DNA of 64,000 nucleotides from Jiangella muralis. Lineage in GTDB: Bacteria; Actinomycetota; Actinomycetes; Jiangellales; Jiangellaceae. This document shows positions 1 to 64,000 of the stretch, piece by piece (position 1 is the first letter of the stretch; every line of letters begins with the position of its first letter). The DNA is taken from assembly GCF_001270745.1 (NCBI RefSeq), contig NZ_KQ434752.1, positions 351,125-415,124 on the forward strand. The letters are read 5' to 3'. The notes under the pieces were generated by a model. It did not search any database, had not been told where the DNA came from, and saw only the letters and a list, made by a program, of their open reading frames with translations. The translations under genes and the position numbers were made by a program.

Positions 1-943
1 GTGGCGTGCGCCGGCCTTCGAGACGCTCGACCAGCAAATGGGCGGCGCGCCGCCCCAGTTCGGCGGCGTCGTAGGTCACCAGGGTCACCGGATGGCTGAA
101 CAGCGTGGCCGTTTCGATCGGGTCGAAGCCGGCGACGTCGATGGACTCCTGGCGATGGCGCAATTCCGACAGCACGCCGACCGTCATACGGTTGTTGCAC
201 GCGAAGAACGCCGTCGGCGGATTCGCTCCGTCGAGCAGCTCCGCCGTGGCTCGTTGGGCTTCGTCCGGCGTGAGCGGGCCGAGCATGATCAGGCTCTCGT
301 CGTACGCGACTTCGGCCCGCGCCAGGGCCGCTCGGTATCCGGCATGGCGCTCGCGCATCGTCCAGATGGTCTCGTCGTGGCCGAGCACGGCAATGCGGCG
401 ATGCCCGAGCGACAGAAGGTGCTCCGTCGCCGACATCGCACCGGCGAGATTGTCCAGCAGAACGGTGTCAGCGCTGATCCCGGCGCCCGGCCGGTCGAGG
501 AACACAACCTCGAGGCCCAGGTCGATCTCGTGCTGCAGGAAGCTGTGGTCGAGCCCCGTGGGCACGATGATCATTCCGTTGACCCGCCGCTGACACAGCT
601 CGAGGAGGATCGCGCGTTCGCGCTCCGCGCTCTCCTCGCTGCTGGCCGTGACGAGGAACTGCTCGCGCGGATAGGTCACGGTCTCGATCCCGCGCGCGAT
701 CGTCGTGTAGAACGGGTTGCCGAGATCCTCGATGATCAGTCCGATACTGGCCGCCGATCGTCCAGCCCGGAGCTTGCTCGCCATGTCGTTGCGGCGGAAA
801 CCGAGCCGATGGATCACCTCCGTGACGCGCTCGACGGTCTGCGGGCTCACCCCGGTCTCGTTGTTGACGACGCGGGACACGGTCTTCAGCGCCACCCCGG
901 CTTCCCGGGCCACGTCGCGCATGGTGGGGCGACGGCTGTTCAC
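1..943 (-). CDS. LacI-family transcriptional regulator (C-terminus cut by window edge)
   Basis: About 314 codons are visible of a usual 330-350; the end lies beyond base 1. The N-terminal helix-turn-helix (MRDVAREAGVALKTVSRVVN) is typical LacI. It is followed by the hinge and a periplasmic-binding-like sensor domain, including LGHRRIAVLGHDE and, near the edge, VAGFDPIETATLFSHPVTLV. I chose GTG at 943 because it leaves seven residues before the HTH; ATG at 922 is possible. The gene lies downstream of the lyxose isomerase operon on the same strand. A GACAACGATATC-like palindrome sits about 115 bases upstream of it, and related palindromes precede the sugar operon, so I infer it is the local repressor and regulates itself. 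The sugar effector is unknown. Confidence 0.9.
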   Translation of the reverse strand, partial: MNSRRPTMRDVAREAGVALKTVSRVVNNETGVSPQTVERVTEVIHRLGFRRNDMASKLRAGRSAASIGLIIEDLGNPFYTTIARGIETVTYPREQFLVTASSEESAERERAILLELCQRRVNGMIIVPTGLDHSFLQHEIDLGLEVVFLDRPGAGISADTVLLDNLAGAMSATEHLLSLGHRRIAVLGHDETIWTMRERHAGYRAALARAEVAYDESLIMLGPLTPDEAQRATAELLDGANPPTAFFACNNRMTVGVLSELRHRQESIDVAGFDPIETATLFSHPVTLVTYDAAELGRRAAHLLVERLEGRRTP

Positions 944-1056
944 GAGCGTCGACTCGTCACCCGAGTGGTCGTCGCCGCCCGGGCATACTGGCAGCGCGAA
1001 CCGCCATCACCGCTGTCGACACGGCCGCCACCGAGACCCATGGGCCACCTTCCGCA

Positions 1057-1068
1057 GATATCGTTGTC
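1057..1068. promoter_or_regulatory. Putative LacI operator upstream of the lacI-type gene
   Basis: GATATCGTTGTC matches 10 of 12 positions of the perfect palindrome GACAACGTTGTC at 4964-4975. It lies in the 175-base gap between the lyxose isomerase stop and the regulator start, where an autoregulatory operator would be expected. The gap holds no gene. Confidence 0.5.
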
Positions 1069-1118
1069 ATAGTCTGCCATGACGCCGTGCGCGGCGGTCG
1101 CCTTCTCGTCGCGGGACG

Positions 1119-2773
<1,655 letters not shown>

Positions 2774-2795
2774 CACCAACCCAGCGGATCGCGCA

Positions 2796-3932
2796 CTAGA
2801 GCCTCACGCCAGCGGCGGTATCGGCCGATCGCATTGCAGCCGCCCAGACGCGATGGCTCGTCAGTGCTTCCTGCGGAGTGACACAACCAAACCGGTCACC
2901 GAGCTCACCCGCGCGTTCGGCCAGGAACGCGGCCCACATCTGCAGGATCGCGTCGGAGAACCCGGTCTCGAAGATGCCTCCCGTCACCGTCGGGTAGACG
3001 GACTGGCTGCCCATCTCGACCTCCTGCCACACCTGCTCGCCGCGGTCGATCCGCATCACCCGCAAGGTCTTCGGGTAGCGAGTGGAGAACTCGACGCCTC
3101 CGCCCATGCCGGTGGCACGCAAGCTCCACGTGTTCTTCTGCCCCGGATCGATCCGCTTGGTCAGCAGACTCAGCGGGAACGCTCGGTCGGCGCCGTTGAC
3201 AGTGCAGACCAGCGTGGCGTTCTCGTATGTGTCGCAGACGACCTTCGTTCCGTCCGGACCGACCCGGAAGGGCACCAGGTCCTGCAGTACGGCGTACACC
3301 ATGGCCGGTGTCCAGCCCAGTCGCAGCGGAGCATGGAGCACGTGCATGCCCAGGTCGTTCATCACACCGGCGTCGCCACAGTACTGCCGCTGCCGCTTCC
3401 AGTTGATGGGCTTGCCCTGGTCGAGGTCACTGGAGTGGCAGAACGCGTTGGTGGCCTCGATCAGCTCACCCAGCTCACCGTCGCGGATCATCCGGATCGC
3501 GGCCTGCGCGCCGGGAAAGAACGGAATCTCACTCGAACACCGGACGAACACCCCCGGGCTGGCGTCGGCAGCGGCGACGATGCGCTCGGCGGCGGCGAGG
3601 TCGATGCCGAACGGCTTCTCCGCGAGCAGATCCTTGCCTGCCCGGATCGTGTCGACGTACAGCTGCTCATGCAGGTCGTGACGGACGGCGATGTAGACCA
3701 CGTCGACGTCGTCGTCGGCGAGCAGGTCGCGGTAGTCGGTGACCTTCGTGGTGACCGTGTCGATGCGGTCGAACCACGAAAGGGCGTCCGGATTCACGTC
3801 ACAGACCGCCGTCAACACGGGCCGGACGGGATGGTCCACGAGCGCGGGCCACCGAGCGATTGCCGCAGCGATCTCCTTGCCCATCAGCCCGCCGCCGACG
3901 ATGCCGACGCGGACCTCTTGTCGCGCCCCCAT
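2796..3932 (-). CDS. Gfo/Idh/MocA-family oxidoreductase
   Basis: 378 aa. The N-terminal Rossmann fold starts VGIVGGGLMGKEIAAA, and LLAEKPFGIDLAAAE carries the conserved EKP motif of the family. The C-terminal half is the alpha/beta substrate domain. NAD(P)-dependent oxidation or reduction of a sugar or inositol-like substrate is expected. Its ATG overlaps the aldolase stop (TGATG); GTG 3935 directly before it is an alternative start. It is the second gene of the aldolase-led operon, 22 bases before the kinase. Confidence 0.88.
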   Translation of the reverse strand: MGARQEVRVGIVGGGLMGKEIAAAIARWPALVDHPVRPVLTAVCDVNPDALSWFDRIDTVTTKVTDYRDLLADDDVDVVYIAVRHDLHEQLYVDTIRAGKDLLAEKPFGIDLAAAERIVAAADASPGVFVRCSSEIPFFPGAQAAIRMIRDGELGELIEATNAFCHSSDLDQGKPINWKRQRQYCGDAGVMNDLGMHVLHAPLRLGWTPAMVYAVLQDLVPFRVGPDGTKVVCDTYENATLVCTVNGADRAFPLSLLTKRIDPGQKNTWSLRATGMGGGVEFSTRYPKTLRVMRIDRGEQVWQEVEMGSQSVYPTVTGGIFETGFSDAILQMWAAFLAERAGELGDRFGCVTPQEALTSHRVWAAAMRSADTAAGVRL

Positions 3933-4768
3933 CACTGAGCCTGGACCAGGGACAGCGCCTTCTCCGGCGAGTAGTCCTCGTGCAGCATCGCCATCAGCGC
4001 GCGAGTGATCCCCGCCGGATGAGGGTGCTGGATGATGTTGCGGCCGTAGACGATGCCGCGCGCACCTTGCGCCAGGACGGCCGCCGTACGTCGCAGCAAC
4101 TCGTCGTCGGCGACCTTTCCGCCACCCCGGACCAGGACCGGCAGCTCGCCCGCCGCCTGCACCACGAGGTGGTAGTCCTCCACGTCATCGGTCGGGTCGG
4201 CCTTGATCAGATCCGCACCCAGCTCGCGCGCCTGCCGCACCAGCGACACGATCTTCTTCGTGTCGCCGTCGACCATGTAGCCGCCGGCCACCGCGTTGTC
4301 CTGCATCACCAGCGGTTCGACCATCAGCGGCATGCCGTAACGGGTGCACTCCGCCCGCAACGCCATGATGGTCTCGATACACCTCTCCCGGATCTCCGGC
4401 CGACCCGGCAGCTGCAACAGGTTCGCCACCACGCAGACCGCGTCCAGCCGCACGGCCTGCTCGACCGCGTCCGGGAAATGCCTGCTGAACAGGTGCGAGT
4501 CCAATGGATTCCCGTACACATTGGCCACGTCTGTGCGCAGTACCAGGGCCGGCTTTGCCCGTCCAGGCCGGGACTGCAGCAGCGGCGCCTGACCGGGAGT
4601 CAGCTGGATCGCGTCCGGTGCCGCCGCGACGAGGCTGTCCACGGCCGCGGTCATGTCCTCGATTCCGGTCAGAAAGCTCGGCTCACCGAAGAATCCATGA
4701 TCGACAGCCACATCGAGGCAGCGACCCGAGGAGGGGCTGAACAGACGGTTGAGGCGGTAGTTGGACAT
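3932..4768 (-). CDS. Class I (DhnA/FbaB-type) aldolase
   Basis: 278 aa TIM-barrel protein. Motifs of DeoC/LacD/FbaB-like Schiff-base aldolases are visible: DVAVDHG near the N-terminus, ELGADLIKADPTDD with the candidate catalytic lysine, LPVLVRGGGK, and GARGIVYGRNIIQHPHP with the phosphate-binding loop. Probably cleaves a phosphorylated ketose made by the downstream PfkB kinase. ATG 4768 was chosen over an upstream ATG at 4780 because AAGGAGACC lies directly before it. First gene of a four-gene operon (aldolase, dehydrogenase, kinase, isomerase) with two operator-like palindromes upstream. Confidence 0.85.
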   Translation of the reverse strand: MSNYRLNRLFSPSSGRCLDVAVDHGFFGEPSFLTGIEDMTAAVDSLVAAAPDAIQLTPGQAPLLQSRPGRAKPALVLRTDVANVYGNPLDSHLFSRHFPDAVEQAVRLDAVCVVANLLQLPGRPEIRERCIETIMALRAECTRYGMPLMVEPLVMQDNAVAGGYMVDGDTKKIVSLVRQARELGADLIKADPTDDVEDYHLVVQAAGELPVLVRGGGKVADDELLRRTAAVLAQGARGIVYGRNIIQHPHPAGITRALMAMLHEDYSPEKALSLVQAQ

Positions 4769-4963
4769 GGTCTCCTTCAATCATTGGCACGTGGCCTGGA
4801 CGTCCCGGCCACTGTGAGACGCCTGGCACATTCGTCGAGCTCGAGGGCGTATGAGTCCAGTCGGTCTTCCAGATGTGTCTCGGTCACCTGTGTCGCGCCC
4901 CTGCATCCCCGGTCCGGGTGGGCGACGCCGTCACGGAACTTGAGCCTGAGACTAGTAGCGAAC

Positions 4964-4975
4964 GACAACGTTGTC
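4964..4975. promoter_or_regulatory. Perfect palindromic operator GACAACGTTGTC
   Basis: A perfect 12-bp palindrome with the central CG step typical of LacI-family operators, about 195 bases upstream of the aldolase ATG. A second, imperfect copy follows at 5009-5020. The 4769-5097 gap holds no gene that I can support. Confidence 0.6.
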
Positions 4976-5008
4976 TAGTGATGGAGTCCACTGGTGGCGA
5001 ATCTCCAT

Positions 5009-5020
5009 GGCAACGATGTC
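5009..5020. promoter_or_regulatory. Second operator-like site GGCAACGATGTC
   Basis: Matches 10 of 12 positions of GACAACGTTGTC. The centre-to-centre distance to that site is 45 bases, roughly four helical turns, so cooperative binding by one regulator is plausible. Confidence 0.4.
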
Positions 5021-5097
5021 TAAATGCCGACATCGGTCGAGCGGAGGACTGCGTGCAGCGGTCGGCGCACCTGCAGTCCCTGGCCGGTGTGAGGCCG

Positions 5098-8000
5098 TCA
5101 GGCCTGGACCAGCAGGACGGTGACCACCTCGAACGGGCCGATGGGCACGGTGACCGCGCCGTCGGCAGCGACCTGCAGCTCCGCGACCGGGTCTTCGGCG
5201 GCGTTACAGCGGTAGGCGGCAGCGGCATGCGATGGCGACGGATGCCAGATCGTCGCGGACGCCGAGCGGCCGGCGACCTCCCGCAGCCGTAGGAGCACGC
5301 CGTCGCGGACGCGGCCGACGTAGCTGCTGACGTCGACATGGTCGGGAAGCGCCGTGCGCAGGAGCACCCCCTCAGCCGGCAACGGCCGCGGATTCGTGTC
5401 GCCCTTGTCCAGCGAATTCACCTCGCCGGCGAGCGCGGGCGTCCGCAACTCCCGGCCGAGACGGGTCGCGCCGACCGGATCGAAGTCGGCGAACGGCCGG
5501 AACGCGTAGCGCAGGGAGATGTCGCCTTCCTGCGACGCGGGCGTGTTGGTGAACCAGTAGTTGTTCATCACCCACGACAGCAGCACACCGGTTGGCGCGG
5601 GCGGCTGCGAGGACCACCGGCCGCGGACGATGTCGCCGAGCGCGAACAGCGGGGCGTCCGCGCTGGCCCACCCGATCGAGCCGTCGGCGGCAGTGAGGGT
5701 GACCGCCTCGGCGACGGTGAACCACTCGTTGCAGGCGCCCGGCTGGTGATCGCGGGCCGGATCGACCCAGCCCTGCTGACGGTCGTAGCGGACGGTCGCC
5801 TGGTCCAGCGCGAACGGGAAGGCGACGTACACCGACTCCTTGGCGAGCACTGGCTGTTTCGTGAAGTCGACGGTGAGCTCGACCCGGTCATCCGCGTCGG
5901 GGAAATGCCAGCGACAGCGCAGCGCGGGGATGCTCGGCGCCGCACCTTCGGTCTCGACGACGTGGCCCCACGCCGTCCGGCGAACGCCGACCAGCCGCAT
6001 CTCAGCCGCGGTGACGGCCAGCTCAGGAGCCGGCAGGCCGGCGCCCCACAGGCTGGTCTGCTCGGAACCGAGCCCGCGGCCTTCCTCCGTCCCCCCGCCG
6101 GACACGTAGATCACCTCGCCGAGGGCGTAACTCGAGCCATCGTCGGCGAGCTCACGTCCCGTTGCCCGATGGGTCAGCCGCCGCAGCCGTCCCGACTCTG
6201 GGTCCACCTCGACGCGATAGTGGGTGGTCTCGAAGCTCGAGCCGACGGGATCATCCGCTGCGACCGGTGCGTCACGCTCGTGGCGCGGGACGAACGCCCG
6301 GTAGCCCAGCGGAGGCAGATCGCTCACCCGCAGCCGGGTGACGCGGTAACCATCGACCAGCGGGCCCGGGTCCGCGGGCACCACCTCCCCCGACGGCGTC
6401 TCCAGCCGGGTGCCGTCCTCGAGCTCGATCTCCACCTCGGCGTCTCGCGACCACGGAAGCGCGTTGAACACGATCAATCCCTCACGGCCCGTGGTGGACT
6501 TCTCCGCGAGCCGGCTCAGCGCCTGCCGGGCGATGTCGGTGGCCAGTCGCAGTCCGTCGTTGATCTGCCCGACCTTCCAGGCCAGCTGGTCGTGCGCGTG
6601 GTGGGAATGCGGTCGCTCGGTGGCGTGCGCGGACGTCCAGGTGTGCTCCGAGCCGAGTAGCAGCCGCTCCCAGGCGGTGTCGAGGAGTGTCGTGTCCGCC
6701 GCCAGCCCGTCGTACACGGTGGCGACCAGGCTGGTGAGCGTTTCCGCGGCGGGCAGGAGCGCCTGCGTGCGGCGATGCGTCGCGGCAGCGCGCGCCTGGG
6801 TGCCGACACCGTCCTCCCAGTAGCTGCCGCCGTCGCCGCGCAATGTGGGCAGCTGGTCCAGCAGCGGCCGCACGGCGTCGGCGTAGGCGCCGATGGTGGA
6901 GAACCGCAGCCGCGGGTACGTGTACGTATCGTTCCAGCGTTGCACGAAATCGGCGTAGCCGTCGGCGAGGTCCTCGTTGTCCACGTGCGTGCCCACGATG
7001 GGCAGGTGGTCGGGCAGGTAGTCCGGACGCTCGTAGGGCTCGACGAATCGGGCCAGCCCGTCGGCCGCGCCTGCGACGGTGGGCGGATCGGCGCAGATGA
7101 ACCGCAGCTGGCTGTAGGAGTCGGCGAAATAGGCGAGAACCGACGCCCCGTCCGGGCCTTCCCACCGCACCGGCGACAGCAGCTGCAACGCGTCGCCGTC
7201 GTCGCTTCCGCCGCGGGTGTGGTTGGCGATGCCGAAGAACGTGTCAAGTCCGAGCGCGGCCACGATCGACGGCATGGCCGTGGGATAACTCGGCACGTCG
7301 GTCAGGTTCGCGTAGGTGATCGGCAGCCCGTGGTCGCGGCGCAGACCCGCCGCGAAGTACGCCGCCCGGTAGCACTCTTCCAGGCTCGCCACTCCGGACA
7401 GGAACAGCCAGAAGAACGCATTGAGGCCGAGCCGCCCGTCTCGCACGGCGTACAACGCCTGTTCGGCCCGTTTGCCGTCGCGCGACTGGAGGAAGTTGCG
7501 CAGGACGAAGCTGCCGTCGACCGTGAACGCGTACCCCGGTGTCGCGTCTGCGGCTTCCAGCGCCCGCTCGATGTTGCGGTTGTGCAGCTCGATCACCTTC
7601 GCCTGGTTGTCGGTGTAGCCGACGTCCAGGTGCACGTGTGGGATGAGGTGCAGTGTCCACCGCCGGCACGGTGTGACGTGGCCGGCCCAGTTGATCGGGC
7701 TGGCGTCGTCCCGGACGACGATCCGGCCGGGCACCGGCTCCTGGAACGCCGGCACCGCGACGCGCCAGCGCAGATCGCCGAACGGGACCGGCTCGACCGG
7801 CAGTGTCTCGACGTGGTCGCCGATGGTCACCTCGGCGTCAGCCGCGAGCTGTGCCGCGTCGCTGATCAGGACGTCGACCAGCTCATGCAGCTGCCCATCA
7901 CGGGTCACGTACAGCGGCGACGGAGTGAGCGTCGCGGCCGCCTCGGACGGTCGTCCGAGCCGGCGCAGAGTGAGCTCGGACCACGTCAGTGCACTGCCGA

Positions 8001-8511
8001 AGAGCCCGGCAAAGAGCGGCTGTCGCGCCTCGCGCCGCTCGTCCGGCGCGATCTCGTCGGCTGTGGTCGTCAGCACGAGCTCATTGCGCCCACGACGCAG
8101 GGTGCCCGGCGGTAATGCCACGGTGCGAACGAACCGGCCGGCGATCGGCTGCTGCAGCGTCGGCGCCCACGACCGGTCGAGCCGCTGCGGCGTCAGCACG
8201 GCCAGTCCGCTCTGGTCGCCGATGGTGATGGTGAGGTCGGGACACGGCCCGTTGCTGGCGATGCCTTCCAGCCGCAACTCGTGCCAGTGCGCGGCCGCGT
8301 CGGCGGCGCCCTCGAACACGATCGTCGCGGATGCCGGACGGTAGCCGTGACCGGCGTCGATCGGCCCCGGCTGCGTCTGGGGCCAGTCCACCGCAGGATC
8401 GGAAATCCCGACGATGAAGACGGGGTCGGGCCGCTCCGCCGAGTACCAACCGCTGGCGAACGCGCCCACGATCGACCACGCGACGTCGTCGGTCAACGCC
8501 TCGGTTCCCAT
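5098..8511 (-). CDS. Glycoside hydrolase family 38 alpha-mannosidase
   Basis: 1137 aa. An N-terminal beta-rich region (about residues 1-280) precedes the GH38 catalytic domain, which begins HLIPHVHLDVGYTDNQAK, the metal-binding H-x-H-x-D block. The domain continues through YAFTVDGSFVLRNFL and WEGPDGASVLAYFADSYS; the beta-sandwich domains of the family follow. Hydrolyses terminal alpha-linked mannose. No signal peptide is visible at the start, so it is probably cytoplasmic and acts on imported oligosaccharide. ATG 8511 is preceded by AGGAGG. It lies 330 bases upstream of the aldolase operon and probably supplies its sugar. Confidence 0.9.
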   Translation of the reverse strand: MGTEALTDDVAWSIVGAFASGWYSAERPDPVFIVGISDPAVDWPQTQPGPIDAGHGYRPASATIVFEGAADAAAHWHELRLEGIASNGPCPDLTITIGDQSGLAVLTPQRLDRSWAPTLQQPIAGRFVRTVALPPGTLRRGRNELVLTTTADEIAPDERREARQPLFAGLFGSALTWSELTLRRLGRPSEAAATLTPSPLYVTRDGQLHELVDVLISDAAQLAADAEVTIGDHVETLPVEPVPFGDLRWRVAVPAFQEPVPGRIVVRDDASPINWAGHVTPCRRWTLHLIPHVHLDVGYTDNQAKVIELHNRNIERALEAADATPGYAFTVDGSFVLRNFLQSRDGKRAEQALYAVRDGRLGLNAFFWLFLSGVASLEECYRAAYFAAGLRRDHGLPITYANLTDVPSYPTAMPSIVAALGLDTFFGIANHTRGGSDDGDALQLLSPVRWEGPDGASVLAYFADSYSQLRFICADPPTVAGAADGLARFVEPYERPDYLPDHLPIVGTHVDNEDLADGYADFVQRWNDTYTYPRLRFSTIGAYADAVRPLLDQLPTLRGDGGSYWEDGVGTQARAAATHRRTQALLPAAETLTSLVATVYDGLAADTTLLDTAWERLLLGSEHTWTSAHATERPHSHHAHDQLAWKVGQINDGLRLATDIARQALSRLAEKSTTGREGLIVFNALPWSRDAEVEIELEDGTRLETPSGEVVPADPGPLVDGYRVTRLRVSDLPPLGYRAFVPRHERDAPVAADDPVGSSFETTHYRVEVDPESGRLRRLTHRATGRELADDGSSYALGEVIYVSGGGTEEGRGLGSEQTSLWGAGLPAPELAVTAAEMRLVGVRRTAWGHVVETEGAAPSIPALRCRWHFPDADDRVELTVDFTKQPVLAKESVYVAFPFALDQATVRYDRQQGWVDPARDHQPGACNEWFTVAEAVTLTAADGSIGWASADAPLFALGDIVRGRWSSQPPAPTGVLLSWVMNNYWFTNTPASQEGDISLRYAFRPFADFDPVGATRLGRELRTPALAGEVNSLDKGDTNPRPLPAEGVLLRTALPDHVDVSSYVGRVRDGVLLRLREVAGRSASATIWHPSPSHAAAAYRCNAAEDPVAELQVAADGAVTVPIGPFEVVTVLLVQA

Positions 8512-9125
8512 CGATCTACCTCCTCTTGGAATCGCGCCCGCATGGCGCGCACGCTGGTGCGGTTTCCTGAGACCTGGCGCATCTCAGGACGACGAGTCTC
8601 CGATCGATCGGCCGTCGTACGCTCGAGCCGTCCAAGCCGGATCCGCGGTTGGCGAGATCCCGGGCTCGGCTGGATCTAGCGCGGCAATAGCCGACACGCC
8701 AGAAGGCCGCCTCGCCCCTCGCGCGGCCCCTGAACGACGTCATGAGCTGATCGGCGAAGCCGCAGCCTTCTTCGTGCAGCTACGGGCTGGTGCGAACGCT
8801 GAACGTGCCCAGGGCCAACGGCCTGGCGGCGTCAGGACCAAAGCCGGCCTCCCAATACCGCTGAGTCGTGGGAACGTCATAGACAACGTTGCCATCACGC
8901 TTGTCGGAGCGCAAGCCCGACGCCGGACATCATCGGTTTCAGCACCGGCTCCTACACCCGCGCTCTCATCGTGATCGTCCTGGTCGGCAGGGGGTATCCG
9001 CAGGTCGCCCACGGCGCGCTGGCCGTCGGCGTCCTCACCGCGGCGGCCGTCTACCTGCTGCCGTGGCAGGGCGGTGTGCAGGGGGTTCCGGTTGATCATG
9101 TCGGCATCGCGATCAGCGCGGTGCT
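8512..9125. other. Intergenic region with degenerate coding remnants
   Basis: No intact gene. It contains a hairpin (CCTGAGA at 8566-8572 paired with TCTCAGG at 8582-8588) in the mannosidase leader and the operator-like site at 8882. A short plus-strand open stretch from about 8930 to 9115 has a hydrophobic, membrane-like composition (ALAVGVLTAAAVYLL). It lacks a credible start and runs out before the integrase relic, so it is probably a fragment of a lost mobile-element gene. Confidence 0.45.
8882..8893. promoter_or_regulatory. Operator-like site GACAACGTTGCC far upstream of the mannosidase
   Basis: Eleven of twelve bases match the palindrome at 4964-4975. It lies about 370 bases upstream of the mannosidase ATG, an unusual distance, so either the leader is long or the site is a remote auxiliary operator. 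Confidence 0.4.
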
Positions 9126-9540
9126 GGGGAGCTCTCGGCGCTGCTGCATCACCACCTCGACACCTTCGGCACCACACCCGACCGACGACTGTTCGTCGGC
9201 GAACGCAACACCGACCACCTCCCCGCCTTCACCGTGTTCCGCGTCTGGAACCGCGCCCGCGAGACCGTCTTCGGTGCCCACGCAAACACTCGCTGGTCGC
9301 GCTGCGCCCCTACGACCTGCGCCACGCCGCCGTCTCCACCTGGCTCAACTCCGGCGTCCCACCCACCAAGGTCGCAACCTGGGCCGGACACTCCGTCGAC
9401 ATCCTGCCCGAGATCTACGCCAAGTGCATCGACGGCGACGACGACCGGCACCGCCTGATGATCGAGCAAGCCCTCAAGCGCCCAGGAACGGCCCCAAAAC
9501 TTGGCCACGTATTTTCCAGGAACACCCGTAGAGAGCCGCC
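9126..9540 (+). pseudogene. Tyrosine recombinase (integrase) C-terminal relic, frameshifted
   Basis: Two frames together read as the C-terminal catalytic half of an actinobacterial integrase. The first has LLHHHLDTFGTTPDRRLFVG and VFRVWNRARETVFG. After a frame change near 9285 the second reads LRPYDLRHAAVSTWLNSG, then PPTKVATWAGHSVDILPEIY and AKCIDGDDDRHRLMIEQAL. These carry the H-x-x-R box, the GHS box and the catalytic Tyr. The N-terminal half is missing, so it is inactive. Its 3' end points at a tRNA 3' fragment at 9616, the usual int-att arrangement. Confidence 0.8.
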
Positions 9541-9560
9541 CACAGCCGTCGACGGCTGTG
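9541..9560. repeat. Perfect 20-bp palindrome
   Basis: Two ten-base arms, CACAGCCGTC and its exact complement, meet without a loop, just after the integrase relic and before the terminator hairpin. Function unknown; possibly a recombinase or protein-binding site near the old attachment site. Confidence 0.4.
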
Positions 9561-9568
9561 GGCGACAG

Positions 9569-9610
9569 AAACGGCCCCTCACCCACGTTCTAGCGGGTGA
9601 GGGGCCGTTT
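9569..9610. terminator. Strong hairpin between integrase relic and tRNA fragment
   Basis: A perfect 16-bp GC-rich stem (arms 9569-9584 and 9595-9610, beginning AAACGGCCCC and ending GGGGCCGTTT) with a ten-base loop. The A-run on one side and T-run on the other allow termination in either direction. It is the kind of terminator found directly after a tRNA gene. Confidence 0.75.
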
Positions 9611-9615
9611 ACCGG

Positions 9616-9650
9616 TAGCCCCGACGGGATTCGAACCCGCGCTACCGCCT
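9616..9650 (-). other. tRNA 3'-end fragment (putative attachment site)
   Basis: On the minus strand it shows a T-arm (GCGGG, TTCGAAT, CCCGT) followed by a seven-base acceptor strand CGGGGCT and ACC. Anticodon and D arms are absent, so this is not a functional tRNA. Such 3' fragments are left by integrases that use tRNA genes as attachment sites. The amino-acid identity cannot be told. Confidence 0.65.
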
Positions 9651-9715
9651 TGCTGCTGGACCTGGACGACATGAGCGTCGACAACCGGATCACGCTGTGA
9701 CATCTCGCTGGGAGC

Positions 9716-10753
9716 TCACGCTCGGAGCCAGTGGTCCAGTCGCTCGGCGATGAAGGTGTCGTCGCGCAGGCCGGGGTAGGCCGCCCAGATGCGGTCGATC
9801 TCGTGGAGCTGGCCGGGTGAGAGCACCTCGGTCTCGTCCAGGCACCAGAGCCCGGCCAGCAGGCCCTGGCGGCGCAGCACCTCGTGGATGCCGGGCACGC
9901 AGCCGTGGAAGGCGTGCGCGGCGTCGAAGATCGCGGCGTTGGCGTCGGTGAGGGCCGGGTTCACCGCGAGCAGCTCACGCAGCGCCGCGTCGTCACCGGC
10001 CCGCGCCTTCCGGGCCGGGGCGAGGATGTCGCCCGCGCCGCGCACCCACACCGCCCACTGCCCGAGCAGCCCGCCGACCACCTCGATCCGCTGCCCGCCG
10101 ACGTCGTAGCCGGTCAGCAGGTCCATCACGATGTGGTCGTCGTTGCCGGTGTAGAGGGCGATGTCACCGGCCCGCCCGGACGCGGCCAGCCCGTGCACCA
10201 CCTCGAGGGTGGCGTACCGGTCGAACGGTGCGACCTTCACCCCGGCGACGGTGGGCTGTTCGGCCAGCCGCCGCCAGAACTCCCGCCCCAGCCCCCGCCC
10301 GCCGACCGCCGGCTGCAGGTAGAACCCGATCACCGGGATCACCTCGCCGACCGCGCGCGCCCGGTCCAGCAGCTCGTCCTCCGACGCGTCGCCGGTGCCG
10401 TACGGGGTCAGCAGCGCGAGGTCGTAGCCCAGGTCACGGGCCAGCTCGGCCTCGGCCACCGCCTGCTCCGCCGGCCCCACGATCCCGGTGACCAGCACCG
10501 GCGCCTGCTCGGGGTACTCGCCGGCGGTCTCGGCGGCCAGCTCCAGCACCGGCGCCAGCAGCCCCCGGCCCGGCTCGTGCACCGCGAACTGGGTGGTGTG
10601 CACCGCGACCGCCAGACCGGTCGCGCCGGCCTCGACGTAGTACCGCGACAACGCCCGCTGACGCCGCTCGTCCAGCTTGCGGTCCTCGTCCAGGGCCAGC
10701 GGGTGCGCCGGGATCACCCCACCGGCCAGGAACCGGTCCACAGCCGTGGCCAT
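9716..10753 (-). CDS. Dihydrodipicolinate synthase (DapA)-family aldolase/lyase
   Basis: 345 aa TIM-barrel protein. Visible are LSRYYVEAGATGLAV (barrel start), PVIGFYLQPAVGG (the family's catalytic-Tyr segment) and VAGVKVAPFDRYATL with the candidate Schiff-base lysine. The family includes 2-keto-3-deoxy-sugar-acid aldolases and dehydratases. As the last gene of a sugar-acid operon containing a lactonase and an enolase-superfamily enzyme, a keto-deoxy-acid aldolase is more likely than lysine biosynthesis (inference). Its ATG overlaps the stop of the epimerase gene. Confidence 0.85.
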   Translation of the reverse strand: MATAVDRFLAGGVIPAHPLALDEDRKLDERRQRALSRYYVEAGATGLAVAVHTTQFAVHEPGRGLLAPVLELAAETAGEYPEQAPVLVTGIVGPAEQAVAEAELARDLGYDLALLTPYGTGDASEDELLDRARAVGEVIPVIGFYLQPAVGGRGLGREFWRRLAEQPTVAGVKVAPFDRYATLEVVHGLAASGRAGDIALYTGNDDHIVMDLLTGYDVGGQRIEVVGGLLGQWAVWVRGAGDILAPARKARAGDDAALRELLAVNPALTDANAAIFDAAHAFHGCVPGIHEVLRRQGLLAGLWCLDETEVLSPGQLHEIDRIWAAYPGLRDDTFIAERLDHWLRA

Positions 10754-11769
10754 CAGAACTTCCCGTCCCGTCGCTGGAACTTGGTCGGCTTCCCCAGCGT
10801 CGGCAGCCCCGCACGCACCCAGTGCGCGCTCGCCTCGACCAACTCCGGCACCGTCACGTCCGGGTAGCCGAACAGGGCGTGGCAGCGCTGCGCGTTGCTC
10901 AGCAGCGCCGTCGACGCCTCCTCACCGGTGAACTCCACCGGCCGCTCCAGCGCCGCCGCCAGATCGGTGGCCAGGCGCCGCACCCCCAACGTCTCCGGGC
11001 CGGTCAGGTTCAACAGCAGCGGCGGCGCCGACGCGTGCAGCAGCGCCCGCAACGTCACCTCGTTCGCGTAGCCCTGCCAGACCAGGTTCAAGCTGCCCAT
11101 CGTCACGTCGACCGGCTCGCCCGCGTCGATCGCCTGCGCCAGATCGATCAACACCCCGTAACGCATCTCCACGGCGTAGTTGAGCCGGATGATCGCCATC
11201 GGAGTGCCGTCACGCTGCGACGCCGCCTGCAGCACCCGCTCACGGCCCAGACACGACATCGCGTACTCACCGATCGGGCCCGGCAGCGTCTCCTCCGTCG
11301 CGCCGCCACTGCCCACACCGGTCAGCGGGTACACGTTGCCGGTCGACAGCGCGCTGACGCGGCTGCCCGCATACCGCCGCGCCACCCGCCCCGGCAGGTA
11401 CACATTGGTCTCCCAGGTGCCGGCCTGATTGCCCTCGGTGCCGAACTTCGCGCCCACCAGGTAGACGACGTTCGCCGCATCCGGCAACCCCGCCAGTTGG
11501 TCGTCGTCGGCGATATCGGCCGCCACGACCTCCGCGCCGGTCGCCTCCATCGCCTCACGCGCGCCCGCACCGCCATAACGCGACACCGCGAACACCCGGG
11601 CACCGGTACCGGCCCCCTCGATGCCCCGCACCGCCAACCGCACCAAGCTCACACCCAGCTTGCCGCTCGCCCCCAACACCACCACATCGCCATCGAGCCG
11701 GCGCAAATCCGCCACCAACCCCGCCCCAGGCCGCGACAACCGCTCATCCAGCTCATCGATGCTCCGCAT
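10753..11769 (-). CDS. NAD-dependent epimerase/dehydratase (extended SDR) family protein
   Basis: 338 aa. The dinucleotide-binding glycine motif is VVVLGASGKLGVSLVRLAV, followed by acidic VVAADIADDDQL and NVVYLVGAKFG. The catalytic block around SALSTGNVYPLTG and IGEYAMSCLGRER corresponds to the S...YxxxK region, with YAMSCLG instead of the usual Y-x-x-x-K, so the catalytic lysine may be lost. ATG 11769 was chosen because GGAGTAAGGACG precedes it; an upstream ATG at 11784 overlaps the lactonase stop. Substrate unknown; it probably modifies a sugar or sugar acid of this operon. Confidence 0.75.
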   Translation of the reverse strand: MRSIDELDERLSRPGAGLVADLRRLDGDVVVLGASGKLGVSLVRLAVRGIEGAGTGARVFAVSRYGGAGAREAMEATGAEVVAADIADDDQLAGLPDAANVVYLVGAKFGTEGNQAGTWETNVYLPGRVARRYAGSRVSALSTGNVYPLTGVGSGGATEETLPGPIGEYAMSCLGRERVLQAASQRDGTPMAIIRLNYAVEMRYGVLIDLAQAIDAGEPVDVTMGSLNLVWQGYANEVTLRALLHASAPPLLLNLTGPETLGVRRLATDLAAALERPVEFTGEEASTALLSNAQRCHALFGYPDVTVPELVEASAHWVRAGLPTLGKPTKFQRRDGKF

Positions 11770-11783
11770 CGTCCTTACTCCCA

Positions 11784-12623
11784 TCAGGGCACCATCGGGT
11801 AGTTCAGCGGGGCGCCCTTGATTCCCAGGTCGACCGCGGCGAGGTGCCACCGGCCGAGGCTGGCAACGACCAGGGTCTCCAGCGCCGCGCCGACGAAGGC
11901 GACGTTGGTCGGCGCCGCGAGGACGACGCCCCTCGGATCGTCGGCCAGCACGCTCGCCGACCCGTCGGGGCTCACCGCGTAGATCCGGTCCGGCCGGTAG
12001 CAGGCGACGAACAGGGTGCCGTCAGCGCCGAACGCGATGCCGTCGGGCACCGTGCCCGGCAACTCGACGAACAGCTCGCGCGCACCGGCCGAACCGTCGG
12101 CCTGGATGGGGATCCGGCACACGCCGGGCGCCGTCGACTCGACCACGTACAGCGCGGACCCGTCCGGGCTCAGTGCGGCGCCGTTCGCGAAGCACCGCGG
12201 TTCGTCCGTCCACACCGACGCGGAGCCGTCCGGACGGATCCGGAAGACGACACCGTCGTCGGCCTCCCACCCACCGGAGTCGGTCAGGTACATGGTGCCG
12301 CCCGCGTCGAACACCGCCCAGTTCGGTGCCTGGACCGGCCGGTCGGGCGTGCCGGCGAAGAACGTCTCGACGCTCCCGTCGGCCGGATCGACCCGGATGA
12401 CTCGCTGCTGGGTGCTGTGACAGGCGTAGACCCGGCCGGCGCCGTCGACGGCGATACCGAGGATGAGGCCGCCCGTCCGGGCGATCTCGCGGACGTCTCC
12501 GGCGAGGCTGACCTCGTAGATCTGCCCGTTGGTCCCGCCGGTGTAGATCTTTCCGTTCGGGGCCCAGGCCAGTCCCTCGGGATGGTCCAGGCCGTCGGCC
12601 AGGGTGCGGAAGATATCGAGCAT
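11784..12623 (-). CDS. SMP-30/gluconolactonase/LRE-family protein
   Basis: 279 aa six-bladed beta-propeller. The metal ligands expected for sugar lactonases are visible: Glu in HPEGLAWAPNG, Asn in APNWAVFDAGG and Asp in VPDGIAFGADG. No signal peptide, so cytoplasmic. It probably opens the aldonolactone formed by a dehydrogenase of the same operon (SDR or Gfo/Idh), giving the acid for the enolase-superfamily dehydratase. It starts ten bases after the beta-helix gene stop. Confidence 0.85.
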   Translation of the reverse strand: MLDIFRTLADGLDHPEGLAWAPNGKIYTGGTNGQIYEVSLAGDVREIARTGGLILGIAVDGAGRVYACHSTQQRVIRVDPADGSVETFFAGTPDRPVQAPNWAVFDAGGTMYLTDSGGWEADDGVVFRIRPDGSASVWTDEPRCFANGAALSPDGSALYVVESTAPGVCRIPIQADGSAGARELFVELPGTVPDGIAFGADGTLFVACYRPDRIYAVSPDGSASVLADDPRGVVLAAPTNVAFVGAALETLVVASLGRWHLAAVDLGIKGAPLNYPMVP

Positions 12624-12632
12624 CGGATTCTC

Positions 12633-14294
12633 CTACTGGCTCACCGAGAAGTTGGCTTGGTCGTTGGCGCCGACCGTGTACCCCTGGCCGACCTTGACGG
12701 TGAGGACGATCGACCGCGTGCCGGGGTCGTCGGATACCCGGGTCTGGACGTTCAGGGTCGCCGTCGCCGATCCGGCCGGGATGATGACGTGTCCCGACAT
12801 CCCGTGGTAGTCGTCGCGCGGCCGGGCGGTGCCGGTCAGCTCGTACTCCACCGCGCACGGCAGGCTCAGGTCCGCCGACGATCTGGTGAAGACGACGTTG
12901 TGGCTGCCGCCGCCGGGAATGGTGCCGGTGACCGTCGACACCTCGACCGTGCTGGCCGGCGTCGAGGTGCGCCCGTCGACGACGAGGGTGTTGCCGTGCG
13001 GGTTGCTGCCCAGGTCGGACACCACGCCGTAGGGGTTGAAGACGGTGAGTGTGCCGTCGAGCCCGGTCGCCCCGAGCGTGCCGGGCAGCTCGACCGCGCC
13101 CGGGATGACGTGCGGATAGTCCATGTGCACGACGTTGTTTGCCCAGGTCACGCCGCCGTACTCCGGAGCCGGGTCCACGCCACCGATGAGCTGGTTCCGC
13201 AGATACATCGGCGACCCGTAGTAGGGCGAGCTGGTCCCGGCGCTCCACCAGATCGTGCGGTCGAAGGTCAGATCGGTGCCGAACGCCGACTTGTTCCAGA
13301 CCGCCAACGTGCCCGACATCGGGCCGACGACGACCAGGCAGTCGACGAAGTCGATCGAGCCGCCGGGGTCGGTGGTTCCGGGGATGTTGAAGGTGACGAT
13401 CGCGTGATCGGACGTACTACGGGCGATCAAGGTGTCCGTCACCGTGATCGAGATCGGCGTCGACGTGCTCGTCAGATTGACCGGCACGACCTGGAAACCG
13501 GGCGCGACGTTGCCGGTGAAGATCGACTTCTTGATCTGGATGCCGGTGAGGCGCTCGGTGGGAAGATTCGGCTCGAAGTCGATCCCTGCCTGCGGTGACG
13601 TGCCCGCGGTGTTGGAGAACACCGAGCCCTCGATCAGCAGTCCGTCGACCGAGATGACGCTGATCGCGTTGCGGCGGTGGTCGTCGCACACGACGTTCCG
13701 GATGGTGACGTTCTGGCAGTAGTCAGCCGCCGAGAGATCGGACGAGACGCCGACGTAGATCCCGTCGCCACCGCTGCTGTAGAGCGAGAGCCCTTCGATC
13801 GTGAAGTTGGTGACGCTCAGCAGCATCAGCGCCATCCGCCATTCACCCGTCGTGTATTCGGGCTTGTTCATCACGATCGAGGCGCCGTAGCCCACGATGC
13901 TCACGCCGGTCTTGTTGTTGATCGAGATCATCGAGTCGTCCAGGCCGGGGAAACCGCCGACCTTGGCCTGCAGCACGACCCCGCGCTCGAGGATGATCTG
14001 CACGTTGTTCGCGTTGACGAAGAGCGGCCCGCTGATCCAGGGACCGGCCGGGACCTTGTCGATCACGACGGTGTCGGCGCCGGAGTCCAGCGCGGCCTGG
14101 AGGTACGTGGTGGAGTCGGTGGCGCTGTAGCCGAAGTCCGACGCCTTGACGACGGTGAGCCGCTTGGCGGCGGCCACCGCCGGCAGGCCAACGACGAGCG
14201 GGCCCGCCAGGGCCGCGCCGTAGCCGATCAACTGCCTCCTGGAGATGGTGTTCCCACAGTCGTCGGACGATTCGTCTCGGTGGTCGTCGGACAT
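12633..14294 (-). CDS. Tat-exported right-handed beta-helix protein
   Basis: 553 aa. The N-terminal twin-arginine signal SRRQLIGYGAALAGPLVVG is followed by a pectate-lyase-like parallel beta-helix (about residues 45-400) and a C-terminal beta-sandwich domain (about 430-553). The helix has repeats such as GPLFVNANNVQIILERGVVL and VTIRNVVCDDHRRNAISVIS; the sandwich resembles a Calx-beta module. ATG 14294 follows AAGGAGGA. A close paralogue lies at 29451-31109. Probably binds or cleaves an extracellular polysaccharide. I see no certain catalytic residues, so the enzymatic activity is open. Confidence 0.8.
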   Translation of the reverse strand: MSDDHRDESSDDCGNTISRRQLIGYGAALAGPLVVGLPAVAAAKRLTVVKASDFGYSATDSTTYLQAALDSGADTVVIDKVPAGPWISGPLFVNANNVQIILERGVVLQAKVGGFPGLDDSMISINNKTGVSIVGYGASIVMNKPEYTTGEWRMALMLLSVTNFTIEGLSLYSSGGDGIYVGVSSDLSAADYCQNVTIRNVVCDDHRRNAISVISVDGLLIEGSVFSNTAGTSPQAGIDFEPNLPTERLTGIQIKKSIFTGNVAPGFQVVPVNLTSTSTPISITVTDTLIARSTSDHAIVTFNIPGTTDPGGSIDFVDCLVVVGPMSGTLAVWNKSAFGTDLTFDRTIWWSAGTSSPYYGSPMYLRNQLIGGVDPAPEYGGVTWANNVVHMDYPHVIPGAVELPGTLGATGLDGTLTVFNPYGVVSDLGSNPHGNTLVVDGRTSTPASTVEVSTVTGTIPGGGSHNVVFTRSSADLSLPCAVEYELTGTARPRDDYHGMSGHVIIPAGSATATLNVQTRVSDDPGTRSIVLTVKVGQGYTVGANDQANFSVSQ

Positions 14295-15689
14295 GATTCC
14301 TCCTTGTTCGGCGAGGTGCTGAGAGGGTGGTGCGACAACGTCGATCTCCCCCGCGTACCGTTCGAGAACAGGGCGATCGGCATCGGCCGGTGTTCTCGGA
14401 CCGACCGCCCGATCGCCTCGCCGGCCGCCACCGCGGTCGCGCCGTCGCGCGAGGTGGCCAGCAGCCCGAGCTCGGTGCTCTCCCGGCTCGGACCGAGGAA
14501 CAGGTCGGCCCGCAGCAGTGGGTCCGCGCCACCGTGCCCGCCCGCGGCGATCGGCGGAGTCACCGTTCGCGCCGGGCCGAAGAGGGGCCGGACGTGCACC
14601 TCCCCGGATCCGGGCAGAGTGCCGCCGGTGATCGAGGCGCCCTCGGCGGTCTCGATCTCGCCGTGGGTACCGGCGATCACACAGCGGAAGCCTTCCCAGG
14701 TCGACGAGAAGTTGATCAGGTAGCTCAGGTGCGCCTCGCCGGCGAAGGAGATGAGCGCGCTGTAGATGTCCTCGACGTCGATGTCGTCGTCGTACACCGT
14801 GCTCGTGCTCGCCGCCGGGTACTGGTGGTGATACGGCAGGCCGAGGAGGTCGCGTCGCAGAGCGCCGAGGTCCGGGAATGCCCCGCTGCCGAGCTGGGCC
14901 TGGTGATAGGGGTCGGGCCCGCTGCAGGGCGGCGCCGATCAGCGGGTTCCCCTCGCGGTCGCGGGGGCGATGCGGGCTGCCGGGCCCGTAGTAGGCGCGG
15001 TCGCCGAGAGCGAACACCGAGGTCGGCGCCTGCCCGAGCCACCAGGTGACCAGGTCGAGGTGGTGCACGCTCTTGTGCACGGGCAGACCGCCGGACCTGG
15101 CCCGGCGGCTGTTCCAGCGCAGGAAGAAGCTCGCTCCGTGCCGGATGTCGAGGTGGTAGTCGAACATCACCCGGATCGGGCGTCCGATGGCGCCGGCCAG
15201 GATCTCGCGTTTGATCGCCCGGTGGGCGGCGAGGTAACGGAAGTTGTGCGCGACCCGCACCGTGCCGGCCGACCGGGCTTCGGCGTCGACGACGCGGATG
15301 GCGTCCGCGGCGGTCGTCACCATCGGCTTCTCCGCGATGACGTCGATCCCGTGCTGGAGCGTGGCGAGGATGTAGTCGACGTGGGTGTGATCAGGCGAGG
15401 CGACGATCACGCCGTCCGGGCGCAGCCGCTCCAGCTGCTCGTCGAATTCGTCCGGGTGGAACGCCGGGAGCTTCGTGGCGCCGGCCCGGAACTTCTCGTT
15501 GAAGTGCGCGACGCGCTGCCGGTCCGGGTCGACCACGCCGACTATCTCGGCCGCGTCACAGACGGCCCGGTCCGCGGGATGCGCGCTCCCCTGCGCCGCC
15601 TCGACACCCGACAGCGGCAGCGCATAGCCCGCGAGGCCCCGGTTCGACAGCCCGCACAGCAGGTACCGCGCCTTGCCGCGCCGGGTCAC
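14228..15689 (-). pseudogene. Gfo/Idh/MocA oxidoreductase with a frameshift
   Basis: The N-terminal frame gives the Rossmann domain (EIVGVVDPDRQRVAHF, VIAEKPMVTTAADAIRV) up to RPRDREGNPLIGAALQ. Near 14910-14920, in the run GGGCCCGACCCC, the frame is lost. One base away the protein continues DPYHQAQLGSGAFPDLGALR, then YDDDIDVEDIYSALISFAG and on to the end, overlapping the next gene by about 66 bases. Rejoined it would be about 486 aa. Either a real inactivating mutation or a one-base sequencing or assembly error in a GC run. It overlaps the SDR stop by four bases, so it was an operon member. Confidence 0.8.
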
Positions 15690-16462
15690 GAGTCCTTCTC
15701 CTCGTACGGATGGACCCGCGCCGTCATGCCTCCATCGACCGGGATCGCGGCTCCGGTGATGTACGAGGCGCGCGGCGAGAGCAGGAAGCCGACCAGGTCC
15801 GCCACCTCGGCCGGCTGGCCGACCCGGCCCATCGGCGTCTGGTCGCCCTCACGTGCCAGCGCGACGTCGCGCGGCAGCTCGGCCGGCAGGGTCGAGTAGG
15901 TCATCGGCGTCTCGATCGGCCCGGGCAGCACGGCGTTGCACCGGATGCCACGCCGGGCGTAGTCGACGGCGATGCCGCGCGACGCCATCAGGACGGCCGC
16001 CTTGGCCGCCTGGTAGGCGAAGTACCCCGGGAAGGCCGCGACCGCCTGCACCGAGCTGACGTTCACGATCGATCCGCCGCCGGCGGCCAGCAGGCGGCGC
16101 ACCGCGACGGCCATGCCGAACATCGAACCGAGCTGATTGACCCGCAGGCCGTCCTCGATGTCGCGTGCGCTCACCTCGTGGGCCGCCCCCACGACGTCGA
16201 CGCCGGCGTTGTTCACCCAGCCCCGTAGACGGCCGGCCCCGGCGGCCAGGCCGGCCGCATGTTCATGCGTCGCCCAGTCGGCGATGCTGCCGGTGACGGC
16301 GACGTAGCCACCCCCGGCTGCCCGTTCCAGCGACGCCCCAGCCGAGGCGTCGACATCCACGCCGACGACGATCCAGCCGGCGGCGAGCAGGTGTTCGCAG
16401 ACCGCCCGGCCGATTCCCGCGGCCGAGCCGGTGACGACGGCGGACGGGCGCTCAGTAGACAT
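15686..16462 (-). CDS. Short-chain dehydrogenase/reductase (SDR)
   Basis: 258 aa classical SDR: cofactor motif [17 protein letters not shown], catalytic Ser in NVSSVQA and Tyr-Lys in [10 protein letters not shown], and the C-terminal [12 protein letters not shown]. Probable NAD(P)-dependent sugar or polyol dehydrogenase providing the first oxidation step (inference from the lactonase downstream). It overlaps the upstream Gfo/Idh gene by 11 bases and the frameshifted one by four. Confidence 0.88.
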
Positions 16463-17702
16463 CCGTCACCTCCGCCGCTGCGATGTCGACGCGGGTCGGC
16501 GGCTGCGCCCAGGGCAGGCCGAGTTCCGAGAACAACGACCCGGAGGCTCCCGACTCGGCGATCGCCTCGCTGACCCCGCGCAGGACCACGCGGACGCCGT
16601 CGTGCGTACGACGGTCCCGGCCCGGCGCAACCGGCATGGTCCGCAGCCATGACGCGGGCACGCGGTGCACCGCCGTCGTCATCATCGACTCCAGGAACGC
16701 GGTGAACGCCGCCGTCCGGGCGAGCGGAACCAGCAGCGGCACCCGGCCGCTGGACCTGCGATGCTCGACGAGGTTCTCGAGCAGGCCCTGCGCCGCGCCT
16801 GCCTCCTCCACCAGGACGGCAGGCGTCGCGACGGGGTCCGTGTCGGCGGCGTGCGCGCGGATCTCGATAGGGCTGCCGACGGTGTACGTGACGTCAGCCA
16901 GGCTGCCGCGAACGGTGATCCGCGGCTGGCTGGCGGTGTCCGCGCGCAGGGTCAGCGCGATGACCGCGGTGACGTCATCGTCGAAGCCCAGCCGGATACA
17001 GGCGGTGTCGTCGGTGTCGATGTCGGCGCAACGGTAGGTCTCCGCCTCGAGCCAGCGGGGTTCCGCGCCCGGCCGTGCGGCAGCGACGATCTCCAGCACG
17101 TTCATGACGACGTGCGCGAACGGGTTGGTGGCGACCCCGTCGGCCACCACCCGCCCGCCGAGGACGCGATGACCCGCCCACGCGGCGCGGTCGTAGTACC
17201 CGCTGGTCCGCACCCATCCGCCGGTGGCCGTCACCTCCGTCAGGCGGCCGATGCCCCCCGCGGCACAGAGCCGCAGCAGCTCTCGCATCGCGGGCGAGAC
17301 CAGGGTCTGGAAGCCGACCTGGCAGGCGATTCCGGTCCGGTCCAGGATGCGGGCCAGCTCGTCGTGTTCCGCGCGCGACACCAGTGGCGGCTTCTCCAGC
17401 AGGATGTCGCTGCCGGCCCGGGCGGCGACCGCGGCGATCTCCGCGTGCGTGTGCGGCGGGGTGGCGATGACGGTGACATCCGGCCGGGTCGAGCCGAGCA
17501 TCGCCCGGTAGTCGGTCGAGAACTCGGCCTGTTCCGGAAGCTCCCGGGACGCGTCGGGGTCGAGGTCGGCGCCGGCGACGATCTCCAGGACGCCCGCCGC
17601 CTGCAGCTCCCGTGCGGTGCGGACGTGCGTCGCGCCGTAGCCGGCCAGGCCCACGAGGGCGACCCTCGGCCGCCAGGCGTTCGTCCCCGAGATGCCGCTC
17701 AT
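16452..17702 (-). CDS. Gfo/Idh/MocA-family oxidoreductase
   Basis: 416 aa. Rossmann start [18 protein letters not shown], then [18 protein letters not shown] and [18 protein letters not shown] with the EKP motif. The central part [21 protein letters not shown] is the substrate-domain region. A sugar or glycoside dehydrogenase is expected. It overlaps the enolase-superfamily gene stop by four bases. The protein is longer than most family members because of a C-terminal extension after about residue 350. Confidence 0.85.
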
Positions 17703-18847
17703 GCGACCCGGAACCTCTCGAAGGCCGCCGGATCGAGGTCGACGCCCAGGCCGATGCCGGTCGGCGTGTCGAAACTCCCGTGCGTCACGGCCGGCTCCGG
17801 GCCGGCCAGCGTCCGGGCGAGCAGCGAGTCCGGATAGTGCGAGTCGGGCCGGAACTCCACCAGCGGCACGTTGGTGTTCGTCACCGCCACCGCGATGTTC
17901 CCGGCCAGAGCGAACTTCGTCGCCAGCCAGCTCCAGGGGATCAGGCCGGCGCCGGCCCGCGCGGCATTGTCCGACAGCACCGACATCTCGCTGATGCCGG
18001 TGCGGGCCGCTCCCCCCTGCACGTGGCTGACGACCCCCGCGTCCAACAGCGGCTGGTACTCGACGGCGGCCGTGAGCATGTCACCGGTGACGATCGGCGT
18101 CTCGATCAGATCGTGCAGCCGTCGGTAGTCCTCGATCTGGTGCGGCTGGAAGGGCGCTTCGAGGGCGAACAGCCCGAAGGCGTCGATCTCACGGGCGACC
18201 GGCAGCGCGTCGTCGATCGACCGCCACCGGTAGCCGACGTCGGCCAGCAGCGTGTAGTCGTCGCCGAGGTGCGCTCGCGACCGTTCCATGAGAGCGATGA
18301 CGTCCGCCGGCTCCGGCGCGTTGTCCGGCAACGGCTCGATCTTCACCGCGGTGTGACCGAGGCCGACGGCCCGGTCGATCCCGTCCCTGAACCGCTCCCA
18401 GGTGCGCCGCGGTTCCGACGGGCCGAAGTAGAGCGTGACGTAGGACCGCGGCGTCGGGTTGACCGCCGGCCCCAGCAACTGCCAAGTCGGCACCCCCTCG
18501 ATCTTCCCCGCGAGGTCCCACAGCGCCAGATCCAGACCGGCCAGCGCCACATGCCCCAGCCCGGCCCGGCACGACCAGAAGCTCTGTGCCTTCAGCCTGG
18601 TCCACGCGGCCCGGGGGTCCGTGGCGTCGATGTCCGCGAGGACGGCACGGGGCGCGTCGTCCCAGTTGTCCGTCAGCCCGCGCACCGACTCCAGCAGCGC
18701 CTTCACGGCATCCGGGTTGGCGTTGGCCTCTCCGTACCCGACGGTCCCGTCCTCCGCGGTCACGGCGACGATCGCGCACTGCTGGGCGTTGTCGTATGGC
18801 GTGTCGTTCTCCCGAACGACGGCCACGTCGATGTCGATGATTTTCAC
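17699..18847 (-). CDS. Enolase-superfamily (mandelate racemase/muconate lactonizing) enzyme with altered active site
   Basis: 382 aa. The barrel metal ligands are recognisable in LLADVGYRW, FALEAPFQPH and PIVTGDMLTAA. The usual K-x-K base motif reads K169-I-E171, so the second lysine is replaced by Glu. The C-terminal segment where sugar-acid dehydratases have His reads GLIPWSWLATKF, without a His. It may be a dehydratase or epimerase of a sugar acid with changed chemistry. Operon position beside Gfo/Idh, SDR, lactonase and DapA-like genes supports a sugar-acid substrate. Confidence 0.8.
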   Translation of the reverse strand: MKIIDIDVAVVRENDTPYDNAQQCAIVAVTAEDGTVGYGEANANPDAVKALLESVRGLTDNWDDAPRAVLADIDATDPRAAWTRLKAQSFWSCRAGLGHVALAGLDLALWDLAGKIEGVPTWQLLGPAVNPTPRSYVTLYFGPSEPRRTWERFRDGIDRAVGLGHTAVKIEPLPDNAPEPADVIALMERSRAHLGDDYTLLADVGYRWRSIDDALPVAREIDAFGLFALEAPFQPHQIEDYRRLHDLIETPIVTGDMLTAAVEYQPLLDAGVVSHVQGGAARTGISEMSVLSDNAARAGAGLIPWSWLATKFALAGNIAVAVTNTNVPLVEFRPDSHYPDSLLARTLAGPEPAVTHGSFDTPTGIGLGVDLDPAAFERFRVA

Positions 18848-18957
18848 AGCGCTTCCTCAAGTCACGGAGTGGGTCAAGGGCATGGAACCGGCGGGCCCGC
18901 GATTCTGGGCAGGCGAATGCCGCCGAGTCAGGTGCGGCCGTCGAAGGCGGCCGTGCG

Positions 18958-21252
18958 CTAGGGCGTCTGAAGGTCGGCCGTCGGCGCCGCGAACGGAACC
19001 GGGCCCGACGGCGTCATCGCGGCGGCCGCGTCCGGCAGCCGCGAGAGGTCATGGAAGGGCGCGAACCGGACACCGGAGGGCGTCCAGTGAGCACGCCAGA
19101 GTTTGTCCCGCAGCCAGGGCACGAACTGGAGCGTGGCGGCCGCCTCCTGGTCGAGCTCGATGGGTCGCGACGCGACCGCGGCGGCGCTGTCCAGCCATGC
19201 CTCGACGTACCGAGGGTCTCCCGTCCTCATCGACGCGAGTCCCAGCAGCCGGGCGAGAGTGTCGTGATGCCATTGGTCGTCGGTGGGGAGGCTGATCGTC
19301 TGATCGTCGAAGATGTCGAAGTAGCTCCTCGTTCCGTTGTACTCGTGCTGATACGACCAGGTGACGGCTCCGCCGTGCTCCCATCTCTCGGCCATCAGCC
19401 AGTCGGCGAACCGCAGCACCGTCCGCCACATGTCGTCGTTCTCGTCCGGGAAGAGCTCCAGGTAGTCCAGCACCCCGCCCAGCGCCAGCAGCCCCATCCA
19501 CGGTTTGGTGACGTAGCTGGCGAACTGGTGGATGCCGGCGCCACCGCCCTGGTCGGTGAAGCTCCCGTCCGGCTGCTGGCAGGCCATCACCGCGGCGATG
19601 CCCTCGCGCGCCATGCCCAGGTACGTGGCCTCGCCGAAGTAGCGGTAGATCAGCACGGCGGTGCGGACGAAACTGGCGTCCCGGCCGACCGCGAGGCGCG
19701 GCCAGGAGTTCTTGTGCAGCCAGAACGCGTTGGCGGTGACGGCCATCGCCGCGTCGGCCAGGTAGGGATCGCCGGTCTCGAGGTACGCGGCCAGCGCGCC
19801 CTGGAGCCGGGTCATCGGCAACGACACCGCGTCGGGCGGGTAGCCGTGCATCCGCACGAGCTTCGATGCGTGATCGACCGCGACGTCGGCGAAGTGGTAG
19901 GCCGAGCGCATCGCGTCGTCGTAGGCGTCCGCGTCGCCGGCCCGCCAGGCGTGCAGGAACTGCGCATACGGCACCTCGCCCTCCCATCCGGGCTCGTAGC
20001 GCACCACCCCGTCCGGCTGCGTCCAGGCGAGGTCCTGCCGGCGTGGGACGGCGCCGTCCTCGAACCCCCCGCGATGGCGGTACGTCCGGATCCAGCCGGC
20101 GGCCCGGTCCACGGCCTCGTCCCAGGGACCGGTGACCGGAAGGACCGGCTCCGCGACCAGTTCCTCGCACAGGCCGTACCACCAGTCCGGCGCGAGGAAG
20201 CGGGCCACGACCGGTGAGCGATCGGACAGGCTCATCGAGAAGCGCACCGTACGGGCGAGCCCCTTCGGGAACCGCCGGGCCGCCGCGCGAAGGATGAACG
20301 GGTCGCCGAGCCGCTGCTCCGGGCACTCGCCGCCGAAGACCTCCGCTCCGGCGTACGGCTGCCAGACGGCCATACCGTCAGCGCTGGTCCAGAGCCCCGG
20401 CGCCGAGTCCGTGGCGAGCCCGGCGGCGGCGGTCAGATCGAACCGGACGTCACCGAGGCGCAGCCGGGCCGTTTCCCGGCCGGTCCACGTCGCCGGCAGC
20501 GGGCCGCCCGGCACCCAGCCCGACGCCGTCAGGCCGATGACCGGGACGATGCCCTCGAGGTCCGCGCCGTCGTCGACGAACCGGCTGTTGATGTGGTGGC
20601 AGAAGACCTCGCACACGCCGTTGGCGTGCACCCGGACGAAGAGCCGTCCGTTCAGCCAGCGGTGCGCGTGCAGGCCGGGGTTGCTGTAGCCCACGTAACG
20701 GCGCTGCTCGGCGAGCGAGGTGCGCCGTCGCGGTATGACGCCACCCATCTCGAGCGTCAGGCACCCGGCCTCGTCGATCGCCGACGACAGCAACCGGCAA
20801 GCCTGCCACCAGACGACTTCCCCGTCGTCGTCACGCAGGCCGAGGGCCAGCGCCACGGACACGTCGCCGCAGGCGATGCGCAGCGCGTGCTCCTCCCAGT
20901 AGAAGCCCGCGTCGGCACTGCGCCGAATGAGCTCCATGGTCGCCGTCGGACGAGCCGCGGGCCCGGCCGTCCCGCCGCCGCCGGTCCCGAGCCGGACCCG
21001 TCCGGGAGCCGGGGCGCTGCCGGCGTCGGCGGCGAGCAGCAGCCGGCGGGGGAACCCGCCGCCCGCCCACCTGCCCAGCTCGGTGACGTCGGTCGCGCAG
21101 CCATCCATCGTCACCGGCACTGTGGCGTGCCTGGGCCACGGGAGCGAGGTCGTCCAGATGCCCGCCTCTTCCGGTTCGGAGATCCTGGTCAGCGTCATGC
21201 CCTCGACGAGTTGCACCAGGCCCTGATGCTGGTTGTCTACTTGGGCAGCCAT
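18958..21252 (-). CDS. Large protein of unknown function, probable (alpha/alpha)6 six-hairpin glycosidase-like fold
   Basis: 764 aa, no signal peptide. I do not recognise a named family. The first half is beta-rich with Trp-containing stretches. The second half (about residues 390-720) has evenly spaced helices with small-residue and aromatic motifs such as VVRYEPGWEGEVPYAQFL, AYLETGDPYLADAAMAVT, FVRTAVLIYRYFGEATYLGM and VMACQQPDGSFTDQGGG, which resemble six-hairpin glycosidases and lyases. It sits between the ABC permeases and the sugar-acid enzymes, so a cytoplasmic glycoside hydrolase or lyase acting on the imported oligosaccharide is the best guess. Confidence 0.6.
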   Translation of the reverse strand: MAAQVDNQHQGLVQLVEGMTLTRISEPEEAGIWTTSLPWPRHATVPVTMDGCATDVTELGRWAGGGFPRRLLLAADAGSAPAPGRVRLGTGGGGTAGPAARPTATMELIRRSADAGFYWEEHALRIACGDVSVALALGLRDDDGEVVWWQACRLLSSAIDEAGCLTLEMGGVIPRRRTSLAEQRRYVGYSNPGLHAHRWLNGRLFVRVHANGVCEVFCHHINSRFVDDGADLEGIVPVIGLTASGWVPGGPLPATWTGRETARLRLGDVRFDLTAAAGLATDSAPGLWTSADGMAVWQPYAGAEVFGGECPEQRLGDPFILRAAARRFPKGLARTVRFSMSLSDRSPVVARFLAPDWWYGLCEELVAEPVLPVTGPWDEAVDRAAGWIRTYRHRGGFEDGAVPRRQDLAWTQPDGVVRYEPGWEGEVPYAQFLHAWRAGDADAYDDAMRSAYHFADVAVDHASKLVRMHGYPPDAVSLPMTRLQGALAAYLETGDPYLADAAMAVTANAFWLHKNSWPRLAVGRDASFVRTAVLIYRYFGEATYLGMAREGIAAVMACQQPDGSFTDQGGGAGIHQFASYVTKPWMGLLALGGVLDYLELFPDENDDMWRTVLRFADWLMAERWEHGGAVTWSYQHEYNGTRSYFDIFDDQTISLPTDDQWHHDTLARLLGLASMRTGDPRYVEAWLDSAAAVASRPIELDQEAAATLQFVPWLRDKLWRAHWTPSGVRFAPFHDLSRLPDAAAAMTPSGPVPFAAPTADLQTP

Positions 21253-21261
21253 CGTCGACTC

Positions 21262-22149
21262 CTACTTGCCCTCGGACAGCACGATCCCGCGCACGATCTG
21301 CCGCTGGAAGATCAGGAAGACCGCGACCATGGGAATCGTCGCGATGACCATGCCGGCCATCTGGATGTTCAACGGGACCGAACCACCCCGCAGCCGGAAG
21401 ATCGCCACCTCCAACGGCCAGAGCTGATCGTCGGGCAAGGTGAGCAGCGGCCACAGGAAGTCCTGCCAGACACCGATGAACGTGTAGATCGCGGTGACCG
21501 CGAGCACCGGACGGGACAACGGCATGACGACGCGGAACAGGGTCCGCAACGAGCCGGCCCCATCGATGGCCGCGGCCTCGAACAGCTCACCCGGCAGCTG
21601 GTCGAAGAACTGCTTGAACAGGAGGATCACGACCGGCGCGGTGATCCCCGGCAGCCAGATCGCCCACCACGTGTTGACCAGCGAGATCCCGAGGAACGGC
21701 ACATCGGTGATGTTCACGTACTGGGGAACGAAGTACGTGATGGGCGGCACCATGATGATGACCGTGATCAGGAACATGAGGACACCGGCCAGTGGCGGCC
21801 GGAGCCTCGACAGGGAGTACGCGGCCAGCAGGCAGATCGACAGCCGGAGCAGCAGGACGCCGGCGGAGATGACCACCGAGTTGCCGAAGTACAGGGCGAA
21901 GTCGAGCGAGCTCCAGGCCTGGCTGTACGACGCCAGGCTGAAGTCCGCCGGCCACCAGGACGGGGGGGACTGCACGATCTCCAGCGGAGTCTTCGCCGAC
22001 GACGCGAGCAGCCAGTAGAACGGGAAGAAGCTCAGCGCCGCCATGACCAGCAGCAGCACCAGCAGCGCGGCCAGCACGAGGCGGCCCCGTCCGGTGCGCC
22101 TCGCCGCGTCACCGATCACCCCGCGCGCGGATGTCTCGTGCGCCGTCAT
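21262..22149 (-). CDS. Carbohydrate ABC transporter permease (MalG type)
   Basis: 295 aa, six predicted membrane segments beginning LVLAALLVLLLVMAALSFF. The EAA loop reads ELFEAAAIDGAGSLRTLFR, which contacts the ATPase. ATG 22149 overlaps the stop of the partner permease (ATGA). No ATPase gene is present in the operon, so the importer probably uses a shared MsiK/UgpC-like ATPase encoded elsewhere, as is common in actinomycetes. Confidence 0.92.
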   Translation of the reverse strand: MTAHETSARGVIGDAARRTGRGRLVLAALLVLLLVMAALSFFPFYWLLASSAKTPLEIVQSPPSWWPADFSLASYSQAWSSLDFALYFGNSVVISAGVLLLRLSICLLAAYSLSRLRPPLAGVLMFLITVIIMVPPITYFVPQYVNITDVPFLGISLVNTWWAIWLPGITAPVVILLFKQFFDQLPGELFEAAAIDGAGSLRTLFRVVMPLSRPVLAVTAIYTFIGVWQDFLWPLLTLPDDQLWPLEVAIFRLRGGSVPLNIQMAGMVIATIPMVAVFLIFQRQIVRGIVLSEGK

Positions 22150-23126
22150 ATTCTCGCCATCCGATTCGTCACGGCCATGTAGCCGGCCGAGATGCAGGCC
22201 AGGACGACCAGGAACATCAAGCTCAGCGCGCTCGCGCCACCCAGGTCGCCGTACTCGAAGGCATACCGATAGACCAGCTGCACGACGCTGACTGTGGAAT
22301 CGGCGGGGCCGCCCCCGGTCAGCACGTAGGGCTGGGTGAAGATCTGCGAGGCCGAGATGATGCCGAGCAGCAGCAAGATGAGGATCTGCCCCCGGACCTG
22401 CGGCAGGGTGACGTGCCGGATCCGCCGGACGATTCCGGCGCCGTCGATCTCGGTGGCTTCGTACAGCTCCGGCGGAATCTGCTGGAGCGCGGCGAGGTAC
22501 ACCAACGCCGCGAGCCCCCAGCTCCCCCAGATGGCGATCGCCGCGACCGACGGAAGCGACTGGGACGGCGACTGGAGGAACGGCTGCGGGCCGATCCCGA
22601 ACGTCGACAGCAGTGAGTTGAGCAGCCCGGCGCCCGGGTCGAAGATCCAATCGAAGAGCAGGGCGGTCACGACCGGCGGCATCATCATCGGAAGGCAGGC
22701 GGCCAGCTGGAAGAACGACCGGCCCCACCTGAGCTCGTGGATGGCCAGCGAGATGACCAGCGGGAGGAGGTTGGCGAAGAACAGGATCAGCACCGTGTAC
22801 AGCCCGACGTTCTGCCATGCGGGCCAGAAGGCGGGGTCGGCCAGCACCCTGCGGAAGTTCTCCAGGCCGACCGCGACCGGCGGATCGAGCAGGTTGACCT
22901 TCTGGAACGCGTAGCTGAACCCCTGCACCAGCGGGTAATAGACGAACACGGCCATCGTCACCAGCATCGGCGCCAGATAGGCCAGCGCGACCAGGCGGCG
23001 CCGAGCCGAGGCCCGGCGCCTCCCCCGCCGCCCCGGCGCCGCCGGCGCAGTCGCCTCTCGCTCTCTCCCTGACAGCGTGGCAGGGCTGTCGGCGGGTGGC
23101 ATGATGACCGCAGCGTCCTCTCTCAT
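22146..23126 (-). CDS. Carbohydrate ABC transporter permease (MalF type)
   Basis: 326 aa with an Arg-rich N-terminal tail (RRGRRRASARRR), then membrane segments starting AYLAPMLVTMAVFVYYPLV. The EAA motif is ELYEATEIDGAGIVRRIRH. Forms the channel with the second permease. It starts 12 bases after the substrate-binding protein gene, whose product it should dock. Confidence 0.92.
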   Translation of the reverse strand: MREDAAVIMPPADSPATLSGREREATAPAAPGRRGRRRASARRRLVALAYLAPMLVTMAVFVYYPLVQGFSYAFQKVNLLDPPVAVGLENFRRVLADPAFWPAWQNVGLYTVLILFFANLLPLVISLAIHELRWGRSFFQLAACLPMMMPPVVTALLFDWIFDPGAGLLNSLLSTFGIGPQPFLQSPSQSLPSVAAIAIWGSWGLAALVYLAALQQIPPELYEATEIDGAGIVRRIRHVTLPQVRGQILILLLLGIISASQIFTQPYVLTGGGPADSTVSVVQLVYRYAFEYGDLGGASALSLMFLVVLACISAGYMAVTNRMARI

Positions 23127-23138
23127 CGGCCGGACGTC

Positions 23139-24581
23139 TCAGCTCACGCCGGCCAGCAGCTGAGTGGTGATCTGGTCGGCGACCTTCTCCATCTCGGCGT
23201 CGATGTCCGCGCCGGCGTTGGTGAGGATGGCCTCCGTGGCAGTTCCCAGCAGCGTGTACACCTGCTGCGACTGCACCGGAGGCTCGTCGACCAGCTCGAT
23301 GCCGTTCATGCCGTCCACGAACGGCTGATAGATCTCCGCCGGCGCCGTGGAGTGCTTCCGGACCACGGCCTCGATCTCCCTGCGCAGCGCGGAGTCCGGT
23401 CGGAGCGCCAGTGCCGAGGTGTCCAAGGGGTTGATCGTCGCTGCGTTGTCGGCCTGCGCCTTGAGCTTGACCTCGATCGCATCGGGATCCATGTTGACGA
23501 AGGAGATGTACGCGAACGCCGCCGCGACGCTGTCGGCCTCCGCTGTCGGGTTGAACAGCTCAGCGGTCGAATTGGTGTAGGTCGCGTTCCCGCCGTTCTG
23601 CGGCAAGATCCCGAACCCGATGTCCTCCACCGGCACGCCGAGCTGCGAGTTGGGGCCGACCAGCGGCACGAGATCGCCCAACCCGCCGATCATCATGCCG
23701 ATCCGGCCGATGACAAGGTCCTGGAACAGGTCGCCGTACTGGTACAGCTTGGCGGACATGGTCTGGTCCCGGTGACGCATGTCGTGCCACAGCTGAGCCG
23801 TCGCCCGCCCTTCCGGCGTCGTGAGGTCACACGTCCAGGTGCCGTCGTCCGCCTGTGTCTCCACTCGGGCGCCGGTGGTGTAGAGCCACTCGACGTGCCG
23901 CCAGCCGGCAACCAGGCCGCCTTCGATGGCGAAACCGAACACGCCGTCGCCGAGGCTCGTGATGGCCGCGGCCGCCTCCCGGAACGCGTCCCAGGTCGTG
24001 GGCGGCGCGTCCGGGTCGAGGCCCGCCTCGCGGAAGAGCCGCCGGTTGTAGAGCAGACCGTGGGTGTTCGTGAAGTCCACGAACGCGAAGTTCCGGCCGT
24101 CGACGCTGGTCGACTCGATGCCCGACGGGTTCAGCTCCTCGGCATGCGGCCACTCCTTCAGGACCGACGTGATGTCGGCCGTCTGTCGCTGGCCGATCGG
24201 GATGTACGCGCTGGCCAGCGGCACGGCAAAGTGCGTCTCTAGCTGTCCGCCGGCCAGCTTGGCAGGCAGCAGCTTGAGCGTCTCGGTGCCGCCGGGCGAG
24301 GTGGACAGCTCGATGTCGATGTCGGGGAACCGCGACCGGAACAGCTCGAGCGCCGCCGCCTGGGCGGCCAGGTCGCCGGGCTGCGTCGAGCTCGTCCCGC
24401 TCCACGACGTCGCCGAGGCCCTGCCGGTCCCACCCGACGGCGCCGAGCCCGGCGAATCCAATCCACGGCTGCAGGACGCGAGATACGTCGCGAGGCCGCC
24501 ACCCACCGCGACCCCGGCGACACCACGCAAGATCGATCGCCGGCTGAACGACCGGGCAGCGAGAGAACCAGGCTGTGTCAC
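23139..24581 (-). CDS. Extracellular sugar-binding lipoprotein of ABC importer
   Basis: 480 aa, family 1 solute-binding protein. The N-terminus has a twin-arginine motif (RSFSRRSILRG) and a lipobox ending LASC, so it is a Tat-exported lipoprotein. Family features follow, such as FVDFTNTHGLLYNRRLFREA and DAPPTTWDAFREAA. GTG 24581 was chosen because GGGAAGG lies six bases before it; the frame stays open to 24680. First gene of the 12-gene operon. A TTGACA-type promoter carrying an operator-like spacer lies about 130 bases upstream. Confidence 0.9.
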   Translation of the reverse strand: MTQPGSLAARSFSRRSILRGVAGVAVGGGLATYLASCSRGLDSPGSAPSGGTGRASATSWSGTSSTQPGDLAAQAAALELFRSRFPDIDIELSTSPGGTETLKLLPAKLAGGQLETHFAVPLASAYIPIGQRQTADITSVLKEWPHAEELNPSGIESTSVDGRNFAFVDFTNTHGLLYNRRLFREAGLDPDAPPTTWDAFREAAAAITSLGDGVFGFAIEGGLVAGWRHVEWLYTTGARVETQADDGTWTCDLTTPEGRATAQLWHDMRHRDQTMSAKLYQYGDLFQDLVIGRIGMMIGGLGDLVPLVGPNSQLGVPVEDIGFGILPQNGGNATYTNSTAELFNPTAEADSVAAAFAYISFVNMDPDAIEVKLKAQADNAATINPLDTSALALRPDSALRREIEAVVRKHSTAPAEIYQPFVDGMNGIELVDEPPVQSQQVYTLLGTATEAILTNAGADIDAEMEKVADQITTQLLAGVS

Positions 24582-24703
24582 GTTGACCTTCCCTTCGAGA
24601 GTCGCGAAACCGGCGACCACGGGGCATGAAAGAGGACACATCACTTGAGTGCGCCGCCCCCGGCAACGCACCGGGTTCACCGTGCGGCCGAGCGGGTTCG
24701 CCT

Positions 24704-24732
24704 ATTAGCTCATCCGTATAAGCAGTTGTCAA
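24704..24732 (-). promoter_or_regulatory. Promoter and operator of the ABC/sugar-acid operon
   Basis: On the minus strand TTGACA (24732-24727) is followed after 17 bases by GCTAAT (24709-24704). The spacer holds TGCTTATACGGATGA. An almost identical promoter stands at 32598-32626 before the second beta-helix operon. The arrangement, a spacer operator next to a divergent LacI gene, suggests repression by that protein. Confidence 0.6.
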
Positions 24733-24863
24733 GCATTCATCCGCCGCGACTCTGTGTCACCCGATGCTGAGCCAACCCGAGACCGCAGCCCAGACGGCTG
24801 ATGAGCTGGACTCTCCTGCCGGCACTACCGCCGGGCGTGCCCGGTTCGGCTAGAGTGATCCGC

Positions 24864-25925
24864 ATGAGCAGCACCGGCCAGGAGGCAGCAACATCCGGCA
24901 GCTACAAGCGGCCCCGTCAGCGCGACATCGCCCGGATGGCCGGCGTGTCGCAGCCTGCGGTGTCGCTCATCCTCACGGGCAGAGGCCAGGACCGCATTCC
25001 GGACGAGACGCGGCAACGGGTCCTGGAGATCGCCGCCGCGGTCGGGTACCGGGCGAACACCGCCGCCCGCCGCCTGCAGGGACAAAGCAGCGGGCTCCTC
25101 GGCGTGCACAGCTACGGGGACATCTTTCCCATCGGCTTCCAGCACTACAGCTACGAGTACCTGGTCGGCATCCACTCGGCGGCCGAGCAGTCCGGATTCG
25201 ACCTCGTCCTCTTCACCTCGACCAGGCGCGGCCCGGTGCCGAGCCCTTACCTGGGCAACGACGAGAACCGGCTGGGCGTCGCCGACGGGTCGATCATCGT
25301 CGGCGGCCACTCCAGCGAGAACGATCTCGCTCGTCTCGTGGGCGAGGGCTATCCGTTCGTGCACATCGGGCGGCGGCAGATGGAAGGGATCGACATCCCC
25401 TCGGTCGGGTCCGACTACGTCGACGGGACAGCCCGCCTGATCGTCGAGCTCGCGGAGACGGGCCACCGCAAGCTCCTCTATCTCGGCGCCGACAGCGTGG
25501 ACGAAGGCCGCCGCGACCGGCGCGAGGGCTTCCGCATCGGCGTCGAGAAGGCCGGCCTGACCTCGACCGACATGTGTTTCGTCGGACGCGAGGAGGTGAC
25601 CGCCGACTGGCTGACGAGCACCATCCCCACCAGCGGCTGGACCATCGTCGCCGAGGAACACGACCTCGCGCACCGCGCCGTCACCTCCGCGACCACGGTC
25701 GGACGACGGCTGCGCACCGACCTCGCCGTCGCCGTGCTGGCATCGCCGCTCGCCGGTGAGTTCGACAGCTGGTATTGCGGCTTCCTCGTCGAGCAACGCG
25801 AGGAGATCGGCTGGCGGGCCGGCAAGTTGCTCATCGACATCGTCGAAGGACGGCAGTCCGGTCCCCGCCAGCTGCTGCTCAAGTGCCGGCCCAGCGTCAC
25901 CAGCTACGGCTACGTCCCCCTCTGA
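24864..25925 (+). CDS. LacI-family transcriptional regulator
   Basis: 353 aa. HTH RDIARMAGVSQPAVSLILTG, then IPDETRQRVLEIAAAVGYRA. The sensor domain follows (GLLGVHSYGDIFPIG, SVGSDYVDGTARLIVELAET, GHRKLLYLGAD). Divergent from the ABC operon and 30 bases before the SDR, so it probably controls both directions. ATG 24864 has no Shine-Dalgarno sequence, but TAGAGT at 24851-24856 fits a -10 box seven bases before it, so the mRNA may be leaderless. An in-frame upstream ATG at 24801 is less likely. Confidence 0.9.
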   Translation: MSSTGQEAATSGSYKRPRQRDIARMAGVSQPAVSLILTGRGQDRIPDETRQRVLEIAAAVGYRANTAARRLQGQSSGLLGVHSYGDIFPIGFQHYSYEYLVGIHSAAEQSGFDLVLFTSTRRGPVPSPYLGNDENRLGVADGSIIVGGHSSENDLARLVGEGYPFVHIGRRQMEGIDIPSVGSDYVDGTARLIVELAETGHRKLLYLGADSVDEGRRDRREGFRIGVEKAGLTSTDMCFVGREEVTADWLTSTIPTSGWTIVAEEHDLAHRAVTSATTVGRRLRTDLAVAVLASPLAGEFDSWYCGFLVEQREEIGWRAGKLLIDIVEGRQSGPRQLLLKCRPSVTSYGYVPL

Positions 25926-25955
25926 CCGCTCGCCCGAACACATCAGGAGCAACCC

Positions 25956-26756
25956 ATGAGGTTCCTGGACAGGATCGCCATCGTCACCGGCGGAGCCTCC
26001 GGGATCGGCGCCGCCATCGCGCGGCGGATGGCCGGCGAAGGCGCCGTCGTGGTCATCGCCGACCTCGACGAAGAGCGCACGACGGCGTTGGCATCGTCGC
26101 TGCCCCGTGCGGTGCCGGCAGTCCTGGACGTGACCGACCGCAGCGCCGTCGAGGCGACCGTGGCGCGCCTGGACGACGCGGTCGGGCCGGTCGAGATCCT
26201 GGTGAACAACGCCGGGGCCGCCACCGACGGGACCTTCGACGAGTTGTCGTCGGAGAGCTGGGACCGCGATGTGGCCGTCAATCTCACCGCCCCGGCCGTC
26301 CTGACCAGGACGGTGCTGCCGCGCATGGTCGCGGCCGGGCGCGGCGCCATCGTCAACGTCTCCTCGGTCAACGCACTCGCGGCACTCGGCAACGACGCCT
26401 ACAGCGCGGCCAAGGCCGGCATGCTCAGCCTGACCCGTTCCATCGCCGTCCAGTACGGGCAGCACGGCATCCGATGCAACGCGGTGGTGCCCGGCACGGT
26501 CCAGACGCCGATCTGGCAGTCGCGCCTGGAGCGCGATCCGCAGGTCTTCGAGCGCGCCGCGCCCTGGTATCCGCTGGGCCGGGTCGGAACGCCCGACGAC
26601 ATCGCGGCCGCCGTGCTGTTCCTCGCCTCCGATGACGCCGGCTGGATCACCGGCACCTCGTTGCTCGTCGACGGCGGTCTGATGGCGGGCAACGCCCGGA
26701 TGATGCGGGAGATCACCGCCGAGTCCCACCACGCCCCGTCTGGCGCGTCGCGATGA
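25956..26756 (+). CDS. Short-chain dehydrogenase/reductase (SDR)
   Basis: 266 aa classical SDR: AIVTGGASGIGAAIARR, NNAGAAT, catalytic NVSSVNAL and DAYSAAKAGM, and the C-terminal WITGTSLLVDGGL. FabG-like, so an oxidation or reduction of a hydroxy or keto group is expected. It follows the LacI gene by 30 bases with CAGGAG before the ATG, and its end overlaps the next start (ATGA). Confidence 0.88.
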   Translation: MRFLDRIAIVTGGASGIGAAIARRMAGEGAVVVIADLDEERTTALASSLPRAVPAVLDVTDRSAVEATVARLDDAVGPVEILVNNAGAATDGTFDELSSESWDRDVAVNLTAPAVLTRTVLPRMVAAGRGAIVNVSSVNALAALGNDAYSAAKAGMLSLTRSIAVQYGQHGIRCNAVVPGTVQTPIWQSRLERDPQVFERAAPWYPLGRVGTPDDIAAAVLFLASDDAGWITGTSLLVDGGLMAGNARMMREITAESHHAPSGASR

Positions 26757-28054
26757 GCACACCTGCACCGCCGCCCGCGAGTCGGCGCGTCCCATCCCGG
26801 GACTGGTTGCCGGCCGACGATGTCCCGATCACCGTCAAGGACAAGTGCTTCGGTACGGCACAGCGTGGTCGAAGCGTCTCCGCACTGGTCCGGGCCGGCA
26901 CAGCGCTCTCCGAGCTGCCGACGCCCGTTGCGACCCTGGACGCAGGCGCACTCGAGCACAACCTCGGCGTCATGAGCAGCTACGTCCGGCAACACCGAGT
27001 CGGCTTGGCCCCACACGGCAAGACCACGATGTCTCCCGACCTCTGGCGCCGGCAGATCGACGCCGGAGCCTGGGGCATCACCGTCGCCACCGGCTGGCAG
27101 CTCCGGGTCGCTCTCGACGCCCGCGTGCGCAAGATCATGCAGGTGGGACCGATCCTCGACGACGGCGTGCTCGCCGAGGTGGCGGCAGCGCTGACGACGG
27201 ACCCAGAGGTCGACGTCGTCGCGTGGGCCGATCACGTGGATGCCGTTGCCTTGATGGCCGCCCGCTTCCCTTCATCGGGTCGACCGCTTCCGGTCCTGGT
27301 CGAGCGCGGGGTTCCGGCCGGGCGAACCGGCGCGCGCACGCTCGACGAGGCGATTGCCGTGGCCGAGGCCGTCGCCGCGAGCGACAACCTGACCCTTGGG
27401 GGCATCGCGTTCTGGGAAGGCTCCATGCACGCCGGCACGGAGCCTCAGCGCCGCCACCTGGTGGAGACGTTGTGCTCGGACGTCGTCGACACCTTCGACG
27501 AGTTGGAGCGACGCGAGCTGCTGTCCGATCCCATCGTGACAGCGGGCGGCAGCGCCTACTTCGACCTGGTGCTGGACGGTCTCACCCCGATCTCGGATCG
27601 CGCGCGCATCCTGTTGCGGTCCGGCTGCTACCTCACCCACGACGACGGTGTCTACGCCGAGATCTCTCCGCTCAAGAACGGCCCGCAGTCGTTCCGCCCG
27701 GCGCTGCACGTCTGGGCGCGAGTCATCTCACGACCGCAGGACGATCTCGTACTGATCGATGCGGGACGCCGCGACGTTCCGTTCGACGCCGGTCTGCCCA
27801 GGCCCATCCGGCTGCTGGGAAGCTCGAGAGAGCAATCGCTCGACGCACTGGCCGGCGCCGCACTCATCGAGGTCAACGACCAGCACGGCTACCTGCGGGT
27901 TCCCCCGGCCTCGTCGCTCCGCATCGGCGACACCATCGGATTCGGCATCTCGCACCCCTGCACGGCGTTCGACAAGTGGCCGGCCCTGCCCGTGGTCGCC
28001 GACTCCCAAGCCCTCGACCCCATGCTCGTGGGACTCGCCCGAACCATGTTCTGA
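26753..28054 (+). CDS. PLP-dependent amino-acid deaminase/aldolase (D-threonine aldolase/alanine racemase-N family)
   Basis: 433 aa fold-type III PLP enzyme. The block LPTPVATLDAGALEHNL leads to the PLP lysine in GLAPHGKTTMSP. The C-terminal part (SGCYLTHDDGVYAEI, and the metal-site-like segment GFGISHPCTAFDKW) resembles D-threonine aldolases and D-serine dehydratases, which bind a metal through His and Cys. Probably acts on a D-amino acid or hydroxy-amino acid. Together with the adjacent amidohydrolase it may process an N-acylated amino acid (inference). Confidence 0.78.
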   Translation: MSTPAPPPASRRVPSRDWLPADDVPITVKDKCFGTAQRGRSVSALVRAGTALSELPTPVATLDAGALEHNLGVMSSYVRQHRVGLAPHGKTTMSPDLWRRQIDAGAWGITVATGWQLRVALDARVRKIMQVGPILDDGVLAEVAAALTTDPEVDVVAWADHVDAVALMAARFPSSGRPLPVLVERGVPAGRTGARTLDEAIAVAEAVAASDNLTLGGIAFWEGSMHAGTEPQRRHLVETLCSDVVDTFDELERRELLSDPIVTAGGSAYFDLVLDGLTPISDRARILLRSGCYLTHDDGVYAEISPLKNGPQSFRPALHVWARVISRPQDDLVLIDAGRRDVPFDAGLPRPIRLLGSSREQSLDALAGAALIEVNDQHGYLRVPPASSLRIGDTIGFGISHPCTAFDKWPALPVVADSQALDPMLVGLARTMF

Positions 28055-28096
28055 ACGTCCCCGAGACTTGGACCCGACTTCTCTGCGAGGACAACC

Positions 28097-29347
28097 GTGT
28101 ACGACCTCATCATCCGCGACGGCGTCGTCGTCGACCCCGTCCAGCGGGCTCTCCGCCGCAGCGACGTCGCCGTATCCGGCGGGCTCATCTGTGCCATCGG
28201 TGATCTCGCCGGCCACGAGGCACGAGCCACCCGGTCAGCTCAAGGGCTCTACGTCACGCCAGGGCTGATCGACCTGCACACTCACATCTATCGAGGCGGC
28301 TCGTTCTGGGGGATCGACCCGACGAGGATCGCCTGGCGTTCCGGCGTCACGACCTGGGTCGACGCCGGAAGTGCCGGGGCGCACACCATCGACAACCTCG
28401 CGGCTCAGACAGCGGGCCACGATCTCACGATCCATGCGTTGCTTCACATCGCCGCCCAGGGCCTCGTCGGAAGGACCGGCGAATCCGCGGACCTGGCCAA
28501 CCTCGACGTCGACGCGTTCGCCGAGGCCGTCAGCAGGCACCCGTCTCTCGTTCGCGGCGTCAAGGTACGGATCGACCCGTCAACCGTCGGCACGAACCAT
28601 CTTCTCCCCCTGGACCGGGCACTGACCGCAGGACGGGCCACTGGGCTGCCGGTCATGGTGCACATCGGGGCCGGGTCGATACCGGTCGCGGAGACACTCG
28701 ACAAGCTCCGTCCCGGAGACATTGTGACGCACTGCGCCGGCCCCGCAGTCCAGGGCTTCGGTTCCGATCCCGTGCTCACGACGGCCATCCGCCGCGCCTA
28801 CGAGAACGGCGTCGTGTTCGACATCGGCCACGGCGCCGGCGGTTTCCTGTTCTCGGCGGCCGAGGGGTACCTCTCCCAAGGGCTCGTCCCCCAGGTCATC
28901 TCGAGTGACCTGCACCAGCTCTCGATCCACGGGCCGGTCTTCGACCTCCCGACGGTGATGAGCAAGCTACTGGCGATCGGGATGGACCTCGTCGACGTCG
29001 TGACCGCCGCCACCGTCGCGCCCGCACGAGCGTTGGGAATCCCGGGAGGAACGATCGAGGTGGGCAAGCCGGCCGACCTCGCGCTGTTCCGGGTCGAGAC
29101 CACGCCAGAACCGCTCGGCGACGTGTACGGAGAGGTCCGGCCGTCGACGCAACGGCTCTACAACGAGTCCACCTACCGCGCCGGCCGGCTCCTCCCGCCG
29201 TGCTGGCCCGATCCCCCGCCCGCGACGCTCCCGCTGTCCAGCGAGCAAGAGCGGGCACTCGGCGAGCTGGACGCCGCCGCACGGGCCCTGCTGACCAGAA
29301 GCCTGGTGCACCCGTCCCACGTCAGGAACCAGATTCCACGCCCGTGA
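28097..29347 (+). CDS. Amidohydrolase/deacetylase-family metallohydrolase
   Basis: 416 aa. The metal-binding H-x-H is in GLIDLHTHIYRGGSFWG, a probable carboxylated lysine in GVKVRIDPS, further ligands in MVHIGAG and HCAGP, and the catalytic Asp in VISSDLHQLS. These match the EF0837-like amidohydrolase/deacetylase group, related to dihydroorotases and N-acyl-D-amino-acid deacylases. GTG 28097 follows GCGAGGAC. Last gene of the LacI-SDR-deaminase set, with a strong terminator after it. Confidence 0.82.
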   Translation: MYDLIIRDGVVVDPVQRALRRSDVAVSGGLICAIGDLAGHEARATRSAQGLYVTPGLIDLHTHIYRGGSFWGIDPTRIAWRSGVTTWVDAGSAGAHTIDNLAAQTAGHDLTIHALLHIAAQGLVGRTGESADLANLDVDAFAEAVSRHPSLVRGVKVRIDPSTVGTNHLLPLDRALTAGRATGLPVMVHIGAGSIPVAETLDKLRPGDIVTHCAGPAVQGFGSDPVLTTAIRRAYENGVVFDIGHGAGGFLFSAAEGYLSQGLVPQVISSDLHQLSIHGPVFDLPTVMSKLLAIGMDLVDVVTAATVAPARALGIPGGTIEVGKPADLALFRVETTPEPLGDVYGEVRPSTQRLYNESTYRAGRLLPPCWPDPPPATLPLSSEQERALGELDAAARALLTRSLVHPSHVRNQIPRP

Positions 29348-29366
29348 CCCATGCCCGGACGCGGCT

Positions 29367-29406
29367 CGGGGGCCGGTCGCCGCGCTGACGCGGCGGCCGG
29401 CCCCCG
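29367..29406. terminator. Bidirectional terminator between convergent genes
   Basis: An 18-bp stem with one G-T wobble (arms 29367-29384 and 29389-29406, rich in CGGGGGCCGG) and a CTGA loop. It lies 20 bases after the amidohydrolase stop and 45 bases before the convergent beta-helix gene ends. No U-run, as often in actinomycetes. Confidence 0.75.
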
Positions 29407-29450
29407 ACGTGTCGAGCGCTGCCGCGCATGGTCACGGCAGCGTCGGCTCG

Positions 29451-31109
29451 CTACTGACGGATCGCGATGCTCACCTCGGCGTCCTCGCCGATGGTGTACG
29501 CAGGGCTCTCCTTGAGGCGGAACACGGCTGTTCGCGTGCCGGCGTCGTCCGAGCGCCGGGTCCGGATCGGGAGGTCGACCGACCTCGACCCGGCCGGGAT
29601 GATCACGTGCCCCGACAGGCCGTCGTAGTCGTCTCGGTTCCGTGCCGTGCCGGACATCTCGAACGCGACCGCGAGGGTCATGGACAGGTCGTCCGTCACG
29701 CGGCTGAACCGGACCCGGTGGGTGCTGCCGCCCCGGCCGGAGTTGGACCGGGACCGCGTCGACACGCTGACCTCTGTCGCCGGATGTGTCGTGAGGGCGC
29801 GGACGTCGAGGTCCAGGTCATGCGGGTTGACGCCGAGGTCCTGCGTCGCGCCATAGGCATTGACCACCGTCAGGTCGCCGTTGAGGTCGGCCAGGCCCTG
29901 GCTTCCCGGTAGTTCGACCACTCCGAGGAAGGGCCGGTTGAGGTTGGTGATGAGGACGCTGTCGCGCCAGCTGACGCCGCCGTACTCCGGCGCCGGGTCG
30001 GCGCCCGCCGCGTCAGGCGTGTTCCGGAAGTAGAACGGGTAGGTGAAGTAGGGCGAAGTCGTGTCCCAGCTCCACCAGACGGTCTGGTCGAACTCGATGC
30101 TGGTGCCGTCGGCCGGGTGATTCCAGATGCCGATGGTCCCGGACGCCGGGCCGGTGGTGAAGAGGCAGTCGTCGAAGATGAGCTCGCCGCCGGGGTCGTT
30201 CGTGCCGGCGACGTTGACAGCCAGGATCGCGTTGTCGCCGGCGGTCGGTCCGAGGAAGCAGTTCTCCAGGCGCACGTCCACCGGGATCGAGTCGGAGGTC
30301 AACGTGACGGGTACGAACACGAAGTTGTTCTGGTCACAGCCGGCGAACACGCAGTCCCTGAACACGATCCCGGTCAGCTGCTGGTTCCAGTAGTTCGGTT
30401 CCAGGTCGACGCCGCCCTCTGGCGACGTGCCGTTGCTGTTGAGGAATGCGGAGCCCTCGACGAGCAACCCGTCGACGGAGATCACGCTCATGGCGTTGCG
30501 CCGATGGTTGTCGCATACGACGTTTCGAACCGTCACATCCTCGCAGCGGTTCCGCGCACCGGGAAGGGGCGATACGCCAACGTAGATGCCGTCACCGCCG
30601 CTGTCCTTGAGCAGCAGGCCCTCGATGAGGAAATCCCGAACACTCAGTAGGTTCACCGTCATGCGCCACTCGCCCGTGGTGTACTCCGGCTTGTTCATGA
30701 CGAACGTCGCGCCATAGCCGATGAGTTTGACGCCCTTCCGGTTTTCGACCGTCACCAGCGCATCGTCGACGTTCGGGAACGCGCCGGGCTTCGCCCGGAG
30801 CACGACACCTCGTTCGAACCGCACCTCGATGTTGTTGGCGCGGACGAACAGCGGGCCGGTCGTCCAGTCGCCGGACACCTTGTCGACGATGACGACCTTC
30901 GCGCCGGAGTCCAGTGCCGCCTGCAGGAAGGCGGTCGAGTCCGCCGGGTCGTAACCGAAGTCCGATACCCGGACGGTGCGCGGCCGTGGCCGGTCATCGG
31001 CGACTGCCACATTAGCCGCGCCCGCCGCGAGGAACGGCGCGGTCGCGGCCGCCGTCCCGTAGCGCAGCAGGGTGCGCCGAGGTACCCCTGCCCTCGTCTC
31101 GTCTGCCAT
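29451..31109 (-). CDS. Tat-exported right-handed beta-helix protein (paralogue)
   Basis: 552 aa. The Tat signal VPRRTLLRYGTAAATAPFLA precedes a parallel beta-helix domain and a C-terminal Calx-beta-like domain, the same plan as the protein at 12633-14294. Long blocks are shared, for example NKPEYTTGEWRM, GGDGIYVGVS, RNVVCDNHRRNAMSVISVDG and DDYDGLSGHVIIPAGS. ATG 31109 follows GAAAGGGG. Probably a secreted polysaccharide-active or polysaccharide-binding protein. It is separated from its paralogue by 15 kb but seems to share its regulator. Confidence 0.8.
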   Translation of the reverse strand: MADETRAGVPRRTLLRYGTAAATAPFLAAGAANVAVADDRPRPRTVRVSDFGYDPADSTAFLQAALDSGAKVVIVDKVSGDWTTGPLFVRANNIEVRFERGVVLRAKPGAFPNVDDALVTVENRKGVKLIGYGATFVMNKPEYTTGEWRMTVNLLSVRDFLIEGLLLKDSGGDGIYVGVSPLPGARNRCEDVTVRNVVCDNHRRNAMSVISVDGLLVEGSAFLNSNGTSPEGGVDLEPNYWNQQLTGIVFRDCVFAGCDQNNFVFVPVTLTSDSIPVDVRLENCFLGPTAGDNAILAVNVAGTNDPGGELIFDDCLFTTGPASGTIGIWNHPADGTSIEFDQTVWWSWDTTSPYFTYPFYFRNTPDAAGADPAPEYGGVSWRDSVLITNLNRPFLGVVELPGSQGLADLNGDLTVVNAYGATQDLGVNPHDLDLDVRALTTHPATEVSVSTRSRSNSGRGGSTHRVRFSRVTDDLSMTLAVAFEMSGTARNRDDYDGLSGHVIIPAGSRSVDLPIRTRRSDDAGTRTAVFRLKESPAYTIGEDAEVSIAIRQ

Positions 31110-31215
31110 GGTCGTGCCCCTTTCGTTCGCAGGTGAAGGTGAGCGATCGTTGAAGCCGTCAGAAAGCGCGTTTCGGTCCGGCCCGCGCCGGCTCACGGCA
31201 TCGGTGAGCCGCCGG

Positions 31216-32184
31216 TCAGACCGTCGCCGGGCCGGGCCGTCGTGGGTCCCGTTCGTCGTCGAACAGGCTGAGGACCAGGCGGATCTCTCGTCTCTCCCCA
31301 GCCCGCAGCTGGATTCCGCGGCCTCGCGGCCGGTTCGAGATGCGGCCTGAGCCCGGAATCGTCGTGCCCGGCTCGATGGCGATGACATCGGCGCGGCGGT
31401 ACCAGGGAAAGCCGCTCGTGGCGTGTAGCTCCTGCCAGATCCACGCATGCGGGAAGGTCTCCGCGTCCCAGCGGACTTCGACACCGAGCCCGACCTGGCC
31501 GTTGAACAGGCTGAACCAGCCCTCGTCGAAGTCCGTGAGACAACCGTTCACCTCACGTGCCGGATCGGCGGACTCGATCGTGTCGATCGGCACCTCCGGA
31601 GGCCACGCGAGGATCCGGTCCGCCGGCAGGACGGTGCCGGGTAGTCGCTCGTCGGAGATGAGCGTCCTGGCCCCGCTCCGGATCACGCACCCGGGTCCGA
31701 CGAGTGGCGGTCCGAATGCAGGGTGATGCACCCACATCACCTCGAGCTCGACCGTGGAGAGGTTCGTCAAGGTCTCGGTCAGGTGCAGCCGGCGGCCCTC
31801 GACCGCCACCTCGCGGGCCAGCAGCAGCGGCGCCGTGAAGAGTTCGACGTCCAGCCGCACACGGGACTCGCTGCGCTCACGAACCCGCCAGGGCACCAGG
31901 GCAGCCTCACCGTGAAAGCCCCAGGTGGTGTCATGGGCCTGCCGCTCCGACCCGGCGTTGGGACACAGCACCTGCCAACCGCCTCGGTAACCCGCCAGCC
32001 ATCTGGCTTCGGAGTCGACTGCCGCCACGCCTGCTCCCGGAGCGTTCCAAGGTGCGCGGAACATCACGTCCACCTCGGTCGCGACGTCCACCACCGAGAC
32101 GATGTCCGCCCCTCGTTCCGGGTCGATGGTCACCGCGATCTGTGTGCTCGAGAGCACGATCGGCTCCCGGTCCGAGTTGGCCAT
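31216..32184 (-). CDS. Aldose 1-epimerase-like protein (galactose mutarotase fold / DUF4432-like)
   Basis: 322 aa beta-sandwich protein. VVDVATEVDVMFRAPWNAPG, HDTTWGFHGEAALVPW and LEVMWVHHPAFGPPLVGPG resemble aldose-epimerase superfamily members, with a candidate catalytic His in the MWVHHPAFG block. AGGAG precedes the ATG. It probably interconverts sugar anomers or assists a sugar hydrolase. About 106 bases upstream of the beta-helix gene, so likely co-transcribed. Confidence 0.75.
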   Translation of the reverse strand: MANSDREPIVLSSTQIAVTIDPERGADIVSVVDVATEVDVMFRAPWNAPGAGVAAVDSEARWLAGYRGGWQVLCPNAGSERQAHDTTWGFHGEAALVPWRVRERSESRVRLDVELFTAPLLLAREVAVEGRRLHLTETLTNLSTVELEVMWVHHPAFGPPLVGPGCVIRSGARTLISDERLPGTVLPADRILAWPPEVPIDTIESADPAREVNGCLTDFDEGWFSLFNGQVGLGVEVRWDAETFPHAWIWQELHATSGFPWYRRADVIAIEPGTTIPGSGRISNRPRGRGIQLRAGERREIRLVLSLFDDERDPRRPGPATV

Positions 32185-32597
32185 CGCTGCTCCTCACACG
32201 CCTCATCTCGCCACTTAGGACGATGTCTGTGCCAGGGATGAGCTGCAGCCGGGCCGCTGACCATCACGTCGGCCCTGCTACGTCCACAGCTAGCGCCCGC
32301 GTCGTGTCGGCGCCGCACTCTCGCTCGCGGGCTGCTCGACCAGGCGCCGCCTTCCATGGACGCCGCGGCCGCGTCGTCGGCAGCCGCACTATCAGGACCC
32401 TTGCGACGGCGAATCCGACGGGTGGTCGGCCAGCCGAACGCTCGAACCCCTTCCTGAACAGATCCAGCCCGACAACGGACACAACCAGGAAACCCACATG
32501 GATCACCGACACTGAGTTCGTCAGCTCGGCGACTCCGGACTGAGCGTTCGACCGCAAGACCCACCAAGCGAGCCAGACCACGGTGGACCGTCAGGCC

Positions 32598-32626
32598 ATC
32601 AGATCATCCGTATAAGCATTTGTCAA
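32598..32626 (-). promoter_or_regulatory. Promoter/operator of the epimerase and beta-helix genes
   Basis: TTGACA (32626-32621), a 17-base spacer containing TGCTTATACGGATGA, and TCTGAT as -10 (32603-32598). The spacer operator is identical to that of the ABC operon at 24704-24732. The next start codon is about 410 bases downstream, implying a long leader or an unrecognised small gene. Confidence 0.6.
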
Positions 32627-32839
32627 CGCCCACCTTGAGGGGCCGCCGCTGCGAGCCGATCTGGACGTTGTCACGGATCGGCTCAATCGCCGCACCCTGT
32701 TCGCCGCAGGCGACCAGGAATGCGGACTGAGCTGGTCATATACCCACCGCGTCCTGCCTCGCCCCAGTGGGCGCCGCCCGCTCACGGGGTCGCACTGGCC
32801 GCTCCAGACACCGCCGCAGCGGGAGCTTGGCGGCCGTGC

Positions 32840-32860
32840 TGATTCGAATAAGCAGTACTC
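32840..32860. promoter_or_regulatory. Third copy of the operator motif
   Basis: TGATTCGAATAAGCA matches 12 of 15 bases of TCATCCGTATAAGCA, and its centre TTCGAA is palindromic, which fits a LacI-type operator. No TTGACA box accompanies it, so it may be an auxiliary site. Confidence 0.4.
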
Positions 32861-33031
32861 GTAGAAGCGGACCGTTCTCGCGTCGCAGCGCACCCGCTCA
32901 GCACGCGCAGCGGATCGCTGAGCATCCAGCCCATGCCCCGGCTTCATCAGCGAAAGCCATGCAGCCCGCCCCGCCGGTCGACCTGAATGGGATCTCGCTC
33001 CCCATGACACTCGGGTGGAGGGTTCGCGGCA

Positions 33032-33787
33032 TTACCGCGGTGAGGGTGCCAGGCCTCGATGGCCATGGTGACCGGGCTCATCCCCGGGTTGGTCGCTGGC
33101 GAGCTGGTGGTGTTCCCTGGCCGCTCCGAGCGCCCAGATGGCTGAGCGGATGTGCTTCTCCATGGCGCTCCGGGCGCGCCCGGCCGAGCGGTCCTCGATG
33201 GCGGCGGCGATCTCGGCGTGCTGGTGCAGGGCCTGCTCCGCCGCCTCGGGCACCATGCCGGTGGCCTTTCTGGCGCCGCCCAGGAGCATGGACATCGGCG
33301 CGAGCAGGCGGGCGAGGACCGGGTTGGCGCTGGCCTGGGCGACGGCCTCGTGGAACTCGATGTCGGCCTCCCAGATGTTCTCGCCGAGCTCGAACGCGAC
33401 CTTGAAATGGCCCAGCGCCCGCTTGATGGCCAGCAGGTCGTCGTCCGTGCGGTTCGTGGCCGCTCTCGCCGCGGCCGCCGGCTCCAGGATCAGCCGGACG
33501 TCGTAGAGGTGGTCGGCGGTCTCGCCGCGCAAGAGGTGCGAGATCGCGGCCGTCGCGAGCGCGTTCGGCGCCCCGGTGTCGATGACGCGCGCCCCCAGAC
33601 GCGGCCGCACCTCCACGATCCCGAGGACCCGCAGCGTCTGCATGGCCTCCCGGACCGTGTTGCGCCCGACGCCATACGTCGCGCCGAGTTGCTGCTCCGA
33701 GGGCAGGGTGTCGCCGGGGCCGTACTCACCACGGGCGATCCGGGCGAGCAGGTCGTCCGCGACGGACTTGCTGAGCCGTTCGGTCAA
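33032..33787 (-). CDS. GntR-family (FadR subfamily) transcriptional regulator
   Basis: 251 aa. The winged HTH has [19 protein letters not shown] and [17 protein letters not shown]. The all-helical FCD domain has [16 protein letters not shown] and [17 protein letters not shown] with metal-ligand-type Asp and His. I chose TTG 33787 because GGAGG lies eight bases upstream; ATG 33826 has no such site and lies inside an operator-like repeat. Divergent from the RraA gene, which it probably controls. Confidence 0.88.
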
Positions 33788-33819
33788 GGCGACTACCTCC
33801 ACCTTTGACGATATCGCAA

Positions 33820-33848
33820 CATTCATCCTACGATCCCATTCATCCTAC
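33820..33848. promoter_or_regulatory. Direct repeats CATTCATCCTAC in the GntR/RraA divergent promoter
   Basis: Two exact 12-base copies (33820-33831 and 33837-33848), 17 bases apart, in the gap between the GntR start and the RraA start. FadR-type regulators bind such short sites, so this is the probable operator. The RraA ATG is 26 bases further on. Confidence 0.55.
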
Positions 33849-33873
33849 AAATGGGTCTAGAAACGGAGACGTC

Positions 33874-34539
33874 ATGGAAGCCACGGGTTCAGGCGTCGAC
33901 ATCCTGTCTTTGGTGCGGACCCGCCTCAACGCCTCGGTCGTCGGCGACGTCCTGGACTCGCTGGGCCGCACTCACCAGGTGTTGCCTGCCGGCGTGCGCC
34001 CGCTGGAGCGTGGCATGGAGCTCGCCGGCCGCGCGATGCCCGTCCTGAACGCCGACGTCCACGGACCGCAGCGCGAACCGTTCGGCCTGCTCGCGGAGGC
34101 GCTGGACGGACTCGAACGGGACGAGGTGTATCTGAGTTGCGGCGGCACCGTGAGGTGCGCCTACTGGGGCGAGCTGCTCACGGTGGCCGCCCGCACCCGG
34201 GGCGCGGCCGGTGCCGTCGTCGACGGATATCACCGCGACACGACAAAGGTGCTGGACCAGCGCTGGCCCGTGTTCAGCCGCGGCGCGTACGCGCAGGACT
34301 CGTCGGTCCGCCTCAAGGTGATCGACTACCGCGTGCCGATCGAGATCGGCGGCGTGTGGATCGCGCCCGGCGACCTCGTCGTCGGCGATGTCGACGGCGT
34401 CGTGGTCGTCCCCGCCGACGTCGAGGCCGAGGTGATCGAGCGCGCGCTGGAGAAGGCGAGCACAGAGAACGTCGTGCGCAAAGCGATCGAGGACGGAATG
34501 TCGGTGGTCGAGGCGTTCGCCACGTACCGCGTGCTCTGA
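33874..34539 (+). CDS. RraA-like protein (HMG aldolase/oxaloacetate decarboxylase family)
   Basis: 221 aa. The block [20 protein letters not shown] and [17 protein letters not shown] gives the G-x-x-x(20)-R-D active-site region of HMG aldolases, here with RD in [22 protein letters not shown] is the conserved C-terminal block. These class II aldolases split 4-hydroxy-4-methyl-2-oxoglutarate or decarboxylate oxaloacetate with a divalent metal. ATG 33874 follows CGGAGAC. It stands alone downstream of a GntR operator, so the substrate is unknown. Confidence 0.82.
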
Positions 34540-34886
34540 ACGGCGGGCGCGGGCCAACCGGGAGGACACGAACAGACGGACAGAATCGCGGCAGTCACCC
34601 GAGTGGCCGGCGACATCGAGTGCCCTCTTGCGCGACCCACCGCGCTGGACCGGGCGACCGCCATGTGCCCCTCGGCCGAATCGGCGAGCCCCGGGGACGT
34701 CAACGGGCCAGTACGAGAGTCGCGTGCAGGGTGAGTCCAGGTGGGCGAGTCCCCCCTCGGACACATCAAATCCGCCCCTCACCAGCGGAGATGTTGGTGG
34801 GGGTTCAAATTCGCTTGATCGTCCGCCGAGGTCAGCGATCTCGTCCAGCACCCACATATGGGTGACTGAGAGGGTCGAGACCGATC
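34540..34886. other. 347-base intergenic region with left copy of a long repeat
   Basis: Lies between the RraA gene and the convergent M20 gene. I see no gene in it. It holds the 34708-34761 repeat copy that returns at 62005-62058, on the far side of the peptide-catabolism cluster. Confidence 0.6.
34708..34761 (+). repeat. 54-bp imperfect direct repeat, left copy
   Basis: Shares with 62005-62058 an identical 25-base core (34731-34755, starting GTGAGTCCAGGTGGG) and further matches over 54 bases, in the same orientation. The two copies bracket exactly the 27-kb peptide-catabolism cluster. Confidence 0.8.
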
Positions 34887-36413
34887 TCAGGATGCCGATG
34901 GAGCTTGCGCCGGAGGTCGACTATGCGGTCGCCCAGGGCTTACGCATCCGACAGCAGAGGTGCACGCGGTTCTGTCGTCGCGCATGTCCTTCGAACCCCA
35001 CTGGCGCTCCAGCCGTTCACGCCAGGCGTTGCCGTGCGCGCCCAGGTCTCCGAGATCCCAGAACACCCCGGCCATGATCTGGAGTGCCTCGTGCGCGAGC
35101 GGCGTGAGTAGATGCTCGTCGGGAGCGTGCTGCGCACAGCCCGGATAGGAGTGGGGTACCCAGATGGTGGGGATGCCGAGAGTGTCGGCGAAGGCGGCGT
35201 TCGGCAAGGTCCCGCCCAGATTCGGCAGGATGGCCGGCTCGGCGCCGGTCGTCTCTCGCAGAGAGGCTTCGGTCCACCGCACCCAAGCGTTGTCCGGGTC
35301 GACGCGGGTCGCGGCGACGCCTTGGCCGACATCGACATCGACCATGGTGAGTCCGTGGCCGTCCAGGTGCTCCCGCAGGACGTTCTCGACATTGGACCAG
35401 TCGGTGCCGACCACGAACCTCAGCTGGCAATGAGCGACGGCTCGGCCGGGGATCGCGCTGGTCGGCGCTTCGGGGGTGCCTGCGCCGAGCGCCAGCACCT
35501 CCAAGGTGTTCCAGCCGAAGACACGTTCGACCGGAGTCAGCTCGGGCCCGCCCCAGTCCATGTCGATTTCCGGGCTCCCGGGACCGCCGTCGACGCAGAT
35601 GCCTGCGAGGGCCCGCCGGAGGGAATCAGGCAAGGCGGGAGGTCGCAGCCCTGCCGGCAGCACGCGGCCGCGGCCGTCGACCAAGGCGGCGACGGCGGTC
35701 GCCAGGACCGTTGCGGGGTTGCGGAGCAGGCCGCCCCAGTTGCCGGAGTGATAAGGCTCATCGCGCAGGTGCACGCGGAGGGTGAAGTCGACCTCGCCGC
35801 GGGAGCCGAGGAAGATCGTGGGCCGTCCGGCAGCGACCCGCATGCCGTCCGAGGCGATCAGCACGTCGGCGCTCAGCTCGTCACCGAGGCCGGCGCAGAT
35901 CTCGGCCAGACCCGGCGAGCCGATCTCTTCCGCCATGTCGAGCAGGACCTTCAGGTTGAACCCCAATCGGCCTTCGCGCGCGGCCAGCACCTGTTCGAGG
36001 GCGGCCAGATTGATCGTGTGCTGGCCCTTGTTGTCGGCGGTGCCGCGGCCGTACCAGCGGTCACCTCGCACGACGACCTGCCACGGCCGGAGACCAGCAC
36101 CCCATTCGGCCTCGTCGGTCACGACCACGTCGCCGTGACCGTACGTCAGTACCGTCGGGAGCGCGTCGTCCTCATGGCGATGGGCCAGGAGGAAGGGCGC
36201 TGCGCCCTCCACCGGGTTGTCGACGATGCGTACGACGCAACCGAGCCGGGCGAGCTGCGGCGCGATCTCCCGGGTCAGGTAGTCGTGGAGGGCAGGCCCG
36301 CTCTGCGGCTCCGAGCTCACGGTCCGGACGGCCACCCGACGGCGCAGGTCGGCGAGAAGGCCGCCCGAGTCGAGGTAGCGCGCGGCGCGATCGATGGCCG
36401 CCGAACGACTCAT
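34887..36413 (-). CDS. M20-family metallopeptidase
   Basis: 508 aa. Dinuclear zinc ligands are visible in LTYGHGDVVV, GRGTADNKGQ, LLDMAEEIGSPG with the catalytic Glu pair, and SYPGCAQHAPDEH. The insert between them is the dimerisation domain. Acts as a cytoplasmic dipeptidase, carboxypeptidase or N-acyl-amino-acid deacylase. It is longer than average because of a C-terminal tail of about 40 residues without family features. Last gene of a four-gene minus-strand operon, 12 bases after the next M20 gene. Confidence 0.88.
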   Translation of the reverse strand: MSRSAAIDRAARYLDSGGLLADLRRRVAVRTVSSEPQSGPALHDYLTREIAPQLARLGCVVRIVDNPVEGAAPFLLAHRHEDDALPTVLTYGHGDVVVTDEAEWGAGLRPWQVVVRGDRWYGRGTADNKGQHTINLAALEQVLAAREGRLGFNLKVLLDMAEEIGSPGLAEICAGLGDELSADVLIASDGMRVAAGRPTIFLGSRGEVDFTLRVHLRDEPYHSGNWGGLLRNPATVLATAVAALVDGRGRVLPAGLRPPALPDSLRRALAGICVDGGPGSPEIDMDWGGPELTPVERVFGWNTLEVLALGAGTPEAPTSAIPGRAVAHCQLRFVVGTDWSNVENVLREHLDGHGLTMVDVDVGQGVAATRVDPDNAWVRWTEASLRETTGAEPAILPNLGGTLPNAAFADTLGIPTIWVPHSYPGCAQHAPDEHLLTPLAHEALQIMAGVFWDLGDLGAHGNAWRERLERQWGSKDMRDDRTACTSAVGCVSPGRPHSRPPAQAPSAS

Positions 36414-36425
36414 GCGCTCGTCTCC

Positions 36426-37745
36426 TCACACCGTCCGGAGGAACTCGTCCAGCATCTCCAGGCCCTGGACCAGGGCCGCGACCGGCACGCGTTCGTCGAC
36501 GCCGTGCATGCCCGCCGGGGTCCGGCCGTCCGGGTCCAGGCCCAGCGGCGAGAACCCGAAGCCCGCCATCCCGAGCTCCGCGAAGGGTTTGGCATCGGTG
36601 CCGCCGGCCATGCAGAAGGGGACGACCACGGCATCCGGGTCGTGCCGCCGGACCGCCGCCGCCATGGCGTCGAACCACAGGTTGTCCCACTCCGCTTCGA
36701 TCGCGGGGCGATACGACAGGAACGACCTGGTGACCGCCGGTCCGAGGAGCGTATCGATCGTGGCGAGCTGATCCGCCTCACCGCCTGGCACCGAGCGCAC
36801 GTCGATCTCGGCGTGGGCCTCACCGGGCACGACGTTGTACTTGTAGCCGGCCTCGAGCACGGTCACGGCGGTCGAGGGGTACAGCGACGGCTCGACGACG
36901 TCACGCAGCGGCCCGATGCGGTCCACCACGGCCTCGACCCCCTGCGCGGACGAGAGATCGGCGTCGAGGCCGAGTGTCTGCGTGGCGATCTCGAGCAGTC
37001 GCCGTATCGGTGGCGTCAGCGTCATGGGCCAGCGGTGCTCGGTGAGCCGCGCAAGCCCGGTCACGAGGTGGGCGGCGGGATTGTCGGGGTTGGGACGCGA
37101 GCCGTGACCGGCCGTCCCGCTCGCACGAACGCGCAGATGCAGGGACCCGCGCTCGGCCACGGCGATGGGATAGAACCGCCGCACCTGGCCGTCGGGCGCT
37201 TCCACCGGTACGGCCTGCCCACCCGTCTCACCGATGGCCGCCGCGACCCCGTCGAAGAGCTCCGGACGGTTCCGCACCAGCCACTCGGCACCGAGGGCAC
37301 CGTCCTCCTCCTCGTCCGCGACGAAGGCGAAGACCACGTCTCGCCGGGGAGCGATTCCTCGGGATGCCCACCGCATCAAGGTGGCGAGCATCATCGCGAC
37401 CATGTCCTTCATGTCGGTCGCTCCGCGGCCCCAGACGTAGCCGTCTGCCACCCGGCCCTCGAACGGTGCCACGGTCCACCCGCCGGGCTCGGCCGGGACG
37501 ACGTCGAGGTGCCCGTGCACGAGCAGGCCGGGCTGCGAGCGATCGGTGCCGGCGACTCTCAGGACCACATTGGCCCGGTTCGGTTCGGAGACGATGAGCT
37601 CGGGATCGTAGCCCGCCGCGCGCAGCAGTCCGACGACGTACCGTGCGGCGTCCAGTTCGCCGTTGCTGCCCCGGCTCCCGTAGTTGCTGGTGTCGATGGC
37701 GATGAGCTCGGAACAGATGGTGACGACGTCGGGGTGGACGGTCAT
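36426..37745 (-). CDS. M20-family ArgE/DapE-type deacylase
   Basis: 439 aa. Zinc motifs LLVHGHLDVVPAEPGGW, GRGATDMKDM and AFVADEEEDGALGAEW, plus the dimerisation-domain His in SGTAGHGSRPN. The ArgE/DapE group removes acyl groups such as acetyl or succinyl from amino acids. It overlaps the GNAT gene by four bases (ATGA), a pairing that suggests the N-acyl group put on by one is taken off by the other (inference). Confidence 0.87.
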   Translation of the reverse strand: MTVHPDVVTICSELIAIDTSNYGSRGSNGELDAARYVVGLLRAAGYDPELIVSEPNRANVVLRVAGTDRSQPGLLVHGHLDVVPAEPGGWTVAPFEGRVADGYVWGRGATDMKDMVAMMLATLMRWASRGIAPRRDVVFAFVADEEEDGALGAEWLVRNRPELFDGVAAAIGETGGQAVPVEAPDGQVRRFYPIAVAERGSLHLRVRASGTAGHGSRPNPDNPAAHLVTGLARLTEHRWPMTLTPPIRRLLEIATQTLGLDADLSSAQGVEAVVDRIGPLRDVVEPSLYPSTAVTVLEAGYKYNVVPGEAHAEIDVRSVPGGEADQLATIDTLLGPAVTRSFLSYRPAIEAEWDNLWFDAMAAAVRRHDPDAVVVPFCMAGGTDAKPFAELGMAGFGFSPLGLDPDGRTPAGMHGVDERVPVAALVQGLEMLDEFLRTV

Positions 37746-38605
37746 CGTGCTCCTGACGTTGTGCCCGCCGGCGGGGCGGGGGTGGGCGTGGGGGCGATCA
37801 CGTAGCCGCGTTGCCGGTCGAAGCCGGTGATCTCAGCACCGCGATCCATGGCACCGGCCAGCACGTCGCGGACGCGGTGACGCCAGGCCTGCGCGAGCCG
37901 GGGATCCTCGATCCGCACCTGCTCGATGTCCTCCGGTACGGGGACGAACGCCGCACCGCCGGTCCACGGCACCACGTGGAGTGAGCCCTCGCCGACCTCG
38001 ATCAGCGCCGGGTGCTCCCCCACCGATGGCCGCGACCATCGTGCGTCCGCCGCGGCCACCGCGGCGGGTGAGAGGAGGTCCCATTCGACCAGCAGCCGGT
38101 CGCTCTCCTCGCCCCGATTGAGCCCGTCGTGCATGGGCCCGTAGAAGTCGGGAAGGTAGGCCGTCGCTCGAGCGCCGAGCTTCACCAGGTTGAAGTAGGC
38201 GTTGCGACGGACCAGCGGATCGAACGTCCACGTGACCGAACGGATGCCGCGCCCCAGCGCCCAGGTGCGCTGGTGGCACTTGAGCAGGAACCCGACGTCG
38301 CGTGCGCGACACTCGGCGTCAACACCGGCGATGTGGCTGTGCAGCGACCCGTCGTCCGGTGCGAAGAACGCGACGGCGGCGCCGGCCATCCGGCCCTCCA
38401 CGAAGGCCGCACCGACGTAATTGCCGGTCATGCTGAGAGCGCGCAGCAGCGATACCGTGACCTGGGAGGAGCCGGGCGAGCGATTCCAGACCCGGCTGAG
38501 CAGGGCACTGACCGCCTCGAACTCGGCGACTCCGGTCGCCTCCCGGACGGTGACGCCGGGACCGGGCGGGGTGGCCAGCGAGCGCCGCGGACGGTCCAAA
38601 GTCAT
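37742..38605 (-). CDS. GNAT-superfamily N-acyltransferase (COG3375-like)
   Basis: 287 aa. The N-terminal half has an acyl-CoA-binding GNAT core (VTVREATGVAEFEAVSALL, GAAFVEGRMAGAAVAFF, GFLLKCHQRTWALGRGI). Then come SVTWTFDPLVRRNAYFNLVK and YLPDFYGPMHDGLNRG, typical of the COG3375 group often found near N-acylamino-acid racemases. ATG 38605 overlaps the upstream M20 stop. In Geobacillus a GNAT succinyltransferase acts with such a racemase and an M20 desuccinylase to turn D- into L-amino acids. The same trio is present here. Confidence 0.75.
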   Translation of the reverse strand: MTLDRPRRSLATPPGPGVTVREATGVAEFEAVSALLSRVWNRSPGSSQVTVSLLRALSMTGNYVGAAFVEGRMAGAAVAFFAPDDGSLHSHIAGVDAECRARDVGFLLKCHQRTWALGRGIRSVTWTFDPLVRRNAYFNLVKLGARATAYLPDFYGPMHDGLNRGEESDRLLVEWDLLSPAAVAAADARWSRPSVGEHPALIEVGEGSLHVVPWTGGAAFVPVPEDIEQVRIEDPRLAQAWRHRVRDVLAGAMDRGAEITGFDRQRGYVIAPTPTPAPPAGTTSGAR

Positions 38606-39798
38606 GGAAGGTCCTCGGCGCCGGTCGACGTGAGGACGTCCTCGATCAGCGCCGTCAGCAGTGCGAGACGGTCGCCGAGCAGCGCCGTGTCGACCCACTC
38701 GTGGCGGGCGTGCGCTCCCCCGCCCACCGCTCCGAGACCGTCGAGGGTCGGCACCCCGGCGGCTGCCGTCAGGTTGCCGTCCGAGCCGCCGCCCACGGCG
38801 GCGCCGGTGAGCGCAGCCATGCCCAGGCCCTCCGCCAGCGCGCTCGCGCGCCGGAACAGCCCGGCGGTCATCGTGGCCTCGAGCGGCGGGCGGTCGATGC
38901 CCCCGGCCACGTCGATAGCGACCCCGGGATCGGCTGGCACGAGGCCCCGGATCGCGGTGTCGACCCGCACCAGCTCCGCGACCGTCCGAGCGCGGACGTC
39001 GATCCTCAGCGTGGCCAGCTCGGGCACCGTGTTGTCAGCCGTTCCCGCCTCCGCGCCGGTCGGAGCGACGCTCGTCCCCTCGGTGTCGTCCGCCAACGCG
39101 GCGACCCTGCCGACGGCGCTGCCGAGCGCGATCAGGGCGTTGGCACCGAGGTGCGGCTCCAGGCCCGCGTGCGCGGCGCGGCCGGTGAACGTCAGGACGT
39201 AGTGGGCTCGTCCCTTGCGCTCGGTCTTCAGAGCGCCGGAGTCGTCGCCGGCCTCGAGCACCAGCACCGCCGCGCATCCTTCGGCCTCGGCCTCGATCAG
39301 CTCGCGGGAGGTCGGGGAGCCGAGTTCTTCGTCGCCGGTGACCAGGACGGTGACGCCGGACGGATCGTCGAGGCCGGCGATCGCGTGGAACGCCAGCGCG
39401 AGCCCGACCTTCATGTCCAGGCAACCGGGCCCGCGGATCCGGTCGCCGGCTTCGAAGGGGATGGTGTCGATCGTGCCCAGCGGCCAGACGGTGTCGTGGT
39501 GGCCGAGCACGAGCACCCGGCGTGGGCCGTCTCCCCACCGCCAGCGCAGGTGCGCACACCCGGCCGACTCGATCCGCTCCGGACGAACGCCGAGGATGGC
39601 CGCGCCGACTTCCGCGACGCGGTCGGCACTGCGCGCGACGGCGGCGAGGTCGGCCGACGGTGACTCGACGCTGACCAGCTGAGCCGAGGCCGCCACGACC
39701 TCGGCCATCCGGTCGTGGGCGGCGGCGATGCGGGGGTGGACATCGTTCACCGCGCAGCCCCCGGCGGTCACGGGGCCGGCGGATGGCGGTGCGTTCAT
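38602..39798 (-). CDS. M20-family metallopeptidase (glutamate carboxypeptidase-like)
   Basis: 398 aa. Zinc ligands in LVLGHHDTVWPLG, IRGPGCLDMKVGLAL, LVTGDEELGSPTS and HARHEWVD, and the domain His in GRAAHAGLEPH. The pattern resembles carboxypeptidase G2, which releases C-terminal glutamate or similar acids. ATG 39798 follows GGAGGGACCC. First gene of the minus-strand operon, divergent from the M17 aminopeptidase. Confidence 0.87.
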   Translation of the reverse strand: MNAPPSAGPVTAGGCAVNDVHPRIAAAHDRMAEVVAASAQLVSVESPSADLAAVARSADRVAEVGAAILGVRPERIESAGCAHLRWRWGDGPRRVLVLGHHDTVWPLGTIDTIPFEAGDRIRGPGCLDMKVGLALAFHAIAGLDDPSGVTVLVTGDEELGSPTSRELIEAEAEGCAAVLVLEAGDDSGALKTERKGRAHYVLTFTGRAAHAGLEPHLGANALIALGSAVGRVAALADDTEGTSVAPTGAEAGTADNTVPELATLRIDVRARTVAELVRVDTAIRGLVPADPGVAIDVAGGIDRPPLEATMTAGLFRRASALAEGLGMAALTGAAVGGGSDGNLTAAAGVPTLDGLGAVGGGAHARHEWVDTALLGDRLALLTALIEDVLTSTGAEDLP

Positions 39799-39891
39799 GG
39801 GTCCCTCCGGCGCTTGATCTGCGGCCGTCAGGGTCTCAGCCGGGTCGGCGGTGGCTCTTGTGGCCCGACATCAAAAGGCGGCTGCGACCTA

Positions 39892-39904
39892 GGTGTCCGA
39901 CACC
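39892..39904. promoter_or_regulatory. Inverted repeat GGTGTC-C-GACACC in the divergent peptidase promoter region
   Basis: Both half-sites match those of the TGGTGTCACGACACCA palindrome at 49026-49041, with the spacer one base shorter. It lies between two divergent starts (39798 and 39982), so a single site could control both operons. Confidence 0.45.
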
Positions 39905-39981
39905 GACGGCAGCCGTCCTCGTCCGGCTAGCGTCCTGCTACGGCACGGAACACGTTGGTGGCGATGCATCGGGAGGACCAG

Positions 39982-41457
39982 GTGACCAAGCAGGGCGCGG
40001 ACGCTCCGGCGCTGTCGGCCGGGACGGTCGTCGTACCCACCGGCCGCGGCGGAGAGGTGCCGTCCCCACTGGCCCGCTTCCTCGCCGATGCCGGCGTCGA
40101 GGCCGACGTGCGCGAGATCGGACGTCGCGTCGACCTGACCGAACCCGGTGAGGTCGCCCGGGTCCCCGTCGTCGACGGCCCCGACCTCGTCTACGTGGTC
40201 GTCGGCGATCCGCGGCCGGAGCTGCCCTTCCACCACGTGCGAGAGGCCGCGATGGCGGCATCCCGGCGCTGCGGGTCCGCTGCGACGGTGCTCAACGCGG
40301 TCGGCTGCTGGGACGACGACCCGCGCTGCGCCACTGCGGCGGCAGAGGGCTGGGTCCTCGGCACGTACCGGTACCAGATCGATTGGACGGTCGCCGACCT
40401 GCTCGCCCGGCTCGATCCGGTACCGGTCCGGCACTGGGGCGCTGACGAGGCCGTGCGCGAGGGCGTCGTGCTCGGCGCGGCCGCCAACCTCGTTCGCGAC
40501 CTGGTCAACGCGCCACCGGGCCAGCTCGTCCCGGAGCGGCTTGCGGCCGTCTGTCGAGAACTCGGCCAGGCTCTCGGGTTCGAGGTGCGAGTCCACGACC
40601 AGGACATGCTGGAGCGGGACGGGTTCGGCGGGCTGCTGGGGGTCGGGCGCGGCAGCGCGTCCCCGCCGGTCCTGGTCGAGTTGCGCCGCGGCGACGAAGC
40701 GGGCCCGCACACGGCGCTCGTCGGCAAGGGCATCACCTTCGACGCGGGCGGCATCTCTCTCAAGCCGTCCCGGGGCATGCTGACCATGAAGGCGGACATG
40801 TCCGGCGCCGCCGCCGTCCTCGGCGCCTTCGTCGCGCTCGCCGGCCTGCACTCCGACGCGCCGGTGCGCGGCTATCTGGCGTGCGCCGAGAACATGCCGG
40901 GTCCGGCCGCGACCCGGATCGGGGACGTCCTGCGTCATCGCGGCGGCCGGACGGTCGAGGTGACCGACGCCGACTGCGAGGGGCGGCTCGTGCTCGCCGA
41001 CGCCCTCGCGTACGCGGCCGAGGCAGGCCCCGCCGCGATCGTCGACCTGGCCACCCTGACCTCGAGCTCGGGCCTCGGCCCGCAGATCTGGGCCGGGTTC
41101 GGCACCGACGACGCCCTGCTGGCGCTGGTCCTGGCGGCCGGGAGCGCGTCGGGCGAGCCGGGCTGGGCGATGCCACGGTGGGAGCCGTATCGGGACGGCC
41201 TGGCCTCCGATGTGGCGGACGCGCGGAACTTCGACCCGGACGCGACCCAGCCGTACGGCGCCATCACCGCCGCGCTCTACCTCGAGCCGTTCGCGTCCGG
41301 CGTGGCGTGGGCGCACGTGGACCTCGGGCTCACGGTGATGCACCCGGCCGCCGACCACCGCTGGGCGGCCGGTGCCAACGGCCGCGGGGTCCGGCTGCTC
41401 ACCCGGTTCCTGGCCGCCCGCTCCAGCGGCGCCGCGGCCGGTGAGGGCGCCGCGTGA
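39982..41457 (+). CDS. M17-family leucyl aminopeptidase
   Basis: 491 aa. Metal and catalytic residues are in ALVGKGITFDAGGISLKP and in the block VTDADCEGRLVLADAL. That block differs from the usual NTDAEGRL yet keeps Asp, Glu and Arg. Removes N-terminal amino acids from peptides in the cytoplasm. GTG 39982 was chosen because GGGAGG lies just upstream; ATG 39964 and an earlier GTG at 39955 are in frame but lack such a site. Its stop overlaps the hydratase start (GTGA). Confidence 0.9.
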   Translation: MTKQGADAPALSAGTVVVPTGRGGEVPSPLARFLADAGVEADVREIGRRVDLTEPGEVARVPVVDGPDLVYVVVGDPRPELPFHHVREAAMAASRRCGSAATVLNAVGCWDDDPRCATAAAEGWVLGTYRYQIDWTVADLLARLDPVPVRHWGADEAVREGVVLGAAANLVRDLVNAPPGQLVPERLAAVCRELGQALGFEVRVHDQDMLERDGFGGLLGVGRGSASPPVLVELRRGDEAGPHTALVGKGITFDAGGISLKPSRGMLTMKADMSGAAAVLGAFVALAGLHSDAPVRGYLACAENMPGPAATRIGDVLRHRGGRTVEVTDADCEGRLVLADALAYAAEAGPAAIVDLATLTSSSGLGPQIWAGFGTDDALLALVLAAGSASGEPGWAMPRWEPYRDGLASDVADARNFDPDATQPYGAITAALYLEPFASGVAWAHVDLGLTVMHPAADHRWAAGANGRGVRLLTRFLAARSSGAAAGEGAA

Positions 41458-42437
41458 GCGTCGTGGACGGTCCCTACTTCGACGATCTCTCCGCCGGCGA
41501 CGTGTTCACCGGCCCGGCCGTCACGCTGGACGCCGGTCTCCAGGCACAGCACCGGGCGATCCTCGGCGACCGGCTGCCGCTCTGCCTCGACGACTCCCTT
41601 GCCGAGTCGGTCACCGGACGTGCGGGCCTCGCGCATCCCGGGGTGGTGTGGGACGTCGCGATCGGCCAGTCGAGCGTCGTGACCCGCCAGGTGGTCGCGA
41701 ACCTCTTCTACCGAGGACTCCGGCTGCGGGCGACGCCCTACCTCGGCGACACGCTGGTGACGTCCGCCGAGGTGGTCGCCACCCGCCGGGTCCGGTCCCG
41801 GGCGGACCGGCCGGAGCGGGGCAAGGTGGTGCTGCGCATCCTCAGCCGGGACCAGACGGGGCGCGTCGTCCTCGGCTTCGACCGCTGTGCGCTCCTCCCC
41901 TGCCGCCCCGGCGCCGAGGCGGCAGGGGATCGCTCGGACGACGCCGGCGGGCTGTTCACCGTGCCGCCGGTGCCGGCCGCGGCCTCCGCGCCCGAGTGGC
42001 TCGCGGGCTGGTCGCTCGGGCCGCTGCGGGCGGCCGCCGGCGACGAGCGCCTCGTCGTGGGCGAGGTCCGCGATCTCGCTGCCGGCGACGTCGTCTCGAG
42101 CGCGCCGGAGCTGGCCCGCCTCACCGTGAACGTCGCGGCGGTGCACCACGACGCGGAGCTGGCCGGCGGCCGTCGTCTGGTGTACGGAGGGCACACGATC
42201 GGGCTCGCTCTCGGCCAGACGTGTCGCGCGGTCCCGGGGCTCGCGACCGTCACCGAGTGGTTCGCGTGCGACCACGTCGCGCCGGTGTACGAGGGCGACA
42301 CGGTGCACAGCCGGGTCACGGTGCAGGGCCTCACGCCGTACCGCGATGGCAGCGCGATCGCCGTGCTCAACACTCAGACGTCAGTGGCCGGCCGCGGCGC
42401 CGTGCTCGACTGGACCTTCGCCGCGTTGGTCGCATGA
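41454..42437 (+). CDS. MaoC-type double-hotdog hydratase, probable mesaconyl-CoA hydratase
   Basis: 327 aa, two hotdog domains. The first opens YFDDLSAGDVFTGPAVTLD and holds QVVANLFYRGLRLRATPYLG followed by DTL. This resembles the mesaconyl-CoA hydratase (Mch) pattern VANL-x-Y-x6-8-GDTL. The second contains VTEWFACDHVAPVYEGDTV. Mch adds water to mesaconyl-CoA to give beta-methylmalyl-CoA. It overlaps the CoA-lyase gene by four bases, the next step of the same route, and a methylaspartate ammonia-lyase that makes mesaconate lies 10 kb on. Another enoyl-CoA hydratase activity is possible. Confidence 0.75.
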   Translation: MSVVDGPYFDDLSAGDVFTGPAVTLDAGLQAQHRAILGDRLPLCLDDSLAESVTGRAGLAHPGVVWDVAIGQSSVVTRQVVANLFYRGLRLRATPYLGDTLVTSAEVVATRRVRSRADRPERGKVVLRILSRDQTGRVVLGFDRCALLPCRPGAEAAGDRSDDAGGLFTVPPVPAAASAPEWLAGWSLGPLRAAAGDERLVVGEVRDLAAGDVVSSAPELARLTVNVAAVHHDAELAGGRRLVYGGHTIGLALGQTCRAVPGLATVTEWFACDHVAPVYEGDTVHSRVTVQGLTPYRDGSAIAVLNTQTSVAGRGAVLDWTFAALVA

Positions 42438-43276
42438 GCGCCGGCCGTGGCCCGGCGTGGCTCTTCGTGCCGGGCGATCGACCGGACCGCTTCGCGAAGG
42501 CGGCCGCGAGCGCCGCCGACCAGGTCATCTGCGACCTGGAGGACGCCGTTCTGCCGGCCGCCAAGGAGGCGGCTCGCGACCACGTCGTGGGCTGGCTCTC
42601 CGCAGGCGGATCGGCCTGGGTGCGGGTGAACCCGTCCGGCTCGTCATGGCATCGCGATGACGTGCTCGGCCTGGCCCGTTGCGCGGGCCTCCAGGGCGTC
42701 GTCGTGCCCAAGGTCGAGTCCGCAACGGACCTGGAGGCCGTGCGCGAGGTGCTCACGGTGCCGGTGGCGCCCCTCATCGAGTCCGCCGCGGGTGTCGAGC
42801 GAGTCGCTGAGATCGTCACCGCCGATCGGGTGGAGCGGCTCCTCCTCGGGACCGTCGACCTCGCGGTCGACCTCGGCTGCGACGAGGAGTCCGACGTCGT
42901 GACGCACGCCAGGTGCCGGCTCCTGCTGGCGTCCAGGGCAGCTGGACGAGCCGCACCGGTGGACGGAGTGACCAGGGCGCTGCGAGACCCCGCCGCTGCG
43001 TTCGCCGACGCAGGACGGGCGCGCCGCGAGGGCTTCGCCGGGAAGCTCGCGATCCACCCGATGCAGGTCGAGCCGATCCGCTCGGCGTTCGCGCCGACCC
43101 CGGAGGAGGTGGCCTGGGCGCATGGCGTGGTCGCGTCCGCCGGCAGTGCCGCGCACGGCGCGGTGGCCACGTCCGGCCTGATGGTCGACGCCCCCGTCGT
43201 CGAGCGCGCGCGCCGGATCCTGGCCGTCGCCGGTGCTGGTGCGGCGGCCCACGAGACAGCGGAGGACAGCGACTGA
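42434..43276 (+). CDS. HpcH/HpaI/CitE-family CoA ester lyase (beta-methylmalyl-CoA lyase candidate)
   Basis: 280 aa TIM barrel. WLFVPGDRPDRFAKAA and VICDLEDAVLPAAKEAAR are the CitE/Mcl signatures; metal ligands are in VVVPKVESATDLEAV and the acidic LLGTVDLAVDLGCD. The family cleaves citramalyl-, malyl- or beta-methylmalyl-CoA. Given the hydratase directly upstream (ATGA overlap), splitting beta-methylmalyl-CoA into glyoxylate and propionyl-CoA is the best guess; citramalyl-CoA is an alternative. Confidence 0.8.
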   Translation: MSAGRGPAWLFVPGDRPDRFAKAAASAADQVICDLEDAVLPAAKEAARDHVVGWLSAGGSAWVRVNPSGSSWHRDDVLGLARCAGLQGVVVPKVESATDLEAVREVLTVPVAPLIESAAGVERVAEIVTADRVERLLLGTVDLAVDLGCDEESDVVTHARCRLLLASRAAGRAAPVDGVTRALRDPAAAFADAGRARREGFAGKLAIHPMQVEPIRSAFAPTPEEVAWAHGVVASAGSAAHGAVATSGLMVDAPVVERARRILAVAGAGAAAHETAEDSD

Positions 43277-43277
43277 C

Positions 43278-44483
43278 ATGGCCCATTTCGAGAGCGACGT
43301 CCTGTGGAACCCGGCGTGGTCGGCCCTCGAGGGCTGGACGGAACGACCTCCGGCCGTGGTGGAGCGATTCCATCGGTCCATTCCGGGATTCGCCGAGTCC
43401 CCGCTCGTCCCCGCGCCGACGATCGCCGACCAGGTCGGCGTCGGGCACGTGTTCGTCAAGCACGAGGTGCAGCGCCTGGGCCTGCCGTCGTTCAAGGTCG
43501 TCGGCGCGAGCTGGGCCGTCAGCATGGTGATCGCCGACCTCCTGGACCGGCCGGTGTTCCCGACGTTCGACGCCCTCACGGAGGCAGCGGGCGCCCTCAG
43601 CACCACCGTCGTGCTCTCGACCGCCACGGACGGCAACCACGGCCGGGCCGTCGCGTACGTGGCCCGCCTGCTCGGGCTCGGGAGCCGGATCTTCGTGCCC
43701 GCTGACATGGCCGGGTCGCGAGTCGACGCGATCCGCGGTGAGGGCGCCGAGATCGAGGTGGTCGCCGGCACGTACGACGACGCCGTGCGCCGCGCCGCCG
43801 AGGAGGCGGCGCGGGTGCGGGCCGACGGCCGCCGCGAGCTGCTCGTGTCGGACACCTCGTGGCCCGGCTACACCCGGGTCCCCGAGGCCGTGGTCCTCGG
43901 CTACTCGACGATCTTCGCCGAGGCGCTCCACCAGCTCGCCGCGGCGCTGGGCCCCGAGGCCTCGATCGACGTCGCCCTCGCGCCCGTGGGCGTCGGCGCA
44001 TTCGCCTCTGCCGCGGTCCGCAGCCTGGCGAGCGGTTCGTGCAGTGTCGTCACGGTCGAGCCGGCCGCGGCCGACTGCCTGTGGCAGTCGCTGGCCGCCC
44101 GCGAGCGCGTGACCGTCCCGGGCCCGCACGAGTCGACGATGGCGGGCCTCAACTGCGGCGAGGTCTCGCTCGCGGCGTGGCCGATGCTCCAGCACGGAGT
44201 CCGTGCGGCGACTCGGGTCTCCGACCTCGAGGCGACCGTGGCCATTCGCGACCTCGCTGCCGTCGGCATCGCGACCAGCGAGAGCGGGGCGGCGAGCCTG
44301 GCCGGCCTCCGGCGGCTGCGGCTCGACTCACGCGCGGGCTCACTCCTGCGGCCCAGCTCCACGGTCGTCCTGTTCGACACCGAAGGAGTCACCGATCCGG
44401 CCGGGTACGACGCGATCCTCGCCGGGACGGCAACCATGCACGGAGACGACGATCGGGAGCCGGACCATGCCACAGATCGATGA
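43278..44483 (+). CDS. PLP fold-type II ammonia-lyase, diaminopropionate ammonia-lyase-like
   Basis: 401 aa. PLP lysine in LPSFKVVGASWAV, the substrate loop STATDGNHGRAVAYVA, and GVGAFASAAVRSL for the phosphate region resemble DpaL/YgeX. That enzyme releases ammonia from D- and L-2,3-diaminopropionate (and serine) to give pyruvate. GGAGGACAG precedes the ATG, and the gene starts right after the CoA-lyase stop. A related beta-eliminating activity, for instance on hydroxyaspartate, cannot be excluded. Confidence 0.8.
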   Translation: MAHFESDVLWNPAWSALEGWTERPPAVVERFHRSIPGFAESPLVPAPTIADQVGVGHVFVKHEVQRLGLPSFKVVGASWAVSMVIADLLDRPVFPTFDALTEAAGALSTTVVLSTATDGNHGRAVAYVARLLGLGSRIFVPADMAGSRVDAIRGEGAEIEVVAGTYDDAVRRAAEEAARVRADGRRELLVSDTSWPGYTRVPEAVVLGYSTIFAEALHQLAAALGPEASIDVALAPVGVGAFASAAVRSLASGSCSVVTVEPAAADCLWQSLAARERVTVPGPHESTMAGLNCGEVSLAAWPMLQHGVRAATRVSDLEATVAIRDLAAVGIATSESGAASLAGLRRLRLDSRAGSLLRPSSTVVLFDTEGVTDPAGYDAILAGTATMHGDDDREPDHATDR

Positions 44484-46113
44484 GCTCATCGCGTACCTCA
44501 CCGATGTCGTGCCCGGGGAGGCGACGGCGCGGGAGATCCCCGGCGTCGCCATCGGGCTGTGCGACGCCGACGGCGTGCTGTGGTCCGCGGCCTTCGGCAG
44601 CACGCACGCCGACGCTGCCCGGCCGCCGGCGCGCGCCGTCGGCGTACACACCATGTTCAGCGTCCAGTCGACGTCGAAGCTCTACACCGCGACCGGTGTG
44701 CTCCTGGCCGTCCAGGAGGGCCTGGTCGACCTCGACGAGCCGATCCTGCGCCACCTGCCGGAGTTCACCGTGCGCAGCGACTTCGAGGACCATCCCGAGC
44801 GCCGCATCACCCTGCGCCACCTGCTGACCCACACCGCCGGCTTCACCCACGAGGCCTCCGTCGGGTCCAACTACGAGGTCGGCGACGCCACGTTCGAGGA
44901 GCATCTCGCGACCATCCCGCAGACCTACCTGCGGTTCCCGGTGGGGCACCACCACGAGTACTCCAACCTCGGGATCGACCTCGCCGGCCACATCGTGTCG
45001 AGGGCCGGCGCGGAGACGTTCCCCGACTTCATGCGCCGGCGGCTCTTCGACCCGCTCGGGCTCACCCGGTCGACGTTCGACTTCGACGTCTTCGACGCCG
45101 ACGCGGACCGGGCCTTCGGCCACTCCCGGACGTTCGCCCGGGCGGGCCGCGAACTCCCCCGGCGCGTGCCGATGGTGCCGTCCGGCGGCCTCTACACGAG
45201 CGTCGACGACGTCCTGGGCTACCTGCGGTTCCAGTTGCGGGACGGCGAGGACCTGCTCCGGCCCGAGCTGATCCGGCAGCACCTCGACTTCCCCCGGCTG
45301 ACCGACCTGCAGACCCAGGGCTACGGGCTGGGCCTCTACGTCGACCGCTGGGCGCCCGGGGTGCGGGTGCTGCATCACGGCGGGGCGGGCTTCGGCTTCC
45401 TCTGCCAGGTGTTCTGGCTGCCGGACGCCGGGATCGGCGGGGCGGTGCTCACCAACTCCGTCGACCACGACCTCCAGAACGAGCTGGCCGCCGACATCGT
45501 CCGGCGGCTGGCTGCCGGCGGCCGCTCGGCGGTGGCAGCGCCCGCGCCGGCACCGCCGCCCGCGGCCGCGCCGACCCGGTCGCCTCATGTGGACGAGCTG
45601 GCCGGCAGGTACGTCGGCCGCCTCGGTGACATCGTCGAGCTGGTCGTCCGCGACGGCGGGCTCCTGCAGGTCGAGCCCGAGGAGACCGTCGTGGATCTCG
45701 ACGGCGAACTGACCGGGACCGTGCCCGACAAGGACTCGGGAGGTCGCAGGCGTCTGATCTTCCTCCGCGACGCCGCCGGGCATGTCCGCTACCTGCTCGA
45801 CGCCGGCACCGGCGATGTCCGGTACCGGACCGTCGTCCCCGAGCTCGGGGCCTCGACGCTCCCCTCGCACCTCCTCGGCGACTACACCTCCCGGATCGCG
45901 GACGTCCCGATCGCGCCGTACCGCCTGCGCCAGGACGGTGACCACGCGGTCATCGACCTGCCCCGCGGGGGGTCGCTCGCGGACCCGATCACGCTCCAGC
46001 TCATCGCCGTCGGCCCGGACCGCTACCTGTCCGCGACCGGCGAGGTGCTGACGGCCGGCGAGGCAGGCGTCGCGTACGCCGAGATCCCGTTGACCCGACC
46101 CGAACAGAGGTGA
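44467..46113 (+). CDS. Serine beta-lactamase-like hydrolase (S12 family, D-aminopeptidase/esterase type)
   Basis: 548 aa. The active-site S68-x-x-K71 is in FSVQSTSKLYTA, the Tyr-x-Asn motif in HHEYSNLGIDLAG, and the third motif in VLHHGGAGFGF. A C-terminal domain of about 170 residues follows an Ala/Pro linker, as in D-aminopeptidases. Without a signal peptide it works in the cytoplasm on imported peptides. ATG 44467 lies inside the end of the upstream gene (17-base overlap), with CGGGAG before it. Hydrolysis of D-residue peptides or amides is plausible. Confidence 0.82.
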   Translation: MPQIDELIAYLTDVVPGEATAREIPGVAIGLCDADGVLWSAAFGSTHADAARPPARAVGVHTMFSVQSTSKLYTATGVLLAVQEGLVDLDEPILRHLPEFTVRSDFEDHPERRITLRHLLTHTAGFTHEASVGSNYEVGDATFEEHLATIPQTYLRFPVGHHHEYSNLGIDLAGHIVSRAGAETFPDFMRRRLFDPLGLTRSTFDFDVFDADADRAFGHSRTFARAGRELPRRVPMVPSGGLYTSVDDVLGYLRFQLRDGEDLLRPELIRQHLDFPRLTDLQTQGYGLGLYVDRWAPGVRVLHHGGAGFGFLCQVFWLPDAGIGGAVLTNSVDHDLQNELAADIVRRLAAGGRSAVAAPAPAPPPAAAPTRSPHVDELAGRYVGRLGDIVELVVRDGGLLQVEPEETVVDLDGELTGTVPDKDSGGRRRLIFLRDAAGHVRYLLDAGTGDVRYRTVVPELGASTLPSHLLGDYTSRIADVPIAPYRLRQDGDHAVIDLPRGGSLADPITLQLIAVGPDRYLSATGEVLTAGEAGVAYAEIPLTRPEQR

Positions 46114-46118
46114 CACCG

Positions 46119-47237
46119 ATGATTACGACGGCCACGCTGGAAGGCATCGAGCTGCGGCGACTCAGGCTGCCCCTGGTGGCGCCGTTCCGGACCTCCTTCG
46201 GCACCCAGACGACCAAGGACGTCCTGATCCTGCGCGCCGTCACGTCCGAGGCCGAGGGCTGGGGCGAGTGCGTCGCCGCGCCGCACCCGCTCTACGCCTC
46301 CGAGTACGTCGAGGCGGCGATGACGACACTGCGCGAGTTCCTCGTGCCGGCGCTCAGCGACCTGCCCCACGTCGACGTGAACCTCGTCGCGCCCGCGCTG
46401 GCCCGCTTCCGCGGCCACCGGATGAGCAAGGCGGCGCTCGAGATGGCCGTCTGGGACGCCGAGCTGCGGGGTCTGGGGGTGCCGCTCAGCCGCGCGCTCG
46501 GGGCCGTCGCCACGTCGGTTCCGGCAGGTGTCTCGGTGGGCATCATGGACACGCTCGACGAGCTGGTCACCGCGGTCGGAACGTACCTGGCCGACGGCTA
46601 CCGGCGGATCAAGCTCAAGATCGAGCCGGGCTGGGACGTCTCCGCCGTCGCCGCGATCAGGGATGCGTTCGGCGACGTCGCGCTGCAGGTCGACGCGAAC
46701 ACGGCGTACACGCTGGCCGACGTCGACCAGCTGCGCAAGCTCGACGACTTCGGACTGCTGCTGATCGAGCAGCCGATGGCCGAGGAGGACGTGCTGGGTC
46801 ACGCCGAGCTCGCGCGCCACCTGCGGACTCCGATCTGCTTGGACGAGTCGATCACCTCCGCCCGGGCCGCCGCGGACGCGATCCGGCTCGGCGCGTGCCG
46901 CGTCGTCAACATCAAGGCCGGCCGGGTCGGCGGCTACCTCGAGGCCCGGCGCGTGCACGACGTCTGCCGCGCTCACGACGTGCCGGTCTGGTGCGGCGGC
47001 ATGGTCGAGACCGGTCTCGGCCGGGCCGCCAACGCCGCACTCGCCGCGCTTCCCGGCATGCTCCTCCCCGGCGACGTGTCGGCGTCGTCCCGGTTCTACC
47101 GGCAGGACATCACGCCGCCGCTGGAACTCCACGACGGCTTCATGCCGGTGCCGACCGGCCCGGGCCTGGGCGTCGAGCCCGACCCGGAGATCCTCGAGTC
47201 GGTGACCGTCCGCACCGAGTGGTTGCCGCTCGGATGA
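46119..47237 (+). CDS. N-acylamino-acid racemase / o-succinylbenzoate synthase family (MenC2 type)
   Basis: 372 aa enolase-superfamily protein. The two general-base lysines are in RRIKLKIEPGWD, metal ligands in ALQVDANTAY, LLIEQPMAEED and ICLDESITSA, and the opposing lysine in VVNIKAGRVGGYLEA. The C-terminal VWCGGMVETGLGRAANAALA and LLPGDVSASSRFYRQDI are hallmarks of the NSAR/OSBS group, which racemises N-succinyl- or N-acyl-amino acids. ATG 46119 was preferred to GTG 46110 because AGAGGTGA is well spaced before it. Menaquinone genes are absent here, and GNAT and M20 genes are present, so racemisation is the likely role. Confidence 0.85.
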   Translation: MITTATLEGIELRRLRLPLVAPFRTSFGTQTTKDVLILRAVTSEAEGWGECVAAPHPLYASEYVEAAMTTLREFLVPALSDLPHVDVNLVAPALARFRGHRMSKAALEMAVWDAELRGLGVPLSRALGAVATSVPAGVSVGIMDTLDELVTAVGTYLADGYRRIKLKIEPGWDVSAVAAIRDAFGDVALQVDANTAYTLADVDQLRKLDDFGLLLIEQPMAEEDVLGHAELARHLRTPICLDESITSARAAADAIRLGACRVVNIKAGRVGGYLEARRVHDVCRAHDVPVWCGGMVETGLGRAANAALAALPGMLLPGDVSASSRFYRQDITPPLELHDGFMPVPTGPGLGVEPDPEILESVTVRTEWLPLG

Positions 47238-47243
47238 TCCACA

Positions 47244-47291
47244 CTGGTGCGGTCACACCAGACCGGACCTCTCCTTGGTGCGGGGACACAG
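47244..47291. promoter_or_regulatory. Tandem TGGTG-N6-CACCA sites upstream of the PucR gene
   Basis: CTGGTG and CACCAG face each other across six bases at 47244-47261. A second, weaker copy (TGGTG-N6-CACAG) stands at 47276-47291. Both lie in the 88-base gap before the PucR gene and share the architecture of the palindrome at 49026. Probable autoregulatory operators. Confidence 0.5.
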
Positions 47292-47325
47292 ACGCCGGCG
47301 TCCACGTCCCCGTACCATCGTCGCT

Positions 47326-48984
47326 GTGAGCCACCCGGATCACCCGGAGTGGTCCGCCGCATCGGACGGACCCTCGACGACGCTGGCCCGCATCCTGGAG
47401 GATGCCGGCCACACCCTGCTGCGGCCGGCGTTCGACGGCCAGGACCTCGGCCGCGTCGTGGACGGCCTGGTGATCTACGATCCGGCCGACCAGCTGGCCT
47501 GGCCGCGACGTCCACTCGTGCTCGCCGTCGGGGTCCAGCCGGGTGAGCAGCTCACCGGGCTGCTCGAGCAGCTCGCACGGCGCGACGGTGGCGCCCTCGT
47601 CGTCCGCGAGAAGGTGCTCGCGTCGCTGTCCCAGGGGGCCCTCGGCGCGCCGGTCCTGACGCTCGGCGACGAGCGATCGTGGATGCAGCTCGCCGCCACG
47701 CTCGCGCCGTTGGTCAGCGGGGCGTCCAGCCCGATCAGCGCCGCGCCGCTCGGTGGCGTGCCGACCGGTGACCTGTTCGCGCTCGCGAACGCGATCGCGG
47801 AGATCCTCGACGCACCGGTGACCGTCGAGGACCGCGACTCCAGGGTGCTCGCCTTCTCGATCCGCCAGGAGGAGGCCGACCCGTCCCGGGTCGGCGCGAT
47901 CCTCAACCGGCAGGTGACGCCGTGGGCGACGCAGGACCTCCAGGAGCGGGGGATCTTCCGCCAGCTCTACCGCACCCAGGAGCCGCTGTTCGTCGAACCA
48001 CCCGAGAGCGGCTACGGCGGGTGGTCGATGCCCCGCGTCGTCCTCGGTATCCGGGCCGGCGACGAGATCCTCGGCTCGGTGTGGGCCGCGGTCCCCGGGC
48101 CGCTGTCGGACGACCGGATGCAGCACTTCCGCGACCTGCAGGGCACCGTCGCCGTGCACCTGCTGAGTCACCGCGCGAACGCGAACGTGGAGCGCCGGAT
48201 GCGGTCGGATCTGACCGCGCAGGTCCTCGCCGGCGGGCCGGAGGCCGAGGAGGTCGCGGCGCGGCTGGGCCTGCCCCGCCGGCCGATGCTCGTGCTCGCG
48301 GTCGCGCTCCCCGACCGCGAGGACGAACCCGGTCGCCTGCATGCCGACCGGGCCGCCGAGTTGCTGCGGCTCGGCGACGCGTTCGACATGTATCTCGGCA
48401 CCTGCCAGCGGGGCGCCTCCGCCGCGCTGGTCGGGGACGTCGTCTACGGCATCGTGCCGCTCCCCGCCGGTGCCGGCCCCGACCCGGAGACCGACCGCGG
48501 CCAGCGGATGGCGAAGGACTTCCTGGCCCGGGTCGGGCGGCAGTCCGCCGCGGTCATCGGTGTCAGCGGTATGGCCCCCGACGCCGCACGCCTGTCCCGG
48601 GCGCGCGAAGACGCCGACCGTGCCCTGCGGCTGGCCCGCAGCTCGCCCGGCGGCGACCGGGTGTGCTCGACGGTCGAGCACGCCTTCGAACTGCTCATGA
48701 TGGAGATGACCGACCTGGTGTCGGCACGCGGCATGAGCCTCAGCAGTCCGTTCGCCCGGCTCGTCGAGCATGACGCCCGCCACGGGTCCGGCCTGGTCCC
48801 GACGCTGCGGGCGTGGCTGGACCACTTCGGCGACAACATCGCCGCGGCGGCGTCCCTGCACGTCCACCCGAACACGTTCCGCTACCGCCTGCGGCGGGTC
48901 AGCGAGATCTCGGGGATGAACCTCGACGACCGCGACGAGCGGTTGTCGCTGATGCTCCAGTTCCGTCTGTTCATGCGCTCCTGA
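47326..48984 (+). CDS. PucR-family transcriptional regulator
   Basis: 552 aa. The C-terminal helix-turn-helix is NIAAAASLHVHPNTFRYRLR, then RVSEISGMNLDDRDERL, the CdaR/PucR signature. A GGDEF-like central domain and an N-terminal sensory part precede it. GTG 47326 was chosen because TACCAT at 47313-47318 fits a -10 box about eight bases before it, implying a leaderless mRNA. PucR proteins usually activate purine or amino-acid catabolism, and this one lies in the middle of the peptide cluster. Confidence 0.88.
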   Translation: MSHPDHPEWSAASDGPSTTLARILEDAGHTLLRPAFDGQDLGRVVDGLVIYDPADQLAWPRRPLVLAVGVQPGEQLTGLLEQLARRDGGALVVREKVLASLSQGALGAPVLTLGDERSWMQLAATLAPLVSGASSPISAAPLGGVPTGDLFALANAIAEILDAPVTVEDRDSRVLAFSIRQEEADPSRVGAILNRQVTPWATQDLQERGIFRQLYRTQEPLFVEPPESGYGGWSMPRVVLGIRAGDEILGSVWAAVPGPLSDDRMQHFRDLQGTVAVHLLSHRANANVERRMRSDLTAQVLAGGPEAEEVAARLGLPRRPMLVLAVALPDREDEPGRLHADRAAELLRLGDAFDMYLGTCQRGASAALVGDVVYGIVPLPAGAGPDPETDRGQRMAKDFLARVGRQSAAVIGVSGMAPDAARLSRAREDADRALRLARSSPGGDRVCSTVEHAFELLMMEMTDLVSARGMSLSSPFARLVEHDARHGSGLVPTLRAWLDHFGDNIAAAASLHVHPNTFRYRLRRVSEISGMNLDDRDERLSLMLQFRLFMRS

Positions 48985-49025
48985 CCGGCCGCGTTGTGGC
49001 GCACCGCGGACCCGCGCCCGCGATT

Positions 49026-49041
49026 TGGTGTCACGACACCA
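49026..49041. promoter_or_regulatory. Palindrome TGGTGTCACGACACCA upstream of the S9 peptidase
   Basis: Perfect seven-base arms around AC. The same TGGTG-N6-CACCA layout occurs upstream of the PucR gene. It lies 54 bases before the chosen S9 start, a suitable position for an operator or activator site. Confidence 0.55.
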
Positions 49042-49094
49042 GCGCGCCCCGACCGGCGGTTGCCACGATGAGAGCCCCCGAAGAGAGGACCGGT

Positions 49095-51035
49095 GTGGAG
49101 CGCTACCTGACTGTCGACGACATCGGACGGATCAGCGTCCCGGAGCAGCCGGCGATCAGCCCTGACGGCAGCGCGGTCGCCTACGTCGTCCGCACCGATG
49201 ACCTCGGCGCCGACCGTACCGAGCGATCGTTGTGGCTGGTGCCGACCGGCGGCGGGGAACCGCGCCGGCTGACCCCGCCCGGCGGCGACTCCTCCCCCGC
49301 GTGGTCACCGGACGGCCGCCTGATCGCGTTCCTCCGCACGACCGGCGCGGCGCCGCAGGTCTGGCTGCTGGACGTCGAGACGCTCGAGCCACGGGAGCTC
49401 ACCCACCGAGCCGGCGGAGCCGGCGCTCCGGCATTCAGCCCCGACGGCTCGCGGCTGCTGTTCACCGCCGTCGCCGATCCCGATGACGAGGCGGCGGCCT
49501 GGGCGTGGGGCGCCCCGGTCGTGAGCCGCCGCCTCGACTACTTCGCCGACGGCGACGGCGTGGTCGGTTCTCCCCGGCGGCACGTCCACGTCGTCGACGT
49601 CGGCAGCGGCCGGTGTGAGCAGATCACCGACGGCGACTGGAACGCCGTCGGAGCCGCCTGGTCGCCGGACGGCACCCGGATCGCCTTCTCCGCCGCCATG
49701 GGCACGGACGCCGATCTCACCCGGGAGTCCGCCGCCTATGTCGTCGACCTGGACGACCCGGAGCGGGTGCCCCGGCCGGCGGGCCCGGCGGGAGGTAGTG
49801 CGGGACCGCTCGCCTGGACCGGCGACGGGACCCGGCTGCTGATCTGCGGCCATCCGGAAGGGCCCGGCCGGTTCACCGGCCTGCTCCTCGTCGACCTCCG
49901 CGACGGCACGATCCGGCACCTCACCGAGCACCTGGACCGGCAGGTCATGTACGGCGCGCCGGGCTACCCCGGCTCGACACCCCGAGTCGTGGCGGACAGC
50001 GGCACCGTCGTGTTCTGCGTGCGAGACGGCGGCTACGTCGTGCCTTGCTCCATGCCCGAGGCCGGCGGCACGGTGACGCCGCTGCTCGCGGAGACCGGCC
50101 GCAACGTCTCGAGCCTCAGCGTCGCGGGCAGGCTGGTCGCCTTCCTCGCCAGCAACGCCGAGACATTCGGCGACGTCTTCGTGCTCGACATCGAGTCCGG
50201 TAAGACGATCCAGCTGACCCACCACCGCGAACAGCTCGGCGAGCTGCGCCTGGCCCAGCGCCGTGAGCGCACGTTCCGCATCTCCGACGGGACGATCGTC
50301 GCCGCGTGGCTGATGCGCGATCCGGACGCCTCCGGGCCACAACCGCTGCTGGTCGACATCCACGGAGGCCCGCACAACGCCTGGAACGGTGCTGCCGAGA
50401 GCGTGCATCTCTACCACCACGAGCTCGTCGCGCGCGGCTGGACCGTGCTGCTGCTCAACCCGCGCGGGAGCGACGGCTTCGGCGAGGCCTTCGCGCAGGC
50501 CGTGTCCGGCCGGTGGGGCACGTCCGACGCCGCGGACTTCCTCGAGCCGATCGACGAGCTGGTCGCCGAAGGACTCGTCGACGACGCACGCCTGGCGGTG
50601 ACCGGCTTCAGCTACGGCGGCTACCTGACCTGCTACCTCACCAGCCGGACCGACCGGTTCGCCGCGGCCGTCGGTGGCGGCGTGTTCAGCGACCTGCGCA
50701 GCGCCGCGGGCACCGCTGACAATCGCCGCGCGCTCTCGACCACCGAGTGGGGCGGTGCGTTCTGGGCGAACGCCGACGACTACGCGGCCATGTCCCCCAT
50801 CACCCGCGTCGCCGACGTCCGCACGCCCACGCTGCTCCTGCACGGCGGGACGGACGTCCGGTGCCCGCTGGACCAGGCCCGGCAGTGGCACACGGCGCTG
50901 CGCGAACTCGGCGTCGACACCGAGATCGTGATCTACCCGCGGGCGTCGCACACCATGCTGTTCGACAGCCCGCCCCGGTTCCGGCACGACTACAACGCCC
51001 GGGTCGTCGACTGGGTGACGAGGTACGCCGGCTGA
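49095..51035 (+). CDS. S9-family prolyl-oligopeptidase-type peptidase
   Basis: 646 aa. An N-terminal WD40-like beta-propeller has repeats such as QPAISPDGSAVAYVVR and AWSPDGRLIAFLR. The C-terminal alpha/beta hydrolase has the nucleophile in VTGFSYGGYLTCYL, Asp in LLLHGGTDVRCPLDQAR and His in YPRASHTMLF. Cytoplasmic acylaminoacyl- or dipeptidyl-peptidase of small peptides. GTG 49095 was chosen because AGAGGA lies six bases upstream; ATG 49068 is in frame. Its stop overlaps the methylaspartase start (TGATG). Confidence 0.9.
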   Translation: MERYLTVDDIGRISVPEQPAISPDGSAVAYVVRTDDLGADRTERSLWLVPTGGGEPRRLTPPGGDSSPAWSPDGRLIAFLRTTGAAPQVWLLDVETLEPRELTHRAGGAGAPAFSPDGSRLLFTAVADPDDEAAAWAWGAPVVSRRLDYFADGDGVVGSPRRHVHVVDVGSGRCEQITDGDWNAVGAAWSPDGTRIAFSAAMGTDADLTRESAAYVVDLDDPERVPRPAGPAGGSAGPLAWTGDGTRLLICGHPEGPGRFTGLLLVDLRDGTIRHLTEHLDRQVMYGAPGYPGSTPRVVADSGTVVFCVRDGGYVVPCSMPEAGGTVTPLLAETGRNVSSLSVAGRLVAFLASNAETFGDVFVLDIESGKTIQLTHHREQLGELRLAQRRERTFRISDGTIVAAWLMRDPDASGPQPLLVDIHGGPHNAWNGAAESVHLYHHELVARGWTVLLLNPRGSDGFGEAFAQAVSGRWGTSDAADFLEPIDELVAEGLVDDARLAVTGFSYGGYLTCYLTSRTDRFAAAVGGGVFSDLRSAAGTADNRRALSTTEWGGAFWANADDYAAMSPITRVADVRTPTLLLHGGTDVRCPLDQARQWHTALRELGVDTEIVIYPRASHTMLFDSPPRFRHDYNARVVDWVTRYAG

Positions 51036-52276
51036 TGCGCATCTCCGAGATCGTGGCGGCGCCCGGCGCCGGCACCTACAGCAACGACGATCAGGCCGCC
51101 ATCGCGGCCGGTGCGACGCGCGACGGCTACTTCTACGACGGCGCGGTGCTCACGCCCGGCTACCGCTCGATCCGCCAGCCCAGCGAATCGCTCCAGGTCC
51201 TGCTCGTCCTCGACGACGACCACGTGGTCGCCGGGGCCGGCGTCTCCGTACAGTACGCCGGCGGTTCGGGTCGGGAGCCGGTCCTGCGGGCGACAGCGGC
51301 CCGCGATCGTTGGCTGCCGGTCCTCGACGACCTCTTGCGAGGCGCGACCCTGGACTCCTTCCGGGCGACGTCGGCCCTGGTCGGGACGCTCGGGCTGCCC
51401 CGCTCGATCGCGTACGGCGTCAGCCAGGCTCTGCTCGAGGGCGCGGCTCACGCCACTCGACGCACCATGGCAGAGGTGGTCGCCGCCGAGTACGGCAACA
51501 CCGCTCCGATCGGCCCGGTCCCGATTCTCGCCCAGTGTGGTGAGGATCGGCACGCGGCGATCGACCGCATGGTGCTCCGGGGTGTCGAGAGCCTGCCGCA
51601 CGGGCTGATCAACAACGCCGACCAGTTGGTCGGACCCGGTGGCCGGTTGCTGCTGGACTATGCCGGCTGGGTGCGCGACCGGGTCGTGGCGCGGCGCCTC
51701 GACACCGCCTACGAGCCAGTGATCCACCTCGACTGCTACGGCACGCTCGGCGACGTCTTCTCCTCGACGGCGCAGGTGGCCGGCTTCCTCGCCGAGCTGG
51801 CCGACCGGTGCGCGCCGCTCGCACTGCGCATCGAGCAGCCGGTGCGGGCTCGGTCGCGGGAGGCGCAGATCGACGTCCTCCGCAGCCTCCGCACGCTGCT
51901 GGCCGGCTCGGGCGCGCGCGTCCAGCTCGTCGCCGACGAGTGGTGCAACACCCACGAGGACGTGCTGGCCTTTCTCGACGCCGACGCCGCGGACATGATC
52001 CAGATCAAGATGCCCGACGTCGGCAGCATCGACGACACCGTGAGATCCGTCCTCGCCTGCCACGCCGCCGGCGTAGCCGCCTACTGCGGCGGGTCGTGCA
52101 CCGAGACCGACCTGTCGGCCCGCGTCGCCACCCACGTCGCCATGGGCGCGGGCGCGGACCTGCTATTGGCCCGGCCCGGCATGGGCGTCGACGAGGCCGT
52201 GATGGTGACCAGGAACGAGATGGCTCGCACCCTCGCGATCATCGAGCACAGGAGTGGACGTGACCGGTCTCAGTGA
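51035..52276 (+). CDS. Methylaspartate ammonia-lyase
   Basis: 413 aa, aligning along its length with clostridial methylaspartase. The catalytic residues known there have counterparts: Q167 (PILAQCGED), H189 (SLPHGLINN), metal ligands D233 (IHLDCYG), E267 (RIEQPV) and D301 (VADEWCNT), Q323 and K325 (IQIKMPD), and C355 (YCGGSCTETD). Relative to the recalled clostridial numbers (172, 194, 238, 273, 307, 329, 331, 361) the shift is a constant 5-6 residues. It converts threo-3-methylaspartate to mesaconate and ammonia. Directly upstream of the CoA-transferase, which could activate mesaconate. No glutamate mutase is in the window. Confidence 0.9.
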   Translation: MRISEIVAAPGAGTYSNDDQAAIAAGATRDGYFYDGAVLTPGYRSIRQPSESLQVLLVLDDDHVVAGAGVSVQYAGGSGREPVLRATAARDRWLPVLDDLLRGATLDSFRATSALVGTLGLPRSIAYGVSQALLEGAAHATRRTMAEVVAAEYGNTAPIGPVPILAQCGEDRHAAIDRMVLRGVESLPHGLINNADQLVGPGGRLLLDYAGWVRDRVVARRLDTAYEPVIHLDCYGTLGDVFSSTAQVAGFLAELADRCAPLALRIEQPVRARSREAQIDVLRSLRTLLAGSGARVQLVADEWCNTHEDVLAFLDADAADMIQIKMPDVGSIDDTVRSVLACHAAGVAAYCGGSCTETDLSARVATHVAMGAGADLLLARPGMGVDEAVMVTRNEMARTLAIIEHRSGRDRSQ

Positions 52277-53483
52277 CATCAGGATCATCGCCGTCGAGCA
52301 GTATGGCGCCGGCCCGTTCGGATCGCTGCACCTCGCCGAGCTCGGCGCCGACGTCGTCAAGGTGGAGGACGCCCGCACGGACGGCGACATCGGACGTCAC
52401 GTCCCACCGTTCGCGGAGGGCAACGACAGCCTCTTCTTCCAGAGCTTCAACCGGAACAAGCGCAGCGTCTGCCTCGACCTCTCCGTCCCCGCCGGGACGG
52501 AGGTGCTGCATCGGCTCGTCCAGGACGCCGATGCGCTCATGTTCAACCTCCGCGGGGACGTGCCGGACAAACTCGGCCTCCGCTACGCCGACCTGCGGCA
52601 CCTGAACCCGCGGCTCGTCGTCTGCTCGCTCTCCGGCTACGGGATGACCGGATCGCGGCGGGCGGAGCCGGCCTACGACTACGTGGTCCAGGGACGGGCC
52701 GCCTGGATGGCGCTCACCGGCGATCCCAACGGCCCGCCGACCAAGAGCGGACTGTCACTGGTCGACTACTGCGGCGGACTCGTCGCCGCGATGTCGCTGC
52801 TGGCAGGGGTGCACGCCGCGCGGCGAGACGGCGTGGGCGGCGAGTGCGACGTCAGCCTCTTCGACACCGCGATGGCCATGCTGTCCTACCCCGCGACCTG
52901 GTACCTCACGCGTGAACACGAGACCCACCGCAAGGCCCGGTCGGCGCATCCTTCCGTCGTCCCGTTCGGCGCCTACCCGACCGCCGACGGCTGGCTGATG
53001 ATCGCCTGCGTCAAACCGAAGTTCTTCCAGCGCCTGACCGAGGTCCTGGGCGTTCCGGAACTCGCTGCCGATGCGCGCTTCGCGACGCTCGCGGATCGCC
53101 GAGCCCACCACGCGGAGCTGGACGCGGTGCTGGACGCCGCCCTGCGCCGGCAGCGTACCGACCACTGGGTCAGCCTGCTGAGCGCCGTCGGGGTGCCATG
53201 CGGGCCGGTCAACGGCTTGCGCGAGGCCTTCGAGGACCAGCAGACCGCGGACCGCGGGCTGGTCGTCGCGACGGACCACCCGAGCTATGGGACGGTGCGG
53301 CACGTCCGCACCGCGGGGCGCGCCTGGTGGCCATCGCCGACGCCCGGCCGTGCGCCGAGTCTTGGTGAGCACCGTGAGCAGGTGCTCGGGGACGAGCTCG
53401 GGCTGAGCGCCGCCGAGCTGGCCGACTATGCCGAGCGGGGTGCCTTCGGCGCCGCGACGGCCGAGCCGGGCCGGACCACGTGA
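52260..53483 (+). CDS. Family III CoA-transferase (CaiB/BaiF), mesaconate CoA-transferase candidate
   Basis: 407 aa. The N-terminal FGSLHLAELGADVVKVEDA and FNRNKRSVCLDL are the family III signatures. The catalytic Asp is in PAYDYVVQG, and VGGECDVSLFDTAMAMLSYP completes the core. It transfers CoA between acids. GTG 52260 follows AGGAG, within the end of the methylaspartase gene (17-base overlap), so coupling is tight. Succinyl-CoA:mesaconate transfer is the natural reaction in this setting (inference). Confidence 0.85.
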   Translation: MTGLSDIRIIAVEQYGAGPFGSLHLAELGADVVKVEDARTDGDIGRHVPPFAEGNDSLFFQSFNRNKRSVCLDLSVPAGTEVLHRLVQDADALMFNLRGDVPDKLGLRYADLRHLNPRLVVCSLSGYGMTGSRRAEPAYDYVVQGRAAWMALTGDPNGPPTKSGLSLVDYCGGLVAAMSLLAGVHAARRDGVGGECDVSLFDTAMAMLSYPATWYLTREHETHRKARSAHPSVVPFGAYPTADGWLMIACVKPKFFQRLTEVLGVPELAADARFATLADRRAHHAELDAVLDAALRRQRTDHWVSLLSAVGVPCGPVNGLREAFEDQQTADRGLVVATDHPSYGTVRHVRTAGRAWWPSPTPGRAPSLGEHREQVLGDELGLSAAELADYAERGAFGAATAEPGRTT

Positions 53484-54733
53484 CCGGCGCACCGGCTTCG
53501 GTGGCGGCCCTCGCTGCCGAGCTGCACGCCTTCGTCCAGCTGATCGATGACGACGGCTCCGCCGAGGGGTCGAGTCCGGTGGCCGGATGGACGGTCGCGG
53601 TGAAGGACAACATGGACGTCTCCGGAACCGTGCGCACCGACGGGCTCAGCGGCCCGCATCCGCCTGCGGCGACGGAGGACGCGGAGGTGGTGCGTCGACT
53701 GCGGGCCGCCGGCGCTCGCATCGTCGCCAAGGCGAACCTCGAGGAGCTCAGCTTCGGCGCGACGACTCAGAACGACGCCTGGGGCGCCTGTCGCAATCCA
53801 TGGGACCGCGGCCGGATCCCCGGCGGATCGAGTGGCGGGTCGGCCGTCGCGGTCGCCGCGGGCCTGGTGCGCGTCGCGGTCGGAACCGACACGGGCGGCT
53901 CATTGCGCAACCCGGCCGCGTTCTGCGGGGTGACCACGCTGCGCCCGAGCCATGGTCTCGTCCCGACGCTGGGCGTCACCCCCTTGAGCCCGAGCATGGA
54001 CGTCGTGGGACCTATGGCGCGCAGTGCCGCCGAGGTCCGGGCCGCTCTCGACGTCATGGCCGGCGCGGCACCGCGCCCGCGGCCGCGGAGCCTGGCCGAG
54101 CTCACCGTGGGCGTCCCGGAGCACTACTTCCTGGACGATCTCGAACCCGAGGTCGCCGAGGGCTTCCGCGACCTGCTCGGTCTGCTGAGCGCCGAGGGCG
54201 CCCGCATCGTGTCCGTGACCGGGCTCCGCGACGTCGAGCGGGTGCACGAGGCGATGGCCGCGCTGCAGAACTCCGAGGCGGTCCGGCACCTGCAGCCCTA
54301 CTGGCACGACAGCCGCGTCTCCGCCGGCATCAGAGGGCGGATCGAGGCCGGTCGCGGCGTCACGACCGAGGAGATCGAGAACGCGCTCGCCGTCGCCTTC
54401 GCCTGGCGGGGCCAGGTCGACAGCGTGCTCGACGACGTCGACGTCGTAGCGGTGCCGGCCACGCCCTTCGTCGCGCCGGTCGCCGACCAGGGCGATCTCA
54501 CCCTCGTCAGCCGCCGCATCAACCGGTTCACCGGCTGCTGGTCGCTCACCGGACTGCCGGTGCTCGGTCTGCCGGTGTCACCGTCGTCGGCGGGACTGCC
54601 GGTCGGCGCACAGCTGGTCGGCCGGCGCGGCGCCGACTGGGCACTTCTGGCGGCCGGCGAGGCGATACAGGCGGTCAGCGACTGGCACGGCCGGCGTCCC
54701 CCTGGCGCGCTCGCCGCCGGCGTCTGGTCCTGA
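53480..54733 (+). CDS. Amidase-signature-family amidase
   Basis: 417 aa. The Ser-cisSer-Lys triad is visible: Lys in WTVAVKDNMDVSG, the Gly/Ser-rich GRIPGGSSGGSAVAVAAG, and the nucleophile Ser in VGTDTGGSLRNPAAFCG. Hydrolyses an amide to acid and ammonia. It overlaps the CoA-transferase stop by four bases, so it is the last gene of the S9 operon. Its role may be to deamidate or de-acylate a peptide-derived substrate. It converges on the DUF885 gene four bases away. Confidence 0.9.
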   Translation: MTGAPASVAALAAELHAFVQLIDDDGSAEGSSPVAGWTVAVKDNMDVSGTVRTDGLSGPHPPAATEDAEVVRRLRAAGARIVAKANLEELSFGATTQNDAWGACRNPWDRGRIPGGSSGGSAVAVAAGLVRVAVGTDTGGSLRNPAAFCGVTTLRPSHGLVPTLGVTPLSPSMDVVGPMARSAAEVRAALDVMAGAAPRPRPRSLAELTVGVPEHYFLDDLEPEVAEGFRDLLGLLSAEGARIVSVTGLRDVERVHEAMAALQNSEAVRHLQPYWHDSRVSAGIRGRIEAGRGVTTEEIENALAVAFAWRGQVDSVLDDVDVVAVPATPFVAPVADQGDLTLVSRRINRFTGCWSLTGLPVLGLPVSPSSAGLPVGAQLVGRRGADWALLAAGEAIQAVSDWHGRRPPGALAAGVWS

Positions 54734-54737
54734 CGAC

Positions 54738-56384
54738 TCAGGGAAGCGCCGCCGCGGCGTGTGCGTCCAGCAACGTCAGCGGTAGTGGGCCGGCGCCGAG
54801 CACGGCGTCGTGAAAGCGGGCCAGGTCGAAGCGCGACCCTTGCCGCCGGGTCGCGTCCGCCCGGATCCGCACGATCTCCAGCCGGCCGATCAGGTAGGCC
54901 AGGGCCTGGCCCGGTGTCACGATGTAGCGGTCGACCTCGGCGTCGATGTGGCCGGGGCTCAGCGGTGAGTTGTCGGCCAGGTACCGCTTAGCCCGGTCCC
55001 GGCTCCAGCCCAGCGCGTGGATGCCGGTGTCGATGACCAGACGGCAAGCCCGCAGTGAGTCGAACGACAGCATCCCCACCCGGTCCAACGCGCTGCTGTA
55101 CAGGCCCATCTCGTCGGCCAGCCGTTCGGCGTAGAGGCCCCAGCCCTCGGTGTAGCCGGTGATCGCCGCGGTGCGCCGGAACTCCGGGAGGTCGGCGAGC
55201 TCGGCGACGAGCGCCATCTGGAGGTGATGACCCGGCACGCCCTCGTGGTAGGCGAGGGCCTCGACCTCGTAGCGCGCCCATGCACGAGGGTCCGAGACGT
55301 TGACGACGAAGCTCGCGCCCCGCGAGCCGTCCTTCGTCGGGCGGAAGTACTGGCCGAGCGAGCCGCTCGTCGCCGTCTCGACCGAGCACGTGGCCGCCGG
55401 GATCCGCCCGAACCAGCCCCGAGCACGATCGTTGGCCCTCGCCAGGGCGTGCTCGGCCGCCCGCACGAGGTCGTCACCGCTCTCGAAATGGAGTGCTGGA
55501 TCCTCGCGTAGCCGGGTGAGGACCGACGCCACGTCCGCCACCCCGAAGATCTCCCGGCCGAGAACGGCATAGTCCTCGGCCAGAGCCGCGACCTGCGCGA
55601 GCCCGATCTCGTGGATGCGCTCGGGCGTGAGATCGGTCGTGGTGTGCGCCCGGACGAGGGTGGCGTACGTCCGGTCGCCGTCGTCCAGCCAGCAGAGCCC
55701 ACACCGCTCGTCCGGCCGCGCGGACGGTGCGGCCTGCTCCACCAGCGCGCCGGCGTAGGCGTTCAGAGCGGGGCGCACGACCTCGGCGACCACCGCACGC
55801 AGGTCCTGCCGGAGGGCAGTGCGGTCGACGAGCCGCGGCAGCGCCCCGACGGCCAGGAGCGGGTCGTCGTCGACCGGTGTGCGCAGCCAGGCCCGGACGC
55901 CGTCGACGGTCCCGCGCACGGCGAAGGAGACCGGAGTCCGCCTGGCCGCACGGCCGGCCCGGAGGCGCTCCACGCGGTCACGGAGATTGCGGGCGAACGC
56001 GCCGTACTTCTCCGGCAGGGCGCGAGCCACCTCGGCCGACGGGAGCGACAGCTTCGAGACCCTGCCCGGCAGGGCCGCGACCGGCCCGAAGAGCGGGTCG
56101 ACGTCCAGTTCGGCGAACCGGCATTCGAGCACGTCGGATCTGGTCGCGGCGTCCCAGGCGAGGACCGCGGCGTCGAGCGACGCGGCGGTTCCGTCCGGCG
56201 TGCGCGCGACCGTCGCGGCAGCGCGGGCGATCCGGCCGGCCTCGGCGCGGACGGCGTCCTCGGCCTCCTCGCTGACGTCCTCGAACAGGGGCGCCACCGA
56301 GTACTCACCGATGAGGTGCGCCCATGTCGGTTCCGCGCGGTACCGAAGCTGCTGATACCGGTTGCCCAGATCCTCGACGTCCAC
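54738..56384 (-). CDS. DUF885-family putative zinc peptidase
   Basis: 548 aa. The zinc motif H-E-x-x-H-H appears as YHEGVPGHHLQMAL, with the downstream ligand region GYTEGWGLYAERLADEMGLY. These motifs are diagnostic of DUF885 proteins, which are predicted metallopeptidases. GTG 56384 follows GGAGGAA. Divergent from the Opp operon and convergent with the amidase, so it is probably a further cytoplasmic peptidase for the imported peptides. Confidence 0.85.
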   Translation of the reverse strand: MDVEDLGNRYQQLRYRAEPTWAHLIGEYSVAPLFEDVSEEAEDAVRAEAGRIARAAATVARTPDGTAASLDAAVLAWDAATRSDVLECRFAELDVDPLFGPVAALPGRVSKLSLPSAEVARALPEKYGAFARNLRDRVERLRAGRAARRTPVSFAVRGTVDGVRAWLRTPVDDDPLLAVGALPRLVDRTALRQDLRAVVAEVVRPALNAYAGALVEQAAPSARPDERCGLCWLDDGDRTYATLVRAHTTTDLTPERIHEIGLAQVAALAEDYAVLGREIFGVADVASVLTRLREDPALHFESGDDLVRAAEHALARANDRARGWFGRIPAATCSVETATSGSLGQYFRPTKDGSRGASFVVNVSDPRAWARYEVEALAYHEGVPGHHLQMALVAELADLPEFRRTAAITGYTEGWGLYAERLADEMGLYSSALDRVGMLSFDSLRACRLVIDTGIHALGWSRDRAKRYLADNSPLSPGHIDAEVDRYIVTPGQALAYLIGRLEIVRIRADATRRQGSRFDLARFHDAVLGAGPLPLTLLDAHAAAALP

Positions 56385-56476
56385 CAGCCCGGTTCCTCCG
56401 CTGTCGGTTCGACGCGCCGCGCACGCTCGGCCATACGGTCAGGTGAGAGGTTAGGGACCGGCCTCACCAGCGCGCT

Positions 56477-56492
56477 TGGGTCGAGCCACCAT
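56477..56492. promoter_or_regulatory. Weak TGGTG-N6-CACCA-like site upstream of the Opp operon
   Basis: TTGGG-N6-CACCA matches only the right half-site exactly. It lies between the divergent DUF885 and peptide-binding-protein starts, where a regulon site would be expected. Reported as a low-confidence candidate. Confidence 0.25.
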
Positions 56493-56615
56493 CGACCGCG
56501 GGCCCGATTGTGGGGCCGGACAAGACGCGGCGCCGCGTCGTGGCTTCAATCGTGGTTCACATCATCCGGCGCCGATCCGGCTCACCCCGTCGGCCGCACA
56601 GGAAGACATACGACA

Positions 56616-58220
56616 ATGGTCCGAAACCGTTCTGTTCGCATCTCGGTGCTCGCACTCTGTGCCACTGTCGCGGTCGCTGGTTGTGCTGGCGAAACGAGCA
56701 GTGGCGACTCTCCGAGCGGCTCGTCCGGCGAGTACGTCGACGGGGAGTCGCTCACGATCGCGATCGACAGCGACCCAGGCTCGCTCGACCCGCAGCGCTC
56801 CGTCAACAGCGTCAACCTCATGATGAGCGTCTTCGCCTACGACACCCCCGTCAAACTCCTCGACTCCGGTGAGGTCGCGCCCAGCGTCGTCACGTCGTGG
56901 AGCGGCGAGGGCACCTCCTACACGTTGACCGTTCGCGACGGCGTCACCTGCTCGGACGGCTCGCCGATGGACGCACAGACCGTGGCCGACAACATCAACT
57001 ACGTGGCCAACGCGGCCAACGCCTCGCCCATGCTCGGGGTCGCGGTACCCGCCGCGGCCACGGCGACGGGCGACAACGCCGCCGGTACCGTCGAGGTCAC
57101 GCTCGAATCCGGGGCCCCGTTCTTCCTCCAGAACCTGGCGGAACTGCCGTTGGTCTGTGCACCCGGCCTCCAGGACCGCGACTCGATGAGCGCCGCCTCC
57201 ACCGGCTCAGGACCGTTCGTCCTGTCGAAGGCACTGGCCGGCAACGAGTACGAGTACACGCTGCGCGACGGCTACGCCTGGGGGCTCGACGGCGCCTCGA
57301 CCGACGAGCCGGGCCTGCCGGAAACGGTCACGTTCAGGGTCGTCGACAGTGCGACGACGACGGCCAACCTGATGCTCAGCGGCGAGGTCAACCTCGCCCA
57401 GCTGGGCGGTACGGACATGCAGCGGCTGGAAGCCGGCGGCCTCTTCTCCGACGGCGGCGTCATCGTCAATGACGAGCTCACCTTCAACCAGGATCCCGGA
57501 GAGCCGACGGCCGACGTCGAGGTCCGCCGTGCGCTGGTCGCCGCCCTGGACATGGACGAACTCGCCCAGGTGTCGACCGGTGGCCTGGGCGAGCGGGCCA
57601 ACGGGCTGCTGACGGATCCGAAGATCTGCAGCGGGGACACGGTCACGCCGAACATGCCGGCGCACGACCCCGAAGCCGCGGCCACGATGCTCGACGACGC
57701 GGGCTGGGCGGTCGACGGCGACGGAGTCCGCGGCAAGGACGGCGTACCGCTCTCCGTCCTGTTCGTCTACGACAACGAGGACCCGGAGACCGCCGCGACG
57801 GCCGAGTACATCGGCCAGCAGTGGGGAGAGCTCGGCGTTGACGTCACACTCAACGGGCAGTCGTTCACCGAGCGGTCCGACGTCGTCTTCGGCGGCAAGG
57901 GGCCCTGGACCGCGACCCTCATCGGCCTCGGTGTGAGCAATCCGGCCACGCTGATGCCGTTCTTCTCGGGTGCCACTCCGCCGGAGGGGATCAACTACGG
58001 GTCGATGAGCAACGACGTCTACGAGAGTTCGATCGCCGCAGCACAGCTGAAGTCGGGCACGGACGGGTGCGACGACTGGAACACCGGCGAGGGTGCTCTC
58101 ATCAACGAGGCGGACATCACCCCGATCTCCGTCATTCCCTACCTCTTCTGGGGCAACGGAGTGGAGTTCGACGTCGTCGCCCGCGTGCTGGAGCCCACCT
58201 CACTGCGTGTGCTCGGATAA
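56616..58220 (+). CDS. Peptide-binding lipoprotein of Opp/Dpp ABC importer
   Basis: 534 aa family 5 solute-binding protein. The signal peptide SVLALCATVAVAGC ends in a lipobox (VAGC). The start of the mature protein, LTIAIDSDPGSLDPQRSVN, is the family 5 signature. ATG 56616 is preceded by AGGAAG. Binds oligopeptides or other peptide-like ligands outside the cell. First gene of the four-gene transporter operon. Confidence 0.92.
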   Translation: MVRNRSVRISVLALCATVAVAGCAGETSSGDSPSGSSGEYVDGESLTIAIDSDPGSLDPQRSVNSVNLMMSVFAYDTPVKLLDSGEVAPSVVTSWSGEGTSYTLTVRDGVTCSDGSPMDAQTVADNINYVANAANASPMLGVAVPAAATATGDNAAGTVEVTLESGAPFFLQNLAELPLVCAPGLQDRDSMSAASTGSGPFVLSKALAGNEYEYTLRDGYAWGLDGASTDEPGLPETVTFRVVDSATTTANLMLSGEVNLAQLGGTDMQRLEAGGLFSDGGVIVNDELTFNQDPGEPTADVEVRRALVAALDMDELAQVSTGGLGERANGLLTDPKICSGDTVTPNMPAHDPEAAATMLDDAGWAVDGDGVRGKDGVPLSVLFVYDNEDPETAATAEYIGQQWGELGVDVTLNGQSFTERSDVVFGGKGPWTATLIGLGVSNPATLMPFFSGATPPEGINYGSMSNDVYESSIAAAQLKSGTDGCDDWNTGEGALINEADITPISVIPYLFWGNGVEFDVVARVLEPTSLRVLG

Positions 58221-58252
58221 GTGCGGCGGTCCCGGTTCTGGAAGGAGCTCGA

Positions 58253-59221
58253 GTGAGGTCGTCGTTCCGCGCGAGGCACCCCTGGCTGGTGTTCCTGACC
58301 CGGCGGCTCGGCCGGTTCGTCGTCTCCATGGCGGTCGTCGTCACCGCGGCGTTCGCCATGGTGCACGCACTGCCGGGCGATCCGGTCCGTGCGGCTCTGG
58401 GGCTGCGGGCATCGCCGGAGACCATCCGTGCCACGCGTGAGCAGCTAGGGCTCGACGACCCCCTGTGGCTGCAGTACGTGGACTACGTGCGCGGCCTGCT
58501 CCACCTCGACCTCGGCATCTCCCTCGACAGCCAGACACCGGTCCGGGAGGTCATGGCGCAGCTGGTGCCCGCGACCGTCAAACTGGGCCTGGCGGCCTTC
58601 GTGGTGTGCATCGTGATCGCGATACCGGTGGGCCTGCTCATCGGTATCGCGACCCGAGACGGCCGGGGCCGCACCGTTCACCTCGGTTTCGGCGGTCTGA
58701 CGGGGCTCGCGCTCTCCGTCCCCGACTACCTGCTTTCCGTCGGTCTCGTGTTCGTCTTCTCCGTCTCGCTCGGAGCGCTGCCCGTGGCGGGCATGACCGG
58801 TGCGGCATCGTTCGTCCTGCCCGTCATCGCCCTGGTGGTGGGCCCCGGCGCCTATCTGGCGCGGATCGTCCGGGCCGAGACCCAGGGGGTGCTCAGTGAG
58901 GACTACATCCGCACCGCCCGCGCGAAGCGCCTCCCGGCTCGCGTGGTGTATCTGCGTCACGCACTGCCGAACACGCTGACTCCCACGCTGACCGTGTGCG
59001 GCATGATCCTCGCGTCGATGCTGGCCGGCACCGTGCTCGTCGAGAGCGTGTTCGCATGGCCAGGCATCGGCGCCGAGCTCGTTGACTCGGTGCTCGTGAA
59101 GGACTACCCGATGGTCCAGGCCGTGGCGCTCTTCTTCGGGGCCGGCATCCTCCTCATCAACCTCGTGGTGGACGTCGCGATCGCCGCCTTCGACCCCCGT
59201 TCGACGATCAAGGAGAGCTGA
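58253..59221 (+). CDS. Oligopeptide ABC transporter permease (DppB/OppB type)
   Basis: 322 aa, six membrane segments. FVVSMAVVVTAAFAMVHALP and GDPVRAALG open the protein, the usual DppB N-terminus. The EAA-like loop is AETQGVLSEDYIRTARAKRL. GTG 58253 follows GGAAGGAG. It ends one base before the fused permease/ATPase gene. Confidence 0.93.
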   Translation: MRSSFRARHPWLVFLTRRLGRFVVSMAVVVTAAFAMVHALPGDPVRAALGLRASPETIRATREQLGLDDPLWLQYVDYVRGLLHLDLGISLDSQTPVREVMAQLVPATVKLGLAAFVVCIVIAIPVGLLIGIATRDGRGRTVHLGFGGLTGLALSVPDYLLSVGLVFVFSVSLGALPVAGMTGAASFVLPVIALVVGPGAYLARIVRAETQGVLSEDYIRTARAKRLPARVVYLRHALPNTLTPTLTVCGMILASMLAGTVLVESVFAWPGIGAELVDSVLVKDYPMVQAVALFFGAGILLINLVVDVAIAAFDPRSTIKES

Positions 59222-59222
59222 C

Positions 59223-61184
59223 GTGTCCTGGTCGCGCCGCACCCGGCACCATCTGTCGTCACCGCTCGGCATCGTGACGGCCGGGCTGCTTCTCCTCCTC
59301 CTCGTCACCGCGATCCTGGCGCCGCCGCTGCTGGGCGACCGCGCCGACGAGATCGTCGTGGGTTCGCTCCAGTCGGGATCGTCGGCGGAACACCCGTTCG
59401 GCACCGACGCCCTCGGGCGCGACGTCTTCACCCGGACGCTGGTGGCCACCCGGATGTCCCTCGTGCTCGCCCTGCTCGTGGTGGCCATCGGTGTGGTGGC
59501 CGGCCTGATCATCGGCGCCGTCCCGATCGTGCTGGGCAAGCGTGCCGGCCGCGTGGTGGTCGCGGGCCTGAACCTGATGGTCGCCTTCCCCGGGCTGCTG
59601 CTCGCGCTCTTCCTCGCGATGATCTTCGGCGTGGGCGCACGCGGCGCCGTCCTCTCGATGTCGATCGCCTTCGCGCCATCGTTCGCGCGGCTCACTCACA
59701 CCACCGCGAGCGGCATCGCGAACGCCGACTACGTCTCCGCCGCGCGGCTCCTGGGTGTCTCGCGGTGGCGGATCCTGACCCGCCATGTCATCCCCAACAT
59801 CTCCGAACCCCTGATCGTGAACATGACCAGCCAGGTCGGAGCGGCGCTGCTCAGCATCTCGGCGCTCTCCTACCTCGGGTTCGGCGTCCAGCCCCCGTCG
59901 TATGACTGGGGCCGCATGCTGTCCGACGGGCTGCCGGCCATCTACACCAACCCCGCGGCCGCACTCGCGCCGTGCATCACCATCGTGGTCGCCGGGCTCA
60001 CCTTCGTCCTCGCGGGCGAGCTCCTCACCCAGATCCTCGGCGGCCACCACCATGGTCACCTGCGGATGCCGTCCCGCCTCTCGCGCCGCCAGGGCCCGGA
60101 GGCCGCCGCGCCGACGCGATCGGCGGACGACGGCGACGAGGTGCTGCGGCTCGACGGACTGACCGTCACGATGCCCGGCGAGACCACGCCGTTCTCCCCG
60201 GTCACCGACGTGAGCCTGCGGATCCGGCCTGGCGAGATCGTCGGCCTCGTCGGTGAGTCCGGCTCGGGCAAGAGCCTCACGGCCATGGCGGCGGCCCGGC
60301 TCATCTCCTATCCGGGCCTCGCCGAGGCCGACGTGCACCGGATCAAGGGCCAGGAGCTGCGGCTGATGCGCTCGCGCGACCGCGAGCGGTTGCTCGGCAC
60401 CTCGCTCGCGATGGTCTTCCAAGACCCCATGTCGTCGTTGAACCCGACACTCAAGGTCGGACGGCAGCTCGCTGAGGTCGCCGAGACCCACGAGGGCCTC
60501 GGGCGCCGGGATGCGTGGCAACGGGCCGTCGACAGGCTCAGCGCGGTGTTGATCAGCTCGCCGGAGGTGCGCGCGAAGCAGTATCCGATGGAGTTCTCCG
60601 GCGGCATGCGCCAGCGCGCGTCGATCGCGATGGGCCTGATGGCCCAGCCGGCGTTGATCATCGCCGACGAGCCGACGACCGCGCTGGACGTGACCGTCCA
60701 GCGGGAGGTGCTCAACCTGCTTCAGCGGATCTCCGAGCAGACGGCCGCCGCCGTCCTGCTGATCAGCCACGACATCGCCGTGGTGGCCGAGACCGCTTCT
60801 CGGGTCCTCGTCATGTACGCCGGCCGCGTGGTCGAGGAACTGCCCGTGAGCGGGCTGGTCACCGATGCGGCACATCCGTACACCCGCGCGCTGGTCGCGA
60901 GCATCCCCGACATGTCGACGGACCGGTCGCAGCCCCTCGCGAGCATTCCGGGCCGGCCACCGCACACCGCCCAACTGCCGGCGGGGTGCGCGTTCGCCCC
61001 GCGTTGCGGCTACGCGGACGACCAGTGCCTCGAGCACCGGCCCGAGCTCGTGGACTCGGGTCGAGGCGGCGCGGTCGCGTGCTGGCACCCGCTGCTCCCA
61101 GCCGGCCGGGCGCCGCAGGGTATGGCCGGGCCGGCCTCCGTCCCTGCGAGCGCGCGCCGCGTGGCCGCCGAAGGCGAGGTGTGA
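59223..61184 (+). CDS. Fused oligopeptide ABC permease (DppC) and ATPase (DppD)
   Basis: 653 aa. Residues 1-275 are the DppC permease (HPFGTDALGRDVFTRTL, then DYVSAARLLGVSRWRILTRH as the EAA loop). A 30-residue linker leads to the ATPase: Walker A GLVGESGSGKSLT, signature FSGGMRQRA, Walker B LIIADEP, and the Cys-rich C-terminus CAFAPRCGYADDQC seen in DppD. The fusion is in frame and both halves look complete, so it is real, as in other actinomycetes. GTG 59223 follows AAGGAGAG. Confidence 0.92.
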   Translation: MSWSRRTRHHLSSPLGIVTAGLLLLLLVTAILAPPLLGDRADEIVVGSLQSGSSAEHPFGTDALGRDVFTRTLVATRMSLVLALLVVAIGVVAGLIIGAVPIVLGKRAGRVVVAGLNLMVAFPGLLLALFLAMIFGVGARGAVLSMSIAFAPSFARLTHTTASGIANADYVSAARLLGVSRWRILTRHVIPNISEPLIVNMTSQVGAALLSISALSYLGFGVQPPSYDWGRMLSDGLPAIYTNPAAALAPCITIVVAGLTFVLAGELLTQILGGHHHGHLRMPSRLSRRQGPEAAAPTRSADDGDEVLRLDGLTVTMPGETTPFSPVTDVSLRIRPGEIVGLVGESGSGKSLTAMAAARLISYPGLAEADVHRIKGQELRLMRSRDRERLLGTSLAMVFQDPMSSLNPTLKVGRQLAEVAETHEGLGRRDAWQRAVDRLSAVLISSPEVRAKQYPMEFSGGMRQRASIAMGLMAQPALIIADEPTTALDVTVQREVLNLLQRISEQTAAAVLLISHDIAVVAETASRVLVMYAGRVVEELPVSGLVTDAAHPYTRALVASIPDMSTDRSQPLASIPGRPPHTAQLPAGCAFAPRCGYADDQCLEHRPELVDSGRGGAVACWHPLLPAGRAPQGMAGPASVPASARRVAAEGEV

Positions 61185-61185
61185 C

Positions 61186-61935
61186 GTGCTGGAACTGCGC
61201 AACGTCGTGGTGACGTACGGTTACGGCCGCCGCGCCGTCAGAGCCGTCGACGACGTGAGCCTGGCCGTGGCAGCCAACTCCATCGTCGGGCTCGTCGGCG
61301 AGTCCGGGTCCGGCAAGTCGACCCTCGCGAAGGCGGCGGTCGGGCTGGCCCCACTGGCCTCTGGAGCGATCGCGTGGAAGGACGTGGAGTTCAACCCGGC
61401 GACGCGCAGTCGCGGGGACCTCATCAGCCGGCCCCTGCAGTACGTCTTCCAGGATCCGTACGCGTCTCTCAACCCGCGGATGAGCGTGGGCGCCTCGATC
61501 TCCGAGGGTCTGCGCGGGCCGAGTGGACAGGCGCGATCAGGACGCATCGCCGAACTGCTGGAGATGGTGCGCCTGGATCCGAGCGACGTCAACAAGCTCC
61601 CGCGACAGCTCTCCGGCGGGCAGCGCCAGCGCGTTGCCATCGCGCGTGCCCTCGCCGCCGATCCTCAGATCCTGATCGCCGACGAGATCACGTCCGCCCT
61701 CGACGTCTCCGTCCAGGGTGCCGTGCTCAACCTGCTCAAAGAGATCCAGTCCCGCACCGGAGTCGGAATCCTGTTCATCTCGCACAATCTCGCGGTAGTC
61801 CGCTACATGGCAGGCTCGATCGCTGTCATGAAATCCGGACAGCTCGTCGAGTATGGGCCGACGGAGGCCGTCATCGAACGCCCATCGCACCCCTACACCA
61901 GGCGACTGTTGGAGGCCGTCCCGAGTATGGCGTGA
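61186..61935 (+). CDS. Oligopeptide ABC transporter ATPase (DppF/OppF type)
   Basis: 249 aa. Walker A GLVGESGSGKSTLAKA, Q-loop VFQDPYASLNPRMSV, signature QLSGGQRQRVAIARAL, Walker B ILIADEITSALDVS and H-loop FISHNLAVV. It is short for the family and lacks the C-terminal Cys-rich extension. GTG 61186 follows GCGAGGTG. Final gene of the transporter operon and the right edge of the peptide cluster. Confidence 0.92.
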   Translation: MLELRNVVVTYGYGRRAVRAVDDVSLAVAANSIVGLVGESGSGKSTLAKAAVGLAPLASGAIAWKDVEFNPATRSRGDLISRPLQYVFQDPYASLNPRMSVGASISEGLRGPSGQARSGRIAELLEMVRLDPSDVNKLPRQLSGGQRQRVAIARALAADPQILIADEITSALDVSVQGAVLNLLKEIQSRTGVGILFISHNLAVVRYMAGSIAVMKSGQLVEYGPTEAVIERPSHPYTRRLLEAVPSMA

Positions 61936-62004
61936 CGCACGGTCGACGATCAGCTGCACGAGGTTCGGTGAAGAGCGCATCGTGGACGCCACTCCTCACC
62001 GAGC

Positions 62005-62058
62005 CAGCTCAAGCGTCGCATGAAGCGTGAGTCCAGGTGGGCGAGTCCCCCCACGGAG
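62005..62058 (+). repeat. 54-bp imperfect direct repeat, right copy
   Basis: Partner of 34708-34761, with the identical core at 62028-62052. It lies 70 bases after the last Opp gene and before the integrase. The rest of 61936-62156 holds no gene I can support. Confidence 0.8.
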
Positions 62059-62156
62059 TTGCCCACTCACCCCGCGCGTGCTGGCGCGCCGTGCTGCTCG
62101 GAGACGTCGTCGGAGGACTACGTCGTGAATGCCATCCATGCCCTTCCGGCCATCGT

Positions 62157-63335
62157 TCAGGTGCGGCGGAAGGCCTCGTCGAGGATATCCGCGGTGGCTG
62201 GATTCACCATCTCGTTGCGGCGGATGTAGTGTGCGATGGTGATCTTGGTGTCGCTGTGGCCGAGGAGCTCCGCGGCCAGGTTGACGCCGGCAGCCTCGTT
62301 GACCGCGGTCGCGACCGTGCGGCGGAACGCGTGCGGGGTGACGCCGTCGATCTCAGCCAGCTTCATGACGCGGCGGAGCTGGCGACGCACGTTGTTCGGG
62401 GTCAGTGGTGTTCCGTTGCGGCTGCAGAACAGCAGCGCGTCCGGGGACCGCTCCCCCATCACCGCGAGCCGCTGGCGAACCGCTTCGGCCGCGTAGGACG
62501 GCAGGGCCATGGTCCGACGGGACTTGGCGGTCTTCGGGTGGTCCTGGCGGTGCGCTGGCTCGCCACGGCGGGTGACGATCGTTCCGGCGATCCGCAGCGT
62601 TGGGGGCGAGCCGGCGACGTCAACGTCGCAGCGCCGGATCGCGAGCACCTCTCCGATGCGGGCCGACGAACCGAGCATGACCTCGATGATCTGCCCGAGC
62701 TGACCGTCGGGACGAGGGCCCGACCGCGATAGTCCGGACTCCCAGTGCCGGACTGCGGCGCGGACGGCGTCGACCTCGGCCACCGTGAGCGCATCCGGAG
62801 TAGACGGGGTGCGGTGCAGGCGGGAGATGTGATCCATCGGGTTCCTGGGGATGATCTCGTGCCGGACCGCCAGCGCGAGCGCCAGCCGGAGGACGACGCG
62901 GGCGTGCTTGGCGCGGCTGTAGCTCTGCTTCGCGAGCTGCTTGATGAACCGGTCGCAGCGGGCGACACCGATCTCGCGGAGGGTGAGCTCGGCGAAGGTC
63001 GGCAGGACGAGGGTGCGCATGTCGCGCTCGTAGAGCTCGCGTGTGGACGGTGACAGCCGGTCCTCGAGGTCGAGGTCTTCGAGCCAGTACTCCACGAGGG
63101 CGGGGAACCCGCTGCCCGGTGTGAGCGCAGTGAACGAGCCCTGGAACAGCGACCGCTCGGACAGCTTCACCTTCAATGCCCGTTCGGCGGCGGGCTCCGT
63201 GTCAGCGGTGGCCTGGACGATACGCGTCTTGCCGTCCCAATCCCGATACCGAGTCCGTGCCTCGACGCGTCCTCGGGCGGTCCGGCGGTGTGTGATCTCG
63301 CCAAAGGTGCCGATCGGCAGACGGGGCCTAGGCAT
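62157..63335 (-). CDS. Tyrosine recombinase (integrase)
   Basis: 392 aa. The N-terminal SAM-like core-binding domain covers about residues 70-170. The catalytic domain has Arg in SSARIGEVLAIRRCDV, H-x-x-R in TPHAFRRTVATAV, and GHSDTKITIAHYIRRNEM with the nucleophile Tyr. All are intact, so it should be active. It catalyses site-specific integration or excision, probably at the tRNA-Pro fragment at 63743. Six bases separate it from the excisionase gene. Confidence 0.93.
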   Translation of the reverse strand: MPRPRLPIGTFGEITHRRTARGRVEARTRYRDWDGKTRIVQATADTEPAAERALKVKLSERSLFQGSFTALTPGSGFPALVEYWLEDLDLEDRLSPSTRELYERDMRTLVLPTFAELTLREIGVARCDRFIKQLAKQSYSRAKHARVVLRLALALAVRHEIIPRNPMDHISRLHRTPSTPDALTVAEVDAVRAAVRHWESGLSRSGPRPDGQLGQIIEVMLGSSARIGEVLAIRRCDVDVAGSPPTLRIAGTIVTRRGEPAHRQDHPKTAKSRRTMALPSYAAEAVRQRLAVMGERSPDALLFCSRNGTPLTPNNVRRQLRRVMKLAEIDGVTPHAFRRTVATAVNEAAGVNLAAELLGHSDTKITIAHYIRRNEMVNPATADILDEAFRRT

Positions 63336-63341
63336 CGCGGA

Positions 63342-63602
63342 TCACCCCGCCCCAGGCTCGCGCTGCGCGGCCAGCCAGGTCCGCACGTCCGAGACCGCGA
63401 ACTTGAGCCGCTTCCCGAACCGGAACGCGGGCGGACCCTTCCCGTGGGTGCGCCAGTCGTAGATCGTCGTCACCGGGACACCGAGATACTCGGCCAGCTC
63501 CTCGACGTCGATCAGTGGTTCCAGGCCCCACGGGCCCGAAGACTCCGCCATGTCGTCCATGCCGGCCAGGTGCGTGGCCGACACCCTGACGACCAGGGGC
63601 AT
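63342..63602 (-). CDS. Excisionase-type MerR/HTH_17 DNA-binding protein
   Basis: 86 aa. LIDVEELAEYLGVPVTTIYD followed by WRTHGKGPPAFRFGKRLKF is the helix-turn-helix with wing of small excisionases. It directs the integrase toward excision. Start uncertain: ATG 63602 gives 86 aa, ATG 63557 gives 71 aa, and neither has a clear Shine-Dalgarno sequence. Placed immediately before the integrase as in pSAM2-like elements. Confidence 0.85.
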   Translation of the reverse strand: MPLVVRVSATHLAGMDDMAESSGPWGLEPLIDVEELAEYLGVPVTTIYDWRTHGKGPPAFRFGKRLKFAVSDVRTWLAAQREPGAG

Positions 63603-63742
63603 CGACAGCCGACCCGCAGCAACCGAGCACGACGCGACGAAGCGCCGCCGAGCGGCAGGGTTTGTGATGGGTTTTCGATGGGCGGTTCAAATTCCACCTA
63701 CCAGGAAGGTCCTGGGAACCGCCAACTACCAGGACCGATCCG

Positions 63743-63785
63743 TCGGGCTGACAGGATTTGAACCTGCGACCCCCTGACCCCCAGT
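63743..63785 (-). other. 3' half of tRNA-Pro(GGG), putative attachment site
   Basis: On the minus strand it reads from the anticodon loop (GGGGG) through the T-arm (CGCAGG-TTCAAAT-CCTGT) to CAGCCCGA, as in actinomycete tRNA-Pro(GGG). The 5' half is missing and the flank to its right has no acceptor partner, so it is a fragment. pSAM2-type elements integrate into tRNA-Pro, and int and xis are adjacent. Confidence 0.75.
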
Positions 63786-63989
63786 TGCCCTCAACTGCAT
63801 TTCGCCAGGTCAGCAATCTGCGCGCCGCGTGCCACAGGAAGGCCCTGCGTGCAGGACGTGCATGCGGGTGACCCGCGGTGGTCCCCATCTGGTCCCCGCG
63901 CGCCATGTCCCTTGTAGTCGCCCCCGGCCGGTGCTGGACACACCGGGCCGGGGACTTGATCCCAACCTGAGCTAAGCAGGAGGAGACCC

Positions 63990-64000
63990 ATGGTCACCGT
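63990..64000 (+). CDS. Start of a gene continuing beyond the window
   Basis: ATG at 63990 with an excellent Shine-Dalgarno sequence (AGGAGGAG) seven bases upstream. Only Met-Val-Thr is visible, so nothing can be said of its product. Confidence 0.4.

Follow-up and report, generated by a model that had tools for sequence, protein, structure and literature searches.

Here we report that a LacI-family gene of Jiangella muralis (24864..25925, plus strand) lies beside two minus-strand promoter elements, P1 and P2, which carry the same 15-base core between their hexamers. From the sequence we consider it likely that the encoded protein controls both as a local LacI-family regulon for the uptake and oxidation of sugars or sugar acids derived from a glycan. 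All coordinates refer to the window, the whole 64,000-nucleotide stretch of DNA that was analysed. An earlier note on this DNA had described a near-identical promoter, with the operator in a 17-base spacer, at 24704-24732 and 32598-32626, and these coordinates hold, both on the minus strand. The shared pattern is TTGACAA-n-TGCTTATACGGATGA-n-CT-n-AT-n-G, at 24732-24702 and 32626-32596, with 27 of 31 positions identical. Its description as serving two distant operons stands for the two promoters but not for the distance, since 7.9 kb separates these, within a single cluster that has the LacI operon between them.

P1 reads TTGACA AC TGCTTATACGGATGA GCTAAT from 24732 to 24704 and P2 reads TTGACA AA TGCTTATACGGATGA TCTGAT from 32626 to 32598, each with 17 bases between the hexamers. 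The -35 boxes (24727..24732 and 32621..32626) are perfect and make up two of the five TTGACA occurrences on both strands of the window. The weak candidate -10 hexamers, presumed from their position at 24704..24709 and 32598..32603, lack the A at position 2 and match the consensus poorly, and neither P1 nor P2 was among the promoters listed by a promoter scan. Of the marks of a sigma-70-type promoter (TTGACA, a gap of 16-18 nt and a TATAAT-like -10 box), the elements show the first two clearly and the third poorly. The sequence TTGACAANTGCTTATACGGATGANCTNATNG was found twice in the window and never in 100 shuffles, and the 15-mer core with up to three mismatches was found five times where 0.26 matches were expected. 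Across the draft genome (7,266,157 bases, 76 contigs) the exact core is confined to P1 and P2. Outside the elements, identity is at background (41/150 upstream; 7-9/30 in the downstream blocks and 9/19 in the last short one). A search of the plasmid collection with 24500-25100 gave no match, and the -35 box plus operator, TTGACANNTGCTTATNCGNATNA, matched five stretches of the genome contig collection, in records named Muribaculaceae, Rhodospirillales, Raineya, Selenomonadaceae and Alphaproteobacteria; about seven were expected by a rough equal-base estimate, and we read these matches as chance.

The 15-mer core forms one face of a palindrome of 18 bp centred on CG, and an even palindrome with a central CG is given as a LacI-family hallmark in the available part of PMC4052901. 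Site 1, TGCTTATACGGATGAGCT, occupies the P1 spacer (24707..24724), and site 2, TGCTTATACGGATGATCT, the P2 spacer (32601..32618). A third copy, which the earlier note had reported as lacking a -35 box, is indeed present on the same strand (site 3, TGCTTATTCGAATCAGCA, 32854 to 32837) with ACGAGT in place of TTGACA; it is not a remnant, but the best operator of all by score. Self-complementarity is 16/18 in site 3, the most symmetric, and 12/18 and 10/18 in the imperfect sites 1 and 2. Site 3 is centred 236 bp upstream of site 2, and site 1 is centred 134.5 bp before the start chosen for the first gene of operon 1, which falls inside the range of 140-30 bp that holds more than 75% of LacI sites according to the available text of PMC4052901, and we count it in favour of a LacI regulon.

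A matrix was trained on the upstream DNA of LacI relatives, 28 non-redundant ones out of 33, with no sequence from the window, and gave the consensus tgCTAATACGTATTAGca. Sites 3, 1 and 2 are its top three matches in the 64 kb, at 20.6, 18.8 and 15.8 bits, and so fit a motif learned from relatives alone. None of 200 shuffled windows reached the score of site 3 or site 1, and two reached that of site 2 (largest shuffle score 16.63). The next match scores 5.7 bits; this weak possible site 4 lies on the minus strand over the LacI start codon (24853..24870) and is not significant, as 194 of the 200 shuffles had a best score as high. A site of at least 14 bits was found near the LacI start in 28 of the 33 relatives (24 of the 28 used in training and four of the five near-duplicates set aside), and five had none there. 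The relatives' operators mostly adjoin the LacI start codon rather than sitting in a promoter spacer, and in L064, a relative that belongs to a different family, the site reads TGCTTATACGTATCAGCG, with an identical left half. That the protein encoded at 24864, divergent from P1, is the common repressor, as the earlier note had thought likely, is supported by this blind ranking of sites 1-3 on top.

Beyond the window, TGCTTATNCGNATNA has three exact matches in the genome, all in this cluster. At up to two mismatches, where site 2 also matches, the 18-mer was hardly commoner than its reversed control, at 14 against 13 occurrences per strand. A matrix scan of 166,742 bases of other stretches, partly picked by pattern matches, gave one place, C4:414166, at 16.2 bits, above site 2, and four further places at 13.4-14.4 bits. 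The first of these perhaps belongs to a second LacI protein, L066 (C4:407239-408243), which is 39% identical to the window LacI and in the same subgroup, so that cross-talk is possible. Such a paralogue, or another LacI-family protein, could even regulate the sites described here, in place of or alongside the window LacI, and two candidate sites in tandem that resemble them, TGCGCATACGTATGAGCG and CGCTCCTACGTATGACCG, lie 43 bp apart about 6 kb from L066. We regard this as quite improbable, given that L066 is encoded elsewhere while the window LacI lies between both promoters and divergent from P1, and that nearly 90% of the LacI regulators studied in PMC4052901, as far as its available text goes, are local.

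A regulator of another family is encoded closer to site 3 and P2 than any other: the GntR/FCD gene (33032-33826) adjoins P2 on the same strand and might control P2 and perhaps P1. The sites do not contain the common FadR-subfamily boxes, TKGT/ACMA (PMC4494728, in part), in a search for TKGTNNNACMA or TNGTNNACNA that covered the common boxes. This comparison is of limited force, since the gap upstream of the GntR/FCD gene itself is also free of them and the accessible portion of the same source describes unusual motifs in some subfamily members. That gap, divergent towards the RraA gene, does hold by eye a different direct repeat, CATTCATCCTAC (33820-33848), and the even central-CG palindromes in question are of LacI type and are found by a LacI-derived matrix. 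We therefore think GntR/FCD control of P2, and perhaps P1, very unlikely, and retain LacI as the candidate regulator.

It is also conceivable that LacI controls only P1 and its own gene, the match at P2 being a non-functional copy and transcription of operon 2 starting nearer its first gene. P2 lies about 410 nt upstream of that gene, site 2, the weakest of sites 1-3, lies 425 bp before it, and only about 7% of LacI sites are farther than 200 bp in the available text of PMC4052901. The intervening gap shows no third-position GC signal, and hence no coding signal; a hidden gene was rejected, as its 105-aa open reading frame (32264-32581) matched nothing in Pfam at E up to 1, as was an RNA element in the long leader, the whole window being without an Rfam match at gathering score. 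At P2, however, the -35 box, the spacing and the operator have all been kept, and the same gap contains site 3, the best operator. A non-functional P2 thus seems improbable to us, and control of both promoters by LacI remains our preferred reading.

The LacI protein (353 aa) has the expected helix-turn-helix (PF00356, 38.6 bits against a cut-off of 27) and periplasmic-binding-like sensor domain (PF00532 and PF13377, both above cut-off). In a search of 198 relatives and in another of 393 genomes of the class, the best match apart from LacI itself is 41% identical. Close orthologues were sought in the genome contig collection, where 89 stretches matched the pattern and none was confirmed, and a literature search for Jiangella with LacI found nothing of use. 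Downstream on the plus strand, Pfam identifies a short-chain dehydrogenase/reductase (SDR, 25956-26756), a D-serine dehydratase-like PLP enzyme (26753-28054) and an amidohydrolase (28097-29347), which, judging by spacing, are probably co-transcribed with LacI.

Operon 1, on the minus strand, begins with a sugar ABC solute-binding protein (23139..24581; PF01547), for which a GTG start at 24581 after GAAGGGAAGG was picked by eye. Its remainder (9716..23126), taken as a single transcript from strand and spacing, encodes two ABC permeases, a 764-aa protein without family, an MR/MLE dehydratase, two Gfo/Idh proteins (the first Gfo/Idh/MocA), an SDR, the beta-helix protein BH1 (about 12633-14294), a SMP-30/gluconolactonase-like protein, an NAD epimerase and a DHDPS family member. 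The second Gfo/Idh shows frame changes near 14.9 kb. The 764-aa protein matched no Pfam or NCBIfam family, gave matches to solved structures only at E 0.52 and none at E 1e-30 in 392 other class genomes; its structure model is useless (mean pLDDT 34.5). Operon 2, also on the minus strand, begins with a DUF4432 gene (31216..32184; PF14486) and includes BH2 (29451..31109), a right-handed beta-helix protein with, by eye, a twin-arginine-like signal. BH1 and BH2 are 52% identical over 512 aa, a paralogy that we count in favour of joint control of the operons. The BH2 model is middling (mean pLDDT 57.7, pTM 0.63), and its fold search, with low TM-scores, pointed broadly to glycan lyases, hydrolases and tailspikes and to no single substrate. 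BH1 and BH2 are exported proteins and probably glycan-cleaving enzymes.

Based on these observations, we infer LacI binding, repression, the inducer, the start sites and the enzyme activities as follows. A LacI dimer would bind the 18-bp operator TGCTnATnCGnATnAGCA, and because this fills the gap between -35 and -10 at P1 and P2, bound repressor would exclude RNA polymerase. A pathway sugar or oligosaccharide would bind the repressor and both operons would open together, operon 1 supplying the ABC importer and an oxidative route for a sugar or sugar acid, operon 2 an aldose-epimerase-like protein (DUF4432), and each a beta-helix protein. Site 3 probably assists site 2, and site 1 probably governs the divergent LacI operon too. 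In the weak half-site, the letters that break the palindrome are identical between sites 1 and 2 while the flanks are unrelated, which speaks in favour of copying; we offer, as a tentative suggestion that we would not yet expect to be right, that a promoter-operator cassette of about 30 bp was copied as a unit to the second operon and placed a duplicated exported beta-helix enzyme under control of this LacI. On this reading the surrounding glycan-use cluster, with a 764-aa protein for which the 392 other class genomes gave no relative, perhaps serves an undescribed substrate.

With this proposal, an unstudied sugar-acid cluster would gain a regulator with its operator and a small regulon, and its two operons would be linked by the exported beta-helix protein that they have in common. 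The proposal would also give an operator type for a LacI subgroup seen in this genus, in the family to which it belongs and in a few further ones, which helps to annotate other clusters. The known picture of LacI regulation is unchanged, and this would be an ordinary bacterial way of running sugar genes.

The arrangement is consistent with the local LacI sugar regulons described in the available text of Ravcheev et al. 2014 (PMC4052901), which likewise have an even central-CG palindrome, a divergent regulator beside a sugar operon and more than one site per control region. They also have few sites, located near the regulator, a trait that the cluster described here may share. Compared with these, the closest relative of the present LacI in the searched genomes is 41% identical, and the operon 2 promoter is unusually far from its first gene. 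Clusters of the same genus (G000 C33, G010 and G004) also place a beta-helix relative, ABC genes and Gfo/Idh beside a LacI gene, as does G007, although the stretch fetched from it has no Gfo/Idh match; they differ in a LacI only 30-31% identical and in another upstream repeat, TGATTAAGCGCT-like and in three copies.

In the actinomycete AcrC/MalR system (PMC5526262, in the part available), a LacI-type repressor likewise acts on sugar-related genes through more than one operator, and looping has been proposed for two sites 182 bp apart. Its box consists of CTTGC(A/T)G repeats, in contrast to TGCTnATnCG here, and the AcrC sites lie upstream of the -35 box or downstream of the start, whereas sites 1 and 2 lie in the spacer. 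A similar layout is that of the lac-type Pspacer library (PMC7804116, again in part), where the operator also stands between -35 and -10 in direct competition with RNA polymerase, and where this layout was on average leakier than the standard one, with 2.16-fold higher uninduced expression. That library was engineered in E. coli, whereas the element reported here is natural and twice present.

Two minus-strand operons for sugar use (operons 1 and 2) are each preceded by a near-identical candidate promoter carrying a predicted operator in its spacer, which confirms a claim of the earlier note. The shared pattern TTGACAA-n-TGCTTATACGGATGA-n-CT-n-AT-n-G matches the window twice, both times on the minus strand (P1, 24732-24702; P2, 32626-32596). 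The two elements are identical at 27/31 positions, while their flanks stand at background identity (41/150 upstream; 7-9/30 per block downstream, with 9/19 in the last short block). Their boxes account for two of the five TTGACA hexamers on both strands of the window, and the core 15-mer has no further exact copy in the draft genome (7,266,157 bases, 76 contigs). The -10 hexamers of P1 and P2 are both poor, and the promoter scan listed neither. About 410 nt separate P2 from the first gene of operon 2, a gap with no coding signal and no Rfam match, and it is possible that the P2 match is a functionless copy.

Extended to 18 bp, the core becomes a palindrome with CG at its centre. Self-complementarity is 12/18 at site 1 in the P1 spacer (TGCTTATACGGATGAGCT, 24707-24724), 10/18 at site 2 in the P2 spacer (TGCTTATACGGATGATCT, 32601-32618) and 16/18 at site 3 (TGCTTATTCGAATCAGCA, 32837-32854, minus strand), in the same gap as P2. 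Site 3 is the third motif copy, without a -35 box, that had been noticed earlier; it is also the best-scoring operator of the window.

Between the operons, and diverging from operon 1, lies a plus-strand LacI gene (24864-25922) whose relatives, 30-41% identical, are spread across its genus, its family and three further families of the class; searches of 198 relatives and of 393 class genomes turned up no LacI above 41% identity. A matrix was learned from the start regions of 33 relatives with locus ids (28 after removal of near-duplicates), the window being left out, by an EM search for a palindromic 18-mer with up to 250 random starts, of which the eight best all reached one motif, tgCTAATACGTATTAGca. 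Scanned over the 64-kb window, this independently trained matrix ranked sites 3, 1 and 2 first to third (20.6, 18.8 and 15.8 bits), in support of the LacI as the likely common repressor. When the window was dinucleotide-shuffled 200 times, the best score had a mean of 9.3 and peaked at 16.6; none of the shuffles reached the score of site 1, and two reached that of site 2. The fourth match, over the LacI start codon (24853-24870, 5.7 bits), is not significant by score, as 194/200 shuffles reached it. Among the relatives themselves, 28/33 have a site of at least 14 bits (24 of these 28 belonged to the training set) and five have none (L035, L059, L061, L066 and L075). Their operators mostly adjoin the LacI start rather than filling a promoter spacer; the left half-site of the window sites recurs in TGCTTATACGTATCAGCG, carried by L064, a relative that belongs to another family.

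We propose that a LacI dimer on the spacer operator would keep RNA polymerase off, and that a pathway sugar would free the repressor from it. Site 1, between LacI and operon 1, may serve both, and site 3, 236 bp from site 2, may assist by looping or higher local concentration; looping is a guess, because inspection by eye shows no evident tetramer helix at the C-terminus of the LacI.

The regulon may be local. Exact TGCTTATNCGNATNA matches number three in the genome, every one in this cluster, and the longer pattern TGCTNATNCGNATNAGCA has a single exact genome match, site 3, from which site 1 differs by one mismatch and site 2 by two. One further place, C16:123051, is also one mismatch away and scores below 10 bits. 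At up to two mismatches the pattern occurs 14 times per strand, against 13 for a reversed control, so that remote two-mismatch matches carry little meaning. The matrix was also run on other stretches (166,742 bases, partly picked for pattern matches), where one place outscored site 2 (C4:414166-414183, 16.2 bits) and four others scored 13.4-14.4 bits. The first has a tandem partner 43 bp away (L093 16167-16227), about 6 kb from the gene of a second LacI, L066. This paralogue has no such site at its own start and probably owns the pair; cross-talk with the window sites is possible, as is control of those sites by a second LacI such as L066.

Control by the GntR/FCD regulator beside P2 is unlikely, since the common boxes of its subfamily, as given in PMC4494728, are absent from the sites; they are equally absent from the regulator's own gap, and other motifs occur in some members. 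Where the GntR and RraA genes diverge, the region between them holds a direct repeat, CATTCATCCTAC (33820-33848, two copies whose starts are 17 bp apart), which is a candidate GntR operator. Nearby on the minus strand (34887-39798) are three M20-type peptidase genes (34887-36413, 36426-37745 and 38602-39798) and, among them, a GNAT-like gene.

Operon 1 (24581 down to 9716, minus strand) encodes an ABC sugar importer, an MR/MLE-type dehydratase, Gfo/Idh and SDR dehydrogenases, a gluconolactonase-like protein, an NAD epimerase and a DHDPS-family protein, families that suggest an oxidative route for breaking down a sugar or uronate. It also encodes a 764-aa protein of no family (18958-21252, minus strand), for which Pfam and NCBIfam gave no match and a search of 392 other class genomes at E 1e-30 gave no relative. 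A 1018-aa ORF (12633-15689, minus strand) is not a single gene; its front is a Gfo/Idh gene and its rear the exported beta-helix protein BH1, with an out-of-frame stretch between the two. The frame of the front changes near 14.9 kb, reflecting a broken gene or an assembly error.

The products of operon 2 are a DUF4432 protein and BH2, a second beta-helix protein, which has a twin-arginine-like signal and is 52% identical to BH1 across 512 aa. In a fold search, a BH2 model of middling quality matched tailspikes, polysaccharide lyases and glycoside hydrolases, all with low TM-scores. Relatives of BH2 occur in 6 other genomes of the 393 searched, with a third paralogue in the source genome. In four of five regions fetched (source-genome contig C33, G010, G004 and G007; no LacI match was seen in G020), the beta-helix relative has a LacI gene close to it that shares 30-31% identity with ours, and the pairing of a beta-helix gene with a neighbouring LacI gene is thus a recurring plan in the genus. 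The upstream repeat of those four LacI genes differs from the window operator: three tandem TGATTAAGCGCT-like repeats precede the gene (L109 14557-14600 on C33, also L110, L111 and L113; four genomes). The G020 region, which also contains a beta-helix relative, has a site of the window type (L112 15245-15262, contig C4, 14.9 bits) that precedes a Gfo/Idh gene by about 0.8 kb; this gene shares 57% identity with the front of the operon 1 Gfo/Idh.

Our sequence comparisons support the earlier reading and point to a probable local LacI regulon, neat but of an ordinary kind. According to PMC4052901, 1251/1303 LacI-family motifs are even palindromes, 1173 of the 1251 being CG-centred; more than 75% of sites fall 140-30 bp ahead of the start codon, and about 7% are farther from it than 200 bp. 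An operator in the spacer is described in PMC7804116 as competing directly with polymerase, with strong repression cited, though in that paper's own library promoters with a spacer operator leaked more than those of standard layout.
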